Source: Pseudomonas fortuita (GTDB lineage Bacteria > Pseudomonadota > Gammaproteobacteria > Pseudomonadales > Pseudomonadaceae). From it: DNA of 64,000 nucleotides. Shown here piece after piece: positions 1 through 64,000 of the stretch. The notes under the pieces are model-generated. The model saw nothing but the letters and a program-made list of their open reading frames with translations. It had not been told where the DNA came from and did not search any database. Within the stretch, counting starts at the first letter, position 1; each line of letters opens with the position of its first letter. A program made the position numbers and the translations under genes. The DNA lies in NCBI RefSeq assembly GCF_026898135.2, contig NZ_CP114035.2:4195501-4259500 (forward strand), in the 5' to 3' direction.

Positions 1-1
1 C

Positions 2-1732
2 AAGGCCAGCGGTGCCCAGGCCATTCACCCGGGCTATGGTTTCCTTTCCGAGAACGCAGGCTTCGCCCGGGCAATTGAACAGGCCGGGCTGATCTTTCTC
101 GGCCCACCGGCCAGCGCCATCGACGCCATGGGCAGCAAGTCGGCGGCCAAAGCGCTGATGGAAGCCGCAGGTGTACCGCTGGTGCCGGGCTACCACGGCG
201 AAGCCCAGGACCTGGACACCTTCCGCGCCGCCGCCGAACGCATCGGCTACCCAGTGCTGCTCAAGGCCAGCGCTGGCGGCGGCGGCAAGGGCATGAAAGT
301 GGTCGAGGAAGAAAGCCAACTGGCCGACGCCCTGGCCTCAGCCCAGCGTGAAGCGCTGTCATCGTTTGGCGATGCGCGCATGCTGGTGGAAAAATACGTG
401 CTCAAGCCGCGCCATGTGGAAATTCAGGTGTTTGCCGACCAGCACGGCAACTGCCTGTACCTCAACGAGCGCGACTGCTCGATTCAGCGCCGCCACCAGA
501 AAGTGGTCGAAGAAGCCCCTGCCCCCGGCCTGTCGCCCGAACTGCGCCGGGCCATGGGCGAAGCGGCGGTGCGTGCGGCCCAGGCGATCGGTTACGTGGG
601 TGCCGGCACCGTGGAGTTCCTGCTGGATGCCCGTGGCGAGTTCTTCTTCATGGAGATGAACACCCGCCTGCAGGTGGAACACCCGGTCACCGAGGCCATT
701 ACCGGCCTGGACCTGGTGGCCTGGCAGATCCGCGTGGCCTGCGGCGAGCCCCTGCCGATCACCCAGGAGCAGGTGCCGTTGATCGGCCATGCCATCGAAG
801 TGCGGTTGTACGCCGAGGACCCGGCCAACGAGTTCCTGCCGGCTACCGGCAAACTGGCGCTGTACCGGGAATCGGCGCCTGGCGAAGGTCGGCGGGTGGA
901 CAGCGGGGTCAGCGAAGGCGACGTGGTGTCGCCGTTCTACGACCCGATGCTGGGCAAGCTGATTGCCTGGGGTGAAAACCGCGAACAGGCACGCCTGCGC
1001 TTGCTGGCCATGCTAGACGAGTTTGCGATTGGCGGGTTGAAGACCAACATTGCCTTCCTGCGCCGCATTTTGGCCCACCCTGCGTTTGCGGCGGCAGAGC
1101 TGGACACCGGATTCATTCCACGCCACCAGGACGTGCTGCTGCCAGCGCCAGGTGCGCTGCCGGCGGGCTTCTGGGAGGCGGCAGCCGAAGCCTGGCTGCA
1201 AAGCCAGCCCGGGCATCAGCGCGATGACGACCGCAGTTCGCCATGGGGTGCGCACAACGGCCTGCGCCTGGGCCTGCCGGCACGCAGCAGCCTGCACCTG
1301 TTGAGCGGCGGGCAGGACCAGGCGGTTGCACTGGAACGCAGCGCTACGTCCACCTGGGAGTTAGTGGGCGAGCAACTGGTGCACGATGAGGCAGGTGTGC
1401 GCCGCCAGCATTTGGCGATTCGCCGCGACGGCACGCTGTACCTGCACTGGGATGGCGAGATGCACGCCATTCAGGCCTTCGACCCGATTGCCGAAGCCGA
1501 GGCCAGCCATGGCCATCAAGGCGGCCTGGGTGCGCCCATGAACGGTAGCATCGTGCGGGTGCTCGTCGAGCCGGGACAGGTGGTTGAAGCCGGTACGGCA
1601 CTGGTGGTGCTGGAGGCCATGAAGATGGAACATAGCATTCGTGCGCCGCATGGCGGGACGGTGAAGGCGTTGTTCTGCCAGGAAGGGGATATGGTCAGCG
1701 AAGGGACGGTGCTGGTCGAGCTGGCTGAGTGA
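2..1732 (+). CDS. liuD: Biotin-dependent acyl-CoA carboxylase, biotin carboxylase/BCCP subunit (3' part)
   Basis: The frame is open from the first base of the window, so the start lies upstream. The product joins an ATP-grasp biotin carboxylase domain (HPGYGFLSEN, glycine-rich loop GGGGKGMK, EMNTRLQVEHPVTE) to a C-terminal biotinyl domain with EAMKMEH; the biotinylated Lys codon is near 1623. This arrangement is that of methylcrotonyl-, geranyl- or acetyl/propionyl-CoA carboxylase alpha subunits. In the P. putida group the liu leucine/isovalerate operon ends with liuD, so 3-methylcrotonyl-CoA carboxylase alpha is the favoured reading, but the sibling liu genes are outside the window. REP elements follow the stop, which fits an operon end. 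Confidence 0.8.
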   Translation, partial: KASGAQAIHPGYGFLSENAGFARAIEQAGLIFLGPPASAIDAMGSKSAAKALMEAAGVPLVPGYHGEAQDLDTFRAAAERIGYPVLLKASAGGGGKGMKVVEEESQLADALASAQREALSSFGDARMLVEKYVLKPRHVEIQVFADQHGNCLYLNERDCSIQRRHQKVVEEAPAPGLSPELRRAMGEAAVRAAQAIGYVGAGTVEFLLDARGEFFFMEMNTRLQVEHPVTEAITGLDLVAWQIRVACGEPLPITQEQVPLIGHAIEVRLYAEDPANEFLPATGKLALYRESAPGEGRRVDSGVSEGDVVSPFYDPMLGKLIAWGENREQARLRLLAMLDEFAIGGLKTNIAFLRRILAHPAFAAAELDTGFIPRHQDVLLPAPGALPAGFWEAAAEAWLQSQPGHQRDDDRSSPWGAHNGLRLGLPARSSLHLLSGGQDQAVALERSATSTWELVGEQLVHDEAGVRRQHLAIRRDGTLYLHWDGEMHAIQAFDPIAEAEASHGHQGGLGAPMNGSIVRVLVEPGQVVEAGTALVVLEAMKMEHSIRAPHGGTVKALFCQEGDMVSEGTVLVELAE

Positions 1733-1783
1733 GGTAAGCGGGGTCCACCGCCTAGCTCGGACGGCGAAAGTTTGCGCGATCAC

Positions 1784-1868
1784 TGTGGGAGCGGGCATGC
1801 CCGCGAACACCGGCAAAGCCGGTGCCATAAACCGCGTTGGATTCTTCGCGGGTGAACCCGCTCCCACA
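1784..1868. repeat. REP palindromic pair
   Basis: Two inverted REP arms, TGTGGGAGCGGGCATGCCCG on the left and its partner ending CCCGCTCCCACA on the right, face each other about 85 bp apart and enclose a small hairpin (CACCGGCAAAGCCGGTG). This is the P. putida REP type found between genes. It may stabilise or terminate the upstream transcript. Confidence 0.85.
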
Positions 1869-1903
1869 GGGCCAGCGCAATGCTTGAGATCGGCACCGTA
1901 CTT

Positions 1904-1944
1904 GTGGGAGCCCCGCTTGGCGATGGGCTGCGCAGCAGCGCCGG
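1904..1944. repeat. Solitary REP-like element
   Basis: A single variant REP beginning TGTGGGAGCCCCGCTTGGCG and continuing into GGGCTGCGCAGCAGC lies just before the convergent end of the CI-like gene. It resembles other Pseudomonas REP sequences that carry GGGCTGCGCAGCAGCCC. Confidence 0.6.
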
Positions 1945-1948
1945 CTAT

Positions 1949-2602
1949 CTAGAAGGCCCCGTGCACCCGCACGACCACCCCCAGGAACTCGCAGCCCTCT
2001 TCACACAGGATTGTCGGATAGCGCGTATTCAACGGTTTGAGCATCTTGTCGCCACCCTCCTCGACCAACTGCCGCAACACTGCAGGCCGCCCCGGCTGCC
2101 GCGCAATCACCAACCTGCCGGGTTCTGCCTGCAGGCCCGTGTCCACCAGCACTCGCATGCCCTCAGGCACGCTCTTGCCACTGGCTGCATTCATCGAGTC
2201 GTTTTCCACCACTAGCCAGAACGCATTGCCTGCGGGCATGTAATCCGTCTGTTCGTGGCATTTGCCCGCTTCAGGCAAAGGCCCCTGCAAGTCAGCCCAG
2301 GTCAGAACCGGGAAGCGGAAGCTTGCATAAAGCAGCGCTTGGGCTGATACCGGGGGCTCGACCGCATAGCGCCCAGGGGCTTCGCGCAAGATGTCACGCT
2401 CTACCACCATGACTTGTGCTTCCAGAAACACCAGGCCAAGTTTCTCGAGCTTTTCGTTTATGGTTTCCAGCGTCGGCCGCCGCGTGCCACGTAGCCAATG
2501 ACCCACGCCACCCTGAGTCATGCCCAGCCGTTCGGCCAGCTTCAGCTGGCTGAGGTTGTGTTCGCGCTTGTAGCGCTTGAGAAATGCGTTCCAGTTTTCC
2601 AT
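1949..2602 (-). CDS. CI/LexA-like repressor: XRE helix-turn-helix plus S24-type C-terminal domain
   Basis: About 217 residues. The N-terminus (MENWNAFLKRYKREHNLSQL...) is an XRE-type HTH (LSQLKLAERLGMTQGGVGHWLRG), followed by a S24/LexA-like C-terminal domain with FWLVVENDSMNAASGKSVPEG, where the Ser of NDSM is the expected catalytic Ser of self-cleaving repressors; a matching Lys is not obvious because the later region reads RLVIARQPGR. The frame stays open upstream to 2701, but that stretch is AT-rich operator-like DNA, so the internal Met was chosen; no strong SD precedes either start. It is divergent from the DUF6124-like gene and probably represses it and itself through the shared operator. 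No other phage genes lie nearby. Confidence 0.75.
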   Translation of the reverse strand: MENWNAFLKRYKREHNLSQLKLAERLGMTQGGVGHWLRGTRRPTLETINEKLEKLGLVFLEAQVMVVERDILREAPGRYAVEPPVSAQALLYASFRFPVLTWADLQGPLPEAGKCHEQTDYMPAGNAFWLVVENDSMNAASGKSVPEGMRVLVDTGLQAEPGRLVIARQPGRPAVLRQLVEEGGDKMLKPLNTRYPTILCEEGCEFLGVVVRVHGAF

Positions 2603-2612
2603 GAGCGGAAAC

Positions 2613-2642
2613 AATACGGACTGTATTATTCGCAGCAATACA
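2613..2642. promoter_or_regulatory. Probable operator: overlapping AATAC/GTATT palindromes
   Basis: Two overlapping inverted repeats lie just upstream of the repressor start: AATAC-N5-GTATT (2613-2627) and TGTATT-N9-AATACA (2622-2642). The arrangement is typical of a CI-like repressor binding its own divergent promoter region. That the adjacent repressor binds here is inferred. Confidence 0.5.
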
Positions 2643-2732
2643 CAATCTGAATTATTTATTTGATCATAATCAGTACAGATTGACCTATCCTCTGATTCCA
2701 TTGTGTTTAAAGGGAAATCACAAGGTATCGCG

Positions 2733-3044
2733 ATGAAACCACCGAAAAACGACGAAACAGATCTCGACAGCGAAGCCGCCCGCCGCGCCCTCGACTACTA
2801 CCTCAATCCCAAGCCACAGCGCCCTACCCTGGACAACAAGATCTGGACCCTGCACGAGAGCGTCACGAGCGACCAGGCCCAGGAACATGCCATCGCCCTG
2901 CTGCGCTGCGCCGCCGCCACCGCGCAGGAAACTGCCAGCCACCAGCATGGCAGCCAGCGCGAACTGACCTACGCGTTGATGCACATGATGGACATGGCCC
3001 GCGCCCTGCTGGAGCACAATCGCGCCGCAGATCCGGAATTCTGA
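2733..3044 (+). CDS. Small DUF6124-like protein
   Basis: 103 residues from the Met at 2733, which has AAGG seven bases upstream; an in-frame Met at 2703 lacks an SD. The protein has an acidic N-terminus, a short conserved-looking patch AARRALDYYLNP and a helical C-terminal half (HAIALLRCAAATAQE...LTYALMHMMDMARALLEH). This matches the small Pseudomonas family DUF6124, related in layout to DUF3077, of unknown function. It is divergent from the CI/LexA-like gene, so expression is probably controlled by that repressor. Confidence 0.65.
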   Translation: MKPPKNDETDLDSEAARRALDYYLNPKPQRPTLDNKIWTLHESVTSDQAQEHAIALLRCAAATAQETASHQHGSQRELTYALMHMMDMARALLEHNRAADPEF

Positions 3045-3069
3045 AGAAAAAAGAAAGGGAGAGAACGTG

Positions 3070-3123
3070 ATGGCCTGGAACGGCAAATGCCCCGATTGCC
3101 GGGACAAGGAAGCGCATCGGTAA
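3070..3123 (+). CDS. Possible 17-residue microprotein with a CPDC motif
   Basis: An ATG at 3070 has a good SD (GGGAG, 3057-3061, eight bases of spacing) and opens a 17-codon frame, MAWNGKCPDCRDKEAHR, ending in TAA. The CxxC pair could bind metal or be redox active. It lies 25 bp after the DUF6124-like gene, probably on the same transcript, and before the PrrF promoter. Short frames arise by chance, so only the SD and position support it. Confidence 0.35.
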   Translation: MAWNGKCPDCRDKEAHR

Positions 3124-3153
3124 AACTTTTTTACCGAAATGGATAAAAATCAT

Positions 3154-3181
3154 TTGACTGGCAAATGATAACGATTATTAT
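3154..3181 (+). promoter_or_regulatory. PrrF promoter with overlapping Fur box
   Basis: TTGACT (3154-3159) and TATTAT (3176-3181) form a sigma-70 promoter with 16-bp spacing. TGATAAC-G-ATTATTA (3166-3180) is a 7-1-7 Fur-box-like palindrome overlapping the -10, so ferric Fur would block initiation. This fits the iron-starvation induction of PrrF in Pseudomonas. Confidence 0.8.
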
Positions 3182-3187
3182 TGCACT

Positions 3188-3298
3188 CAGCTGATCGCGA
3201 GACCAGCTGGATAACCTGGAGCTTAGGTCGCTCTCAGATTATCTCCTCATCAGGCTAATCACGGTTTTTGACCCGGCTTTTTGCCGGGTCTTTTTTTT
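3188..3298 (+). ncRNA. prrF: PrrF iron-responsive small RNA
   Basis: The segment starts with a hairpin (CAGCTG...CAGCTG, 3188-3208), contains the PrrF-characteristic single-stranded core CTCCTCATCAGGCTAATCAC and ends in a GC-rich rho-independent terminator with eight T. PrrF RNAs are the Pseudomonas functional counterparts of RyhB: made under low iron through Fur derepression, they act with Hfq to lower expression of iron-rich proteins such as SodB, aconitase and succinate dehydrogenase. P. aeruginosa has a tandem pair; here there is one copy, as expected where PrrF genes are dispersed. The length is about 111 nt; the exact 5' end is inferred from the promoter. Confidence 0.9.
3270..3298 (+). 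terminator. PrrF rho-independent terminator
   Basis: Stem GACCCGGC/GCCGGGTC around a five-T loop, followed by eight T. Confidence 0.92.
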
Positions 3299-3479
3299 GG
3301 CTCTTCAGGCTAATGAAGATCGTAATGGCGCGCATGATAGCAAAGGTGTTTCAGGGCGTGAACGCTCATTACAAAACTTTGCGGAATCAGCACTTGAGAA
3401 TCAATCTCGTTTCGCCTACGCTGGTTCCGCATCAAGGAAGATGCCCCCACCCCTCCCCCTTTCATGCAAGGAGCTGTCC

Positions 3480-3995
3480 ATGACCCGTCTGCTACTGCCC
3501 CTTGAGCACCCAACGCCTGTTACCGAACACGATCCCGATCGCGCCTTGCTGCATGCGCTCAAGCGGCTGCCACGGCGTGTGCAGCAAGTGTTCCTGCTCA
3601 ACCGCCTCGACCAACTGGACTTCGCCAGCATCGCTGCCCGCCTCGACTTGCCCCTGGCGAGCATCGAGCAAAACATGGACCAGGCGCTGCAGGCCGGGCG
3701 CTCACGCCGTGATGTGCTGTCGAGTGTTGCCGGGCAATGGTATGTGCGCTTGCAAAGCCCACAGGTGACCGCTTGCGAACGGATCGACTTTCGTCGCTGG
3801 CTGGATGCGGATACGGCAAACCTGCAAGCGTTTCACGAAACCGAACTGCGCTGGCGCAGCCTGTTGGCCCCGGCACGGCAACTGGGCCATGACGGCTGGT
3901 ACCGGCAAGGCCGGGCGGCGCTGTCGCTGGGTGGGTGCTCGATTGCGGTCGGGCTTGGCGTGGCGGCGTTGGTAGTGTTTGGTCTCTGGGCCTGA
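3480..3995 (+). CDS. Sigma-region-4-like/FecR-N (DUF4880) hybrid protein with C-terminal membrane segment
   Basis: 171 residues; start set by AAGGAG at 3468-3473. Residues about 20-70 (LLHALKRLPRRVQQVFLLNRLDQLDFASIAARLDLPLASIEQNMDQAL) look like ECF sigma region 4. Residues about 80-130 (WYVRLQSPQVTACERIDFRRWLDAD...HETELRWRSLL) match the N-terminal DUF4880 domain of FecR-type anti-sigma factors. The C-terminus is one hydrophobic helix (IAVGLGVAALVVFGLWA). Sigma region 2 and the periplasmic FecR domain are both absent, so it is neither a working ECF sigma factor nor a normal FecR. Its place just after PrrF suggests an iron-linked role, which is inference. Confidence 0.7.
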   Translation: MTRLLLPLEHPTPVTEHDPDRALLHALKRLPRRVQQVFLLNRLDQLDFASIAARLDLPLASIEQNMDQALQAGRSRRDVLSSVAGQWYVRLQSPQVTACERIDFRRWLDADTANLQAFHETELRWRSLLAPARQLGHDGWYRQGRAALSLGGCSIAVGLGVAALVVFGLWA

Positions 3996-4014
3996 TTACG
4001 CACCCGTACGTCGG

Positions 4015-4992
4015 TCAAAAGCGCTCGGCCGGGTCTGTGGTCATGAGCATCTGCTGGAAGCGCTCCAGAAAGATCGACTCGGCTTGGGTAAACTTCTGTT
4101 CCCGGTTCCACAGCAGGTACACGTTCACATCGATCACCCCGTCCCACGGCGGCAGTCGCCACAGCTCATTGGCCTGGACATCCGCCGCGACGATGTGCTC
4201 CGGCAGGCAGCCGATGCCGTAACCGGCTCCCACCAGCCGCAGAATTTCATCCAGGCTCGGTGACGATGCAACAATACGCCCGGTAAACCCCTGCTGATCA
4301 CGAAACACCGTCAGCGGCGACAGGTTGCCGCCCATCTGGTCACTGGTGAAGCTCACAAAGTTCTCGCCCTGCAGATCCGCCAGGGTGAGGTTCTTGCGAC
4401 CGAACAAGCGATGGCGCTTGCCACAGAAAAACGCGTAGCGTTGTTCTAACAGCACCCGTTGTTCAAGCCGGGGCTGGGGCGTGCGGCACAGGCTCAGGCC
4501 GAACGAGGCGGTCTTCTGCAACAAGCCACTGGCCACATTCGAACTACGCAGCACATCGATCTCCACCTCCACCTGGGGGTAGTCACTGTGGAATTGTGCG
4601 AGAAACTCATCATAGACGCGGGACTGTATACGGCTGATGCTCAGCAGGCGGATTTTGCCCGTCACTGTTTCGGCTGGGCGGTCCAGCGCAGGCCCCAGCC
4701 GCGAGACCGTGCCGTATAGCTCGGCAGCGATCTGCATTACCTCTTCCCCCGCCTGCGACAGGTTGATGCGTGGCCCGCGGCGTACCACCAAGGCACTGCC
4801 CAACTGCTCCTCAAGACGCCTCAGCGCCTGGCTTACCGCCGGCTGGCTCAAGTGCAGCCGTGCCGCAGCGCGGCTGATACTGCCCTCCTGGCCGATCACC
4901 AGAAATGTTCGCAACAGGTTCCAGTCGAGGCGATCGTTGAGGAAACGCTTGGCTTCGGGGTCCCTCGTGAAGGGCGTTGTCGTCAGCATCAT
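4015..4992 (-). CDS. LysR-family transcriptional regulator
   Basis: 325 residues. An N-terminal winged HTH (LDWNLLRTFLVIGQEGSISRAAARLHLSQPAVSQALRRLEEQLGSALVVRRG) precedes a LysR substrate-binding domain (KIRLLSISRIQSRVYDEFLAQF...). The length is usual for the family, with about 20 extra residues before the HTH. It is divergent from the acetylpolyamine-deacetylase gene across 163 bp, the usual setting for a LysR activator of its neighbour. The effector is unknown. Confidence 0.9.
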   Translation of the reverse strand: MMLTTTPFTRDPEAKRFLNDRLDWNLLRTFLVIGQEGSISRAAARLHLSQPAVSQALRRLEEQLGSALVVRRGPRINLSQAGEEVMQIAAELYGTVSRLGPALDRPAETVTGKIRLLSISRIQSRVYDEFLAQFHSDYPQVEVEIDVLRSSNVASGLLQKTASFGLSLCRTPQPRLEQRVLLEQRYAFFCGKRHRLFGRKNLTLADLQGENFVSFTSDQMGGNLSPLTVFRDQQGFTGRIVASSPSLDEILRLVGAGYGIGCLPEHIVAADVQANELWRLPPWDGVIDVNVYLLWNREQKFTQAESIFLERFQQMLMTTDPAERF

Positions 4993-5155
4993 TATTTGTT
5001 GATCTTATACTGGAGTATTGGAATTAGAAGCTTTTCCTAGCATAGGACTTGGCCCAATATCTGGCAACGCACCACCAGGGTGCCTTTGTCATACCCGTGC
5101 TGAGGGTTCTCCCCGAACTGGGCGATTGATCGCACGCGTTACCAAGAGGTGATCC

Positions 5156-6172
5156 ATGAAAGCGTTTTTCCATCCAGCTCAACGCCTGCACCACCCCCGC
5201 TCCTATCTGTCACGTGGGCAGATGCGCCAACCACAGGAAGTGCCGGCACGCATCGAACCGCTGCTGGCAGTGGTCAATAAGCTAGGCTACCCGCTGTTCG
5301 AGCCCGCTGACCACGGCCTGGCGCCGCTGGCGGCGGTGCATGGCCAGGCGTATCTGGACTACCTGGGCAGCGCCTACCAGCAGTGGCATGAAGTGCCGGA
5401 AGACTGGGGCGATGAGGTGATGTCCAACATCTACATCCGTGAAGGCAACCCGTTGCGCGGCATCCTCGGCAAGACCGCCCGCTACCTGGCCGATGGCAGT
5501 TGCCCGATCGGCGAGCACACCTGGCAGGCCGCCTACTGGTCGGCGCAGAGCGCAGTGGCCGCAGCACATGCGGTGATCGAAGGCGACCAGGCCGCTTATG
5601 CGCTGTGCCGGCCGCCAGGGCACCATGCCCGCGCCGAAGCGGCGGGTGGGTTCTGCTATCTGAACAATGCCGCAATCGCCGCCCAGGTGCTGCGTGGCAA
5701 GTTCGACAAAGTGGCCATGCTCGACACCGACATGCACCACGGCCAGGGCATCCAGGAAATTTTCTACGAGCGCAACGATGTACTGTACGTGTCGATTCAT
5801 GGCGACCCGACCAACTTCTACCCCGTGGTCGCCGGGTTCGATGATGAGACCGGAGCGGGTGCAGGAGCAGGCTTCAACCTGAACCTGCCCATGGCACACG
5901 GGGCCAGCGAAGCGGATTTCTTAGCCTGCATGGACCAGGCGGCAACAGCGCTGCACGCCTTCGCTCCCGACGTGCTGGTGCTGTCGCTGGGCTTTGATAT
6001 CTACGAAAACGACCCCCAATCCAAGGTCCACGTCAGCCATGAAGGGTTTTACCTTCTGGGGCAGCGGATCAAGGCGCTGGGCCTGCCTTGCGTGGTGATC
6101 CAGGAGGGTGGCTACGACATTGCGACCCTCGATGAAAATGCCTCGCGCTTTTTTGCCGGGATGGCTGCCTAA
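5156..6172 (+). CDS. Histone-deacetylase-superfamily acetylpolyamine amidohydrolase
   Basis: 338 residues, with SD GAGGTG before ATG. Family motifs are in order: RPPGHHA (general-base His pair), GFCYLNNAAIAAQ, DTDMHHGQGIQEIFY (zinc ligands Asp and His), LSLGFDIYENDP (third zinc ligand) and QEGGYDIATL (Gly-Gly-Tyr with the oxyanion Tyr). Such zinc enzymes in Pseudomonas (AphA/AphB type) deacetylate N-acetylputrescine or N-acetylcadaverine in polyamine catabolism; the exact substrate here is not shown. The divergent LysR gene is the likely regulator. Confidence 0.88.
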   Translation: MKAFFHPAQRLHHPRSYLSRGQMRQPQEVPARIEPLLAVVNKLGYPLFEPADHGLAPLAAVHGQAYLDYLGSAYQQWHEVPEDWGDEVMSNIYIREGNPLRGILGKTARYLADGSCPIGEHTWQAAYWSAQSAVAAAHAVIEGDQAAYALCRPPGHHARAEAAGGFCYLNNAAIAAQVLRGKFDKVAMLDTDMHHGQGIQEIFYERNDVLYVSIHGDPTNFYPVVAGFDDETGAGAGAGFNLNLPMAHGASEADFLACMDQAATALHAFAPDVLVLSLGFDIYENDPQSKVHVSHEGFYLLGQRIKALGLPCVVIQEGGYDIATLDENASRFFAGMAA

Positions 6173-6228
6173 GGCAACACCCGTGCGGCGCCGAACCTGA
6201 GCGACACGCGAGCTCCAGCAATAATCGA

Positions 6229-7083
6229 CTACGGGCTGGTCCACTCCAGCTCAACCACCACTGGGAAGTGATCCGAGGGAAGCACGCCGTTGATGAGGCG
6301 ATCGTCGGTAACGAAGCTGCGCGCATGGAAGCCGCGCTCCAGCACCCAGTCCACGCGCACTGTGGCCTTGCCGGTGAAACCATGGAAGGTATTGCTTGGC
6401 CCCCGCGGGGTTTTCACTACAGGACGGGTATCCTGCAATACGCGGGAAAGCGCCAGGTAAGCCGAACTGCCGGGTTCAGCATTGAAATCACCTGTTAGCA
6501 CCACGGGCACGCCAATGGGTAATTTGTCGACGCGAGCGGCGATCAGCTCTGCCCCCTTGACCCGCGCCGTCTCATCCTCTGCGCGATAAGGCAGATGAGT
6601 ATTCAGGAAATAGAAACGGCGGCCGTCCTCGATCCGACGGAATAACGCCCAACTGACCATGCGAGGAAAGAGATTGCCCCAGCTGACGCTCCCTGCAACG
6701 TCAGGCGTGTCCGACAGCCAAAAGTCACCCCATTGTTCCGCCGTCATCTGCGTGCTGTCGTAGAACACACCCATATGTTCATCGCCGTCGCCGCCGCGTC
6801 GCCCCTCCCCGAACCAACGGTAGCCGGGAAGGTGAGCTGCCAGATAATCAGCCTGCTCCTGCACGAGCTCCTGAGTACCGATAACAGCGGGCTGGACATC
6901 CAGAATCATCGTGACCATCGCGGCCCGACGGTCTTCCCACCGCTTACCAGGCGCAGCGTCGACCGGTGTGCGCACATTGAATGACATGACCTTCAACGAT
7001 TCGGGCAGCCCTGCCCAAACATTACCCGGCAGTACAAGTATCAGCAGCGCCAGCAGTATAGGTTGATAGATGGACACCCTCAT
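6229..7083 (-). CDS. Secreted endonuclease/exonuclease/phosphatase-family hydrolase
   Basis: 284 residues with SD GGAGGG. A signal peptide (MRVSIYQPILLALLILVLPGNVWA) is followed by an EEP fold: KVMSFNVR (Asn), IGTQEL (metal-binding Glu), FLNTHLP (catalytic His), LTGDFNAEP (Asp/Asn) and DHFPVVVELE (terminal Asp-His). EEP proteins cleave phosphodiesters in nucleic acids, inositol phosphates or sphingomyelin; the substrate cannot be told. It converges with the deacetylase gene and looks monocistronic. Confidence 0.85.
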   Translation of the reverse strand: MRVSIYQPILLALLILVLPGNVWAGLPESLKVMSFNVRTPVDAAPGKRWEDRRAAMVTMILDVQPAVIGTQELVQEQADYLAAHLPGYRWFGEGRRGGDGDEHMGVFYDSTQMTAEQWGDFWLSDTPDVAGSVSWGNLFPRMVSWALFRRIEDGRRFYFLNTHLPYRAEDETARVKGAELIAARVDKLPIGVPVVLTGDFNAEPGSSAYLALSRVLQDTRPVVKTPRGPSNTFHGFTGKATVRVDWVLERGFHARSFVTDDRLINGVLPSDHFPVVVELEWTSP

Positions 7084-7635
7084 GGAATCCCTCCGTAGAT
7101 CCGCATAGGGGGTAGGCTACTGATGAAGGCACATCAGGTTCACACATTACCTCTGCGGGTCAGCGCACGCCCTGACGACGTTTTTTAACTCATCAACATT
7201 CGCTCGCTTACGCGCCTCTCGAGCAATGACTTTGAATCGCGTGACGCTTTGTGTCCACTAGCAAAAATGACAGGTCAGTTCAAACTCGTGCCGGGCAGCA
7301 TTGGCATTGCGCCAACCTGCTTGGTTTACGAAAAAGGCAGAACCTCGGCAAGCACGACCCAGCCGTGAAGCGCGGCTGGTGTTTATAAGCACGATCGAGA
7401 TCGAGGATGAGACTCAAGGTAAAACCAAAGCAAGGCGACTGAGGGCGTAGATAAGAAAAAATCAATTGCCAGGCACTGTAGTCCAGCGTGTTTGACCTGG
7501 GAACTGCCTCCCCTATATGCAGTGACTGACAACACATTTTGCTCATTTATGCCAAGCAGGCGCAACGACAAAGTTGACTATCAAGCTGGGGTTTACTGTA
7601 ATCCTATAGTTTGTTGAACGTGGCAGGTCCCGCTA
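7084..7635. other. Intergenic region, no gene seen
   Basis: About 550 bp separate the EEP gene from the LuxR-like gene. I see no convincing frame; the few open frames lack start signals. Base composition drops relative to the flanking core genes and an IS-end-like repeat lies at 7210-7274, so this may be the left edge of the accessory block. Confidence 0.5.
7255..7274 (+). repeat. IS-end-like repeat, copy 1
   Basis: CCACTAGCAAAAATGACAGG, preceded by ATGACTTTGAATCGC. It aligns with the copies at 10141 and 11815 over about 50 bp in the same orientation. It resembles a decayed terminal repeat of an insertion sequence; no transposase is present. Confidence 0.35.
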
Positions 7636-7651
7636 CGTGTATTCCTACACG
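7636..7651. promoter_or_regulatory. Perfect palindrome abutting the ribosome binding site
   Basis: CGTGTA-TTCC-TACACG is a perfect 6-4-6 inverted repeat whose last G is the first base of the GGAGG SD (7651-7655). It could be an operator or an mRNA hairpin that limits ribosome access to the LuxR-like gene. Confidence 0.5.
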
Positions 7652-7659
7652 GAGGTTAG

Positions 7660-8151
7660 ATGCTCAACAGGACCACAGAAGATTGGGAGCGATTGCGAGA
7701 GTTACCGGCATTGCTCAAGGAGCTCCCTCATCTCGCTGCAGGGTTGGGATTTACCTTCTACAGCTTCAGATACACCAGCCCCCCCTACGAGCTCCACTCA
7801 GAAAACCTCTTGCCCGGCGGACGCAGGATCGTCCAGGCGGCATTGGATTTTCGACCCCCTTATCTTCAAAGCTCGGACATCCCATTGTTATGGGAACCCA
7901 AAACATTCGCCAAGGGCCCGGCTCTGTGGTCGCAGGCTCGGGAACTGGGCCTTTGTCATGGGTGGTTACAGCCTGTGCATCAAGGGGTTATCCGCAGCTG
8001 CCTGGCCCTGCTACGCCCCCACGTCAGCATGTCTATTACAGAGCTTTATGAGAAAGCTGCCGGCGTCATGTGGTTGACCGAACGACTGCACCTTGCCGCC
8101 GGACGCGATGCAGCTGTCAGGTCAAAGTCAATTTCCCTGGGACTGGGATAG
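7660..8151 (+). CDS. LuxR-type autoinducer-binding domain protein without HTH
   Basis: 163 residues; SD GGAGG at 7651-7655. The whole protein resembles the N-terminal autoinducer-binding domain of LuxR/TraR regulators: LAAGLGFTFYSFRYTSP, then WSQARELGLCHGWLQPVHQGVIRSCLALLR and ITELYEKAAGVMWLTERLH. It stops where the linker to the DNA-binding HTH would begin, and no HTH is encoded downstream in any frame. A LuxR homologue with only the ligand domain could titrate a signal or dimerise with a full-length regulator, or simply be a truncated relic; both readings are inference. There is no luxI-type synthase in the window. Confidence 0.75.
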   Translation: MLNRTTEDWERLRELPALLKELPHLAAGLGFTFYSFRYTSPPYELHSENLLPGGRRIVQAALDFRPPYLQSSDIPLLWEPKTFAKGPALWSQARELGLCHGWLQPVHQGVIRSCLALLRPHVSMSITELYEKAAGVMWLTERLHLAAGRDAAVRSKSISLGLG

Positions 8152-8270
8152 TCAGAACAACGTGTTGAAGCGCCCGCTGGCCCCACAAGGGCGAAGGTGT
8201 CAATGAGCGGCGTTTCGATGAGGCTCGACATGTAACAGCCGTCCCGCGTGCTGGTGCTCATCCACTCCTG

Positions 8271-10040
8271 CTATTCAAGTAACTCACCACCACCATCTTC
8301 AGCCATGGACGGGTGACGCTTTGTCTTGACCGCAAGCGCCAAGGCTTGATGCATATCCAGCCGTGCAAACTGCTCAACTGCGCAAGCAACATTGTTCGAG
8401 CAAGCGGCAGCTCTGATCGGTCGCGTCGGCCCAATGCGGCGTGCCTGATCAGGTCTGGCAATCATCGGCAATGCACTCTGGCGTAACAAGTGCTTGATTT
8501 GTCGTGGGGTGAGATCAGGGTTGATGGAAATCATCGCAGCGACCACGCCAGTGACCAGGGCTGCGGCATACGAAGTGCCACACCCTCCACCCCGCCCGGC
8601 CCTCACCGCAGTCGATCGAGAGGGATTCGGACACGCGGCAGCACTGATGTCGATACGAGGGCCAACGTTTGAACTGCTACGAGGCACTGCGAAACGAGGG
8701 TCAGCCACATCCACAACCTGGCGACTTCGCTGATGCCCACCCACTACTACAAGCTGAGCTGATGACAATGATGCAGGCAGATGATCATCGGTAGTGGAGG
8801 CGCTATTACCCGCTGAATTGACCACCACAACGCTCGAATGCCGGTGTTCTAACCAATCAAAGAAACGCCTCAATAACAATTCGTACCCGGCCATTGCCTC
8901 GTCGGTGCGGACGTTGATATCTACAGGTTCGCCCCTCAGGTTGAGCGTTCCTATCCGGTGAACCCCCCAGCTCCAATTGAGCACCCGCGCACCGTCTTCA
9001 ACAAGGTTCACCGAAGCAGCGATGCGAGCCGTAACACCTGACGCTGCGCCGCGATCCACAATGATGTCGAAGCGCCCGCCCACGGCACCCAACCGACTTA
9101 GAAAAGCCACATTGCCGCGCGGATACAGGCGAGCCGCAAGTATTCCGGCAACCACTGAGCCGTGCCCGTTTATCGCAGAACTGTGGCGGGCGTAAAGGCA
9201 CGTGCCGACGCCTTTGCACGGCGCTGCAAACGCCGAGAAATCAGTCGATTCAAAATTGACACCCTTCTCTACCACGCCGACTACCACGTTAGTTGGCTGA
9301 AAACTCCGCCCTTGCTCACGAACATTGTGCTTGAAGGCCTCCACTGCCTGCTCGAGTTTGTTGGCGATCCACCCCGCCTGGTCAGGCGGCTCGATGATTC
9401 GTTCAGGATCTTCCGGTCGCTCTGGGTTGTCATCCTCCACTACGATCCCCTGCACGGCAGGGTCGCTTTTCATGCTGCTCACGATGCTGTGACGCGCTGC
9501 CAATGTGCGAGCGCGCAGACGCACTTGAACAACATTCAAAGGCGGTATCACCCCAACGATGTCCACGTCGTACTGAAGCGCAATCCTTCGCGTCTCCAGC
9601 AGGCCGTTAGTATTTTCACGCAAGATCAAACTGACCAAATCCAGAGCAGTCACCACCCGGTCATTGATAGTCACGAGACGGTCTTGGCTGGGAGATTGCA
9701 CCCAGCTTTGCCTTGTGCTGAGCCAGACCGCGTTGCTCGTAAACCCGCCAGCACTTAGCCAAACCGGGCCACTGTTTACCCCCTCAGCTAAGTTGAAGCA
9801 CAGGGAATCCCGCTGCTGCTTGACACGCGATATGGGCAAAGTAACTCCATCGACCACCACAGCTGGAGGTGCCTGATTCACACCCCGCACTTGCGCGCAC
9901 CATTTTTGAAAGCCGGCCGTGTCGCCACGACCATAAGGCGCGAGGTCATCTATTCGTAACGTGTCGGAAGCTTCAGCGCCGCAGGTCAGGAGGATCGCCG
10001 CCCAAGCCGTTAACAACATTCGTCCGTTCATTTCTGCCAC
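8271..10040 (-). CDS. Secreted S8 (subtilisin-like) peptidase homologue, Glu at the catalytic Asp site
   Basis: 589 residues from a GTG at 10040; an ATG at 10031 is an alternative. A signal peptide (MLLTAWAAILLTCGAEA) and a roughly 220-residue N-terminal region precede the S8 domain. NGHGSVVAGI supplies His (about 293), VNSAGN the oxyanion Asn and CGTSYAAALVTG the Ser (about 490). The strand that should carry the catalytic Asp reads VVVGVVEKGVNF, with Glu about 258. The protein parallels the one at 41133-42842 end to end, including NLVEDG(A/V)RVLNWSWG, so they are paralogues. Activity, cleavage of extracytoplasmic proteins, is possible but unproven because of the Asp-to-Glu change. Confidence 0.85.
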   Translation of the reverse strand: MAEMNGRMLLTAWAAILLTCGAEASDTLRIDDLAPYGRGDTAGFQKWCAQVRGVNQAPPAVVVDGVTLPISRVKQQRDSLCFNLAEGVNSGPVWLSAGGFTSNAVWLSTRQSWVQSPSQDRLVTINDRVVTALDLVSLILRENTNGLLETRRIALQYDVDIVGVIPPLNVVQVRLRARTLAARHSIVSSMKSDPAVQGIVVEDDNPERPEDPERIIEPPDQAGWIANKLEQAVEAFKHNVREQGRSFQPTNVVVGVVEKGVNFESTDFSAFAAPCKGVGTCLYARHSSAINGHGSVVAGILAARLYPRGNVAFLSRLGAVGGRFDIIVDRGAASGVTARIAASVNLVEDGARVLNWSWGVHRIGTLNLRGEPVDINVRTDEAMAGYELLLRRFFDWLEHRHSSVVVVNSAGNSASTTDDHLPASLSSAQLVVVGGHQRSRQVVDVADPRFAVPRSSSNVGPRIDISAAACPNPSRSTAVRAGRGGGCGTSYAAALVTGVVAAMISINPDLTPRQIKHLLRQSALPMIARPDQARRIGPTRPIRAAACSNNVACAVEQFARLDMHQALALAVKTKRHPSMAEDGGGELLE

Positions 10041-10322
10041 TTCCCTGTTGCTGTGAGGAAGTGCCCGACGGTTGTTCTTGTGACTCGCGCAGCTCAGCCT
10101 CCTCGCTGACCATGACCCTAAATCGCTTGGCGAGGCCTGCCTACTGGTAAAAATGTCAGTCCTGCGCCAGCGGCTTCAAGCTCCGAAGCCGTCCAACTGA
10201 ATGGCTTTAAAGTGGAGAAATAGATCTTCACTACCGCCTGCTGGCGTAAATCAGCCCGATGATTTCCGTGGCCGGTGATCGCTGGCTACCCGAATGAGAC
10301 CGATCAGCACCTAGGTTCCAAC
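10041..10322. other. Intergenic region with IS-end-like sequence
   Basis: No gene is visible. The segment holds the IS-end-like repeat at about 10110-10160 and a small inverted repeat GGCTTC...GAAGCC near 10170-10185. Confidence 0.45.
10141..10160 (+). repeat. IS-end-like repeat, copy 2
   Basis: CTACTGGTAAAAATGTCAGT, preceded by ATGACCCTAAATCGC. Same orientation and similar flank as the copies at 7255 and 11815. Confidence 0.35.
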
Positions 10323-11414
10323 TTACTCTGCGCCGAAGGTTACGACACTGTAGCCAAATTCGTGCTCTTGACGCCTGGTGTGCGTCTCGGGATCTTCCAC
10401 CCTTACCCGGTCGTCGTCATGCACGATCAGCACATGGCTGTCGTCAAGTACCTCCACACCCTCGGGCTTGTGGTTGAAGGCCACCACAGCCCCTTCTTCA
10501 AGCCTGACAGGCTGAGGCTCACCAAGCTTAGAGCCTTCAAACGGCAACACCCACAAGAAGCCGCCAATCTCTTTCTGGCCGACCTCCTTACCGTCTCGCT
10601 CGTAACTGGTAACTGCGTAAAGGCGGTCTTGGTTGTAGCGGTCAAACTCGAGCCCAGAAAGCCCCAACTCAGGATACGCCCCTGCCTGCATACCCAGTTT
10701 TTCGACCAGTTGGTCAGGCGTCAGGCTCAAAACAATCTCAAATTGGTCGCCAAGCTGAACGCCCTGCTCATTGATGGAGCAAGAAATTGACAGCAATAAA
10801 AACGAGAATTTTGCTTGTTTGCTCTCTTTACCATGCTTACGAATACCTATCAGCAAACGGTCGCCAGGCGAAGTAGAAATCGCCTCAATCTGATAATAAG
10901 ACGAGCCTACGGCTTCCCTAATTTTCGCCCGCAAATCTTGCGAGTTTGTCACCTGATTTCCCGTTGATACAGAGATGACCGTAGCATTTTTTGGTTCGCT
11001 CACTGGCCAGTAGAGCAACGTATTGAGGGCGTCATTGGAAGGATTGTTGAACGCAGTGATGGCGATGACATACTTCCCATCCAGCGTGGTTGTAAGGCCT
11101 TCAAACTTGTCTGCCTTGAGCAGCACCGTTCCCTCTAGATAGGAGGGCGTGCCGACGATACGATGATCATCAAGTGCCATTGTAAAAATTGCAGGACCGC
11201 CAGGCCTAGGCATTTTCTTGTCATTAGCAAGGATGAGATTTTCGCCGACTCGCGCCACACCCGAAACTTCACAGTTCACACCGTTACCGGCCGTGAAACA
11301 GGGGGCCAGGTAATTCTGCACAGCTTTAGCAGGTACACCAACTGGAGCAGCGCTTGGGCTCTGCAGGTGAAGCATCAGGCCCGCGACTGCGAGTGATTTG
11401 ACAAGTCTGTTCAT
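10323..11414 (-). CDS. Secreted phytase-like/DUF3616-like beta-propeller protein
   Basis: 363 residues; the Met at 11414 has AAGGAG eight bases upstream, so the longer upstream frame is rejected. The signal peptide is MNRLVKSLAVAGLMLHLQSPSAA. The mature protein is beta-rich, with repeated short strands and the motifs GLSGLEFDRYNQDRLYAVTSYE and HKPEGVEVLDDSHVLIVHDDD, typical of esterase-like-phytase or DUF3616 propellers that may bind calcium through acidic clusters. Substrate and role are unknown. It lies in the same orientation as the S8 peptidase, 282 bp upstream of it, so the two may be separately transcribed. Confidence 0.6.
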   Translation of the reverse strand: MNRLVKSLAVAGLMLHLQSPSAAPVGVPAKAVQNYLAPCFTAGNGVNCEVSGVARVGENLILANDKKMPRPGGPAIFTMALDDHRIVGTPSYLEGTVLLKADKFEGLTTTLDGKYVIAITAFNNPSNDALNTLLYWPVSEPKNATVISVSTGNQVTNSQDLRAKIREAVGSSYYQIEAISTSPGDRLLIGIRKHGKESKQAKFSFLLLSISCSINEQGVQLGDQFEIVLSLTPDQLVEKLGMQAGAYPELGLSGLEFDRYNQDRLYAVTSYERDGKEVGQKEIGGFLWVLPFEGSKLGEPQPVRLEEGAVVAFNHKPEGVEVLDDSHVLIVHDDDRVRVEDPETHTRRQEHEFGYSVVTFGAE

Positions 11415-11621
11415 AGGTCCCACTCCTTGTATGCGACATTCCGTGTGAAGGAACAACATACATAGAATTGGACCTATGAAGAACTGGCAATTTTGACAGG
11501 TAGTGGTTTTCCGGTCTTCACGGCGGCGACCTTGTATAGCGCGTTCAGCCGCGGATTGTTCTAATGGCAGCAATGCATCCTTTGACGATACGTTCCGCTT
11601 GATCATCTGAAATACTACTAT

Positions 11622-11759
11622 TCATCGAAAGCCGAACCAACGCGGCAACAGATGGCGCCCGCCCCACACTGCATTCAAATGCTCTTGTACAAACGACTTC
11701 ACTCTGGTACTGACAAAATCTGGCAGCCTTGGTCCGGCGTCGTTATCTATAGGCTTCAT
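11622..11759 (-). CDS. Short unassigned frame
   Basis: A 45-codon frame beginning MKPIDNDAGPRLPDFVSTRV has only a weak SD-like GGTGAG. I do not recognise it. It may be the 5' remnant of a longer gene in this mosaic region. Confidence 0.2.
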   Translation of the reverse strand: MKPIDNDAGPRLPDFVSTRVKSFVQEHLNAVWGGRHLLPRWFGFR

Positions 11760-11814
11760 CACACTCACCCAGCCCGTTGCCCTTGATCATTTGAATCCGC
11801 TTTCATCAAATTGA

Positions 11815-11834
11815 CTACTGGCGAAAATATCAGG
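11815..11834 (+). repeat. IS-end-like repeat, copy 3
   Basis: CTACTGGCGAAAATATCAGG, preceded by ATCATTTGAATCCGC. It overlaps the left arm of the hairpin at 11824-11851. Confidence 0.3.
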
Positions 11835-11853
11835 CAAAGATCTGATATTTTTT
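11824..11853. terminator. AT-rich stem-loop, possible bidirectional terminator
   Basis: AAAATATCAG and CTGATATTTT form a 10-bp perfect stem with an 8-base loop, with a short T run on the plus strand and A tract on the other side. Confidence 0.5.
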
Positions 11854-12163
11854 AGGCGGTACCTTGAGATGAAGCCAGACTGGCTTATATGGCCGAAACC
11901 GGTCGTTCGGCGGTCGGATAGCTAAATGGCCGAGGGAAATAGCCTGTGAGGGTGGGTTTCTGTCCAAGTCGATAGACCTGCTGTTTCGCGCCGTGCGAGC
12001 CAGCCTGTGCCTGCCGTTGGCAATGACGGAACTGGGGGGAAAAACCGCGCGTCATACCCTCATGCAGGGACACGGCATCACCGAACTCGGCTCATGACAT
12101 CGACCGTGCACGTGGCAACGAGCCTTTAAAGCGGGTTAACCAGGAACTGTCAGGAGCGACACC
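11854..12163. other. Unassigned region, possible gene remnant
   Basis: About 310 bp with no convincing gene. A plus-strand frame stays open from 11873 to a TGA at 12095-12097 (ending LMQGHGITELGS) but has no start with an SD, and an opposing 62-codon frame overlaps it. It could be the tail of a gene deleted when the island formed. Confidence 0.3.
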
Positions 12164-12841
12164 ATGCGCAAACGGATAACGGCGCAAAACCTGAAATGGA
12201 CCTGCGGTTGGCTCGCTGTCGCGGGTCTGGCTCTGTGCTGGTGGCTACCGCTACCCTTACACCCCGCTGCCGATAGCGGCCCACCGTGGATCTATGGCAA
12301 CCCCGAAGCACGCTTTACGGTCACGCTCTATACCAACCTTGAATGCCCCCATTGCCGGTTCTACCTGCCCCAACTGCAGCGCTGGATCGTCACCAACGAT
12401 CACGTCAACCTGGCCTGGCCCGATCTGCCGTTGCCACAAAACGAGCCTGCATCCAGTCGCGAAGCGCGGCTGCTCGAATGCGTAGGCCAGCCCGAAGGCC
12501 CAGAGGGCCTGTGGGGGGCAGGTGTCTGGGTCTACCTGCACTCGCAAAGCAACGGCCAGGGGTTGGCCACCGTCAGCACCTCTTCCGGTGGGACGCCTGG
12601 CCTGCAACGCTGCCTGGCGGGTGAAGAGGTGGCTCAAACCGCGGCCCGCCAAAACACGGAAGCCTCGCAGAACGGATTGAACGCCACACCGACTCTGCGC
12701 CTGATCGACAATCACACCCAACACACCGTGATCCTGGAAAGCCCCATCGAACCCGATGCGCTGCTGTCCGCAGTGGACCTGTTGAGCGCACCTGAACTTT
12801 CCGAAATGCCTGCGGACATGATAAGCGATATGCCCAGGTAA
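12164..12841 (+). CDS. DsbA/DsbG-like thioredoxin-fold protein, CPHC active site
   Basis: 225 residues; SD AGGAG before ATG. One N-terminal hydrophobic segment (WLAVAGLALCWWLPLPLHPAA) anchors or exports the protein. The thioredoxin fold then has FTVTLYTNLECPHCRFYLPQLQRWI with a DsbA-type CPHC, and a cis-Pro region LNATPTLRLID. It should act as a periplasmic thiol-disulfide oxidoreductase. Stand-alone proteins of this type occur in conjugative-element transfer modules, and the gene here is flanked by unassignable fragments rather than dsb partners, so an ICE relic is plausible but not shown. Confidence 0.7.
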   Translation: MRKRITAQNLKWTCGWLAVAGLALCWWLPLPLHPAADSGPPWIYGNPEARFTVTLYTNLECPHCRFYLPQLQRWIVTNDHVNLAWPDLPLPQNEPASSREARLLECVGQPEGPEGLWGAGVWVYLHSQSNGQGLATVSTSSGGTPGLQRCLAGEEVAQTAARQNTEASQNGLNATPTLRLIDNHTQHTVILESPIEPDALLSAVDLLSAPELSEMPADMISDMPR

Positions 12842-12960
12842 GCCACGTTCGTTACGGCGCTCAGCAACGCGTCGCGGTCTTTGTACCTAAAATTCAGGGC
12901 TACCTGCCTACGGGCTGGACGCTGCGTGGCCTGATACAGACTGCCGCCCATCCCTACGCA

Positions 12961-14232
12961 TCAAAACAGCGAAAACGGATAGTTGAGGACCAATCGGTTT
13001 TCATTGAAGCTTGTATGGGTGCCCCAACCCCGACGTAACGTCGAATTCCGCCATTTGATATTCAAGTCTTTGAGCGCGCCAGCCTGGAACACATAGGCCA
13101 GTTCGGTCTCCCGCCCCCACTCCTTGACACCGGTCTCTCCCCCAACATGAATACCGCTACCTTTGATATAGCGGTTCATAAGCACCAGGCCCGGAACGCC
13201 CAACGCCACAAAATTATAATCGTGGCGCACCTGCCAGGAACGCTCATTGGCATTTTCGTAGCTGGAGCTAAAGCTGTCGTTGGCCAATGAGCCACCTGAA
13301 GTGCCGTTGACTTTCATCCAGCCGTCCTGGCCGGAAACCTTCTGCAGGCCTATGTAAAAGGTGTTCGCACCGTGCATCGCGGAAAACAATCCAGACCAGG
13401 TCCGGTTGTCGAGACCACCCGCCAATGATCGCCCGTCATCCTTCCCCGTGAACCATTGGACGTTGGCAGCCAGTGTCCATGTGCCAATGGGCTGGCTGTG
13501 AGTGATCTGGATCATCTGCTGGCGGTAGATATCCTTCAACTCAGCGCCCCAACCACCGAGCAACGTCCGCTTGTCGTTGAACGTGTACTCACCACCCACA
13601 AAGTTGAACCGATCCGAAAAGACGCCCGGCTTCTGGGCAAGGAACATATCGTCCATGCTGGCATCGTTTCGTGGGCTGTTGGCTCGGAATTGGCCGCCAT
13701 ACAAAGTGAGATTTTCGATCTCTCGAGAAGTGACCTGCGCACCTCTGAACGTCTGCGGCAACGAACGCCCGTCATCGGAACGCAAGATCGGTAGTGTAGG
13801 CATCCATTCGCCGACCTTGAGCTCCGTAGCGGAGATCCTGACTTTGCCTGCAATGGCCAGCCGCCCATAATCATCTGCCGCTTGGCCATCGTCATGAATC
13901 GGCAGCAATTGGGTCCCCGGCGTGCCACGGCCACCGTCCAGTTTCACAGAGTAAAGACCCATGGCGTCCAGACCAAAACCTACCAAGCCTTGGGTGAAGC
14001 CGGACTTGTAGTTCAAGATGAACGCCTGGCTCCACGCCTCGGCCTTACTTTGAGTCGCGGAGTCGCTGACATAGTTGCGGTTAATATAATAATTACGCAG
14101 GTTCAATCCTGCCGTTGAATCCTCTACAAACCCGGTTTCGACTGCCTGTGCGCCGATTGCAGTACTCAGCAGCGGCACGGCGACAAACACGTTTGCGTGA
14201 CTGAAAATAGAGCCGGATGCGCGGATTTTCAT
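12961..14232 (-). CDS. OprD-family outer-membrane porin
   Basis: 423 residues. The signal peptide ends near GAQAVETGF; the mature start GFVEDSTAGLNLRNYYINRNY is typical of OprD/OpdK porins, and the C-terminus ends in an aromatic beta-strand (LNYPFSLF) needed for BAM insertion. Family members pass small carboxylates, amino acids or aromatics. The gene closes a minus-strand run with DUF4286, FAH and hydratase genes and probably imports their substrate. An A-rich Hfq/Crc-type site sits between SD and start. Confidence 0.9.
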   Translation of the reverse strand: MKIRASGSIFSHANVFVAVPLLSTAIGAQAVETGFVEDSTAGLNLRNYYINRNYVSDSATQSKAEAWSQAFILNYKSGFTQGLVGFGLDAMGLYSVKLDGGRGTPGTQLLPIHDDGQAADDYGRLAIAGKVRISATELKVGEWMPTLPILRSDDGRSLPQTFRGAQVTSREIENLTLYGGQFRANSPRNDASMDDMFLAQKPGVFSDRFNFVGGEYTFNDKRTLLGGWGAELKDIYRQQMIQITHSQPIGTWTLAANVQWFTGKDDGRSLAGGLDNRTWSGLFSAMHGANTFYIGLQKVSGQDGWMKVNGTSGGSLANDSFSSSYENANERSWQVRHDYNFVALGVPGLVLMNRYIKGSGIHVGGETGVKEWGRETELAYVFQAGALKDLNIKWRNSTLRRGWGTHTSFNENRLVLNYPFSLF

Positions 14233-14242
14233 TTTTATTTTT
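14233..14242 (-). promoter_or_regulatory. Hfq/Crc-type A-rich motif at the OprD start
   Basis: On the minus strand the bases between GTGG and the ATG read AAAAATAAAA, containing AAnAAnAA, the catabolite-activity motif bound by Hfq with Crc in Pseudomonas. It would repress translation when preferred carbon sources are present. Confidence 0.5.
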
Positions 14243-14478
14243 CCACAACAGATAGTTAATTGAAACGCAGCCCTTCACGCCGAACATTCATTCAACGAGG
14301 TTTTAATTCTTGTTATCGTTTGACGCATCACCCTTGAATAGCGTTTTTTTTCGCACGCACTGCAGCGCCGAGACGCTGGCTGAAAAAGAGCGCGCCCGCA
14401 GCGTGCTTATCTGCACGCGCGGCGCACCCAAAGGAGCAAAACGCGGAACGTTGTTTGCTTAGTGCAGCTCGGCAATTA

Positions 14479-15174
14479 TCACCCGGCGCTGGAAGGGGTC
14501 TTGCAGCGGGTGTATTCCAGTTGATAAAGCGTCGTGGCAAGTTGCGGTTCAGGTTCGTCCAGCACGTTGCCAACGGCCTCGACCAGTTGCGCTCTGGCAT
14601 GCCCGACATAGTCTGCGGCACAGCCTTCGATGATGATGATCCAGGATGGGATTTCAGTACCCTCCGATCGGGCCTTTTTCTCCGCAGTCTCAACCTTGCT
14701 GACGGCCTCATCGGCGGTGCAAAGGTGGATCCCCGTGATCCCCTGAGCATCGGCCAGTGGAGGCAGCACCTGATCACGCAACGCCTGGAGAACGTCTGCG
14801 TGGCGTTCGGCGGTTACATTGAAGCGCAGGGTGACCAGGTAGGCGCCATTTCCTACGCCGGCGGTGTAGTGCACGTCACAGATCGATCGAGCAACATTGC
14901 GATACGACTGCACGACTTTCTGTGTCCAGGGTGTCGGCGCATTGAGGCGAGCCAGGTAATCTGCCCCCCCTAACACCCCGACGGTATCGGCCTCGTACAG
15001 ATTGAAATAGAGAGGCCCCGCATCGAGCGCGATGTATCGCCGTCCCCGCTGAAAACCAGGGATCGCCGCGCGCTCTGGCATGTGCTCACGGTTATGCCAC
15101 TCGTAGAACTCATCCCGCGCCTCGGGCAAAAGATCATGCCAAATTGCGACTACGCCTGTTCCTGCAAAACTCAT
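14479..15174 (-). CDS. DUF4286-family protein
   Basis: 231 residues; the Met at 15174 (MSFAGTGVVAIWHDL) has GGAG eight bases upstream. It has the DUF4286 pattern: WHDLLPEARDEFYEWHNREHMPERAAIPGFQRGRRY early and a second ferredoxin-like half (LVTLRFNVTAERHADVLQALRD). The family, related to EthD-like dimeric alpha-beta barrels, often accompanies FAH and hydratase genes in aromatic or sugar-acid catabolism, but its reaction is not established. It starts 16 bp after the FAH gene, so the two are co-transcribed. Confidence 0.7.
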   Translation of the reverse strand: MSFAGTGVVAIWHDLLPEARDEFYEWHNREHMPERAAIPGFQRGRRYIALDAGPLYFNLYEADTVGVLGGADYLARLNAPTPWTQKVVQSYRNVARSICDVHYTAGVGNGAYLVTLRFNVTAERHADVLQALRDQVLPPLADAQGITGIHLCTADEAVSKVETAEKKARSEGTEIPSWIIIIEGCAADYVGHARAQLVEAVGNVLDEPEPQLATTLYQLEYTRCKTPSSAG

Positions 15175-15190
15175 ATCTTTTACTCCGGGG

Positions 15191-16084
15191 TCAATCAACG
15201 TTAGGGTAGCGACCGTCAACCCAGGCTGCGCCCATCTCCGAAACATAGGGAACTACAGTCTGGCACTGCTCGCCCAACCCCGTTCCACCTACGCGCATGA
15301 CGTCCCCGGCCTTGAGAAACACATGCGGCTTCTGGCCCAGGCCTACGCCGGGCGGTGTGCCGGTGATGATGACGTCACCCGGCAGCAGGGGCATGAAACG
15401 GCTGAGGTAGGACACGATGTGAGCCACGCTGAAAATCATCGTCCGAGTGTTACCGTTCTGATAACGCTTGCCGTTCACTTCCAGCCAGAGGTCGAGGTTC
15501 TGCGGGTCGGCGATTTCATCACGAGTCACCAGCCAAGGGCCAAGTGGCGCGAAGGAAAAGCTGCTCTTGCCCTTTGTCCATTGCCCTTCGTACTCGAGCT
15601 GATAGGCGCGCTCGGAGACATCGTTTGCCAGGCAGTAACCGGCGATATGATCCAGCGCCTTGCTTTCATCTACGTGCCAGGCAGGTGAACCAATCACGAT
15701 GGCCAGTTCGACCTCCCAGTCGAGCTTCTTTGCATCACCCGGCAGGATCACAGGGTCATTTGCACCACTGATGGCCCCGGTGTGCTTGTTGAACACCACA
15801 GGTTGGCTCGGAATGGGCGTGTTGGTTTCGGCGGCGTGGTCAGAATAATTGAGGCCGATACAGATCAGGTTCGGCACGCTGCCCACGCACGGGCCCAAAC
15901 GTGTCCCGGCCGGTACCAGTGGCAGGCGCTCAATGTCGATGCCACGCAGTTTTTCAATACTGGACGGCGCCAGCGCTGCGGCATCGATATCATCGACGAT
16001 GCCCGAAAGATCCCTGATCTGTCCTTGAGCATCCAAAATCCCAGGCAGTTCTTGTCCTGGCAAACCGAAACGAACCAAGCGCAT
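15191..16084 (-). CDS. Fumarylacetoacetate hydrolase (FAH)-family enzyme
   Basis: 297 residues. The FAH fold is clear: CIGLNYSDHAAETNTPIPSQPVVFNKH, the metal-ligand region DWEVELAIVIG, GYCLANDVSERAYQLE..GQWTKGKSSFSFAPLGPWLV and DVIITGTPPGVGLGQKP. Such Mg/Mn-dependent enzymes hydrolyse or decarboxylate beta-diketo or 2-keto acids (ring-cleavage products, 2,4-diketo sugar acids, oxaloacetate). It starts 3 bp after the hydratase-like gene and is followed by DUF4286, so it is mid-operon. Confidence 0.88.
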   Translation of the reverse strand: MRLVRFGLPGQELPGILDAQGQIRDLSGIVDDIDAAALAPSSIEKLRGIDIERLPLVPAGTRLGPCVGSVPNLICIGLNYSDHAAETNTPIPSQPVVFNKHTGAISGANDPVILPGDAKKLDWEVELAIVIGSPAWHVDESKALDHIAGYCLANDVSERAYQLEYEGQWTKGKSSFSFAPLGPWLVTRDEIADPQNLDLWLEVNGKRYQNGNTRTMIFSVAHIVSYLSRFMPLLPGDVIITGTPPGVGLGQKPHVFLKAGDVMRVGGTGLGEQCQTVVPYVSEMGAAWVDGRYPNVD

Positions 16085-16087
16085 ACG

Positions 16088-16888
16088 TTACTCCTCAAGC
16101 GTTGAAAAAAAGACAGACAGAGATCCTGCCTCGCCGAACTGGATATCCAGCGGCTGGTGGGTGGGAACTTCGAGTAGCCCCGCATAGGAGCCGGTGATCA
16201 CGACCTGACCCGCTTGCAGACCGATGCCACGTGCAGAGAGAAAATTGGCGAGCCAGACGATCGGCGAGACGGGGTCTTGATCCGGGTGAGTGCCGGCAAT
16301 GCTCACAGGCTCTACACCCGGATGACTCAGGGTTACATCAAGGTGAGTGGGCAAATTGTTCGAGCTCAGCGAAATGGCACGAGGCCCCAGCACTAGTCCA
16401 TGGTTGAACAACCCGTCAGCCAGCAACTGCTCGAACGGGACCTTCTGCGGATCGGTATATCGACAGTCGATTACCTCGAGTGCAAGGTGTACCTGACTGA
16501 TGGCCCGCGTAATGTCATCGGCCGTGTAGGGCGCCGCGCGGGCAGGAAGACTGGCGCCCAACACGCATGCAAGCTCGGGCTCGATTCGTACCGTGGAAGT
16601 TGCGAAGCCAAGGGGGTATCGGTCGCAACTCACGATGCTATCGGTGTAGATGGGCGCGACTATCCACTTGCCAGGTTTGGGCAATGCGCATTTCCATCCG
16701 CCCACTTTTTTCCCGGCCAGCACACCGACATGCTGCTGTATCTGGAAGCCTTGCTCCAGGCTCAGTGACGCCTCATTGCAGGGCAGAGCATCTAGTCGAT
16801 TACCCGTTTGGCGTGCTTTCGCGAGGTACGCGGCGGCTTGCATAAGGGTTGGTTCACGCGCATCAGCTGATTGACTGCACTGATCCAT
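16088..16888 (-). CDS. 2-keto-4-pentenoate hydratase-family enzyme
   Basis: 266 residues from the Met at 16888, with AGGGG nine bases upstream and positioned just after the IclR stop; a longer start inside IclR is less likely. Features are those of the MhpD/FAH-like hydratase fold: GWKCALPKPGKWIVAPIY, RIEPELACVLGASLP, HLALEVIDCRY and GQVVITGSYAGLLEVP. The family hydrates 2-hydroxypenta-2,4-dienoates or acts as a related decarboxylase. With the adjacent FAH enzyme it indicates breakdown of a 2-keto acid. Confidence 0.82.
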   Translation of the reverse strand: MDQCSQSADAREPTLMQAAAYLAKARQTGNRLDALPCNEASLSLEQGFQIQQHVGVLAGKKVGGWKCALPKPGKWIVAPIYTDSIVSCDRYPLGFATSTVRIEPELACVLGASLPARAAPYTADDITRAISQVHLALEVIDCRYTDPQKVPFEQLLADGLFNHGLVLGPRAISLSSNNLPTHLDVTLSHPGVEPVSIAGTHPDQDPVSPIVWLANFLSARGIGLQAGQVVITGSYAGLLEVPTHQPLDIQFGEAGSLSVFFSTLEE

Positions 16889-16893
16889 GAGCT

Positions 16894-17688
16894 TCACCCC
16901 TGCACGCTGGGTTGCCGAGGCCATACCGTCCCGAGCTTGTTCGCAGCATCCTCGAGCAGTGCATGCAATTCGTCATAGCGGTCTGGATGCATCCGTAACA
17001 CCGGGCCGGCAATACTCATGGTCCCGACCACAACTCCCGACGGGATCATCTTCACCGGCACCGCGATAGCCCACACACCGGCCTCAGCCTCTTCCACAAC
17101 GAGGCCATAACCCCGTGACCTGGTCGCCGCCAAATCGGAAAGCAAGCGTTCAACGGTATTGATAGCCTTAGGGCCTTTGCCTACACCCAGGTCTTTGCCC
17201 AGACCGTCGCGGATAGCAATTTCGACAGCTTGCTCGTCAGGCATGGATGCAAGCCAGGCTTTGCCGTTTGCAGTGGTGTACAGATTGATTGGCTGATCCA
17301 TGGCTGGCGAGTACATCAACCCAGGTGCAGCGCCTTGAGCCGAGGCGAGCCAGGACAAACCGCCCTCGCAGACGACAGTCAGGCGTACCAGCTCATGGGA
17401 TAAAGACGCTACGTTTTCGATAATCGGCTGCACAAGCTCCGGCAGCCCGATGCCGTTCAGGTAACGCTGCCCTAAAAGCGCCAGCTTGAGTGTCAGCCGG
17501 TATTGGGAGGTCGCCTCATCCTGCTCGGCCCAGCCTTGTTCTACCAACTGCGCAAGCACACGGTGGGCCGGCCCCTTTTCCATCCCCAGTTCACCTGCAA
17601 TATCAGACATTCGCATCCAGCGGGCCTCACGAGCCAGCAGCTCGATAGCCTCAAGGCAGCGATCAACAGCACCTTTAACGACTCTCAT
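16894..17688 (-). CDS. IclR-family regulator of the catabolic operon
   Basis: 264 residues. An N-terminal winged HTH (AVDRCLEAIELLAREARWMRMSDIAGELGMEKGPAHRVLAQLVEQGW) is joined to an IclR effector-binding domain (LSHELVRLTVVCEGGLSWLASAQG...TANGKAWLASMPDEQAVEIA). It is the first gene of the minus-strand operon and divergent from the MHS transporter across 274 bp with three GGAAC-N4-TTACAA repeats, its probable binding sites. Confidence 0.9.
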   Translation of the reverse strand: MRVVKGAVDRCLEAIELLAREARWMRMSDIAGELGMEKGPAHRVLAQLVEQGWAEQDEATSQYRLTLKLALLGQRYLNGIGLPELVQPIIENVASLSHELVRLTVVCEGGLSWLASAQGAAPGLMYSPAMDQPINLYTTANGKAWLASMPDEQAVEIAIRDGLGKDLGVGKGPKAINTVERLLSDLAATRSRGYGLVVEEAEAGVWAIAVPVKMIPSGVVVGTMSIAGPVLRMHPDRYDELHALLEDAANKLGTVWPRQPSVQG

Positions 17689-17746
17689 GGAATTCTTCTC
17701 AGCTGGTTATGAGCAGCGCCAACCAAAATGTCACGCTGTTCTATTT

Positions 17747-17761
17747 GGAACACAGTTACAA
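17747..17761 (+). promoter_or_regulatory. GGAAC-N4-TTACAA repeat, copy 1
   Basis: GGAACACAGTTACAA, 58 bp before the iclR start. TGTTC lies just upstream, making TGTTC-N5-GAACA, a palindrome usual for IclR regulators. Confidence 0.5.
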
Positions 17762-17901
17762 TAGTAAGCACCGTGTCCTCGTCAAGTCAACGCAAATGCA
17801 CGCCTGCCATCAACACCGAACCGGGCTTGAGCTGCCAGCCTATTGCAGGTCGACGACCGGGGCGTGAGACCTGCCAGCAGCCTTGACAAAGGCAATGCTC
17901 C

Positions 17902-17933
17902 GGAACAACATTACAAATGGAACGACGTTACAA
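17902..17933 (+). promoter_or_regulatory. GGAAC-N4-TTACAA tandem repeats, copies 2 and 3
   Basis: GGAACAACATTACAA (17902-17916) and GGAACGACGTTACAA (17919-17933) are in direct orientation 17 bp apart, close to the transporter start. A TTGACA (17883-17888) is upstream. They are candidate binding sites for the divergent IclR protein. Confidence 0.55.
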
Positions 17934-17939
17934 TAACAA
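17932..17939 (+). promoter_or_regulatory. Hfq/Crc-type A-rich motif before the MHS transporter
   Basis: AATAACAA fits AAnAAnAA and lies about 12 bases before the GGAGA SD. Translational repression by Hfq/Crc would match the same motif at the island's porin gene. Confidence 0.4.
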
Positions 17940-17962
17940 AATCACGGTACCGGAGACACTTC

Positions 17963-19393
17963 ATGAGCCATGGCATCCCGAGCGATCCACACTCCAAGCG
18001 TCAGTCGAGGAAGGCCGCCGCTAGCGGCTGGATCGGCTCGGCGTTGGAGTACTACGACTTTTTCATTTATGCCACTGCCGCAGCCTTGCTTTTCCCGCAG
18101 CTGTTTTTTCCAACGGACAATCCCACCGTCGGCATCATCGTTTCACTTGCCAGCTTCGGGGTTGGGTACATCGCACGACCTATAGGCGCGGTGGTGCTGG
18201 GGCACCTGGGTGACCGCCATGGGCGCAAGACAGTCCTGGTCTACTGCATGTTCTTGATGGGCTTTTCGACCATGTGCATTGGCTTGCTCCCGACCTACGA
18301 CCAGATCGGCGTGTGGGCTCCCGCGATACTGATTACCTTGCGTCTGATCCAAGGGTTCGCGGTTGCCGGCGAGGTGTCTTGCGCAAGCTCCATGACCATG
18401 GAGCATGCACCTGACGGGCGCCGTGGTTACTTCGCCAGCTTTACCCTTCAAGGCGTGCAAGCCGGGCAACTGCTAGCGGCGGCGGTGTTCCTGCCACTGG
18501 CCCAATTCATGCCCGCAGATGCTTTTGCGTCCTGGGGCTGGCGAATTCCGTTCCTGCTGAGCGCTGTGGTGCTTGTGGTCGGCTGGATCATCCGCCGTGA
18601 AGTCCATGAGGCCCCGGTCTTCGCTGAGGCGCAAGCAGGGGACAAGCCTCGCAAATTGCCAGTGGTCGAAGTGCTCACCGAAAGCTGGAAGGATGTGTTG
18701 CGCGTCGTCTGCATGGCACTCTCTGCAGTCCTTGCAATCCTCGCCTCCGTGTTCGGCGCCACCTATGCAGTCCAGCCTGCTTACGGTATTGGCTTCCCCT
18801 CAGGCTTGTTCATGTGGATTCCTGTCCTGGGCAATTTGTGCGCGGTGATACTTATCCCATTCGTCGGTAGACTCTCTGACAGAATTGGGCGTCGCCCCCC
18901 AGTGATCGTGGGCGTGCTCTGCGGCGGCCTGTTGTCGTTTGGATACCTCTATGCCATCAGCATCCACAATCTCTGGCTGTCTCTGATCCTGTCGCTTCTC
19001 ATGTGGGGCGTGGCCTACCAAGGCTTCAATGGTGTTTTCCCAAGCATGTTCCCAGAGTTGTTCCGCACCCGGGTACGCGTCACCGGTATGGCTATCGGTC
19101 AAAACATCGGCGTGGCATGCACAGCGTTTCTGCCAGCGCTGTTCGTATCGGTTGCGCCGCCTGGCACCGAAAATATCCCGCTGAAAATTGGCGCCCTGAC
19201 GTTTGGTATCTGTGCGATCTGCGCAATTGCGGCGTTCACGACCCGCGAAACGTTCCGTATTCGTCTGAGCGAACTTGGCGACCCCAACGCGGTGCCGATG
19301 TCGAAGGAGGAGTACGAACTGCTGCAGGAAAAGTCCAATCCCAGATCGAGCAGTAGCGCCCCCAATCAAGCGCTGAAAAATCAACTGCTGTGA
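17963..19393 (+). CDS. MHS-family (shikimate/alpha-ketoglutarate-type) MFS symporter
   Basis: 476 residues from the ATG at 17963 (GGAGA nine bases upstream); the longer frame crosses the operators. It begins RKAAASGWIGSALEYYDFFIYATAAALLFPQLFFP, the metabolite:H+ symporter signature, followed by the MFS loop motif GHLGDRHGRKTVL and about 12 hydrophobic segments. MHS carriers import shikimate, quinate, dicarboxylates or aromatic acids with protons. It is divergent from iclR and upstream of the shikimate-dehydrogenase-like gene, so it is the inner-membrane uptake step of this island. Confidence 0.9.
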   Translation: MSHGIPSDPHSKRQSRKAAASGWIGSALEYYDFFIYATAAALLFPQLFFPTDNPTVGIIVSLASFGVGYIARPIGAVVLGHLGDRHGRKTVLVYCMFLMGFSTMCIGLLPTYDQIGVWAPAILITLRLIQGFAVAGEVSCASSMTMEHAPDGRRGYFASFTLQGVQAGQLLAAAVFLPLAQFMPADAFASWGWRIPFLLSAVVLVVGWIIRREVHEAPVFAEAQAGDKPRKLPVVEVLTESWKDVLRVVCMALSAVLAILASVFGATYAVQPAYGIGFPSGLFMWIPVLGNLCAVILIPFVGRLSDRIGRRPPVIVGVLCGGLLSFGYLYAISIHNLWLSLILSLLMWGVAYQGFNGVFPSMFPELFRTRVRVTGMAIGQNIGVACTAFLPALFVSVAPPGTENIPLKIGALTFGICAICAIAAFTTRETFRIRLSELGDPNAVPMSKEEYELLQEKSNPRSSSSAPNQALKNQLL

Positions 19394-19421
19394 CGCACAC
19401 CTGACAACCAGACCCATCACG

Positions 19422-19460
19422 CTCAACGTGTTGCGCAATTGCCCTGCGCAGCACGTTGAG
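19422..19460. terminator. Stem-loop after the MHS transporter
   Basis: CTCAACGTG and CACGTTGAG form a perfect 9-bp stem with an inner TGCGCA pair. There is no T run, so it may be an attenuating or mRNA-stabilising hairpin rather than a true intrinsic terminator. Confidence 0.45.
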
Positions 19461-19548
19461 CCCCAAGGCGATGAACGTGTGCGCCGCCAGCAAGCATCCA
19501 ACCCGCGAGCTGGCAATTGCGTGCACTCGCCACCTACAGTAGGTTCAC

Positions 19549-20373
19549 ATGCATCCCCACATCACCGGCAAAACACGCATCTATGGACTGATAGGTGACC
19601 CGCTCAAGAGCGCCAGGTCGCCGATGCTGCTGAACAGGCTATTCGCCGAAGCACAGACTGACGCCGTGTGCATTCCATTGGAGGTCGGTACGCAGGCCCT
19701 GGCCGAGTTCGTCAAAGGCGCGCGCGCTTTGCGCAACCTAGACGGGCTTCTGGTCACCATGCCGCACAAGCAGACCATGCTTGAAGTCGTGGACATCCTT
19801 CACCCCTCCGCGCGCCAGGTAGGGGCAATAAATGTGGTTCGCTGCGATAAGGACGGTCGCTGGGAGGGCGCTGTGTTCGACGGGCTCGGCTGCGTACTGG
19901 GGATGCAGCGTCAGGGTGTTTCTGTGCTTGGGAAATCTGTCCTGCTGGTCGGAGCCGGCGGCTCGGGAAGGGCTATCGCTTTTGCCGTGGCCGCTGCTGG
20001 CGCCTACTCACTGACCATTTCTGATCTGGACCCGCACCGCGCCGCTGACCTGGCGCAAAGCGCTGGCAAAGAGGGTTCGTGCAATGTGCATGCAGGTCCA
20101 CCAGACCCGGAAGGTCATGACATCGTTATCAATGCGACGCCTCTCGGCATGAACCCCGATGATCCGATGCCAGTAGAAGCAGAGCGTTTAACCCCCGCCA
20201 TGGTGGTGGTCGACATCATCACTCGATCCGAGCCAACCGCGTTGTTACTGACGGCACAAGCGCGCGGATGCAAAACCCTTGATGGCGAGCCCATGCATTT
20301 AGGACAGGCCTTGCTGGCACTTGATTTTCTGGGCTTCAAAAACATCGAGCGTCGCTACTCAAAGGGACTTTAG
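19549..20373 (+). CDS. Shikimate/quinate dehydrogenase-like protein (AroE family)
   Basis: 274 residues. It has the AroE N-terminal substrate domain with GLIGDPLKSARSPMLLNRLF and the catalytic Lys in LLVTMPHK, then the Rossmann domain LLVGAGGSGRAIAFAVA with INATPLGMNPDD and LDGEPMHLGQALLALDF. The housekeeping aroE lies elsewhere in pseudomonads, so this is a catabolic or specialised paralogue (YdiB, RifI or quinate-dehydrogenase type). Neighbouring MHS transporter and TIM-barrel gene make a shikimate- or quinate-like substrate conceivable but unproven. Confidence 0.85.
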   Translation: MHPHITGKTRIYGLIGDPLKSARSPMLLNRLFAEAQTDAVCIPLEVGTQALAEFVKGARALRNLDGLLVTMPHKQTMLEVVDILHPSARQVGAINVVRCDKDGRWEGAVFDGLGCVLGMQRQGVSVLGKSVLLVGAGGSGRAIAFAVAAAGAYSLTISDLDPHRAADLAQSAGKEGSCNVHAGPPDPEGHDIVINATPLGMNPDDPMPVEAERLTPAMVVVDIITRSEPTALLLTAQARGCKTLDGEPMHLGQALLALDFLGFKNIERRYSKGL

Positions 20374-20509
20374 TACCCCTCCTCCCCTCGGCAGCCAGCA
20401 CGAGGGTTCTTCATTGCGTCAATCAAAACCTCCACGATGCGCATGCTCTCGGCCCGCTCACCTCCGTGATGCTGGCCGCCATGCCTTGCCAGCGTTTGGC
20501 ACCCCAATA

Positions 20510-20530
20510 GAACGTAACTTACTTCCGTTC
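20510..20530. promoter_or_regulatory. GAACG-N11-CGTTC inverted repeat
   Basis: An inverted repeat in the 288-bp gap before the Gfo/Idh/MocA gene, with GTAAC also repeated inside and after it. It may be an operator for the second IclR regulator. Confidence 0.35.
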
Positions 20531-20661
20531 GTAACAGGGTCATGCTAGCCTGCTGGCAACCTCTGCAGTGTCGCTTGCGCGCTATTCGTCGGTGGTCCGA
20601 TCCGAAACCCCGTTAGCGTCGCCAAGTTTGTCAAACATACTTATTAATAAAGGGTGGATGT

Positions 20662-21660
20662 TTGAAAGTCGTTCTCCTGGAAGTCAGCCACTGGCACACC
20701 CCGCTCTATCTTGATGCTCTGGAGCGTCTGCCTGATGTAACGGTCACGGCGGTATCCGACGCAACGGGGTCGCGGGGGCCTGCTCTCGCCCAGCGTTTCG
20801 GAGCAAAACTTTACGATCACTGGGAAACCCTGCTGGAAAACGAGGAAGCTGATTTTGCCTTCGCCTTTGGCCCGCACGATGAGCTGCATGCCATGGGCGA
20901 GGCATTGATTGAGCAAAAGGTCCCCTTCGCGATGGAAAAGCCTTGCGGGCTAACCCAACACGAAGTGCTGGATCTTTACCAACGCACACAGGCCAGCGGC
21001 CTGTTCGTGGCGGTGCCGTTGATATGGAGGCACAGCGAGTTATTGAACCGCCTGAAACAGCAAGCCAGGCAGAGTGATGCCAAGTGGAGAACCCTGGCGT
21101 TTCGATTCAACGCTGGCCCGCCTGGACGCTACCTGACCAACGGTTGCTCCTGGATGCTTGAGCCGAAACGCTCAGGTGGCGGATGCACGATCAATCTCGC
21201 CCCTCATTTCGTCGATCTGGTTCAGGAAATTTCCGGCGAGGCGATTCGAAGCGTGTCAGCCGTGATGTATCGCGACCCGCTACTGACAGCCGTAGAGATC
21301 GGCTCGTTGATGACCCTGGTGACCGAGAGTGGGTGCATCTGCACTATCGAAACGGGGTACAATTATCCCGCCAATACGCCCGAGCAACGGGAGTATTCAT
21401 TTTCAATGTCAACGGATCAGTTCTACGCACGCTCCACCGCAGATGGCATGCGGCTGGTGGACGCGTCCGGGCAGGCAAGTGACCTGCACATGAGCTTGAA
21501 CTCTGACGTGTATTACGACAACTTCGTAATCGACATACTCGCGCCTGACCGTGATAGTGCTTATGCAGGTGCCGGGCTCGCCACCATGCACCGCGTCATG
21601 CGTATCATCGAGGCGGCCTATGAGTCAGATCGCCTGGGTGGTGTTCCCATCAAGGTCTAA
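20662..21660 (+). CDS. Gfo/Idh/MocA-family oxidoreductase
   Basis: 332 residues from a TTG with AGGGTGG upstream. The N-terminal nucleotide-binding region reads MKVVLLEVSHWHTPLYLDALERLPDVTVTAVSDATGSRG; it lacks the usual GxGxxG, having a variant found in some family members, and is followed by the family's VPFAMEKPCGLTQHE (catalytic EKP) and a C-terminal substrate domain (GGGCTINLAPHFVDLVQEISGE). It is likely an NAD(P)-dependent dehydrogenase of a sugar- or inositol-like compound. The next gene, iclR, starts 30 bp downstream, probably in one unit. Confidence 0.8.
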   Translation: MKVVLLEVSHWHTPLYLDALERLPDVTVTAVSDATGSRGPALAQRFGAKLYDHWETLLENEEADFAFAFGPHDELHAMGEALIEQKVPFAMEKPCGLTQHEVLDLYQRTQASGLFVAVPLIWRHSELLNRLKQQARQSDAKWRTLAFRFNAGPPGRYLTNGCSWMLEPKRSGGGCTINLAPHFVDLVQEISGEAIRSVSAVMYRDPLLTAVEIGSLMTLVTESGCICTIETGYNYPANTPEQREYSFSMSTDQFYARSTADGMRLVDASGQASDLHMSLNSDVYYDNFVIDILAPDRDSAYAGAGLATMHRVMRIIEAAYESDRLGGVPIKV

Positions 21661-21690
21661 AACGCTGGCACGAAATTAAGGATTAGAAAA

Positions 21691-22497
21691 TTGTCACATA
21701 TAGGCCGCTACTTCAATACTTTGGAACTGCTCCTTTCCCATCCAGGCGGCCTCGCCCTGTCTGACATCAGTGAACAGACTCAAGTGGCTATGGCCACAGC
21801 TCACCGTATATTGAGCGCCCTGCGGGAAAGAGGCTACGTTTACCAAGACGAGCAGGACCACTACTGCCTGACGCTTAAAATTCCCAGCATGGGCGTGAAC
21901 TACATCAGTGAAACCGGCTTTGCCAGAATAATGCAACCTTTGCTCGACGAACTCGCCAGCGAAACCGGCGAGCATGTTCGCCTGGCGGAAGTTGCTGAGG
22001 ATCATCTGAGTTGGGTGCTGCAGGCCACGAATAACACCAGGGGCCTTCAATACCGCCGCGCCCTGGACGAAAAAATCATCCCCCATACCACCGCGGCTGG
22101 TAAAGCATGGCTCTCCACCATGCCTGATGAGCGCGCCATGCGCATTCTCGCCGCCTGGGATATCGAGAAAAGCCGAGAGTACGCAGGGCCCAACGCTCGC
22201 GTTTCGATACGCGATATTTTCGATGACATCGCCCTGATCCGCAAAGAGGGGCATGCTGTAGTCAGAGAAGAAGGTGAAGTGGGTGTGTGCGTTGTGGCAG
22301 TGCCTGTATTCGATAAAACACGCCCGGCCAACTCAGCCCCGGTGGCAACCCTCAGCATCGCCGGCCCTATCGCCCGCATGCGAGAGGAAACCCTGAATGC
22401 TCATATCGAACATCTGAAACAGTCCGCCATCAAGGTTGGCGAGTGCTGGTCGCTGTGGACTTCGGTCAACGGTGAAAGCCCGCTACCTGCACGCTGA
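21691..22497 (+). CDS. Second IclR-family regulator
   Basis: 268 residues from a TTG with AAGGA upstream. The HTH reads YFNTLELLLSHPGGLALSDISEQTQVAMATAHRILSALRERGYV, followed by an IclR effector domain (ETGEHVRLAEVAEDHLSWVLQATNN, TTAAGKAWLSTMPDERAMRIL). It resembles the first IclR protein of this island (both contain an AAGKAWL/ANGKAWL patch and SIAGP), suggesting related effectors. It follows the Gfo/Idh/MocA gene and may control that gene and the TIM-barrel/SDR pair. Confidence 0.88.
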   Translation: MSHIGRYFNTLELLLSHPGGLALSDISEQTQVAMATAHRILSALRERGYVYQDEQDHYCLTLKIPSMGVNYISETGFARIMQPLLDELASETGEHVRLAEVAEDHLSWVLQATNNTRGLQYRRALDEKIIPHTTAAGKAWLSTMPDERAMRILAAWDIEKSREYAGPNARVSIRDIFDDIALIRKEGHAVVREEGEVGVCVVAVPVFDKTRPANSAPVATLSIAGPIARMREETLNAHIEHLKQSAIKVGECWSLWTSVNGESPLPAR

Positions 22498-22566
22498 CGC
22501 TCTGACTTGGACCTGGGCCCATTGCGGGCCTCAGGGCTACTGTGATGACGAGCGATTGAAACGCAA

Positions 22567-23376
22567 TTACGGAATGTCCCAACCCTTCTCCCGCAGATCC
22601 TGCACACCTTTGTTCAGCTCGTACAAGGCGTTTTCTTCGCGGATGATTTCGAGCACGCAGTTTTCAATACCGCAGGTCGCCTGAACGGCCTCACCCAGTC
22701 CGACGAAATCCACGACTCCGGTGCCCACTGGATCATGGCCCCAAACATCCATGCCGGTGTCGGACACATGCACAAAGTCGATAGCGCTGCGATAGGTCAG
22801 CAGACTGGCTACCGGATCCTCACCTATGTAAGCAGCGTTGGCGATGTCATATACGACCCTGACGACATCATCATTGATAGTGGCAACAACCTCTGCCAGC
22901 TCCCCCATCGTAGGCGTGAAGCAATACGGGGTATTTTCCAGCAGCAAGCGAACACCCGCCTGTTTCGCAAGCGGCGTTAAAACCGCCAGGCTCTCGTACA
23001 TCCAGTCATAAGTCTTTTCAAGCGGTGGAGAAATCATCGGGCGCCGGGTACCCGGGGATATCACCACCTCTTGGGTATCCCAAGCGACTGCCAGGTCAAT
23101 CACTGCCTTGATGTGATCGATGCTCTTCTGACGCATATTGGCGGCGGGACTGGCCAGGTTGACGTCATAGCCGCCGGCATTGAGCGACCTGATCTTTGCG
23201 TCGTACTGACGCAGACGCACGCTTGCAGCAGAACGCTCTGCAATAGACATTTCCACCGGCCAGCAATGGGGCGAGCTTACGGGCACCTCGAACACGCGGT
23301 GCCCATGCTCTGACAACTGCGCAATTGCATCGATTGCCGTGGATGACCACAGATAAGAAAACGTGCTGATGATCAT
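22567..23376 (-). CDS. Sugar phosphate isomerase/epimerase-like TIM-barrel enzyme
   Basis: 269 residues; the Met at 23376 (MIISTFSYLWSS) has AAGGA nine bases upstream. It has the xylose-isomerase-like AP-endonuclease-2 fold with metal ligands in RLLLENTP, VVYDIANAAYIGEDP (Asp), DFVHVSDTGMDVWGHDPVGTGVVDF (His, Asp) and a terminal LEIIREE. This superfamily includes epimerases, inosose dehydratase and 3-dehydroshikimate dehydratases; the reaction here is not determined. It converges with iclR and is divergent from the SDR gene. Confidence 0.8.
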   Translation of the reverse strand: MIISTFSYLWSSTAIDAIAQLSEHGHRVFEVPVSSPHCWPVEMSIAERSAASVRLRQYDAKIRSLNAGGYDVNLASPAANMRQKSIDHIKAVIDLAVAWDTQEVVISPGTRRPMISPPLEKTYDWMYESLAVLTPLAKQAGVRLLLENTPYCFTPTMGELAEVVATINDDVVRVVYDIANAAYIGEDPVASLLTYRSAIDFVHVSDTGMDVWGHDPVGTGVVDFVGLGEAVQATCGIENCVLEIIREENALYELNKGVQDLREKGWDIP

Positions 23377-23644
23377 ATCGAAACATCCTTTCAGTTGAGG
23401 ACTCACCGAAGTGAAACGGGCCATTCATATTATGAATTTTGTAGGGTGACCACTATCGCCTGCAGGAAGACGCGATGATGGATGCACCTGGAGAGCGACA
23501 GCCACTGCGCTGTCAAGGACATCCTGATGACGAAAAAAACGATAACGGAACTGGATTCCATTGTCAATTTGATTGCAAAGTACCTTCCAGTTTTGTAGTT
23601 TGAGCCTTCCACCTAAAACAAAATCTACGTGTGAGGGCAATTGA

Positions 23645-24436
23645 ATGAGAGCTTTGGTGAGTGGCGGTAGTAGCGGCATCGGTGCTTCTACATGCCTGAG
23701 GATCGCGGAGGCTGCACTTGCCCGGGGCTCGCAGCCGAAAATTGCCGTGTGCGGGCAGACGTCAAACGCGACGCAGGACGACGTCGTTCGAACGATAGAG
23801 TCGATGGGTGGCATCGCGATCTCGCTGTCGGGTGATCTCGGCGACCCTGCAGTACCTGACCAACTTGTAGCAGCTGCAGTAGCCGAATTTGGGGGGCTTG
23901 ACGCGCTTGTTGCGAATGCTGGCATCGCCAGCCCGGGCGCGATCTGTAGCTTGTCCTTCAAGGATTGGGACGACATGTTCGCCGTGAATCTTCGCGGCGC
24001 CTGGCTGCTAGCCAAAGCGGCCTACCCGCACCTTCGCGAGAGCCGAGGCTCAGCGTGCTTCACCTCGTCGATGTCTGGCCAGCTTCCGCATGCCGGCTCT
24101 GGCGCCTACAGCCCCACCAAGGCAGCATTAACCATGTTGGCGCAAACGCTGGCGCTGGAGTGGGCACCTGATGGCATCCGAGTGAATGTCGTGTCGCCAG
24201 GTATGACGCATACACCCATGTCTGAAAAAATGTACGCAGACCCACAGATCAAGAGAGCACGGGAAGGGATTATTCCGCTGGGGAGAATTGGTGAGCCAAT
24301 GGATATCGCGAACGTGATCGAGTTTCTCGTTAGCCCGCTAGCCGGCTTTGTTACCGGGCAGGATATTTGTGTCGATGGCGGCTTTTCCAAGTCGATACTT
24401 AGCCATATCCCGGGGCGACCGAGCTCGAAATCCTAG
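23645..24436 (+). CDS. Short-chain dehydrogenase/reductase
   Basis: 263 residues. Classical SDR motifs: SGGSSGIGA cofactor loop at the N-terminus, LDALVANAGI (NAG), active-site Ser in FTSSMSG, YSPTK (Tyr-xxx-Lys) and VNVVSPGMTHTP, ending in a Gly-rich DGGFSKS. It probably oxidises or reduces a hydroxyl of the island's substrate with NAD(P). It is divergent from the TIM-barrel gene over about 270 bp containing GGAACTGGATTCC (23547-23559), a possible regulator site. It is the last island gene before tRNA-Gly. Confidence 0.88.
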   Translation: MRALVSGGSSGIGASTCLRIAEAALARGSQPKIAVCGQTSNATQDDVVRTIESMGGIAISLSGDLGDPAVPDQLVAAAVAEFGGLDALVANAGIASPGAICSLSFKDWDDMFAVNLRGAWLLAKAAYPHLRESRGSACFTSSMSGQLPHAGSGAYSPTKAALTMLAQTLALEWAPDGIRVNVVSPGMTHTPMSEKMYADPQIKRAREGIIPLGRIGEPMDIANVIEFLVSPLAGFVTGQDICVDGGFSKSILSHIPGRPSSKS

Positions 24437-24660
24437 CCACGGCAGCAGATTGAGCTCCATGTTGAATGGATTCAGGCCAGACTCACAGCCTGGCGGACTC
24501 AAAGGGCATTTTACGAATGCGGGGGCGCGGCTTTTAGCGAATGTGAGGATTCATGAGCAGCTCTCCCCGCAGAAACGAATTGGGCGATTTCAATTCTGGA
24601 CTAGTTGCTGCCTTTGAAATGCCGGGATAACGCTGATTTTCGGTGAAGACTGCAGAAACG

Positions 24661-24682
24661 AAAAAAGGCCCCTAAGGGCCTT
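24661..24682 (-). terminator. tRNA-Gly rho-independent terminator
   Basis: On the minus strand GGCCCTTAGGGGCC is followed by a run of T, 44 bp after the tRNA 3' end. Confidence 0.8.
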
Positions 24683-24725
24683 TTCGACGATATACCGATT
24701 CTGATTAAACCTGTATATCTTTATT

Positions 24726-24801
<76 letters not shown>

Positions 24802-24864
24802 GTCGTGATGGGTGCCATTCTAGCGATTTCTAAAACAGCGTCAACCCCTTGATTCAAAAAAAGT

Positions 24865-25425
24865 TTATTTCTGTTCAGAACCTTCGCGCAGGTGCGGCCA
24901 GGCGGCCAGCAGGTAATGCACCATCGACCACAGGGTCAGCCCCGCCGCCACCAGCAGCAGCCCGTAGCCCAGGATCACCCAGAACGTTACCGCTGGCGGG
25001 TTGCCCAGCAGGATCACCAGCGCCAGCATCTGCGCGGCGGTCTTCCACTTGCCAAGGTTGGACACCGCCACGTGCGCCCGCGCGCCCAGCTCAGCCATCC
25101 ACTCGCGCAGCGCCGACACCACGATTTCGCGGCCGATGATGACCGCCGCCGGCAGGGTCAGCCAGAAGTTGGCGTGGGTCTGCACCAGCAGTACCAGGGC
25201 CACCGCCACCATCAGCTTGTCGGCCACCGGGTCCAGAAAGGCACCGAACGGCGTGCTCTGCTGCAGGCGACGCGCCAGGTAGCCGTCCAGCCAGTCAGTG
25301 GCGGCGGCAACGGCAAACACGCTGCTGGCGGCCATATAGCTCCACTGATAAGGCATATAGAACAGCAGAATGAAGCACGGAATGAGCAGGACGCGTAGAA
25401 CGGTGAGCAGGTTTGGAATATTCAT
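24865..25425 (-). CDS. pgsA: CDP-diacylglycerol--glycerol-3-phosphate 3-phosphatidyltransferase
   Basis: 186 residues from the Met of [22 protein letters not shown]; six bases more upstream frame is ignored. The CDP-alcohol phosphatidyltransferase motif DG-x2-AR-x8-G-x3-D-x3-D is visible as [28 protein letters not shown]. The protein is polytopic and makes phosphatidylglycerophosphate, the first committed step to phosphatidylglycerol and cardiolipin. It lies 33 bp after uvrC in the gacA-uvrC-pgsA-tRNA order typical of gamma-proteobacteria. Confidence 0.95.
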
Positions 25426-25458
25426 CGGTACGACTGGCTGCAAGTTGAGCCCGGCATT

Positions 25459-27282
25459 CTACTCGCTATGCAGGCTGGCATAAATCGACTCGGCAAGCTT
25501 TTTACTGATGCCGGGGGCTTTGGCGATTTCATCGATACTGGCGCGGTTGAGCTCCTGCAGGCCGCCGAAATGTTTCAGCAGGTCGCGCCGGCGCTTGGGC
25601 CCTACCCCGGCCACATCCTCCAGGCTCGACACCCGGCGGGCCTTGCCGCGGCGAGCGCGGTGGCCGGTAATGGCAAAACGGTGGGCTTCGTCGCGGATCT
25701 GCTGGATCAGGTGCAGGGCCGGTGAATCACCCTTTAGTGTGAACTCGTGGTGCACGTCGTTCAGGTACAGGGTTTCGAAACCGGCCTTGCGGGTGACGCC
25801 CTTGGCCACACCCAGCAGGGTCAGGTCAGTGAAGCCCAATTCCTGCATCACATCCCGGGCCATGTTCAACTGCCCCTTGCCGCCGTCCACCAGCAACACG
25901 TCGGGCAGCTTGCCCTCACCATCCTTGATACGCCCGTAACGGCGGGTCAGGGCCTGGTGCATGGCGGCGTAGTCATCGCCGGCTGTGACGCCTTCGATGT
26001 TGAAGCGGCGATAGTCGGACTTCAGCGCACCTTCGGGGCCGAACACCACGCAACTGGCCACGGTGGCTTCACCACTGGAATGGCTGATGTCGTAGCATTC
26101 CAGCCGCTGCGGTACTTCGTCCAGGCCCAGCACTTCGGCCAAGGCCTCGAAACGTGCGGCCATGTGCTGGCGGTTGGCCAGGCGAGCGTTCAGCGCCTGC
26201 TCGGCGTTGGTCACTGCCAGCTGCTGCCAGCGGGCGCGCGTGCCGCGTACCCGGTGGCTGATGGTCAGCTCGCGGCCACGCAGCGTGTGCAGCGCTGCGG
26301 TGATGGCATCGAAGTCTTCGTGAACAACGTTGACGATCAACTCGCTGGGCAATTCGCGTTCTGCGTTGCCCAGGTAGTACTGGGAAAGGAATGCGGCCAT
26401 GACCTCGGCCACCTCCTCCTCGATGCCCACCTGCGGGAAGAAGTTCTTGCTGCCCAGCACCCGGCCGCCGCGCACGCTGATCAGGTGCACGCAGGCGCCA
26501 CCGGGGTTGACGAAAGCGGCGATGACATCGACGTCGCCACTGCCGCCTTCGATGTACTGCTGGTCCTGCACGCGGCGCAACAAGGCGATCTGGTCGCGCA
26601 ACTCAGCGGCCTTCTCGAAGTCGAGGGCCATGGCGGCCTTCTCCATCTCGGCATTGAGCTCGTTGCCCAGTTGCTGGCTGCGGCCTTCCAGAAACATCAC
26701 CGAGTGGCGCACATCCTCGGCGTATTCTTCGGGGGTGACCAGGTCGGTGCAGGGCCCTTTGCAGCGTTTGATCTGGTACTGCAGGCACGGCCGGGTGCGG
26801 TTGGCGTAGTAACTGTCTTCACACTGGCGCACCGAAAAAGCCTTTTGCAGCAAGCTTAGGCTTTCGCGGATGGCGCCAGCACTGGGGTACGGGCCAAAGT
26901 AGCGGCCCTTGGCCTTCTTCGCCCCACGGTGAATGCCCAGCCGCGGGAACTCACCGTCGGACAGGAACACGTAGGGGTAGGATTTGTCGTCGCGCAGCAG
27001 GATGTTGTACGGCGGCCGCCATTCCTTGATCAGGTTCTGCTCCAGCAGCAACGCCTCGGTTTCGTTGGCGGTGATGGTGGTTTCGACCTGGGCGATGCGC
27101 GCGACCAGCGCGGCGGTCTTGGGCGCCAGGCCGGTCTTGCGGAAATAGCTGGCCAGGCGTTTCTTGAGGTTCTTGGCCTTGCCCACGTAAAGCAGGCGGG
27201 CTTCGCCGTCGAACATCCGGTAAACGCCCGGGCGACCACTGCAGGTGGCCAGGAATGCGCTGGCATCAAACACTTGGGACAT
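25459..27282 (-). CDS. uvrC: Excinuclease ABC subunit C
   Basis: 607 residues, the normal length. N-terminal GIY-YIG nuclease ([30 protein letters not shown]) makes the 3' incision; the UVR motif near residue 205 ([23 protein letters not shown]) binds UvrB; the RNase-H-like C-terminal nuclease ([20 protein letters not shown]...[15 protein letters not shown]) makes the 5' incision; tandem HhH motifs close the protein ([31 protein letters not shown]). It begins 6 bp after gacA, an operon arrangement conserved from E. coli uvrY-uvrC. Confidence 0.97.
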
Positions 27283-27288
27283 GAGGTT

Positions 27289-27927
27289 CTACAGGCTTGC
27301 GTCGACCATGCCGTGGCGAACGGCCAGCAAGGTCAGTTCGACGTCGCTGGTGACCGAGAGTTTTTCAAAGATCCGATAACGGTAAGTATTGACGGTCTTG
27401 GGCGAGAGGCACAACTTGTCAGAGATGATCTGCACTTTCTGACAGCCAACGATCATCAGGGCAATCTGGATTTCCCGCTCCGACAGTGTATCGAACGGTG
27501 AGCCCTGTGGCTGGAAAGGTTTCAGCGCCAACTGCTGGGCGATTTGCGGGCTGATGTAGCGCTGGCCGGCAAAAGCCAGACGGATGGCCTGAACCATCTC
27601 GTCAAGGCCTGCGCCCTTGGTCAAGTAACCGGCGGCACCGGCTTGCAACAGGCGGGTGGGGAACGGGTCTTCCTCGCACACGGTCACGGCCACTACCTTG
27701 ATATCCGGGTGGCTGCGCAGCAGTTTGCGGGTGGCCTCAAGGCCGCCGATGCCGGGCATTTTCACGTCCATCAGCACCACGTCCGGCTTCAGCTCGCGGG
27801 CCAGTTTGAGCGCGGATTCACCCGAGTCCCCCTCACCCACCACCTGCAAGCCGTCGATGTCGGCCAGCATGCGGGTAATACCGGTTCGTACCAGATCGTG
27901 ATCGTCGACCACTAAGACCCTAATCAA
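27289..27927 (-). CDS. gacA: Response regulator GacA
   Basis: 212 residues from TTG at 27927 (GAGG seven bases upstream), the start used by pseudomonad GacA; a GTG two codons earlier is the alternative. The receiver domain has VVDDHD, phospho-acceptor Asp in VVLMDVKMPG and Lys in YLTKGAG. The C-terminal LuxR/FixJ HTH is TLSEREIQIALMIVGCQKVQIISDKLCLSPKTVNTYRYRIFEKL. GacA is phosphorylated by GacS and drives Rsm sRNA transcription, controlling secondary metabolism and exoproducts. Confidence 0.97.
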   Translation of the reverse strand: MIRVLVVDDHDLVRTGITRMLADIDGLQVVGEGDSGESALKLARELKPDVVLMDVKMPGIGGLEATRKLLRSHPDIKVVAVTVCEEDPFPTRLLQAGAAGYLTKGAGLDEMVQAIRLAFAGQRYISPQIAQQLALKPFQPQGSPFDTLSEREIQIALMIVGCQKVQIISDKLCLSPKTVNTYRYRIFEKLSVTSDVELTLLAVRHGMVDASL

Positions 27928-27990
27928 GCACACACCTCGTCAGCAGGGCGATTGGATCCCGCCACCTTAACAAAATTTTTCCAGGCGGGT

Positions 27991-28380
27991 CTAACGCATT
28001 GCTTCTGTAAGAAACGCCTGACGCACAACAGTGACAGGCCTCACTGTTTGCCTGGGCTTGATATCGCTGCTCAAGCGGCCAAGCAGGTGCCAGATGGCCG
28101 CCTGGTCGTCGATCGGCAATTGCCGGAAGGCGCCCAGCAGCCCTGACTCATCCGTACTCAACCCTTCTAGCGGGGCCGGCGTGCGCATGCCACTAAGCAC
28201 GTACAGTGCATCCACCCCCCTGGCCGCCACTGCTGCCAGGTAATCGACCCGCGGCGTACGCTCGCCACTTTCGTACTTGCCCTGGGCATTGGGTTCGACC
28301 CCACCGATATCGCCAAACACGCGCTGGGTCATGCCCAAGCGCTCACGTTCTTCCCGCAGCCGCGGACCAATCCCGTTCAT
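27991..28380 (-). CDS. XRE-family transcriptional regulator
   Basis: 129 residues; the Met at 28380 has AAGGAG nine bases upstream. An N-terminal Cro/CI HTH (IGPRLREERERLGMTQRVFGDIGGVEPNAQGKYESGERTPRVDYLAAVAARGVDALYVLSG) is followed by a short helical tail. There is no protease or ligand domain. It lies upstream of gacA in the same direction, separated by 63 bp. Its targets are unknown. Confidence 0.85.
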   Translation of the reverse strand: MNGIGPRLREERERLGMTQRVFGDIGGVEPNAQGKYESGERTPRVDYLAAVAARGVDALYVLSGMRTPAPLEGLSTDESGLLGAFRQLPIDDQAAIWHLLGRLSSDIKPRQTVRPVTVVRQAFLTEAMR

Positions 28381-28500
28381 TGTGGGCTTCTCCTTATCCC
28401 TGATCACGCTCATCCTCTGCCGCCCCGTCTACGGGCGACCGTGAGCGTCTGGGCTCACTATGCCGCTGCGCTTCGGTCGCGACAAGCCATCATTACGCTA

Positions 28501-28932
28501 CTAGCCAATCGTACGTTGCATGCGCACAAAGCACTCATCCTCACCCATTTCGACAAAACCATGGCGTTGGTACAACAGGCGCGCCGGGTTGCTGCGAAAC
28601 ACCATCAGCCTGAGCAACGGCAGGCGCCGCTGCCCGGCCCACAGCGCCAGCTCTTCCAATACCCAGCTGCCGACACCGCGCCCGCGATGCTCGGGCAACA
28701 GGTGCAACTCGCGGATAAACAGCGCCTGGCGGTCCTGGCTGAGGCTGCAGAAACCCAACAGGCTGTCGCCTTCGCTGATCAACCACTGCTCGCGCCAACC
28801 CCAGGCCTGGTCGAACGCGTCCTCGATCCAGAGCAGGTCAAATTCACGGTAATACCGCAGCATGGCGCGCCGCGTGAGGTCGCGGGCGAACGTACGGTGA
28901 CTGTCGTTGGCGGGAATCAAATGTAGCGGCAT
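28501..28932 (-). CDS. GNAT-family N-acetyltransferase
   Basis: 143 residues from the Met at 28932; the SD is weak, so a longer start at 28992 cannot be excluded. GNAT motif A is present as LFIRELHLLPEHRGRGVGSWVLEELALWA (RGRGVG binds acetyl-CoA), followed by LRLMVFRSNPARLLYQRHGFVEMGEDE. The acceptor is unknown. Confidence 0.85.
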   Translation of the reverse strand: MPLHLIPANDSHRTFARDLTRRAMLRYYREFDLLWIEDAFDQAWGWREQWLISEGDSLLGFCSLSQDRQALFIRELHLLPEHRGRGVGSWVLEELALWAGQRRLPLLRLMVFRSNPARLLYQRHGFVEMGEDECFVRMQRTIG

Positions 28933-28992
28933 CGCACAATGGGCTCTGGAGATTGGCAGGGCCGGCGATGAGGCCGGTGCAGCAAATGTCAC

Positions 28993-29379
28993 TCACTGGG
29001 CATAGCATACGGGTGAACTGCCAGGCCCATGCCGGTCCAGTTCGCTTTCCAGCCATTCGGCCAGCACCCGGGCGTTATTGTGCTCGGTGTCCTTGCCTGC
29101 ATAAAGCAGGGTTAGCAACCCCTTTCCGGCCAAGTCCAGCAGGGGGTACCAATGCTCTGGATGGGCAGCCAATTCTTCCTGGTAGCACTGGGTAAAACCG
29201 GTAAAGTCGACCGCCCCCTGGTGAAACGCCTTGCGCAATTCATTGGAGGGTGCCACTTCGCGCAACCACTGCCCGTGCAGGTTTTCCTTGCGCAGGTGGC
29301 GCGGCCACAGGCGGTCGACCAGCACTCGCTGGCCATCGTCGCTCGCGACCGCATCGTAGACACGCTTGCAGCGGATCAT
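28993..29379 (-). CDS. DUF488 family protein
   Basis: 128 residues. The start MIRCKRVYDA has GGAG six bases upstream, while an earlier Met would place the SD inside the gene. The sequence VYDAVASDDGQRVLVDRLWPRHLRKENLHGQWLREVAPSNELRKAF and LLTLLYAGKDTEHNNARVLAEWL are typical of the YeaO-like DUF488 group. Function is unknown. Confidence 0.85.
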   Translation of the reverse strand: MIRCKRVYDAVASDDGQRVLVDRLWPRHLRKENLHGQWLREVAPSNELRKAFHQGAVDFTGFTQCYQEELAAHPEHWYPLLDLAGKGLLTLLYAGKDTEHNNARVLAEWLESELDRHGPGSSPVCYAQ

Positions 29380-29506
29380 GGCTGTCTCCGGCATTTACCG
29401 TCCGTCTTGAGCCTAGATAATTCATTGATCGAGGTCACGGCCGGGTTGCGAATTGTTTCTATGCTCAAGGCCTTCGGCAACTTGCCCAATGCCAACCGGA
29501 GCCATC

Positions 29507-31123
29507 ATGGCAACCCCGCTACTGGCCAGCCAGCCGCACCTGGCCCAACGCGACGCCCGCCCGCCACTTGCCCACAAGCCTGGGCGCGCCACCCTCGTGT
29601 TGTTCTTCGGCCTGCTGCTGGCGGGTATCGCCTACACCGCCTGGAGCCTGAAACAGGATGTCAGCGCCAGCGGCACGGTCATCACCACGTTCACGCCGTT
29701 TCTGCTGCTGGGCCTGGCACTGCTGGTTGCCCTGGGCTTCGAATTCGTCAATGGCTTCCACGACACCGCCAACGCGGTAGCCACCGTGATCTATACCCAT
29801 GCGCTGCCGGCACCGGTCGCTGTGGTATGGTCCGGGCTGTGCAACTTTCTGGGCGTGCTGCTTTCCAGTGGCGCAGTGGCATTCGGCATCATCGCCCTGC
29901 TGCCCGTGGAACTGATTCTACAGGTAGGCTCCTCGGCCGGCTTCGCGATGGTTTTTGCCTTGCTGTTGGCGGCGATCATCTGGAACCTCGGCACCTGGTG
30001 GCTGGGGCTACCGGCGTCATCCTCGCACACCCTGATCGGCTCGATCATCGGTGTGGGGGTGGCCAATGCGCTGATGCATGGGCGTGACGGCACCAGCGGC
30101 GTGGACTGGGCCCAGGCCAGCAAGGTGGGTTACGCCCTGCTGTTCTCCCCCCTGATCGGCTTTGCCTGCGCCGCCCTGTTGCTGCTAGCCTTGCGTGCAC
30201 TGGTCAAGCGTCAAGCTTTGTATCAGGCGCCACAAGGCCATACACCGCCGCCTTGGTGGATTCGTGGCGTACTGATCCTGACGTGTACCGGGGTGTCCTT
30301 CGCCCACGGCTCCAACGATGGCCAGAAAGGCATGGGCCTGATCATGTTGATCCTTGTCGGCACCCTGCCAATGGCGTATGCGCTGAACAAAACCATGCCC
30401 AATGAGCAGGCCTTGCAGTTTTCCACCGTCGCCGAAGTGACCCGCCAGGCACTGGTGCGCAGCGCCCCACAAGCGGCCCCGGCCGATCCGCGCCAGACCC
30501 TGACCGCGTTCATTGGCGAGCCCAAGGCCAGCGCGGAACTGGTACCGGCACTGGCGGCGTTGACCGGGATGATCGGCGAAGAGGTCAAAAGCTACGGCTC
30601 GCTCAAGCGCATACCTGCCGAGGCTATGGCCAACGTGCGCAATGATATGTACCTGACCAGCGAAGCCATCCGCCTGATCGAGAAAAACCGCCTGGTGGCA
30701 TTCAATGCCGATACCCGCAGCCAGGTGCAACTGTTCAAGACTCAACTGGACGACGCCACCCGCTACATTCCGCTATGGGTCAAGGTGGCTGTGGCCATCG
30801 CGCTGGGGCTGGGGACGATGGTTGGCTGGCGGCGCATCGTGGTGACAGTGGGCGAGAAGATCGGCAAGACCCACCTGAGCTATGCCCAAGGTGCCTCGGC
30901 GGAGGTCGTTGCCATGTGCACCATTGGCGCAGCGGACATGTTCGGGTTGCCGGTTTCGACCACTCATGTGCTGAGCTCGGGGGTGGCGGGGACCATGGTG
31001 GCGAATGGGTCGGGGATTCAGAAGCGCACGCTGTTCAACTTGCTGATGGCCTGGGTGCTGACCTTGCCGGCGGCGATGCTGTTGGCTGGCAGCCTGTACT
31101 GGCTGCTGAACCACATTTTCTAA
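29507..31123 (+). CDS. PiT-family inorganic phosphate transporter
   Basis: 538 residues; ATG at 29507 with GGAG six bases upstream. Both PiT signature repeats are present: GFEFVNGFHDTANAVATVIYT in the N-terminal half and GVSFAHGSNDGQKGMGLIMLILVGTLP in the second, with later repeats including SAEVVAMCTIGAADMFGLPVSTTHVLSSGVAGTM. About ten to twelve membrane segments flank a long hydrophilic central loop (about residues 300-400). It is likely a low-affinity, proton-coupled importer of metal phosphate. It is a single gene. Confidence 0.9.
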   Translation: MATPLLASQPHLAQRDARPPLAHKPGRATLVLFFGLLLAGIAYTAWSLKQDVSASGTVITTFTPFLLLGLALLVALGFEFVNGFHDTANAVATVIYTHALPAPVAVVWSGLCNFLGVLLSSGAVAFGIIALLPVELILQVGSSAGFAMVFALLLAAIIWNLGTWWLGLPASSSHTLIGSIIGVGVANALMHGRDGTSGVDWAQASKVGYALLFSPLIGFACAALLLLALRALVKRQALYQAPQGHTPPPWWIRGVLILTCTGVSFAHGSNDGQKGMGLIMLILVGTLPMAYALNKTMPNEQALQFSTVAEVTRQALVRSAPQAAPADPRQTLTAFIGEPKASAELVPALAALTGMIGEEVKSYGSLKRIPAEAMANVRNDMYLTSEAIRLIEKNRLVAFNADTRSQVQLFKTQLDDATRYIPLWVKVAVAIALGLGTMVGWRRIVVTVGEKIGKTHLSYAQGASAEVVAMCTIGAADMFGLPVSTTHVLSSGVAGTMVANGSGIQKRTLFNLLMAWVLTLPAAMLLAGSLYWLLNHIF

Positions 31124-31140
31124 ACCTGAACTGCGCCCTT

Positions 31141-31169
31141 TGCAGGAGCGGCCTTGTGCCGCTCCTACA
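31141..31169. repeat. Short REP-like hairpin
   Basis: TGCAGGAGCGGC and GCCGCTCCTACA form a near-perfect stem around CTTGT after the phosphate transporter; it is the core of the GTAGGAGCGG REP type and may terminate both convergent genes. Confidence 0.6.
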
Positions 31170-31200
31170 GGGACCGGTGTACGTGACGGGTTCTGCGTTA

Positions 31201-31896
31201 TCAGCCCGGGATTTTCAGGCCGCGTTGCACCGCCGGCCGTTCGAGGAAATTCGCCAGCACCCGCTGCACTTCCTTGAACTGGTCGAAGCCCACCAACTCA
31301 CGCGCGTTGTAGCGATCCACCAGGTTACGCACCCAAGGGAAGATCGCGATGTCGGCGATGCTGTACTCGTCAGCCATCCACTCCCGACCTTTCAAATGCC
31401 GATCCAGCACACCCAGCAGCCGCTTGGACTCGTTGACGTAGCGGTCACGCGGGCGCTTGTCTTCATATTCCTTGCCAGCGAAGAAATGGAAGAACCCGAC
31501 CTGGCCGAACATCGGCCCGATGCCGCCCATCTGGAACATCAGCCACTGCAGCGTCTGGTAACGCTGGGCAGGGTCCTGGCTGAGCAGTTGTCCACTTTTT
31601 TCCGCCAGGTACTGCAAGATCGCCCCGGATTCGAACAGCGGCAATGGCTGGCCGCCAGGCCCGTCCGGGTCAAGGATGGCGGGGATCTTGTTGTTGGCGC
31701 TGAGCGAAATGAATTCGGGGCTCAACTGGTCATCGTTATCGAAGCTGACCTTGTGCGCCTCGTAGGCCAGGCCGATTTCTTCGAGCATGATCGACACCTT
31801 GACGCCATTGGGCGTCGGCAGCGAATACAGCTGCAGGCGTTCAGGGTGTTTGGCGGGCCACTTGCGGGTGATGGGGAAAGCACTGAGATCGGTCAT
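31201..31896 (-). CDS. Glutathione S-transferase-family protein (YfcG/YghU-like)
   Basis: 231 residues; the ATG at 31896 has AAGG upstream, and the TTG two codons earlier is ignored. The N-terminal thioredoxin-like domain (LQLYSLPTPNGVKVSIMLEEIGLAYEAHKVSF...NNKIPAILD, FESGAILQYLAEKSG) has the TPNG motif of the Nu-class enzymes that act as glutathione-disulfide reductases, and the helical C-terminal domain includes MFGQVGFFHFFAG and YSIADIAIFPWV. It probably reduces disulfides or peroxides with GSH. Confidence 0.87.
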   Translation of the reverse strand: MTDLSAFPITRKWPAKHPERLQLYSLPTPNGVKVSIMLEEIGLAYEAHKVSFDNDDQLSPEFISLSANNKIPAILDPDGPGGQPLPLFESGAILQYLAEKSGQLLSQDPAQRYQTLQWLMFQMGGIGPMFGQVGFFHFFAGKEYEDKRPRDRYVNESKRLLGVLDRHLKGREWMADEYSIADIAIFPWVRNLVDRYNARELVGFDQFKEVQRVLANFLERPAVQRGLKIPG

Positions 31897-31983
31897 GATC
31901 AACCTTGCCTGGGGAATGAACCTGTCACTCTAGAGACATCCCCGGCCGCTGACCATCACCGACCACTCATCCGGGCCGGCAAC

Positions 31984-32481
31984 TCAAGCCTGGCCATGGG
32001 CCTTGAGTTTGAGCTTTTCGGTATCGACACGGACAAACACCGAGTCGGCCGTCACCGTCAGCACATCCTCGGCCCAGACCTCGCAAATCACCCGGCTTTT
32101 GCGCCCCACCTCCCCTTCGACTCGGGCTTTGAGCAAAAGCTCCACACCCATCGGGGTAGGTTTCAGGTAAGTCAGGTTGAGTGTGCCAGTCACGCAATCG
32201 ATACGCGGCAGGCTGCCTGGCTCGCGGCCTTCGTTGCGGTAGTGGTAGGCCATGGCCGCCCAGTTGGAATGGCAGTCGACCAGCATCGCCAGCAGGCCGC
32301 CGTAAACCAGGCCGGGCCAGCCGATAAAGGTGCTGTCGGGTGCGTGCCGGCATATCAGGTGGATGCCGTCGGTGTCCCAGTGGCTTTGCAGGTGCAGCCC
32401 ACTGGGGTGGGCGCAGCCGCAGCCGTAGCAGGTGCCTTCAGGCGCCGCAAGGGCCTGAAGGGAGAGTGGGTGGTCAGTCAT
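31984..32481 (-). CDS. PaaI-like hotdog-fold thioesterase
   Basis: 165 residues; SD AGGAAG. The single hotdog domain has GWPGLVYGGLLAMLVDCHSNWAAMAYH (the HGG-type region reads YGGLLAMLVD, with Asp as probable catalytic acid) and TGTLNLTYLKPTPMG. An N-terminal CYGCGCAHPSGLHL patch with three Cys is of the type seen in some PaaI relatives. It likely hydrolyses an acyl-CoA; the substrate is unknown. It lies between GST and the permease genes, all on the minus strand. Confidence 0.8.
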   Translation of the reverse strand: MTDHPLSLQALAAPEGTCYGCGCAHPSGLHLQSHWDTDGIHLICRHAPDSTFIGWPGLVYGGLLAMLVDCHSNWAAMAYHYRNEGREPGSLPRIDCVTGTLNLTYLKPTPMGVELLLKARVEGEVGRKSRVICEVWAEDVLTVTADSVFVRVDTEKLKLKAHGQA

Positions 32482-32538
32482 ACGCTTCCTGTGCTTGTTG
32501 GAATGGGGGCGCGCAACGCCCCCATTAAAGCAGAAACA

Positions 32539-33921
32539 TCAGGCGGCTTGGGCAACCCCCTGGGCACGCCGTTGGGTCAGCGAAACCAGCAGGATGAATG
32601 CTGTCACCCCAGCGGTCATCAGGGTTTCATAGCGGTAGGCATCGCTGAACAGCATGTAGCCCAGCACCATGACGATGGTGCCGATCACCAGCCAGGTCAG
32701 CCAGGGGAACAGCCACATCTTCAGCTCCAGCGGGCGCCCTTCGCGGTCCGCACGCGCACGCATGCGCAGCTGCGACACGGCAATCACCAGGTACACCAGC
32801 AAGGCGATGGCGCCGGTGGTGGACAGCAAGAAGCCGAACACCTTACCCGGGAACACATAGTTGACCAGGCACCCGGCAAAACCGGCCAGCGTCGAGAAGA
32901 TGACCGCCACGGTCGGCACGCCCGAGCCGGAGATACGCTTGGTCATGCTCAGTGCCTGGCCACGGGCGCCCAGCGAATACAGCATGCGCGACGCGGTGTA
33001 CAGGCCCGAGTTCATGCAACTGGTCACTGCAACCAGCACCACCAGGTCGACCAACAGCTTGGCGCCTGGCACGTTCAGCACTTCCAGCACGCGCTGGAAC
33101 GAACCGACTGCTTTCAGCGCAGGGTCATTCCAGGCTACCAGCGACACCACCAGGAAGATCGACGCCAGGTAGAAGATGGCAATGCGGTACACCACCAGGT
33201 TGGTGGCACGGCGGATCTTGTCTTTCGGGTTTGCGGTTTCGTCAGCGGCAATGGTGACGATTTCGGCGCCGAAGAACGAGAAGATGGTGATCAGCACACC
33301 ACCGAGCACCGTGCCGAACCCGTTGGGCATGAAGCCGCCGTTGTCCCACAGCCGGCTGACTCCGGACACCTCGGCCAGCGGCCAGAAGCCGAATACCGCC
33401 AGGCTGCAGACCACAATGAAGGCAATGATCGCCACCACCTTGACCAGTGCGAACCAGTACTCGAAGGCACCAAAGTTCTTCACGCTGATCAGGTTTGTGC
33501 ACGACAGCACCAGCATGATCAGGAAGGCGAACAACCAGGACGGTACGCCGGGGAAGTAAGCATGCAGGATGTCGGCGCCAGCGATGGCCTCCACCGGAAT
33601 GATCAGCACCCAGAACCACCAGTACAACCAGCCGATGGTAAAGCCCGCCCAAGGGCCGATGGCTTCTGAGGCATAGGTGGAGAACGAGCCGCTGTTAGGG
33701 TTGGCGATGGCCATTTCGCCCAGCATGCGCATCACCAGCAATACCAGCAGGCCGGTCATGGCGTAGGAAATGAGGATGGCCGGGCCGGCGGTGGCGATGG
33801 CGTTCGACGAGCCGATGAACAGGCCGGCGCCGATGATGCCGGCAATGGAGATCATGGACACCTGACGGGAAGTCAGGCCGTGCTGCAGGGAACGCTGTTT
33901 CTTGTTGTCTTGCGAAGCCAT
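32539..33921 (-). CDS. Amino-acid permease of the GABA permease type (APC superfamily)
   Basis: 460 residues from the Met of MASQDNKKQ (GAGGG upstream). Twelve membrane segments begin with the AAT-family signature SMISIAGIIGAGLFIGSSNAIATAGPAILISY, then MLGEMAIANPNSGSFSTYASEAIGPWAGFTIGWLYWWFWVLIIPVEA and SCMNSGLYTASRMLYSLGARGQA. It is closest in pattern to GabP, importing 4-aminobutyrate or a related omega-amino acid. The divergent LysR and class III aminotransferase genes suggest it imports that enzyme's substrate or a precursor. Confidence 0.87.
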   Translation of the reverse strand: MASQDNKKQRSLQHGLTSRQVSMISIAGIIGAGLFIGSSNAIATAGPAILISYAMTGLLVLLVMRMLGEMAIANPNSGSFSTYASEAIGPWAGFTIGWLYWWFWVLIIPVEAIAGADILHAYFPGVPSWLFAFLIMLVLSCTNLISVKNFGAFEYWFALVKVVAIIAFIVVCSLAVFGFWPLAEVSGVSRLWDNGGFMPNGFGTVLGGVLITIFSFFGAEIVTIAADETANPKDKIRRATNLVVYRIAIFYLASIFLVVSLVAWNDPALKAVGSFQRVLEVLNVPGAKLLVDLVVLVAVTSCMNSGLYTASRMLYSLGARGQALSMTKRISGSGVPTVAVIFSTLAGFAGCLVNYVFPGKVFGFLLSTTGAIALLVYLVIAVSQLRMRARADREGRPLELKMWLFPWLTWLVIGTIVMVLGYMLFSDAYRYETLMTAGVTAFILLVSLTQRRAQGVAQAA

Positions 33922-34177
33922 GAAGAACCCTCGAATGGGTCGGCCGCGACAAAGCGGCTGAAGGTCGGAGCAGAATTCTTGTAAATTTCTGATAGTCGTT
34001 TTTGTTGTTTTGCAGATGCCGGAAGCGGGTACTGACCTCCTCTTCACATGACCGGTTGTAATCGTTGATCCAGGTCAGTATTAATCTATAGGCCGGGGTC
34101 AACAAACGACCTTTTCGAACCACATGATTCCGCTTTGGAATGAACTCCTTCCTTTTTTTGCTCGGTATTTGCCCGTC

Positions 34178-35074
34178 ATGTCCAAACGCCTGATGCCTTC
34201 GACCACCGCCCTTCAGTGCTTCGAAGCGGCTGCCCGCCACCTCAGCTTCACCCGCGCGGCCCAGGAACTGCACCTGACGCAAAGCGCCGTCAGCAAGCAG
34301 GTGGCGCAGCTCGAAGACATGCTCTCGCACTCCCTGTTCCAGCGCATTCGTCGGCGCCTGCACCTGACCCCGGCGGGTGCGCTGTACCTCACCGAAGTGA
34401 ACAAGATCCTCACCCAGATCGATATTTCCAGCCGCTACATCCTCAGCTACGGCGACGAAACCGAAGTGCTGCGTATTGCTACCCAGCCTACCTTCGGCGC
34501 GCGCTGGCTAGTGCCCAAGCTCAAGGGTTTCGGCGACCGCTACCCCCGCATTCACCTGGACGTGCGCAACGAGCTGGAGCCATTCGACCTGGTGCAGGCC
34601 AAGGCCGACGTGGCTTTTTTCTTCGGCCAGGGCACCTGGCCTGGGGCCACTTGCATCGAGCTGTTCAGCGAAGAAGTGGTACCGGTATGCAGCCCGCAGC
34701 TGCTGGCCAACCACCCCTTTGAAAGCGCCCAGGCGCTTACCGAGCACCGCCTGCTGCAATGCGTGTCGCGCCCGGAGGCCTGGCATGAATGGTTCCTGGG
34801 GTTGGGGCTACACAGCCAGAACAGCTACCACGGGCCGCGTTTCGACACGTTCTACCTGTGCATCCGCGCAGCGATCGCCGGTTGCGGCATAGCCCTGATT
34901 CCGCGCTACCTGGTGGCCGAGGAGCTGAGCGAGGGCAAGCTGGTGGTGGCCTGGGACCACCCGGTGGCGAGCAACGGCAAGCACTTTATCGCGCATGCCG
35001 AGCATGCGGCCGAAGTGCCCAAGATCAGGGCCTTTGTGCAGTGGATTCGGGAGCGGGTGGCTGAGGGGGACTGA
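34178..35074 (+). CDS. LysR-family regulator (GcvA-like)
   Basis: 298 residues from the Met of MSKRLMPSTTALQCFEAAARHLSFTRAAQELHLTQSAVSKQVAQLEDML, the normal family start; the SD is weak and an upstream Met at 34124 is possible. The HTH is followed by a substrate-binding domain (VLRIATQPTFGARWLVPKLKGFGDRYPRIHLDV). It is divergent from the permease and 121 bp upstream of the aminotransferase, so it probably regulates both. Confidence 0.88.
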   Translation: MSKRLMPSTTALQCFEAAARHLSFTRAAQELHLTQSAVSKQVAQLEDMLSHSLFQRIRRRLHLTPAGALYLTEVNKILTQIDISSRYILSYGDETEVLRIATQPTFGARWLVPKLKGFGDRYPRIHLDVRNELEPFDLVQAKADVAFFFGQGTWPGATCIELFSEEVVPVCSPQLLANHPFESAQALTEHRLLQCVSRPEAWHEWFLGLGLHSQNSYHGPRFDTFYLCIRAAIAGCGIALIPRYLVAEELSEGKLVVAWDHPVASNGKHFIAHAEHAAEVPKIRAFVQWIRERVAEGD

Positions 35075-35162
35075 CTTAACCTATACCGGCCAGTTCACGA
35101 ATTCAGGGAATGACCGCAATCGAATAATTCGTTTGCAGAATAACCCCCCAACACGCTTGGAT

Positions 35163-35170
35163 AATAAGAA
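35163..35170 (+). promoter_or_regulatory. Hfq/Crc-type A-rich motif before the aminotransferase
   Basis: AATAAGAA fits AAnAAnAA and lies ten bases before the AAAGG SD, suggesting catabolite repression of translation. Confidence 0.4.
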
Positions 35171-35195
35171 ACTTGAACAAAGGTCCCGCGTGCCC

Positions 35196-36446
35196 ATGAA
35201 CCAGGAAAGTATCAGCCCATCCATCGCCATCGTTCACCCGATCACACTTTCCCATGGCCGTAATGCCGAAGTCTGGGACACCGACGGCAAACGTTACATC
35301 GACTTTGTCGGCGGTATCGGCGTGCTCAACCTGGGCCACTGCAACCCCGCCGTGGTCGAAGCCATCCAGGCGCAAGCCACCCGTCTGACCCACTATGCCT
35401 TCAACGCCGCACCCCACGGTCCATACCTGGCGCTGATGGAACAGCTGAGCCAGTTCGTACCGGTCAGCTACCCGTTGGCCGGCATGCTCACCAATAGCGG
35501 TGCGGAAGCTGCAGAAAACGCCCTTAAAGTCGCCCGCGGTGCTACAGGCAAACGCGCCATCATTGCCTTCGACGGCGGCTTCCACGGCCGTACCCTGGCC
35601 ACCCTGAACCTCAATGGCAAGGTAGCCCCTTACAAGCAACGGGTCGGCGAGCTGCCCGGACCGGTGTACCACCTGCCCTACCCCAGCGTGGATACCGGGG
35701 TTACCGGCGAGCAGGCGCTCAAGGCCATGGAGCGCCTGTTCAGCGTGGAGCTGGCCGTGGAAGACGTGGCAGCGTTCATCCTCGAACCGGTTCAGGGCGA
35801 AGGCGGTTTCCTCGCCCTCGACCCGGCCTTCGCCCAGGCCTTGCGCCGCTTCTGCGACCAACACGGCATCCTGATCATCATCGACGAGATCCAGTCCGGC
35901 TTCGGCCGCACCGGCCAGCGCTTCGCCTTCCCGCGCCTCGGCATCGAGCCCGACCTGCTGCTGCTGGCCAAGAGCATCGCCGGCGGCATGCCGCTGGGGG
36001 CGGTGGTCGGGCGCAAGGCATTGATGGCAGCACTGCCCAAGGGCGGCCTCGGTGGCACCTATTCGGGCAACCCGATTGCCTGTGCGGCGGCGTTGGCCAG
36101 CCTGGCGCAGATGACCGACGAAAACATCGCCACCTGGGGTGAGCGCCAGGAGCAGGCCATCGTCAGCCGCCACCAGCGCTGGAAGGCTTCGGGCCTGAGC
36201 CCGTACATCGGCCGACTGACCGGCGTGGGCGCCATGCGCGGCATCGAATTCGTCAATGCCGACGGCAGCCCGGCGCCGGCGCAACTGGCCAAGGTAATGG
36301 AGTCGGCACGGGCCAAGGGCTTGCTGCTGATGCCCAGCGGCAAGGCGCGACACATCATCCGCCTGCTGGCCCCCTTGACCATCGAAGCCGAGGTGCTCGA
36401 GGAAGGGCTGGATATCCTCGAGCAGTGCCTGGTGGAGCTGAACTGA
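35196..36446 (+). CDS. amaC: Class III PLP aminotransferase (4-aminobutyrate/2-aminoadipate type)
   Basis: 416 residues from the ATG at 35196; a GTG two codons earlier is better spaced from AAAGG and may be used. Motifs: VWDTDGKRYIDFVGGIGVLNLGHCNP, MLTNSGAEAAENALKVAR (PLP phosphate), FDGGFHGRTLATLNL, LIIIDEIQSGFGRTG (PLP-ring Asp) and LLLAKSIAGGMPLGAVVGR with the Schiff-base Lys. The family includes GabT. In P. putida KT2440 the gene in this position before fusA2 has been reported as the 2-aminoadipate aminotransferase of D-lysine catabolism; I apply that by gene order, so the substrate is inferred. Confidence 0.82.
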   Translation: MNQESISPSIAIVHPITLSHGRNAEVWDTDGKRYIDFVGGIGVLNLGHCNPAVVEAIQAQATRLTHYAFNAAPHGPYLALMEQLSQFVPVSYPLAGMLTNSGAEAAENALKVARGATGKRAIIAFDGGFHGRTLATLNLNGKVAPYKQRVGELPGPVYHLPYPSVDTGVTGEQALKAMERLFSVELAVEDVAAFILEPVQGEGGFLALDPAFAQALRRFCDQHGILIIIDEIQSGFGRTGQRFAFPRLGIEPDLLLLAKSIAGGMPLGAVVGRKALMAALPKGGLGGTYSGNPIACAAALASLAQMTDENIATWGERQEQAIVSRHQRWKASGLSPYIGRLTGVGAMRGIEFVNADGSPAPAQLAKVMESARAKGLLLMPSGKARHIIRLLAPLTIEAEVLEEGLDILEQCLVELN

Positions 36447-36449
36447 GGC

Positions 36450-36752
36450 TTACAGGCCCAGTTCTTCGGGGGTCAGCATGTCGGATTCGAAGGCGATCCA
36501 GCCGCCTTCGAGTTCGGCGTGGCCGTTGACGATCGGGCCGTAGTAGGTCAGGCCGTTCTCCAAGGTCACGCAGATGTGCGTGGCCTGTTTTTCAGGTGCC
36601 GCGAGCGTACCGACGAAATGCACCTTCTTCAGGGTTTCGGTCACCGCTTCCAGGCCCACCCGCATGCTGGGGTTTTCCGAAGCTTCGGTATCTCCGCCAC
36701 GGTCTTCGGCGCTGATGGTCACGGTGGCGGTGTACGGGTACTTGGTGCTCAA
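36450..36752 (-). CDS. Conserved hypothetical protein, 100 residues
   Basis: MSTKYPYTATVTISAED... with a beta-rich pattern (KKVHFVGTLAAPEKQATHICVTLENGLTYYGPIVNGHAELEGGWIAFESDMLTPEELGL). No signal peptide, membrane segment or known motif is seen. It converges with the aminotransferase, three bases apart. I do not recognise the family. Confidence 0.7.
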   Translation of the reverse strand: MSTKYPYTATVTISAEDRGGDTEASENPSMRVGLEAVTETLKKVHFVGTLAAPEKQATHICVTLENGLTYYGPIVNGHAELEGGWIAFESDMLTPEELGL

Positions 36753-36892
36753 ACGGGGTTACCTCAGTGGGTGTGTAGGCGTAAGGGCGCGTAGAGTACG
36801 GCAGGTGGTCTCTGTTGTCTCTACAGGTGATCTGAATGCCCCGATCTGTTAGGGTGCCCGCCGATGCACGCCACACCACACGAGGATCCCGA

Positions 36893-37318
36893 GTGAGCGC
36901 CGAAGAACCCCTGATCGCCGACCTGTTCGATGTCGATAAACGCCTGTCCCTCAAGCCCGTCGTGGACTTCAACAGCTACCTGCGCAACGCCTTCGGCGAA
37001 GGCCCGTGCCGCTGCCACCGCTGCACTGAAGGGGGTGACGAAGGCACCTACAGCCACGCCCACACCTTCACTTTTGCAAGCCGCCAGTGCCATCGCCGCT
37101 TCGCCAGTACATCAGGCAGCGATGTCGCCCAGGTATTGAAAAAGGCCTGGCTGTCGTACACCAAGGCCGACCTCAACCTGGTCGGCCCACTGGACCTGGC
37201 CACCCTCAAGACCTTCACCGAAGCGGACCTGCACCCGCGCCTGCTGGCGCTGCTCACGGCCAGTGGCCTGGCCCGTGAAGTGGATGGCCAATGGATGCTG
37301 CAAGCCCAGGCCGACTGA
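36893..37318 (+). CDS. Hypothetical protein with CRCHRC cysteine cluster
   Basis: 141 residues from a GTG (GAGG seven bases upstream). The N-terminal half has FGEGPCRCHRCTEGG, a three-Cys cluster that could bind metal, plus several His (YSHAHTFTFASRQCHRRF). The C-terminal half (LVGPLDLATLKTFTEADLHPRLLALLTASGLAREVDGQWML) looks like a winged-helix-type domain. It lies 73 bp before the EF-G gene. Function is unknown. Confidence 0.7.
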   Translation: MSAEEPLIADLFDVDKRLSLKPVVDFNSYLRNAFGEGPCRCHRCTEGGDEGTYSHAHTFTFASRQCHRRFASTSGSDVAQVLKKAWLSYTKADLNLVGPLDLATLKTFTEADLHPRLLALLTASGLAREVDGQWMLQAQAD

Positions 37319-37391
37319 CGGCCCGGCGGCAGGGCAGGATTCCACCGGTCTGCTAACGTGGTGGAATCCGCCCATCCGCAGGTAGTCCGCC

Positions 37392-39503
37392 ATGGCCCGC
37401 ACAACCCCCATCGAGCTATACCGCAATATCGGCATCGTCGCCCACGTGGACGCCGGCAAGACGACCACTACCGAGCGGATCCTGTTCTACACCGGGGTCA
37501 ACCACAAGATGGGTGAGGTGCACGATGGTGCCGCGACCATGGACTGGATGGCCCAGGAGCAGGAACGCGGCATCACCATCACGTCGGCGGCCACCACGGC
37601 ATTCTGGCAAGGCTCGACCAAACAGTTCGCGCACAAATACCGCTTCAACATCATCGATACCCCCGGCCACGTCGACTTCACCATCGAGGTGGAGCGTTCA
37701 TTGCGCGTGCTCGATGGCGCGGTGGTGGTGTTCAGCGGCGCTGACGGGGTAGAGCCTCAGTCCGAGACGGTCTGGCGCCAGGCCAACAAATACCATGTGC
37801 CTCGCCTGGCCTACATCAACAAGATGGATCGCCAGGGCGCCGACTTCCTGCGGGTGGTCAAGCAGATCGACCAGCGCCTGGGGCACCACCCGGTGCCGAT
37901 CCAGCTGGCCATCGGCAGCGAAGAAAACTTCATTGGCCAGATCGACCTGGTAAAGATGAAGGCCATCTACTGGAACGACGCCGACAATGGCACCAGCTAC
38001 CGCGAAGAAGAAATTCCGGATGACCTGCGCGCGCTCGCTGACGAATGGCGCGCTCACCTGGTGGAAGCCGCTGCCGAAGCCAACGATGAGCTGACCCTGA
38101 AGTTTCTCGATGGTGAGGAGCTGAGCGTCGAAGAAATCAAGGCTGCCCTGCGCCAACGCACCATTGCCAACGAAATCGTCCCGACCATTCTCGGCTCATC
38201 GTTCAAGAACAAGGGTGTACCGCTGATGCTGGATGCGGTAATCGACTACCTGCCCGCCCCCTCGGAAATTCCTGCCATCCGCGGCACCGACCCGGACGAC
38301 GAAGAAAAGCACCTGGAACGGCACGCCGACGACAAAGAGCCGTTTTCAGCCTTGGCTTTCAAGATTGCCACCGACCCGTTCGTCGGCACCCTCACCTTCG
38401 CCCGCGTGTATTCCGGCGTGCTCAGTTCCGGCAACGCGGTACTCAACTCGGTCAAAGGCAAGAAGGAACGCATCGGCCGCATGGTGCAGATGCATGCCAA
38501 TCAGCGTGCCGAAATCAAGGACGTGTGCGCAGGCGACATCGCCGCGCTGATCGGCATGAAGGACGTGACCACCGGCGACACCCTGTGCGACCTGGACAAA
38601 CCGATCATCCTCGAACGCATGGATTTCCCTGACCCGGTGATTTCCGTGGCCGTGGAGCCGAAGACCAAGGCCGACCAGGAAAAAATGGGCATCGCCCTGG
38701 GCAAGCTGGCCCAGGAGGACCCGTCATTCCGCGTACGTACCGACGAAGAGACCGGCCAGACCATCATCTCGGGCATGGGCGAGTTGCACCTGGACATCAT
38801 CGTCGACCGCATGCGCCGCGAGTTCAACGTCGAGGCCAACATCGGCAAGCCGCAGGTGGCTTACCGGGAAAAAATCCGCAATACCTGCGAGATCGAGGGC
38901 CGTTTTGTGCGCCAGTCCGGCGGCCGTGGCCAATACGGCCATTGCTGGATCCGTTTCGCCCCCGGCGACGAGGGCAAGGAAGGCCTGGAGTTCATCAACG
39001 AGATCGTCGGCGGCGTGGTACCGCGCGAGTACATACCCGCGATCCAGAAGGGCATCGAAGAGCAGATGAAGAACGGCGTGCTTGCAGGCTACCCGCTGAT
39101 CAGCCTCAAGGCTGCCGTGTTCGACGGTTCGTACCACGATGTCGACTCCAACGAGATGGCCTACAAGATCGCTGCTTCAATGGCCACCAAGCAGCTGTCG
39201 CAGAAAGGCGGCGCGGTGTTGCTGGAACCGGTGATGAAGGTGGAGGTGGTGACGCCGGAGGAATACCAGGGCGACATTCTGGGCGACCTCAGCCGGCGCC
39301 GCGGGATGATCCAGGACGGTGACGAAACACCGGCTGGCAAGGTGATCCGCGCCGAGGTGCCGTTGGGCGAGATGTTCGGCTACGCCACCTCGATGCGGTC
39401 GATGACCCAGGGCCGGGCCAGCTTCTCGATGGAGTTCACCCGCTATGCCGAGGCCCCGGCGAGCATTGCCGATGGCATCGTCAAGAAAAATCGCGGGGAG
39501 TAA
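37392..39503 (+). CDS. fusA: Elongation factor G, second copy (FusA2/FusB type)
   Basis: 703 residues, full length. G1 [13 protein letters not shown]2 around RGITITSA, G3 DTPGHVDF, G4 NKMD and G5 are present, then domains II-V ending [16 protein letters not shown] moves tRNAs and mRNA through the ribosome or recycles ribosomes. The main fusA of pseudomonads sits in the rpsL-rpsG-tuf operon; this gene stands alone, so it is the paralogue often called fusA2 or fusB. It is closed by a long REP palindrome. Confidence 0.93.
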
Positions 39504-39511
39504 GTGGCTCT

Positions 39512-39601
39512 CCTGTTCCGGCCCCTTCGCGGCTAAAGCCGCTCCCACAAGGGATCGCATACCCCTGTGGGAGCGGCTTTAGCCGAAGGGGCCGGAACAG
39601 G
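39512..39601. repeat. Long REP palindrome between convergent genes
   Basis: CCTGTTCCGGCCCCTTCG... and its mirror ending GGGGCCGGAACAGG give arms of about 40 bp with the core GCGGCTTTAGCCGAAGGGG/GTGGGAGCGGC. It separates fusA2 from the convergent sulP gene and probably ends both transcripts. Confidence 0.85.
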
Positions 39602-39615
39602 CAGCCACAATTTTT

Positions 39616-41058
39616 TCAATGCTGCTCGCCAGCCCGCTTCAACAGCTTCTTGCACCGCTCCGACAAATGCACAACGCGCAAATGCTTGCCCGCCTTGGCA
39701 TAGCGCTCGCGCAGGGTCTTGAGCGCCGCAATTGCCGAATAATCGACAAAGCTCAAATGCTGGCAATCCAGCGTGACCTGGGCCGGGTCCTGGGCCGGGT
39801 CGAACTGGTTGAGGAACGAGGCGGTCGAGGCAAAGAACAGGGTGCCATGTACCTGATAACGCTTGCCACCTTCAGCGTCCTCATGGCTGTCGGCGTACAG
39901 CTCCCGCGCATGCTGCCAGGCAAAGTTGAGCGCCGCGATGACGATGCCGAACAGCACCGCCATGGCCAGGTCGGTAAATACCGTCACCACGGTCACCGCA
40001 ATGATCGCCAGCACATCGTTCACCGGCACCTTGTGCAGCACCCGCAGCGACGCCCAGGCGAAGGTCTGCTGGGCCACCACGAACATCACCCCGACCAGCG
40101 CTGCCAGCGGAATACGCTCGATCAGCGGCGACAGGAACAACACGAACAGCAAGATCATCACCCCGGCCACTACCCCGGACAGCCGGCCGCGCCCGTTGGA
40201 ACTGAGGTTGATCACCGTCTGGCCGATCATTGCGCAACCGCCCATGCCACCGCACAGGCCCGAAACCATGTTCGCCGCACCCAGCGCCACGCATTCGCGG
40301 TCCGGGAAACCACGGCTCTCGGTCACTTCATCGGTCAGGTTGAGGGTGAGCAAGGTCTCCAGCAGGCCGACCATCGCCATCAGCACCGCGTAGGGGGCGA
40401 TGATCTTCAGGGTGTCCAGATTCCAGGGTACATCCGGCAGCGCCAGCCCCGGCAGACCGCCTGCGATGTGCGCCATGTCGCCCAAGGTGCGGGTGGGCAG
40501 GTCGAGCAGGTACACCAGCAAGCCAACGCCCAGGATCGCCACCAGCGCCGGCGGTACCGCACGGGTCAATTTCGGCAGCACGTAGACCACCGCCATGGTC
40601 AGTGCCACCAAGCCGATCATCAGGTACAGCGGCGCGCCGCTGAGCCAGTGCTCACCCGCCTTGAAGTGCTCAAGCTGCGCCATGGCGATGACGATGGCCA
40701 GGCCATTGACGAAGCCGAGCATGACCGGGTACGGCACCAGGCGTACCAGCTTGCCCAGCCGTAGCAGGCCGAACAGGATCATCACCACGCCACCCAGCAG
40801 CACCGTGGCCAGCAGATACTGCGCGCCGTGCTGCACCACCAGCGCGACGATCACCACCGCCATGGACCCGGCAGCGCCGGAAATCATCCCCGGTCGACCG
40901 CCAAAGAGCGCCGTCAGCGTACAAATGATAAACGCGCCATACAGGCCCATCAGCGGGTTGAGGTGCGCCACCAGGGCAAAGGCGATGCACTCGGGCACCA
41001 GGGCGAACGAGGTGGTCAGGCCGGCGAGCAGGTCGGCGCGTATTCGGGCGGGCTTCAT
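39616..41058 (-). CDS. SulP-family inorganic anion transporter
   Basis: 480 residues; ATG at 41058 with AGGAAA upstream, discarding a long upstream frame. The membrane domain has MKPARIRADLLAGLTTSFALVPECIAFALVAHLNPLMGLYGAFI and about 11 hydrophobic segments; the C-terminus is a STAS domain (ALYADSHEDAEGGKRYQVHGTLFFASTASFLNQFD...LSFVDYSAIAALKTL). SulP proteins carry sulfate, bicarbonate or dicarboxylates. The mild sequence VPECIAFALVA is typical of the bicarbonate/BicA-like branch, but the substrate is uncertain. Confidence 0.9.
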   Translation of the reverse strand: MKPARIRADLLAGLTTSFALVPECIAFALVAHLNPLMGLYGAFIICTLTALFGGRPGMISGAAGSMAVVIVALVVQHGAQYLLATVLLGGVVMILFGLLRLGKLVRLVPYPVMLGFVNGLAIVIAMAQLEHFKAGEHWLSGAPLYLMIGLVALTMAVVYVLPKLTRAVPPALVAILGVGLLVYLLDLPTRTLGDMAHIAGGLPGLALPDVPWNLDTLKIIAPYAVLMAMVGLLETLLTLNLTDEVTESRGFPDRECVALGAANMVSGLCGGMGGCAMIGQTVINLSSNGRGRLSGVVAGVMILLFVLFLSPLIERIPLAALVGVMFVVAQQTFAWASLRVLHKVPVNDVLAIIAVTVVTVFTDLAMAVLFGIVIAALNFAWQHARELYADSHEDAEGGKRYQVHGTLFFASTASFLNQFDPAQDPAQVTLDCQHLSFVDYSAIAALKTLRERYAKAGKHLRVVHLSERCKKLLKRAGEQH

Positions 41059-41132
41059 GGGTTTCCTGTGGTGCGGGACATTACAAAAACGAGGGCGCGA
41101 TGTTACGGAATTTGTCTGACAGCGGCCACCGT

Positions 41133-42842
41133 TCAGCGCACCCGCTCCCGGCTCTGCACTGCCAGGTCCAGCGCACGCTGCATGTCCAGCCGCGCTGAAC
41201 GCCCCAGGTCTGGGTGGTTCAGGCGCCCTCCACGTTCCGAAGGCAGGATCGGCGCCGTCAGGTCTTCGGCATCCATCGCCTCGAAATCCTGCTCGGTGCC
41301 CAGGGTCAGGGCACTGCGCCGCAACAGCATGCGCACCTGTTCCGGGGTCAGGGCCGGGTTGATCGACAGCATCGTTGCAACGGTGGCAGTCACCAAGGGT
41401 GTTGCGTACGACGTGCCGCAATGCGCAGCAGCGGCAGCCGCTGGGCGAATGCAGGCAGCGGCACTGACATCCACGCGCATGTCGACGTTGGAGCTGTGGC
41501 GCTTGCGCACATACTCGGGGGCTTCGACCGCAGTCGCCTTGTCGCTGCGCTGGTGCCCGCCCACCACCAGCAGTTGTTCGGAGATGAACGACGACGGCAG
41601 GCGGTATTCGTCGGTACCTGACCACGACGCACCGTTACCCGCCGAATTCACCACCATCACATCTGGATGCTCTTTGCGCAGCCAGAGAAAGAACTCCTCA
41701 AGCAATTCCTCGTAACCACTCATCGCCAGCCCGGAACGCACCAGCGAATCGACCTCATCACCGTTGACATCGCGTGCGCCTACCCGGTGGATGCCCCAGC
41801 TCCAGTTCAGCACCCGCACGCCATCCTCGACCAGGTTCACCGATGCAGCGATGTTGGCGGTGATACCTGCATCGGAGTTGCGCTCTACAATCACCTCGAA
41901 GCCAGGGCTGTGCTTGCCCAGCCCCGGCAAAAATCCCTCACCCTGTGCGGCGAGAATGCCTGCGACATGGCTGCCGTGGCTGGTCGCGCGATCCCCGTCG
42001 CGCGCGTACAGGCAGGTCTGGCCCTGTTCGCAGCCGCCTCGGTATTGGCTGAACGCGGGGGCATCAAAATCCACTTCACGCTCGACTACCCCAACCCGCA
42101 CGGGGTGCACCGGCAAGTGCGAAGCGCCAATCCGTCGCTGGTAGAAATACAGCGCATCCATGAACCGGTTGGCGGCCCATTCGTCCGCCTGGTCGATGGC
42201 CCGAGCGTCGCGGCCGCTGCCTTCTTCACCGCGCTCCGGTGCAGACTCCTCGACAACCACGGCATCCACGCTGAGTTCACTGCCCATGCGCAGGATCATC
42301 GCGTCACGCTGCACCAGGTCAGCCACCGGCAAGCGCAACTGGTAGACATTCAGCGGCGGTATCGCACCGACAACCTGGGCGCCGTATTTGTCGGCAATAC
42401 GCCGGGCCTCTCCAAGGCCTTCGTGTTTCTCCTCAATCAACAGGCTGACCAGGTCGACATAGGTGGTCAGGCCATCCATGTTCTTCGCCACCTCATCAGG
42501 CCTTGCGGCGACCACATGACTGCGCTGGCGGGTCAGCCATACAGGGTTGCTGGTACTGCTGCCAGATTCCAGCCAAAGCGGCGCGCTGCGCTGGGCTTGC
42601 TTCGCCAGCTTCAGCGTGAGCCGGTCACCTTGACGCTCGATATCCGCCGTTGGCAGCCGCACACCGCCCAGCCATACCTTTGGCACATCTGCCCCGAGCC
42701 CCTCGGCACGCAGGCACCATTGCTGCTGGTTATCGTCGAACAAGTCGCCGCACCGCTGCAGCTGCTTGATGCGCAGCGTGTCCGCTGCAGCCTGTGCACC
42801 AAGGCTGCAAAGCCATAACAGCAGGATCAGACTACCCTTCAT
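41133..42842 (-). CDS. Secreted S8 peptidase homologue, paralogue of the 8271-10040 gene
   Basis: 569 residues with a signal peptide (MKGSLILLLWLCSLGAQAA). The N-terminal domain shares TLRIKQL, VWL, DLVSLLIEE and VVGAIPPLNVYQLRL with the paralogue. The S8 domain has TSHGSHVAGI (His about 289), VNSAGNGAS (oxyanion Asn) and CGTSYATPLVTATVA (Ser about 478). The Asp-site strand reads VRVGVVEREVDF with Glu about 254. It is divergent from the secretin-like gene; this copy lies in core DNA, so it is probably the ancestral one. Confidence 0.87.
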   Translation of the reverse strand: MKGSLILLLWLCSLGAQAAADTLRIKQLQRCGDLFDDNQQQWCLRAEGLGADVPKVWLGGVRLPTADIERQGDRLTLKLAKQAQRSAPLWLESGSSTSNPVWLTRQRSHVVAARPDEVAKNMDGLTTYVDLVSLLIEEKHEGLGEARRIADKYGAQVVGAIPPLNVYQLRLPVADLVQRDAMILRMGSELSVDAVVVEESAPERGEEGSGRDARAIDQADEWAANRFMDALYFYQRRIGASHLPVHPVRVGVVEREVDFDAPAFSQYRGGCEQGQTCLYARDGDRATSHGSHVAGILAAQGEGFLPGLGKHSPGFEVIVERNSDAGITANIAASVNLVEDGVRVLNWSWGIHRVGARDVNGDEVDSLVRSGLAMSGYEELLEEFFLWLRKEHPDVMVVNSAGNGASWSGTDEYRLPSSFISEQLLVVGGHQRSDKATAVEAPEYVRKRHSSNVDMRVDVSAAACIRPAAAAAAHCGTSYATPLVTATVATMLSINPALTPEQVRMLLRRSALTLGTEQDFEAMDAEDLTAPILPSERGGRLNHPDLGRSARLDMQRALDLAVQSRERVR

Positions 42843-42984
42843 GTAATCACCCCACGCGTTCCCTGTGAGTGCGACTGACGGCGCAGCTTAAAGGTTCATC
42901 TGCCCACCCCGGAGCGTGATCCAGATCCAGCAGGACATCCGCAAATTTGCCATCATGTTGATTCCCCCTGCGGAGATCATGGAC

Positions 42985-43719
42985 ATGCCGCTACGCCCCT
43001 TTTTCGCCTCCCTGCTGCTCGTTGCCAGCCTCGCCGCCCAGGCGGCCACCGAGGTGGTGCCGCTGCAGCACCGCGCCAGCGCCGAACTGCTGCCTGCCGC
43101 ACAGGCATTCATTGGTAAGGACGGCACGGTCAGCGCTTTCGAAAACAAGCTGATCGTCAACGCCAGCCCCGAGCGCATCAGCGACCTGCGCACTTTGCTG
43201 CAGCAACTGGACACCGCTCCCAAACGCCTGCTGATCAGCGTTGACAACAACGACAGCAACTTCCAGGACAACCGCGGTAACGCACGCGTCATCCACTACG
43301 GCACCAGCAACCGTGACGGCGGCATGCAGCAGGTTCAGGCCAGCGAAGGCCAGCCTGCACTCATTCAGGTTGGCCAGAGCATCCCGATTACCAGCACCAG
43401 CACCGACGGTTATGGGCGCATCCAGAGCAACACCGAATACCGCAATGTGACCCAGGGCTTTTATGTCACGCCCAGTTTGAGCGGTGACACGGTTCGTCTG
43501 CAAATCAGCACTAATAATGACCGCATCAGCCAGGAACGTGCAGATGTAGTGAAAGTGCAGAGCACCGACACGACCGTGACCGGCAAGCTCGGCGAGTGGA
43601 TCACCCTGGCAGGCTACAACCAGCAGAGCCAAGCCGAGCGCAGCGCGTCAAGCCGCAGTTACAGCACCCAGCGCGGTGAAAACATGACTTTGCGGGTGAA
43701 AGTCGACCTTCTGGACTGA
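42985..43719 (+). CDS. Exported secretin-like (GspD/PilQ C-domain) orphan protein
   Basis: 244 residues from the Met at 42985 (GGAG nine bases upstream; 42979 is possible). The signal peptide is MPLRPFFASLLLVASLAAQAA. Region 25-80 (EVVPLQHRASAELLPAAQAFIGKDGTVSAFENKLIVNASPERISDLRTLLQQLD) is a secretin N-domain; the rest (GQSIPITST...NVTQGFYVTPSLSGDTVRLQISTNND...TTVTGKLGEWITLAG) is part of the beta-gate region. A full secretin would be much longer and have the membrane pore; none of the other T2SS or T3SS genes is near. Its role is unknown. Confidence 0.75.
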   Translation: MPLRPFFASLLLVASLAAQAATEVVPLQHRASAELLPAAQAFIGKDGTVSAFENKLIVNASPERISDLRTLLQQLDTAPKRLLISVDNNDSNFQDNRGNARVIHYGTSNRDGGMQQVQASEGQPALIQVGQSIPITSTSTDGYGRIQSNTEYRNVTQGFYVTPSLSGDTVRLQISTNNDRISQERADVVKVQSTDTTVTGKLGEWITLAGYNQQSQAERSASSRSYSTQRGENMTLRVKVDLLD

Positions 43720-43729
43720 TCCCAGGCAA

Positions 43730-43756
43730 TTCAAGGCCTCGACCAAAGGCCTTGAA
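43730..43756. terminator. Stem-loop after the secretin-like gene
   Basis: TTCAAGGCCT and AGGCCTTGAA form a perfect 10-bp stem around TCGACCA. No T run follows. Confidence 0.5.
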
Positions 43757-44212
43757 ACTGACTGACAAGTCGCATTAGACCAAAGATGTAGTAAGTGAAA
43801 AAATCCACTACAAAACATTTGACAGGGTCTTTTTCCCAAGGGCATGATGGCCTCGCTCCCGCTAATCAGGGGCCCTGGCAAGGGCCTTCGAGGCGTGCTC
43901 CTCCCACCCCCGGAGGCGCCTCGTGTCTATACGGCCCACAAGGCGGTTCGACGGGATTGCGACTGCAACGAAGAAGTTGTCCCGAGGGACGGAAGCGCAT
44001 CACCGCAGTACTGGCAATCGCGTAGCACCGCAGCAAGGCAACCACGAGCCGACCTGCCGGAGCACACCTTCGCCCGGCCTGCCCACCCTTCCCCCTTCGA
44101 GCCTTCGCGTTCGCCGCCGCACTCCTGCGAACAGGACAGCCGCCAAGCGCCCTGATCTGCACCCGAGCATCAGCACAATTAACCCAAGATCGATGCGACG
44201 AGGTTTATTTCC
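43757..44212. other. Long leader region of aceA
   Basis: About 455 bp without a convincing gene. A promoter is seen at 43819-43848, so the aceA mRNA may have a 5' leader of about 360 nt. It contains several short hairpin-capable stretches. Small frames here run through GC-rich sequence without SDs. Confidence 0.5.
43819..43848 (+). promoter_or_regulatory. Probable aceA promoter
   Basis: TTGACA (43819-43824) and CATGAT (43843-43848) with 18-bp spacing, in a locally AT-rich stretch. The -35 is perfect and the -10 matches four of six. Confidence 0.5.
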
Positions 44213-45538
44213 ATGGCACTGACACGCGAACAGCAAATTGCAGCCCTCGAGAAAGATTGGGCCGAGAACCCGCGCTGGAAAGGCGTGACCCGTACCTACA
44301 CCGCCGCTGATGTCGTTCGCCTGCGTGGCTCCCTGCAGCCAGAGCCCACCCTGGCCCGCCAGGGTGCAGAAAAACTGTGGAAGCTGGTCACCCAAGGTGC
44401 CCACCCGTCCTTCCGCCCAGACAAAGATTTCGTCAACTGCATGGGCGCCCTGACCGGTGGCCAGGCAGTGCAACAGGTCAAGGCCGGCATCCAGGCCATT
44501 TACCTGTCCGGCTGGCAGGTTGCCGCCGACAACAACTCGGCCGAGTCGATGTACCCTGACCAGTCGCTGTACCCGGTTGACTCGGTACCGACCGTGGTCA
44601 AGCGCATCAACAACTCGTTCCGCCGCGCCGACCAGATCCAGTGGAAAGCCGGCAAGAACCCGGGCGACGAAGGCTACATCGACTACTTCGCCCCAATCGT
44701 GGCTGACGCCGAAGCCGGTTTCGGTGGCGTGTTGAACGCCTACGAGCTGATGAAGAACATGATCGAAGCAGGCGCCGCCGGCGTGCACTTCGAAGACCAG
44801 CTGGCCTCGGTCAAAAAATGCGGCCACATGGGCGGCAAGGTACTGGTACCGACGCAGGAAGCCGTACAGAAGCTGGTGGCCGCGCGCCTGGCAGCTGACG
44901 TTTCCGGCGTGCCGACTATCATTCTGGCCCGTACCGACGCCAACGCCGCTGACCTGCTGACCAGCGACTGCGACCCGTACGATCAGCCGTTCGTGATTGG
45001 CGAGCGTACCCGTGAGGGCTTCTACAAGGTCCGCGCCGGCCTCGACCAGGCCATCTCTCGCGGCCTGGCTTATGCGCCATATGCCGACCTGATCTGGTGC
45101 GAAACCGCCAAGCCAGACCTGGACGAAGCCCGTCGCTTCGCCGAGGCCATCAAGAAGGAGTACCCGGACCAGATCCTGTCGTACAACTGCTCGCCGTCCT
45201 TCAACTGGAAGAAGAACCTGGACGACGCCACCATCGCCAAGTTCCAGCGCGAACTGTCGGCCATGGGCTACAAGCACCAGTTCATCACCCTGGCGGGCAT
45301 CCACAACATGTGGCACGGCATGTTCAACCTGGCGCACGACTACGCCCGCAACGACATGACCGCCTACGTGAAGCTGCAAGAGCAGGAATTCGCTGACGCC
45401 AGCAAAGGCTACACCTTCGTGGCGCACCAGCAAGAAGTGGGCACTGGCTACTTCGACGACATGACCACTGTGATTCAGGGTGGCGCATCGTCGGTGACTG
45501 CCCTGACCGGCTCGACCGAGGAAGAGCAGTTCCACTGA
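44213..45538 (+). CDS. aceA: Isocitrate lyase
   Basis: 441 residues. The glyoxylate-shunt enzyme cleaving isocitrate to succinate and glyoxylate. The catalytic loop [14 protein letters not shown] holds the active-site Cys; [19 protein letters not shown] and [19 protein letters not shown] are family-typical, and the C-terminus [10 protein letters not shown] is of the short Enterobacteria/Pseudomonas AceA type. The sequence from about 45090 to 45575 is repeated, diverged, at 48213-48694, so the 3' third may have come with the inserted element. A rho-independent terminator follows. Confidence 0.97.
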
Positions 45539-45561
45539 TAGCGGCTTGCCGCGGAAGAAAG

Positions 45562-45593
45562 GCCCAGGGCTGCGAAAGCCCTGGGCTTCTTTC
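45562..45593 (+). terminator. aceA rho-independent terminator
   Basis: GCCCAGGGCT and AGCCCTGGGC form a 10-bp stem around GCGAA, followed by TTCTTTC. Confidence 0.85.
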
Positions 45594-45635
45594 ATGCATG
45601 ATTCGACTACGCGCTGCCAAAACTCCGGGCGAACT

Positions 45636-46376
45636 CTAAGCGCGGAATCCACCATCGATTGGTACCGCCACACCAGTTACATAAGAAGCCGCCTCCGAGC
45701 TAAGCCAGTACACAAGCTCAGCAACCTCATGGGCTTCACAGACTCGCCGCATAGGCTGCGAGGCACACACCGAATCAAATTTGCTCCCCAGTACATGCTA
45801 CGCCAATGGCGTTGATACAAACCCCGGACACACGGCATTGACCCGGACGCCATAAGGGGCATATTCCTTTGCAACGGCTCCGGTAATTCCAACTAGCGCG
45901 TGCTTGCTGGCAGTGTATACAGAGCCACCCGTGACACTGGCATTCAGACCCGCTAGCGAGGCGACGTTGACAATGGTGCCATGTCCCGCCTCACGCATTG
46001 CAGGCAACACCGCCTTGATGCATTGCCATGGCGCACGTACATTCGTGGACATGACATCATCGAAATCAGCCTCGGGATAGTCCTCGGTCATCGTGAATGA
46101 TCGACCGTCAATACCGATGCTGTTGACGAGACAATTTATGGGTGGGTGATCGAGAGCCAGTTGCTTAAAAAGGTCGGTCAACTCGGTAGGGCTACGCAAA
46201 TCGACCGAGTACGAATGCGCACACGCCATCTCCCTGTTGATACCCTCACACACACGAAGGTTCCGAACATGATCACGTCCGCACACAATGACTGTGTATT
46301 GCTCTCTGGCAAATTTCCATGCACACGCCTCTCCGATACCGGAATTGCCACCAGTAATAACAACAACCTTGCTCAT
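45636..46376 (-). pseudogene. SDR interrupted by a single in-frame amber codon
   Basis: A 247-codon frame, continuous apart from one TAG at 45798-45800 (codon 193). Before it: TGGNSGIGEA loop, LVNSIGI, VNVASLAG with Ser, YTASK and VNAVCPGFVSTPLA. After it, in the same frame: HVLGSKFDSVCASQPMRRVCEAHEVAELVYWLSSEAASYVTGVAVPIDGGFRA and TAG at 45636-45638, exactly the normal SDR C-terminus. The stop removes the substrate loop and the dimerisation end, so the product is probably inactive unless the codon is read through. It is the distal gene of the inserted minus-strand operon. Confidence 0.85.
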
Positions 46377-46394
46377 GCCTTCAAGTCCCTTCTG

Positions 46395-47579
46395 TCAGTA
46401 ATCAAGCCTTCCACGTCGTAGGAAGAGACAGGTCAGGCCAAAAATCACACCCGCGCAACCAAAAACCGTCCAGGTAACACTGAAGCCAAGGCCAGCCAGC
46501 ATCGGCACAGCCAAGATTACGCATAGCACTCGTGCCGCAGCCTGAATTACAGGTATCAAGGAAAACAAAAACCCTTGTCGCGACACCGGCGCTCGCTGGG
46601 CAATCAAGGTCGCCATGTAGGTGATACCGATTATCTCTCCCAAGGTCCAGATCACCACTAACAATAGTATTGCGGGCCAAGTATCGACCAAGGCATAGGC
46701 GCCGAAACCAATGCCGTAGCAGATCGCCGCCAGCGCCATGTTAGCCATGGCAGAACAACGCCGGCTCAAGGCAATCAGCGGTCGAGTTAGGACAATAACC
46801 AGTAACCCATTAACAATTCCTGCCACTCCAAACAGATGAGCCGCATCACTCACCCCCAATGCTTCTAACCAGAGAGGGAACTGGTATTCGCGCTGACCAT
46901 CAAGCAGGGACAATACGAAAAACATCACACCCGCCAAGATCACCACCGCGGGTATCGGCACATCCTTCGCCTTAAGCGGCGTATCCTTAGCATCGAGATG
47001 ACTTCCGGTTAGCGGCAGAGCCAAGGCAGCGCTCGTCACCAGGCAAACCAGACTAATCGCTGCGGTAAACCACAAGAGATACTGGCTTTGCCAACTAAGC
47101 AGAACACCCCCTACGACGAACAGCAGGACACCACCTGCATTACTGGCTAGATGAAGATAGGCAAAGGCCCCCACCTGATCGTCTGACGGTGCAGCCCGGG
47201 CGGTCATCACGCTGAAAAGCGGTGTGATGGCGCCCGCACTGAACATAAAAAGCAAAATCATGCCGATTGCGATGGGTAAGATCGGCAGCAGACTGCCCAA
47301 CAGCGCGAGCAGCGCCGTCGACGAACAGCCCAACAGAAGAAGTCGACTGCCCACACGACCTGGCAGTTGTCCACCCAGCAGGTTTCCGGCCAAATAGCTG
47401 ATGATCATCAGCGACACCGTAGTCGCCAGTTCAGCATCTGCCAAAGCAAAGTGCCGATTCATAAATAACGCCGCAAACGACCCGACCCCGTTGGCCAGGA
47501 CAAACAGCAACTTGAGCAATGCCACCTTATGCATTAGCGGGCTCATTCGCTTAATGCCGTGGCTTACGGCGCTACCCAT
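46395..47579 (-). CDS. MFS transporter in the aceA-linked insertion
   Basis: 394 residues from the Met at 47579 (alternative Met at 47546); neither has a strong SD, but the start overlaps the preceding fragment's stop, which suggests translational coupling. About 12 hydrophobic segments begin LLKLLFVLANGVGSFAALFMNRHF; it has an MFS half-repeat layout (YLAGNLLGGQLPGRVGSRLLLLG, VLTRPLIALSRR). GC is lower than in neighbouring core genes. It could export a product of the neighbouring PLP enzyme and SDR; the substrate is unknown. Confidence 0.8.
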   Translation of the reverse strand: MGSAVSHGIKRMSPLMHKVALLKLLFVLANGVGSFAALFMNRHFALADAELATTVSLMIISYLAGNLLGGQLPGRVGSRLLLLGCSSTALLALLGSLLPILPIAIGMILLFMFSAGAITPLFSVMTARAAPSDDQVGAFAYLHLASNAGGVLLFVVGGVLLSWQSQYLLWFTAAISLVCLVTSAALALPLTGSHLDAKDTPLKAKDVPIPAVVILAGVMFFVLSLLDGQREYQFPLWLEALGVSDAAHLFGVAGIVNGLLVIVLTRPLIALSRRCSAMANMALAAICYGIGFGAYALVDTWPAILLLVVIWTLGEIIGITYMATLIAQRAPVSRQGFLFSLIPVIQAAARVLCVILAVPMLAGLGFSVTWTVFGCAGVIFGLTCLFLRRGRLDY

Positions 47580-47844
47580 GAGGACCGAGGCACAACGTCG
47601 TGCCGTCCTTGAACCTTGAAATCCAGCGACGCTCGCTACCCACTCGTTTATCAGTCTCAAGCCCCAGATAGGAGCATGAGCACATATTAATGAAAATATG
47701 CCCTTCTTGGTCGCGCAGCCGGCTGGATGGACAGTGGACCACACTGCGATCTGCCAGGCCAGACGCGTGGGCGAGTTCCCAAGACGGGTTACCCAACTCA
47801 ATAGCGCGCTCGGTGTTGATGAACAGGTTTCTTTGCTCGGACAT
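47572..47844 (-). pseudogene. N-terminal fragment of an alpha-oxoamine-synthase-like PLP enzyme
   Basis: 90 residues with an excellent SD (GGAG five bases before ATG). MSEQRNLFINTERAIELGNPSWELAHASGLADRS is followed by HIFINMCSCSYLGLETDKRV, which matches the N-terminal cofactor-proximal segment of 8-amino-7-oxononanoate synthase, 2-amino-3-ketobutyrate CoA ligase, serine palmitoyltransferase or CqsA enzymes (about 400 residues). The sequence then continues 24 residues and stops at an overlap with the MFS start. The missing 300 residues, including the Schiff-base Lys, indicate an internal deletion or a remnant. Confidence 0.6.
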
Positions 47845-48212
47845 AGCATCTCCATAAGCATGCACGAATACTTTACTGACAAAGAAAAAGGAAACTTCCT
47901 ACAACAACCAATACAAACTATTACTTGCTACTCCTCAACAAACCTTACCTCGAGTACAATACCAGCATCATTCAACCACGAAGATCAACCCCAAAACAAA
48001 ACCATATCATTTAGACGCGCAAAAACTCATGCCCCAGGTGATTTCCAATGAAAATATCAAACACCACCTACCCTCGAAATCACCAAGAAAAGGGCAAACT
48101 CCAACCACAATCACCCAGAAACTATTTGTTGCACTTAGCGTTGGCTACCCACCCAAAGCTTCTCCCCAATCTTGAAATTAGTTGATTATTTTCACCCAAC
48201 TTTTCCCCCACA
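47845..48212. other. Low-GC segment upstream of the inserted operon
   Basis: About 370 bp, the most AT-rich stretch of the window, with many CAA and ACC repeats. It should hold the promoter of the minus-strand operon. A plus-strand 45-codon frame from 48048 (MKISNTTYPRNHQEKGKLQP) has only a weak SD. The junction with the aceA repeat is at 48212/48213. Confidence 0.5.
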
Positions 48213-48661
48213 TGATCTGGTGCGAAACCGCCAAGCCGGACCTGGACGAAGCCCGTCGCTTCGCCGAAGCGATCAAGAAGGAGTACCCGGACCAGATCCT
48301 GTCGTACAACTGCTCGCCTTCCTTCAACTGGAAGAAGAACCTGGACGACGCCACCATCGCCAAGTTCCAGCGCGAGCTGTCGGCCATGGGCTACAAGCAC
48401 CAGTTCATCACGCTGGCGGGTATCCACAACATGTGGCACGGCATGTTCAACTTGGCGCACGATTACGCCCGCAACGACATGACCGCCTACGTGAAGCTGC
48501 AAGAGCAGGAATTCGCTGACGCCAGCAAAGGCTACACCTTCGTGGCGCACCAGCAGGAAGTGGGTACTGGTTACTTCGATGACATGACCACCGTGATCCA
48601 GGGTGGCGCATCGTCGGTGACTGCCCTGACCGGCTCGACCGAGGAAGAGCAGTTCCACTGA
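48213..48661 (+). pseudogene. aceA': Second, 5'-truncated copy of aceA (3' third)
   Basis: From TGATCTGGTGCGAAACCGCC the sequence encodes [20 protein letters not shown] through [10 protein letters not shown], identical in protein to the C-terminal 149 residues of AceA at 45090-45538, with scattered synonymous changes (for example CCAGAC/CCGGAC). Similarity continues past the stop into GAAGAAAGGCCCAGGGCT. It lacks the catalytic Cys region and cannot be active. It forms a direct repeat with the 3' end of the intact gene, bracketing the insertion. Confidence 0.95.
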
Positions 48662-48680
48662 TAGCGGCTTGCCGCTGAAG

Positions 48681-48713
48681 AAAGGCCCAGGGCTCTCGCG
48701 AGCCTTGGGCCTT
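48681..48713 (+). terminator. Terminator of the aceA' copy
   Basis: AAAGGCCCAGGGCTC and GAGCCTTGGGCCTTT form a long stem around TCGC, then TCTCTTT; it differs from the aceA terminator in loop and second arm. Confidence 0.85.
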
Positions 48714-48752
48714 TCTCTTTGCCGATACAGACCGACCAGGAACATACGGAAC

Positions 48753-48871
48753 CTGTAGGAGCGGCCTTGTGTCGCGAAAGGGCTGCGCAGCAGCCCTAGC
48801 AATTTGTGCATCTGCGCAAAACATTGGGGCCGCTGCGCAGCCCTTTCGCGACACAAGGCCGCTCCTACAGG
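48753..48871. repeat. REP palindromic pair
   Basis: CCTGTAGGAGCGGCCTTGTG and its mirror ending CCGCTCCTACAGG face each other; both arms extend through TCGCGAAAGGGCTGCGCAGC. About 118 bp overall. Confidence 0.88.
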
Positions 48872-48896
48872 GGGGATCGTGCAGGCCTGCGGTATG

Positions 48897-49160
48897 TCAG
48901 TGCTTCATGCCCAGCTCTGCGTCATCCATCAGCGCCTTGGCCATTGCACTCAGGTAGTGAGCAGCCCAGATCATCATGGGTTTCTCCTCCATCAGGCCAG
49001 TGATGGTCAGTTCACGGACATAGCCCATCAATTCCGAAGATTGCTCGCGGGCGTCCCGACAGGGGATGCCGGGTTCGATGCGGAACAGTGGATGGGTGCT
49101 GTTTTCGCCTTGATAGAAAGTGGTCTTGCCGACGGTGAATTGGGTGTCTTCTGTTGTCAT
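48897..49160 (-). CDS. DUF3077 family protein
   Basis: 87 residues; the Met at 49160 has AGGGG nine bases upstream. The protein has the DUF3077 pattern: FTVGKTTFYQGENSTHPLFRIEPGIPCRDAREQSSELMGYVRELT and a Trp-Ala-Ala helix WAAHYLSAMAKALMDDAELG at the C-terminus. The family is common in Pseudomonas, often in several copies, and has no assigned function. It is flanked by REP elements. Confidence 0.75.
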   Translation of the reverse strand: MTTEDTQFTVGKTTFYQGENSTHPLFRIEPGIPCRDAREQSSELMGYVRELTITGLMEEKPMMIWAAHYLSAMAKALMDDAELGMKH

Positions 49161-49201
49161 TGTTGAATCCCCTGGAATATTTCGATTGCCTGGGCGGGCC
49201 T

Positions 49202-49226
49202 CTTCGCGGGCGCGCCCGCTCCCACA
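49202..49226. repeat. Single REP element
   Basis: CTTCGCGGGCGCGCCCGCTCCCACA, the same core as the pair at 1784-1868. Confidence 0.7.
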
Positions 49227-49696
49227 GGTAATGTGCAAGTTTGAGACTTGTGGGGATCCGGGTCAGCCGGATCAGCGGTGCTTCGAGGGAATGGGGGTTT
49301 TGGGGTGGATCGGGGATGGCTTTCAGCATTACGATTTACCGTTATCGGTGCCGCCTCCGGCCTGCTGTCAAACAGTTGGGTGGCAGCTGTACGTGGGTTG
49401 ACAGACCGGCGGAAATCGTAAAGTTCCGGCGCACGCAAGCGTGCCCGCACGTACAGCCGCCATAAAGGCGAACCGCATCCGACTTACCGTCACAGCCTGT
49501 CAAAGCTGAATCGTTGATGAGCAACGACATGCCGAGACTAGAGCGCTGCCAAGGCAGCGGCAACGGAAAATGCGCGGCGGGAGTATGTTTGGGAAATGGC
49601 CTACAGGGAAGGGGTTAAATCCGACATGTCAGGTGTTCTGCGCGCGATTGCGTCAGGGCGGCGATGTGACCGGTTTGAATTTTGTGGTGATGCGTA

Positions 49697-49918
49697 GATC
49701 GAGCGCCGCCCGCGCGGCGCATCGCGAGCGAAGCTCGCTCCTACATTTGTTTCGGGCCAGTTATTCCTGAGGCGGAGGCGCGCGGCCCTTGGCGCCCACC
49801 TCGGAATCGCGTCGAACAAACAAGGCGGTCGCGCGCGCTGACACAGGCGATACTGGCCCGAAACAAATGTAGGAGCGAGCTTCGCTCGCGATGCGCCGCG
49901 CGGGCGGCGCTCGATCTC
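49697..49918. repeat. Very long REP inverted repeat
   Basis: Arms of about 67 bp (GATCGAGCGCCGCCCGCGCG... to ...TTTGTTTCGGGCCAGT and its mirror from ACTGGCCCGAAACAAATG) surround an 85-bp centre. Each arm contains the GAGCGAAGCTCGCTC hairpin of the GTAGGAGCGAGC REP type. The arms are nearly perfect copies. Confidence 0.88.
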
Positions 49919-50035
49919 ATAGGCGCTGCACTCCTTTCGCCATACCCATGCCAGCCCTAACCCAATCCAAAGGCATCACCAGCAAAACCCAGGATCAGGT
50001 CTATGCTTGAGGCAGCACAGCAGCAAGGACCGCCC

Positions 50036-50698
50036 ATGCCTCGTCCAAGCCACCTGATGATTATGGCCCTGGCCGCCGTCGCCCTCTATATATATGCACT
50101 GGCCAGCGACAACACCCTGCTCGGCCTGCTGGCCAAACCGGTTCCCGTCCTGGCGCTTGTCGCCTGGCTGCGCAGGGCCCCGGCCACACCTTATCGCAAG
50201 TGGCTCTCAATCGGCCTGGGCTTCTCGGTACTGGGCGACATACTGCTGGCCATCCCCGCCGACCTGTTCGTGTTCGGCCTGGCCGCCTTCCTCTGTGCCC
50301 ACCTGGCTTACCTGCGCGGCTATTGCGGCATTACCCTGCGCCCCACCCTGCCCGCACTGATCTTCAGCGCCATCACCGGCATCGCGCTGCTCGGCGTACT
50401 GGCCAGCCACGGCCTCGGCCCGTTGCTGATCCCGGTCGCGCTGTACGCCCTGGTCATCAGCGCCATGCTCTGGCGCGCCCTGGCCTGTGGCGGGCTGGCC
50501 GCAATCGGCGCCGGCCTGTTCGTGATCTCGGACAGCCTGATCGGCATCGACCGCTTCGTCAGCCCGTTCGCCGCCGCGCCCTATCTGATCATCCTCATCT
50601 ACTGGCTTGGCCAGTGGGCGATTGCGGCATCAGCCAATCAACGCTCAACCGATAAAGTATTGATCCAGAGCGGTACGCGCCGCGTCGAAAGCTGCTAG
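50036..50698 (+). CDS. Lysoplasmalogenase-like YhhN/TMEM86 family membrane protein
   Basis: 220 residues; AAGGA upstream of the ATG. Eight hydrophobic segments follow the family layout: LLAKPVPVLALVAWLRRAP, GLGFSVLGDILLAIPADLFVFGLAAFLCAHLAYLRGYC and GAGLFVISDSLIGIDRFVSPF with the conserved Asp pair (GDILL, SDSL). YhhN/TMEM86 proteins hydrolyse the vinyl-ether bond of lysoplasmalogen in animals; the bacterial substrate is uncertain. Confidence 0.8.
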   Translation: MPRPSHLMIMALAAVALYIYALASDNTLLGLLAKPVPVLALVAWLRRAPATPYRKWLSIGLGFSVLGDILLAIPADLFVFGLAAFLCAHLAYLRGYCGITLRPTLPALIFSAITGIALLGVLASHGLGPLLIPVALYALVISAMLWRALACGGLAAIGAGLFVISDSLIGIDRFVSPFAAAPYLIILIYWLGQWAIAASANQRSTDKVLIQSGTRRVESC

Positions 50699-51079
50699 AA
50701 CAGGAGTCTTTCGCATTTGCAAGTAGGGGGCATCGCCGGATGAACTTTACAAGGCACAGAACAGCCAAATTACATGGCACCAGGTCAAATGATATTAATT
50801 ATCATTACGAAACTTGTAATTCGTTACCAGCCGCAAGAAACATAATTAACAAAACCGCACGCAATGCCCGAATATCAAGGCTTTCAGCCATTTACGACTG
50901 CCTTTTGTTCTTAATCCTACGAATAAATTTGCGACAGAAATTTTACTTGCACCGGGTTTACCCATAAAATCAGCGCGATTGATTCAGCTGCGACATTTGG
51001 TCACTGCACCTGCGACACCACGTCGCCGCTCTACTTATTTCAGACTGCAGAGCTGGGTCTCTGTATAAGGATCTCTAGC
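50699..51079. other. nuo upstream region
   Basis: About 380 bp, AT-rich from 50740 to 50970. It should contain the nuo promoter. A Fur-box-like palindrome is at 50788-50806. A 75-codon frame at 50740 has no SD or family features and is not called. Confidence 0.55.
50788..50806. promoter_or_regulatory. Fur-box-like palindrome upstream of nuoA
   Basis: AATGATATT-A-ATTATCATT: eight of nine positions pair in a 9-1-9 palindrome, matching the Fur 7-1-7 core TGATAAT-n-ATTATCA with one change. It lies 274 bp before nuoA. Confidence 0.55.
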
Positions 51080-51493
51080 ATGTCCGATTCGGCAGGACTC
51101 ATCGCCCACAACTGGGGCTTTGCCATCTTCCTCCTGGGTGTCGTCGGCCTGTGTGCCTTCATGCTCGGCCTGTCCAGCCTGCTCGGTAGCAAGGCCTGGG
51201 GCCGCGCCAAGAACGAACCCTTCGAATCCGGCATGCTGCCCGTCGGCAGCGCCCGCCTGCGCCTGTCCGCCAAATTCTATCTGGTCGCGATGCTGTTCGT
51301 GATCTTCGATATCGAAGCCCTCTTTCTCTTTGCATGGTCTGTGTCCGTCCGCGAAAGCGGCTGGACCGGGTTCGTCGAAGCACTCGTTTTCATAGCAATT
51401 CTGTTGGCAGGTCTTGTCTACCTATGGCGCGTCGGTGCTCTTGATTGGGCTCCCGAAGGTCGCCGCAAGCGGCAAGCGAAGCTGAAACAATGA
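51080..51493 (+). CDS. nuoA: NADH-quinone oxidoreductase subunit A
   Basis: 137 residues; SD AAGGA. Three membrane segments with the family motif [48 protein letters not shown]. NuoA sits in the membrane arm at the interface with the quinone site. It is the first gene of the nuo operon and is 10 bp from nuoB. Confidence 0.96.
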
Positions 51494-51503
51494 GGCTTTG
51501 GCA

Positions 51504-52181
51504 ATGCAATACAATCTCACCAGAATCGATCCGGATGCGCCTAACGAGCAGTACCCGGTAGGTGAACGGGAAACCGTCACCGACCAACTGCTGGAGGACC
51601 AGGTCCACAAGAACATCTACATGGGGAAACTCGAAGATGTGCTGCGTGGCGCGGTCAACTGGGGTCGCAAGAACTCCCTCTGGCCGTACAACTTCGGCCT
51701 GTCCTGCTGCTACGTGGAAATGACCACGGCATTCACGGCACCCCACGACATCGCCCGCTTCGGCGCCGAAGTCATCCGGGCCTCGCCGCGTCAGGCCGAC
51801 TTCATGGTCATCGCCGGCACCTGCTTCATCAAGATGGCGCCGATCATCCAGCGCCTGTATGAGCAGATGCTCGAACCGAAATGGGTCATTTCCATGGGTT
51901 CGTGCGCCAACTCCGGTGGCATGTACGACATCTACTCGGTCGTTCAGGGGGTCGACAAGTTCCTCCCTGTGGACGTCTACGTGCCTGGCTGCCCGCCACG
52001 CCCTGAGGCTTTCCTGCAAGGCTTGATGCTGTTGCAGGAGTCGATCGGCCAAGAACGACGCCCGCTTTCCTGGGTTGTTGGTGATCAAGGTATTTACCGT
52101 GCCGAGATGCCAGCCCAGAAAGACCTGCGTCGTGAGCAGCGCATTGCAGTAACCAACCTGCGCAGCCCCGACGAAGTCTGA
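51504..52181 (+). CDS. nuoB: NADH-quinone oxidoreductase subunit B
   Basis: 225 residues from the ATG at 51504 (GAGG eight bases upstream). It binds the N2 [4Fe-4S] cluster next to the quinone site through LSCCYVEM (the tandem Cys), GTCF and [10 protein letters not shown]. The N-terminus is longer than in E. coli NuoB by little. It directly follows nuoA. Confidence 0.96.
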
Positions 52182-52242
52182 TCCAGCGACCTGCCGCCCG
52201 CTCCCCCTGGAGCCGGCGGCCTGGCTTCATTCTTAACGTTGA

Positions 52243-54042
<1,800 letters not shown>

Positions 54043-54044
54043 GC

Positions 54045-54542
54045 ATGAACAGCACGCTTATCCAGACAGACCGTTTCGCCCTGAGCGAAACAGAGCGCTC
54101 GGCCATCGAGCACGAAATGCATCACTACGAAGACCCGCGCGCGGCGTCCATCGAAGCCCTGAAGATCGTCCAGAAGGAACGTGGCTGGGTGCCGGACGGC
54201 GCCATCCACGCCATCGGCGAGGTGCTGGGCATCCCGGCCAGCGACGTGGAGGGTGTAGCCACCTTCTATAGCCAGATCTTCCGCCAGCCCGTTGGCCGCC
54301 ACATCATCCGCGTGTGCGACAGCATGGTCTGCTACATCGGCGGCCATGAATCGGTCGTCAGCCAGATCCAGAGCGAGCTGGGCATCGGCCTCGGCCAGAC
54401 CACCGCCGACGGCCGCTTCACCCTGCTGCCGGTGTGCTGCCTGGGCAACTGCGACAAGGCCCCGGCGCTGATGATCGACGACGACACCTTTGGCGACGTG
54501 CAGCCCGCTGGCGTCACCCAATTGCTGGAGGGTTACGTATGA
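54045..54542 (+). CDS. nuoE: NADH-quinone oxidoreductase subunit E
   Basis: 165 residues. It is a thioredoxin-like [2Fe-2S] (N1a) subunit of the NADH module: ligands in VCDSMVC and CCLGNC. It overlaps nuoF by four bases (ATGA), indicating coupled translation. Confidence 0.96.
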
Positions 54543-55900
54543 CCATTACTTCCTTCGGCCCGGCCAACCGCATTGCGCGCTCGGCCGAAACCCACCCGCT
54601 GACCTGGCGCCTGCGTGACGACGGCGAGCCTGTTTGGCTGGCCGAATACCAGGCCAAGAACGGCTACGCTGCTGCCCGCAAGGCGCTGGGCGAGATGTCG
54701 CAAGACGATATCGTGCAGAGCGTCAAGGACTCCGGCCTCAAGGGCCGTGGTGGCGCAGGCTTCCCCACTGGCGTGAAGTGGGGCCTGATGCCCAAAGACG
54801 AATCCATGAACATCCGCTACCTGCTGTGCAACGCGGACGAAATGGAGCCCAACACCTGGAAGGACCGCATGCTGATGGAGCAACAGCCCCATCTGCTGGT
54901 CGAGGGCATGCTGATCAGCGCCCGCGCCCTGAAGGCCTACCGTGGCTACATCTTCCTGCGTGGCGAATACACCACGGCGGCGAAAAACCTCAACCGCGCC
55001 ATTGATGAAGCCAAGGCCGCCGGCCTGCTGGGCAAGAACATCCTGGGCTCCGGTTTCGATTTCGAGCTGTTCGTGCACACCGGTGCCGGCCGTTACATCT
55101 GCGGTGAAGAAACTGCACTGATCAACTCGCTGGAAGGCCGCCGCGCCAACCCGCGCTCCAAGCCGCCCTTCCCTGCCGCCGTCGGCGTGTGGGGCAAGCC
55201 GACGTGCGTGAACAACGTCGAAACCCTGTGCAACGTGCCAGCCATCGTGGCCAACGGCAACGACTGGTACAAGTCGCTGGCCCGCGAAGGCAGCGAAGAC
55301 CACGGCACCAAGCTGATGGGCTTCTCCGGCAAGGTGAAGAACCCAGGCCTGTGGGAGCTGCCGTTTGGCGTCACCGCCCGCGAGCTGTTCGAAGACTATG
55401 CCGGTGGCATGCGTGATGGCTTCAAGCTCAAGTGCTGGCAGCCAGGCGGCGCCGGTACCGGCTTCCTGCTGCCCGAGCACCTCGACGCGCAGATGTACGC
55501 CGGTGGCATCGCCAAGGTCGGCACCCGTATGGGTACTGGCCTGGCCATGGCGGTGGACGACAGCATCAACATGGTGTCGCTGCTGCGCAACATGGAAGAG
55601 TTCTTCGCCCGCGAGTCTTGCGGCTGGTGCACCCCATGCCGTGACGGCCTGCCGTGGAGCGTGAAGATGCTGCGCGCACTGGAAAACGGCCAGGGCCGCG
55701 CCGAAGACATCGAGACGCTGCTGGGCCTGGTCAACTTCCTCGGCCCCGGCCGTACCTTCTGTGCTCACGCACCGGGGGCGGTGGAGCCGTTGGGCAGTGC
55801 CATCAAATACTTCCGCTCGGAGTTCGAGGCCGGTGTAGCACCGGAAAGCGCTGGCACCCTGCGCCCGAACCTGGCGAAGCCCATTGTGGTAGGCGCATAA
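54539..55900 (+). CDS. nuoF: NADH-quinone oxidoreductase subunit F
   Basis: 453 residues from the ATG overlapping the nuoE stop. FMN and NADH site: [40 protein letters not shown]3 [4Fe-4S] ligands: [12 protein letters not shown] and TFC. It is the NADH-oxidising subunit. A hairpin-containing 132-bp gap precedes nuoG. Confidence 0.96.
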
Positions 55901-55911
55901 CAAGATAGAAC

Positions 55912-55933
55912 GCGGGTGGTCCGTGCCACCCGC
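55912..55933. other. Hairpin between nuoF and nuoG
   Basis: GCGGGTGG and CCACCCGC form an 8-bp GC stem in the only long gap inside the nuoE-nuoL stretch. Without a T run it could set mRNA stability between the modules. Confidence 0.5.
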
Positions 55934-56032
55934 CAGCCTGTCGGCCGGCCCGCATGAAGTGTGGCGTGCCGCAGGCATACAGATTTCCATTAGCCACGCC
56001 CGCTCACGCGGGCCAACGAAGAACTTTGAACA

Positions 56033-58747
56033 ATGGCCACTATCCACGTAGACGGCAAAGCGCTCGAAGTCAACGGTGCAGATAACCTGTTACAGGCGTG
56101 TCTGTCGCTAGGCCTCGACATCCCTTATTTCTGCTGGCACCCGGCGCTTGGTAGCGTCGGTGCCTGCCGGCAGTGCGCGGTCAAGCAGTACACCGACGAG
56201 AACGACACCCGTGGTCGTATCGTCATGTCCTGCATGACCCCAGCCTCCGACGGCACCTGGATTTCCATCGAAGATGACGAGTCCAAGGCGTTTCGCGCCA
56301 GCGTCGTCGAATGGCTGATGACCAACCACCCGCACGACTGCCCGGTGTGCGAGGAAGGCGGTCACTGCCACCTGCAAGACATGACGGTGATGACCGGCCA
56401 CAACGAGCGCCGCTACCGTTTCACCAAGCGTACCCACCAGAACCAGGACCTCGGCCCGTTCATTGCCCATGAGATGAACCGCTGCATCGCCTGCTATCGC
56501 TGCGTGCGCTACTACAAGGACTACGCCGGTGGTACCGACCTGGGCGTCTACGGCGCCCACGATAACGTGTACTTCGGCCGTGTCGAAGACGGCGTGCTGG
56601 AAAGCGAGTTCTCCGGCAACCTGACCGAGGTCTGCCCGACCGGTGTGTTCACCGACAAGACCCACTCCGAGCGCTACAACCGCAAGTGGGACATGCAGTT
56701 TGCCCCAAGCATCTGCCATGGCTGCTCCAGCGGCTGCAACATCAGCCCGGGCGAGCGCTACGGTGAACTGCGCCGGATCGAAAACCGCTTCAACGGCTCG
56801 GTCAACCAGTACTTCCTGTGCGACCGCGGCCGCTTCGGTTACGGCTACGTCAACCGCAAGGATCGCCCACGCCAGCCACACCTGGCCGATGGCACCAAGC
56901 TGGGCCTGGACGCCGCCCTGGACAAGGCTGCCGACCTGCTGCGCGGCCGTACCATCGTCGGTATCGGCTCGCCACGCGCCAGCCTTGAAAGCAACTACGG
57001 CCTGCGTGAGCTGGTCGGTGCCGAGTACTTCTACTCCGGCATGGAAGCGGGCGAACTGGCCCGCGTGCGCCTGGCCCTGAACGTGCTGAACAACAGCCCG
57101 CTGCCGGTGCCGACCCTGCGCGACATCGAAGACCACGACGCCGTGTTCGTGCTCGGTGAAGACCTGACCCAGACCGCTGCCCGCGTGGCCCTCGCCGTGC
57201 GCCAGGCCACCAAGGGCAAGGCCGAGGCCATGGCCGAAGCGATGAAAGTGCAGCCATGGCTCGACGCCGCCGTGAAGAACATCGGCCAGCACGCGCTGTA
57301 CCCGCTGTTCATTGCCTCGCTGGCTGAAACCAAGCTGGACGACGTTGCCGAAGAATGCGTGCACGCCGCGCCTGCCGACCTGGCCCGCATCGGTTTCGCA
57401 GTGGCTCACGCCATCGACCCGAGCGCACCAGCCGTCGCCGGCCTGGACGACGAAGCCAAGGCCCTGGCCCAACGCATCGCCGACGCGCTGGTTGCCGCCA
57501 AGCGCCCACTGGTTGTCGCCGGTACTTCGCTGGCCGACCCGGCACTGATCGAAGCCGCCGCCAACATCGCCAAGGCCCTGAAGCTGCGCGAGAAGGACGG
57601 TTCGCTGAGCCTGGTGGTACCTGAGGCCAACAGCATCGGCCTGGCCATGCTCGGCGGCGAGTCCGTGGATGCCGCGCTGGACGCGGTCATCAGCGGCAAG
57701 GCCGACGCCATCGTCGTGCTGGAAAACGACCTGTACGCCCGCGTGCCGGCCGCCAAGGTCGACGCCGCCCTGGCTGCGGCCAAGGTGGTGATCGTTGCCG
57801 ACCACTCGAAAACGCCGACGGTCGACCGCGCCCACCTGGTACTGCCGGCCGCCTCGTTCGCCGAAGGCGACGGAACCCTCGTCAGCCAGGAAGGCCGCGC
57901 CCAGCGCTTCTTCCAGGTGTTCGACCCGCAGTACCTGGACAGCAGCATCCAGATCCACGAAGGCTGGCGCTGGATGCACGCCCTGCGTGCCACCCTGCTG
58001 AACAAGCCGGTCGACTGGACCCAGCTGGACCACGTTACCAGCGCCTGCGCCGAAGCCGCCCCGCAACTGGCCGGCATCGTCAACGCTGCACCAAGCGCCG
58101 CCTTCCGCATCAAGGGCATGAAGCTGGCCCGTGAGCCGCTGCGCTACTCTGGCCGTACTGCCATGCGCGCCAACATCAGCGTGCACGAACCGCGCACCCC
58201 GCAAGACAAGGACACCGCGTTCGCCTTCTCCATGGAAGGTTACTCGGGCTCCGCCGAACCGCGCCAGCAGGTGCCGTTCGCCTGGTCGCCGGGCTGGAAC
58301 TCGCCGCAAGCCTGGAACAAGTTCCAGGACGAGGTCGGTGGCCACCTGCGTGCCGGTGACCCTGGCGTACGCCTGATCGAGTCGCAAGGCGATCGCCTGA
58401 ACTGGTTCAACGCCATTCCGGGCGCCTTCAACCCGGCCCGTGGCACCTGGACCGCGGTACCGTTCTTCCACCTCTTCGGCAGCGAAGAAAGCTCCTCGCG
58501 GGCCGCGCCGGTACAAGAACGTATCCCGGCTGCCTACGTGGCCCTGGCCAAGTCCGAAGCCGACCGCCTGGGTGTCAACGAGGGCGCCCTGCTGAGCCTG
58601 AACGTGGCCGGTGTGGCCCTGCGCCTGCCGCTGCGCATCAATGAAGAGCTGGGCGCTGGCCTGGTCGCGCTGCCGAAAGGCCTGGCCGGCATCCCGCCTG
58701 CCATCTTCGGTGCATCCGTCGAAGGTCTGCAGGAGGCAGCACAATGA
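56033..58747 (+). CDS. nuoG: NADH-quinone oxidoreductase subunit G
   Basis: 904 residues. N-terminal [2Fe-2S] domain ([18 protein letters not shown]), His/Cys [4Fe-4S] region ([16 protein letters not shown]), [19 protein letters not shown] and a molybdopterin-oxidoreductase-like body with [10 protein letters not shown] holding the extra N7-type cluster as in E. coli. The electron-wire subunit of the peripheral arm. It overlaps nuoH by four bases. Confidence 0.96.
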
Positions 58748-59751
58748 GCTGGTTCACCCCCGAAGTGATCGATGTGATCATCCAGGTCGTCAAGGCTATC
58801 GTGGTGCTGCTGGCCGTAGTGGTCTGCGGCGCCCTGCTCAGCTTCGTCGAGCGCCGCCTGCTGGGCTGGTGGCAGGACCGCTACGGTCCTAACCGTGTCG
58901 GCCCGTTCGGCATGTTCCAGATCGCCGCCGACATGCTGAAGATGTTCTTCAAGGAAGACTGGAACCCACCCTTCGTCGACAAGATGATCTTCACCCTGGC
59001 GCCGGTCGTGGCCATGAGCGCCCTGCTGATCGGCTTCTCGATCATCCCGATCACACCGGGCTGGGGCGTTGCCGACCTGAACATCGGTCTGCTGTTCTTC
59101 TTCGCCATGGCTGGCCTGTCAGTCTACGCGGTGCTGTTCGCCGGCTGGTCGTCGAACAACAAGTACGCCCTGCTGGGCAGCTTGCGTGCTTCGGCACAGA
59201 CGGTGTCGTACGAAGTGTTCCTGGGCTTGGCGCTGATGGGCGTTGTGGTGCAGGTGGGCTCGTTCAACATGCGCGACATCGTTGAGTACCAGGCGCAGAA
59301 CCTGTGGTTCATCATTCCGCAGTTCTTCGGCTTCTGCACCTTCTTCATCGCTGGCGTCGCCGTGACTCACCGTCACCCGTTCGACCAGCCAGAAGCAGAA
59401 CAGGAACTGGCCGACGGCTACCACATCGAGTATGCCGGCATGAAATGGGGCATGTTCTTTGTCGGTGAGTACATCGGCATCATCCTCATCTCGGCGCTGC
59501 TGGTAACCCTGTTCTTCGGTGGCTGGCACGGCCCGTTCGGCATCCTGCCGCAACTGCCGTTCCTGTGGTTCGCCCTGAAGACCGCGTTCTTCATCATGCT
59601 GTTCATTCTGCTGCGCGCCTCGATTCCGCGCCCACGTTATGACCAGGTGATGGACTTCAGCTGGAAGTTCTGCCTGCCGCTGACCCTGATCAATTTGCTG
59701 GTGACCGCTGCGATCGTGCTCTACAACACGCCAGCCGTCGCGGCCCAGTGA
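58744..59751 (+). CDS. nuoH: NADH-quinone oxidoreductase subunit H
   Basis: 335 residues, eight membrane helices. The conserved quinone-channel loops are visible: [38 protein letters not shown] and [24 protein letters not shown] with its acidic row. It starts within the nuoG stop (ATGA). Confidence 0.96.
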
Positions 59752-59762
59752 GGATTTGACCC

Positions 59763-60311
59763 ATGTTCAAGTATATCGGCGACATCGTTAAGGGCACCGG
59801 CACACAGCTGCGCAGCCTGGCCATGGTGTTCTCCCACGGGTTCCGCAAGCGCGACACCCTGCAATACCCCGAAGAACCCGTGTACCTGCCGCCGCGCTAC
59901 CGCGGCCGCATCGTCCTCACCCGCGACCCCGATGGCGAGGAGCGCTGCGTAGCGTGCAACCTCTGCGCGGTGGCCTGCCCGGTTGGCTGCATCTCGTTGC
60001 AGAAGGCCGAGACCGAGGATGGTCGCTGGTACCCGGAGTTCTTCCGCATCAACTTCTCGCGTTGCATTTTCTGCGGCCTGTGTGAAGAAGCGTGCCCGAC
60101 CACCGCAATCCAGCTGACCCCGGATTTCGAAATGGCCGAGTTCAAGCGTCAGGACCTGGTGTACGAGAAAGAAGATCTGCTGATCTCCGGCCCCGGCAAA
60201 AACCCTGACTACAACTTCTACCGTGTTGCGGGTATGGCGATCGCTGGCAAGCCGAAAGGCGCTGCGCAGAACGAAGCCGAGCCGATCAACGTGAAGAGCT
60301 TGCTCCCATAA
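59763..60311 (+). CDS. nuoI: NADH-quinone oxidoreductase subunit I
   Basis: 182 residues. Two 8-Fe ferredoxin motifs, [15 protein letters not shown] and [15 protein letters not shown], hold clusters N6a and N6b linking NuoG to NuoB. A short amphipathic N-terminal helix lies along the membrane. Confidence 0.97.
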
Positions 60312-60321
60312 GGACAGAAAG

Positions 60322-60822
60322 ATGGAATTCGCTTTCTACTTCGCATCCGGGATCGCCGTGGTCTCCACCCTTCGGGTGGTGACCGGCACAAACCCCGTGC
60401 ACGCCTTGCTTTACCTGATCATTTCACTGATCTCCGTGGCCATGATCTTCTTCTCACTGGGTGCGCCGTTCGCCGGCGCCCTGGAAGTGATCGCCTACGC
60501 CGGCGCCATCATGGTGCTGTTCGTGTTCGTGGTGATGATGCTCAACCTGGGGCCGGCTTCGGTCGCCCAGGAACGGGGCTGGCTCAAGCCCGGCATCTGG
60601 GCAGGGCCGGTGATCCTCGGCACCCTGCTGCTGCTGGAACTGCTGTACGTGCTGTTCGTCGCCCCGAGCGGCGCTGGCATCAGCGGCACCACCGTGGGCC
60701 CGAAAGAAGTGGGCATCAGCCTGTTCGGGCCGTACCTGCTGGTGGTCGAACTGGCCTCGATGCTGCTGCTGGCTGCAGCCGTCACCGCCTTCCACCTGGG
60801 CCGCAACGAGGCGAAGGAGTAA
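60322..60822 (+). CDS. nuoJ: NADH-quinone oxidoreductase subunit J
   Basis: 166 residues, five membrane helices; the third has the conserved [19 protein letters not shown] involved in the coupling of quinone reduction to proton transfer. It is 10 bp after nuoI and 3 bp before nuoK. Confidence 0.95.
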
Positions 60823-60825
60823 ATC

Positions 60826-61134
60826 ATGGGTGCTATCCCTCTCGAGCATGGCCTGGCGGTCGCCGGTATCCTGTTCTGCTTAGGTCTGGTTGGCCTGATG
60901 GTCCGCCGCAACATCCTCTTCGTGCTCATGAGCCTGGAAGTCATGATGAACGCCTCTGCCCTGGCGTTCGTCGTCGCCGGGGCCCGTTGGGTCCAGCCCG
61001 ACGGCCAGGTGATGTTCATTCTGGTGATCAGCCTGGCAGCCGCCGAGGCCAGTATTGGCCTGGCCATCCTGCTGCAGCTGTATCGCCGCTTCCACACTCT
61101 CGACATCGATGCTGCCAGTGAGATGCGCGGATGA
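60826..61134 (+). CDS. nuoK: NADH-quinone oxidoreductase subunit K
   Basis: 102 residues, three helices, MrpC-like; conserved Glu in [14 protein letters not shown] and in [14 protein letters not shown] form part of the central proton path. It overlaps nuoL by four bases. Confidence 0.96.
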
Positions 61135-62984
61135 ACCTTCTCTTCCTGACTTTCGTCTTCCCCCTCGTCGGCTTCCTGCTGCTGTCGTTCTCGCGCGGGC
61201 GGTTCTCGGAGAACCTGTCCGCCCTGATCGGCGTCGGCTCGGTGGGCCTTTCGGCCGCCACCGCCGCCTATGTCATCTGGCAGTTCAATGTCGCACCACC
61301 TGAAGGTGGCGCGTACAGCCAACTGCTGTGGCAGTGGATGTCGGTGGACGGCTTTGCGCCGAACTTCACCCTGTATCTGGACGGCCTGTCGGTCACCATG
61401 CTCGGCGTGGTCACCGGTGTCGGCTTCCTGATCCACCTGTTCGCGTCCTGGTACATGCGTGGCGAAGCCGGCTACTCGCGTTTCTTCTCGTACACCAACC
61501 TGTTCATCGCCAGCATGCTGTTCCTGATCCTCGGCGATAACCTGCTGTTCATCTACTTCGGCTGGGAAGGTGTAGGCCTGTGCTCGTACCTGCTGATCGG
61601 TTTCTACTACAGCAACCGCAATAACGGTAACGCGGCGCTCAAGGCATTCATCGTTACCCGTATCGGCGACGTGTTCCTGGCCATCGGCCTGTTCATCCTG
61701 TTCGCCCAGCTGGGTACCCTGAACGTGCAGGAACTGCTGGTGCTGGCACCGCAGAAGTTCCAGGCGGGCGACACCTGGATGGTGCTGGCAACGCTGATGC
61801 TGCTGGGCGGTGCGGTCGGTAAATCGGCCCAGCTGCCACTGCAGACCTGGCTGGCCGACGCAATGGCGGGCCCAACCCCGGTTTCGGCACTGATCCACGC
61901 GGCAACCATGGTGACTGCGGGCGTGTACCTGATCGCCCGGACCAATGGCCTGTTCCTGCTGGCACCGGACATCCTGCACCTGGTAGGTGTTGTCGGTGGC
62001 GTGACCCTGGTACTGGCCGGCTTCGCCGCGCTGGTACAGACCGACATCAAGCGTATCCTCGCCTACTCGACCATGAGCCAGATCGGCTACATGTTCCTGG
62101 CCTTGGGCGTTGGCGCCTGGGATGCGGCGATCTTCCACCTGATGACCCACGCCTTCTTCAAGGCCCTGCTGTTCCTTGCCTCCGGTGCGGTGATCGTTGC
62201 CTGCCACCACGAGCAGAACATCTTCAAGATGGGCGGCCTGTGGAAGAAACTGCCCCTGGCCTACGCCAGCTTCGTGGTCGGTGGTGCTGCCCTGGCCGCC
62301 CTGCCGATCGTGACCGTGGGCTTCTACTCCAAGGACGAAATCCTCTGGGAAGCGTTTGCCAGCGGTAACACCGGCCTGCTGTACGCCGGCCTGGTCGGTG
62401 CGTTCATGACCTCGCTGTACACCTTCCGCCTGATCTTCATCGCCTTCCACGGCGAAGCCAAGACCGAAGCTCACGCGGGTCACGGCATCAGCCACTGGCT
62501 GCCGCTGGGTGTGCTGATCGTGCTGTCGACCTTCGTGGGTGCCTGGATCACCCCGCCGCTGGCAGGCGTGCTGCCTGAGAGCGCCGGCCACGCCGGTGGT
62601 GAAGCCAAGCATGCGCTGGAGATCACCTCGGGTGCCATCGCCATCGCTGGTATCCTGCTGTCGGCCCTGCTGTTCCTGGGCAAGCGCAGCTTCGTCAGCG
62701 CAGTCGCCAACAGCGGCATCGGCCGCGTCCTGTCGGCCTGGTGGTTCGCCGCTTGGGGCTTCGACTGGATCTACGACAAGCTTTTCGTCAAACCGTACCT
62801 GTTGATCTGCCACATCCTGCGCAAGGACCCGGTAGACCGCAGCATCGGCCTGATTCCTCGGATGGCGCGTGGCGGTCATGTCGCCATGAGCAAGACCGAG
62901 ACTGGCCAACTGCGCTGGTACACCGCCTCTATCGCCGTGGGTGCCGTGCTGGTGCTCGGTGCCGTGTTAGTGGCTGCGGTATGA
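61131..62984 (+). CDS. nuoL: NADH-quinone oxidoreductase subunit L
   Basis: 617 residues, antiporter-like proton pump. [23 protein letters not shown] holds the key Glu, [33 protein letters not shown] the Lys/His path, and the C-terminal long lateral helix lies in the last 100 residues. About 16 membrane helices. It is followed by nuoM after 40 bp. Confidence 0.97.
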
Positions 62985-63024
62985 CAATGAATCTTGCGAC
63001 TTTGCCAAAGGAAACCAACCCGTC

Positions 63025-64000
63025 ATGATTTTGCCTTGGCTGATCCTGATCCCCTTCATCGGCGGCTTCCTGTGCTGGCTGGGTGAGCGCTTCGGCGCCA
63101 CCTTGCCGCGCTGGATCGCGCTGCTGACCATGTCCCTGCTGCTCGGCATCGGCCTGTGGCTGTGGGCGACCGGCGACTACACCCTCGCCCCCGCTCCGGG
63201 CGCCGAACCTGCCTGGGCCCTGGAATACAAACTCCAGTGGATCCAGCGCTTCGGCATCAGCATCCACCTGGCCCTCGACGGCCTGTCGCTGCTGATGATC
63301 CTGCTCACCGGCCTGCTCGGTGTGCTGTCGGTACTGTGCTCCTGGAAAGAGATCCAGCGCCACGTCGGCTTCTTCCACCTCAACCTGATGTGGATTCTCG
63401 GCGGCGTGGTCGGTGTGTTCCTGGCCCTGGACCTGTTCCTGTTCTTCTTCTTCTGGGAAATGATGCTGGTGCCGATGTACTTCCTCATCGCGCTCTGGGG
63501 TCATAGCTCGGCAGACGGCAAGAAGACCCGGATCTACGCGGCGACCAAGTTCTTCATCTTCACCCAGGCCAGCGGCCTGATCATGCTGGTGGCGATCCTG
63601 GGCCTGGTGCTGGTCAACTACAACACCACCGGCGTGCTCACCTTCAACTACAGCGACCTGCTCAAGGCCGAGCTGCCAGCCGGTGTCGAGTACCTGCTGA
63701 TGCTGGGCTTCTTCATCGCCTTCGCGGTGAAGCTGCCAGTGGTACCGTTCCACTCCTGGCTGCCTGATGCCCACGCCCAGGCACCGACCGCAGGTTCCGT
63801 GGACCTGGCGGGTATCTTGCTGAAGACCGCGGCCTACGGCCTGCTGCGCTTCGCCCTGCCGCTGTTCCCGAACGCCTCGGCCGAGTTCGCGCCCATCGCC
63901 ATGACCCTGGGCCTGATCGGTATCTTCTACGGTGCCTTCCTGGCCTTTGCGCAAACCGACATCAAGCGCCTGATCGCCTTCTCCAGCGTCTCGCACATGG
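63025..64000 (+). CDS. nuoM: NADH-quinone oxidoreductase subunit M (5' part)
   Basis: The frame starts MILPWLILIPFIGGFLCWLGERFG and is open to the window edge, giving 325 of about 510 residues. Antiporter-like core motifs are present: FFFFWEMMLVPMYFLIALWG (Glu), FAVKLPVVPFHSWLPDAHAQAPTAGSVDLAGILLKTAAYG and DIKRLIAFSSVSHM. The usual gene order puts nuoN next, outside the window. Confidence 0.96.
   Translation, partial: MILPWLILIPFIGGFLCWLGERFGATLPRWIALLTMSLLLGIGLWLWATGDYTLAPAPGAEPAWALEYKLQWIQRFGISIHLALDGLSLLMILLTGLLGVLSVLCSWKEIQRHVGFFHLNLMWILGGVVGVFLALDLFLFFFFWEMMLVPMYFLIALWGHSSADGKKTRIYAATKFFIFTQASGLIMLVAILGLVLVNYNTTGVLTFNYSDLLKAELPAGVEYLLMLGFFIAFAVKLPVVPFHSWLPDAHAQAPTAGSVDLAGILLKTAAYGLLRFALPLFPNASAEFAPIAMTLGLIGIFYGAFLAFAQTDIKRLIAFSSVSHM

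Follow-up and report, generated by a model that had tools for sequence, protein, structure and literature searches.

The 64,000-nt stretch of Pseudomonas fortuita DNA analysed here (assembly GCF_026898135.2, contig NZ_CP114035.2, positions 4,195,501-4,259,500 of the forward strand; referred to below as the window) probably holds, in the interval between aceA and nuoA, the decayed remains of a cluster for making and exporting a compound. The cluster would have entered by recombination through the 3' end of aceA, without an integrase, and would later have lost about 7 kb by deletion; we put the probability of this reading at roughly 60 %.

The aceA repeat and the insert in the window

The insert lies behind an intact aceA gene and in front of a second, displaced aceA 3' end. 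The features of the region are as follows.

44213..45538, plus strand: aceA, intact isocitrate lyase gene, 441 aa (PRK15063, 800.8 bits, cut-off 562)
45090..45571, plus strand: left repeat copy, the 3' third of aceA with the first half of the terminator (self-comparison, genome search)
45553..45594, plus strand: hairpin of the left aceA terminator (folding)
45636..46376, minus strand: SDR oxidoreductase gene, in-frame stop at 45798-45800
46395..47579, minus strand: MFS exporter gene, intact, 394 aa (88 % to P. farsensis, 71 % to P. reidholzensis)
47572..47841, minus strand: remnant frame in which the N-terminus of a PLP enzyme of BioF/Kbl type (PRK07505 family) continues in frame into an AbiEi-like C-terminus
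47644..47646, no strand: deletion junction (about 3 bp shared)
47842..48206, no strand: low-GC DNA at the right end of the island, with homology to P. farsensis almost as far as the repeat
48207..48694, plus strand: right (displaced) copy, the aceA 3' end with the first half of the terminator
48679..48716, plus strand: right aceA terminator, like those of the empty-site relatives G265 and G289
48897..49163, minus strand: DUF3077 gene, neighbour of aceA in empty-site relatives

When the genome was searched against itself, the direct repeat was recovered at 45084-45571 and 48207-48694 with 97 % identity over 482 bp (E 1.8e-231), and the original prediction, which placed it at 45090-45575 and 48213-48694, was thus correct to within a few bases. 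The right copy is open from 48212 to 48661, beginning with ATG ATC TGG. Counted from 45090 and 48213, which leaves the boundary codon (CTG at 45089, ATG at 48212) outside the comparison, the coding parts show 15 differences in 15 codons. All 15 are synonymous and none is nonsynonymous, so that the two copies encode the same protein, as had been predicted; 73 % of random changes would be nonsynonymous. Both copies were thus under coding constraint until recently. One further difference was found between the stop codon and the hairpin loop, and from the loop onward the two terminator sequences diverge. Both terminators fold well (-30.1 and -34.5 kcal/mol, z -4.25 and -5.49). The far side of the left one (TTTCATGCA) resembles, by eye, the island side in P. 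farsensis. One whole aceA and this single fragment were found in the genome, a third match of 44 bp being background. Since the genome is in one contig and the copies differ, an assembly duplicate is unlikely.

The GC content between the copies is 0.46-0.58 (500-bp windows), in comparison to 0.61-0.63 in aceA. Low-GC DNA with three minus-strand genes had been described between the copies, and both the low GC and the three genes were confirmed, but two of the three are broken. The part of the SDR before its stop is 91 % identical to the unbroken P. farsensis gene. The remnant frame joins approximately 68 residues of the BioF/Kbl-type N-terminus to the last 24 residues of the AbiEi-like protein, and at this deletion junction approximately 7.0 kb of the P. 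farsensis island is absent from the window. No gene was recognised in 47842..48206. Against P. farsensis, dN/dS was 0.14 for the SDR pieces and 0.18 for the MFS gene; because the decay in the window is recent, the open exporter frame is weak evidence of use. The insert is the deletion remnant of a fuller island.

The P. farsensis island and the aceA-nuoA interval of other genomes

A scan of named genomes gave two close relatives of the exporter, in P. farsensis SWRI107 (88 %) and P. reidholzensis CCOS 865 (71 %). The P. farsensis exporter likewise adjoins aceA, and the island there is complete and has the same repeat. It comprises genes for an SDR, the MFS exporter, an AbiEi-like protein, a HisC-type aminotransferase, a class II aldolase, a D-2-hydroxyacid dehydrogenase and proteins of the ornithine-cyclodeaminase (OCD), MaoC, CitE and BioF/Kbl types. 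The BioF/Kbl-type gene is followed by an aceA 3' piece (approximately aceA 868 to 1325) and then by the usual downstream DNA.

In the window and in P. farsensis alike, the right aceA piece starts at about aceA 868-878. The two right copies carry an A at position 877, where none of the 61 whole aceA genes compared does (C in 59, T in 2); the DNA to the left of the piece is homologous between the two genomes. The same junction base and the homologous adjoining DNA indicate that the window most likely holds a descendant of a P. farsensis-type insertion, both islands going back to the same event. A search for the same junction in other strains, proposed with the original prediction, thus found it in P. 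farsensis (877 = A), with no recognised integrase. The right aceA copy of P. farsensis is a pseudogene and that of the window is clean.

For comparison, 82 aceA loci were fetched from Pseudomonas genomes. The nuoA gene follows aceA on the fetched stretch in 79 of them and lies within 0.5-2.75 kb in 72 of these 79. Some loci carry a DUF3077 gene and a membrane-protein gene between aceA and nuoA. DUF3077 stands no more than about 0.5 kb from the aceA stop codon in six of the 82 loci, G265 and G289 included. The terminator and DUF3077 behind the right copy match this empty-site order, which bears out the proposal that the right copy is followed by the usual aceA downstream DNA. Empty-site relatives, likewise sought by the prediction, were found in G217, G265 and G289, the three nearest of the fetched genomes, all of which lack the island. 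G215 (L107) was set aside on account of a different large rearrangement behind aceA. In a search of the insert DNA against 194 relatives, a set that may not include P. farsensis, only the genome's own sequence was matched.

The exporter family was detected at E 1e-40 in ten of 398 Pseudomonas genomes: the window's genome, P. farsensis, G201, G208, G230, G243, G301, G349, G190 and G037. In all of these except the last two the gene lies in the aceA-nuoA interval (8/10), G208 being placed from the nuoA side only, as its contig ends before aceA. In G190 the cluster is away from aceA (cluster near 3.22 Mb, aceA near 3.85 Mb), and G037 has a partial cluster with no aceA within the 40 kb fetched around it. 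G208, G230, G301 and G349 contain a full cluster of another branch than P. farsensis, with HisC-, aldolase-, dehydrogenase-, OCD-, MaoC-, CitE- and BioF/Kbl-type genes whose order and orientation match those of the P. farsensis genes. Remnants comprise LeuRS and MFS genes, a HisC scrap and the 3' end of an SDR-like gene in G243, the MFS gene with the same SDR-like scrap in G201, the MFS gene alone in P. reidholzensis and part of the SDR only in G276. An open exporter frame is thus kept in four of the five remnants at aceA (the window, G243, G201 and P. reidholzensis; not G276).

Displaced aceA ends were sought by searching the 482-bp repeat in the 398 genomes with two candidates per genome scored, so that short aceA pieces may be missed. 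Matches were obtained in 330 genomes, in 23 of them more than once, and 21 of these 23 (all but the window's own genome and P. farsensis) were re-run with more candidates. A real second aceA piece near aceA was present in two, G243 (193 bp, 97.4 %, from aceA 1194) and G128 (approximately 270 bp, 82 %, from aceA 1118), the latter with a different MFS gene and a piece of an FAD-dependent oxidoreductase gene as cargo. Short background matches only were seen in 18, and the second match in G232 is probably an aceA gene split by a contig break. G301 has a terminator-only copy (88 bp, 91 %) directly after the last cluster gene. G349 and P. reidholzensis gave no right-hand aceA piece, and G201, G230 and G276 gave nothing beyond 16-22-bp matches; the island therefore also occupies the site without a repeat. 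The starts of the displaced copies differ between inserts (about 868, 1118, 1194 and stop+9) and are constant only between the window and P. farsensis. The length of the duplication varies accordingly, and the independence of the events is inferred from the cargo. Later erosion of one original copy could also have produced the differing starts.

Route of entry and alternative explanations

For the aceA trees only matches spanning the gene were kept, and 61 of the 82 loci entered. In a tree of 64 aceA 3'-end sequences the left and right copies of the window group as sisters, though weakly (91/75), within a clade that also contains G217, G265 and G289, and the 5' part of the window aceA falls in the same clade. 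For the two P. farsensis copies the sister relationship is strongly supported (100/95). To G217 the right copy is 98.0 % and the left copy 96.4 % identical (9 and 16 differences in 449 positions; p = 0.22). Of the 15 sites that distinguish the copies, 11 have the majority state of the three nearest relatives in the right copy and 4 in the left (p = 0.12). It had been proposed that the right copy is native and the left one foreign. The 11 of 15 sites point that way, but in the tree both copies fall in the genome's own clade, and what stands of the proposal is a lean towards a foreign left copy and no more. The simplest account would be a recent meeting of two alleles from related strains; gene conversion between the copies could blur the substitution pattern.

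We infer the following order of events, including recircularisation, a role of RecA and a deletion after arrival. A fragment reaching from inside a donor aceA through the cluster would have entered a cell, where its free ends would have joined, and RecA would have recombined the resulting circle with the native aceA 3' end in a single crossover, leaving a whole aceA on the left and a displaced aceA piece on the right. With the aceA flanks in place, ordinary recombination between aceA copies could from then on transfer the island or loop it out. The window island probably came in such a later exchange through the flanks, since its right junction is as in P. farsensis but its flanks are of the genome's own clade; with the junction common to P. 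farsensis, an exchange through existing flanks is likelier for the latest move than a new joining. A deletion of approximately 7 kb would then have taken out the biosynthetic genes, apart from one truncated end, and spared the exporter.

A single crossover into the native gene that keeps aceA whole was part of the original prediction and is supported by the partial direct duplication that brackets the foreign insert in the window; such a duplication is not present in every species with the cluster at aceA. Homology-facilitated illegitimate recombination has reportedly been the subject of work in P. stutzeri. An E. coli study of linear DNA with homology at a single end reports that, by PCR, part of the homologous gene was duplicated in 56 of 60 clones; the duplications measured 109-950 bp in the 14 clones sequenced, and the authors explain them by recircularisation and trimming of the molecule followed by a single crossover (PMC3240628). 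The island shares with these cases homology at one end, a partial duplication of variable length and the lack of a site-specific enzyme; the experiments described there concern laboratory constructs, whereas here a natural metabolic cluster occupies one place in several species. Another described source of duplications is transformation with partly repeated DNA, which can pair with two sister chromosomes (PMC3784515). For T6SS effector-immunity modules in Vibrio, the displacement of gene ends through homology on one side has been proposed, module after module (PMC5361080). There too, by that account, a module is anchored on a conserved gene, the older gene end is pushed downstream and the immunity parts outlive the weapon, but at aceA no T6SS is involved, the anchor is a housekeeping enzyme and the part kept is an exporter, in one genome also a LeuRS.

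The original prediction also likened the site to icd. Lambdoid phages integrate at icd with an integrase and a fixed core, and islands of the SGI1 type sit at trmE. With these systems the aceA island shares foreign DNA behind a rebuilt 3' gene end; neither the integrase nor the fixed core that they possess was found at aceA. An island of a tyrosine integrase that used the aceA 3' end as attachment site and has since lost its enzyme would explain the foreign DNA behind an intact gene end, the displaced gene end on the far side and the junction common to the window and P. farsensis. No integrase was recognised, in Pfam searches or through matches to known cluster genes, among the island ORFs of the window, where none had been predicted to remain, or in the other inserts examined. 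The nearest of 18 integrase-domain matches in the genome is approximately 205 kb outside the window. The displaced copies, up to about 460 bp long, begin at four different places, and neither a phage match for the exporter nor a plasmid match for the insert DNA was obtained. The integrase part of the prediction was accordingly abandoned, and a lost integrase is regarded as quite improbable. An origin from a plasmid was considered separately and rejected for the same want of a plasmid match to the insert DNA. Plasmid relatives of the P. farsensis BioF/Kbl-type protein and of the window exporter are all under 60 % identity, and on the Burkholderia glumae plasmid the relative of the exporter has a different gene neighbourhood.

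Two further accounts were weighed. A tandem duplication of the aceA 3' end that arose locally, around DNA acquired separately, had been named in the prediction as the reading for copies that are each other's closest relatives, and the copies are indeed sisters in both the window genome and P. farsensis, weakly so in the former. The right copy of P. farsensis is moreover a decayed old copy that does drift, and with its strongly supported sister relationship a local origin is possible there. In the window all 15 differences are synonymous, with 11 on the constrained gene and 4 on the fragment, which after a local duplication should drift faster than the gene and where the probability of 0/4 nonsynonymous changes is 0.005 (a value that gene conversion could blur); local duplication is therefore unlikely for the window. 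It is similarly unlikely that the island entered an ancestor long ago and was inherited, with gene conversion keeping the right copy like aceA. The junction common to P. farsensis and the remnants in G276 and P. reidholzensis would fit such a history, but the three nearest fetched relatives are without the island, and since the right copy of P. farsensis is a pseudogene, gene conversion has not been general.

A second LeuRS and the possible product

With the G243 copy as query, a second LeuRS was found in five of the 11 genomes examined (G243, G349, G208, G037 and G190) but in none of G201, G230, G301, P. farsensis and the window's genome, the last of which has the housekeeping LeuRS only. The other island LeuRS proteins are 79-92 % identical to the G243 copy and the housekeeping LeuRS of the 11 genomes 51-53 %. 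The gene adjoins aceA in G349 and G243 and is at the contig end on that side in G208; two of the four full clusters of the other branch (G349 and G208) thus include it. Stops occur inside the matches of G208 (1), G190 (1) and G037 (3), so not all copies need be active.

The best NCBIfam matches of the MaoC-type and CitE-type proteins of G349 are RipB and RipC of itaconate degradation, but both scores are below the curated cut-offs (222.4 of 340 and 185.7 of 375 bits). Itaconate is reported to inhibit isocitrate lyase (PMC7397319). Taken together, the RipB/RipC relatives, the BioF/Kbl-type enzyme, the aminotransferase, the exporter and the diverged LeuRS suggest that the product may be an amino-acid-like LeuRS inhibitor with self-resistance. 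Phaseolotoxin with ArgK exemplifies an antimetabolite cluster that includes a resistant copy of the target. The likeness lies in a second, diverged housekeeping enzyme beside an exporter and biosynthetic genes, here in some members only; the product in the present case is putative, and the window's genome, P. farsensis, G230, G301 and G201 have no second LeuRS.

On a bolder reading, regarded as less likely than not, the aceA-nuoA interval would be a recurrent integrase-free site for an undescribed cluster that makes a leucine-like antimetabolite directed at LeuRS, using the BioF/Kbl-type enzyme and the RipB/RipC relatives next to aceA, whose enzyme forms glyoxylate. Strains would repeatedly lose the biosynthetic genes and keep the exporter (the window, G201 and P. 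reidholzensis) or the exporter with LeuRS (G243), and the remnants would serve as immunity genes against producers. In the open-licence PubMed Central literature no description was found of aceA as an island site in Pseudomonas or of this cluster, and no product of the cluster was found in open-licence literature.

The aceA locus offers a natural case, in several species and at one address, in which an accessory cluster appears to move via the end of a housekeeping gene by ordinary recombination, and the natural partial gene duplication matches the kind made in the E. coli experiments. The cluster with the second LeuRS is a candidate source of a LeuRS-directed compound, and the exporter-only remnants are candidate immunity genes.

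Genes behind aceA in other Pseudomonas genomes

The interval between aceA and the displaced piece (the partial aceA 3' copy) in the Pseudomonas genome G128 (stretch L099) contains a DHA2-like MFS exporter and a piece of an FAD-oxidoreductase gene. This cargo is different, the location behind aceA is the same, and the partial aceA 3' copy is G128's own. In G215 (L107) the DNA directly behind aceA carries a gene for an OPT-type transporter, then frames resembling transposases and a permease-like gene, all named by eye, and nuoA, the usual downstream gene, is absent from the 10.8 kb fetched at this aceA.

The cluster of exporter and biosynthetic genes is accompanied by an AbiEi-like sequence and a second leucyl-tRNA synthetase gene both in G190 (L176/L179), where it lies distant from aceA, and in G037 (L177), where the 40 kb fetched around it contains no aceA and its middle biosynthetic genes were unmatched.

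The 18-kb stretch and the subtilase genes

In sequence comparison, approximately 18 kb (6200-24500) were unmatched in the homologous stretches of the three nearest relatives, G217, G265 and G289; one end lies close to a tRNA-Gly gene (24726-24801). Nine of the ORFs there were scanned with Pfam, which revealed an OprD porin, FAA hydrolase, IclR regulator, MFS protein, shikimate-DH N-domain and others, and no integrase among these nine.

Two Peptidase_S8 (subtilase-family) proteins of similar length were also identified by Pfam:
8271-10040, minus strand, subtilase-family protein
41133-42842, minus strand, subtilase-family protein; surrounding DNA present in G217, hardly covered in G265 and G289

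Inverted repeats near the right aceA copy

Two repeats were found here:
48752-48871, hairpin, 88%, arms of 59 nt
49696-49917, perfect inverted repeat, arms of 66 nt, spacer of 90 nt

Both carry CTCCTACA-type ends, like those of Pseudomonas REP elements.
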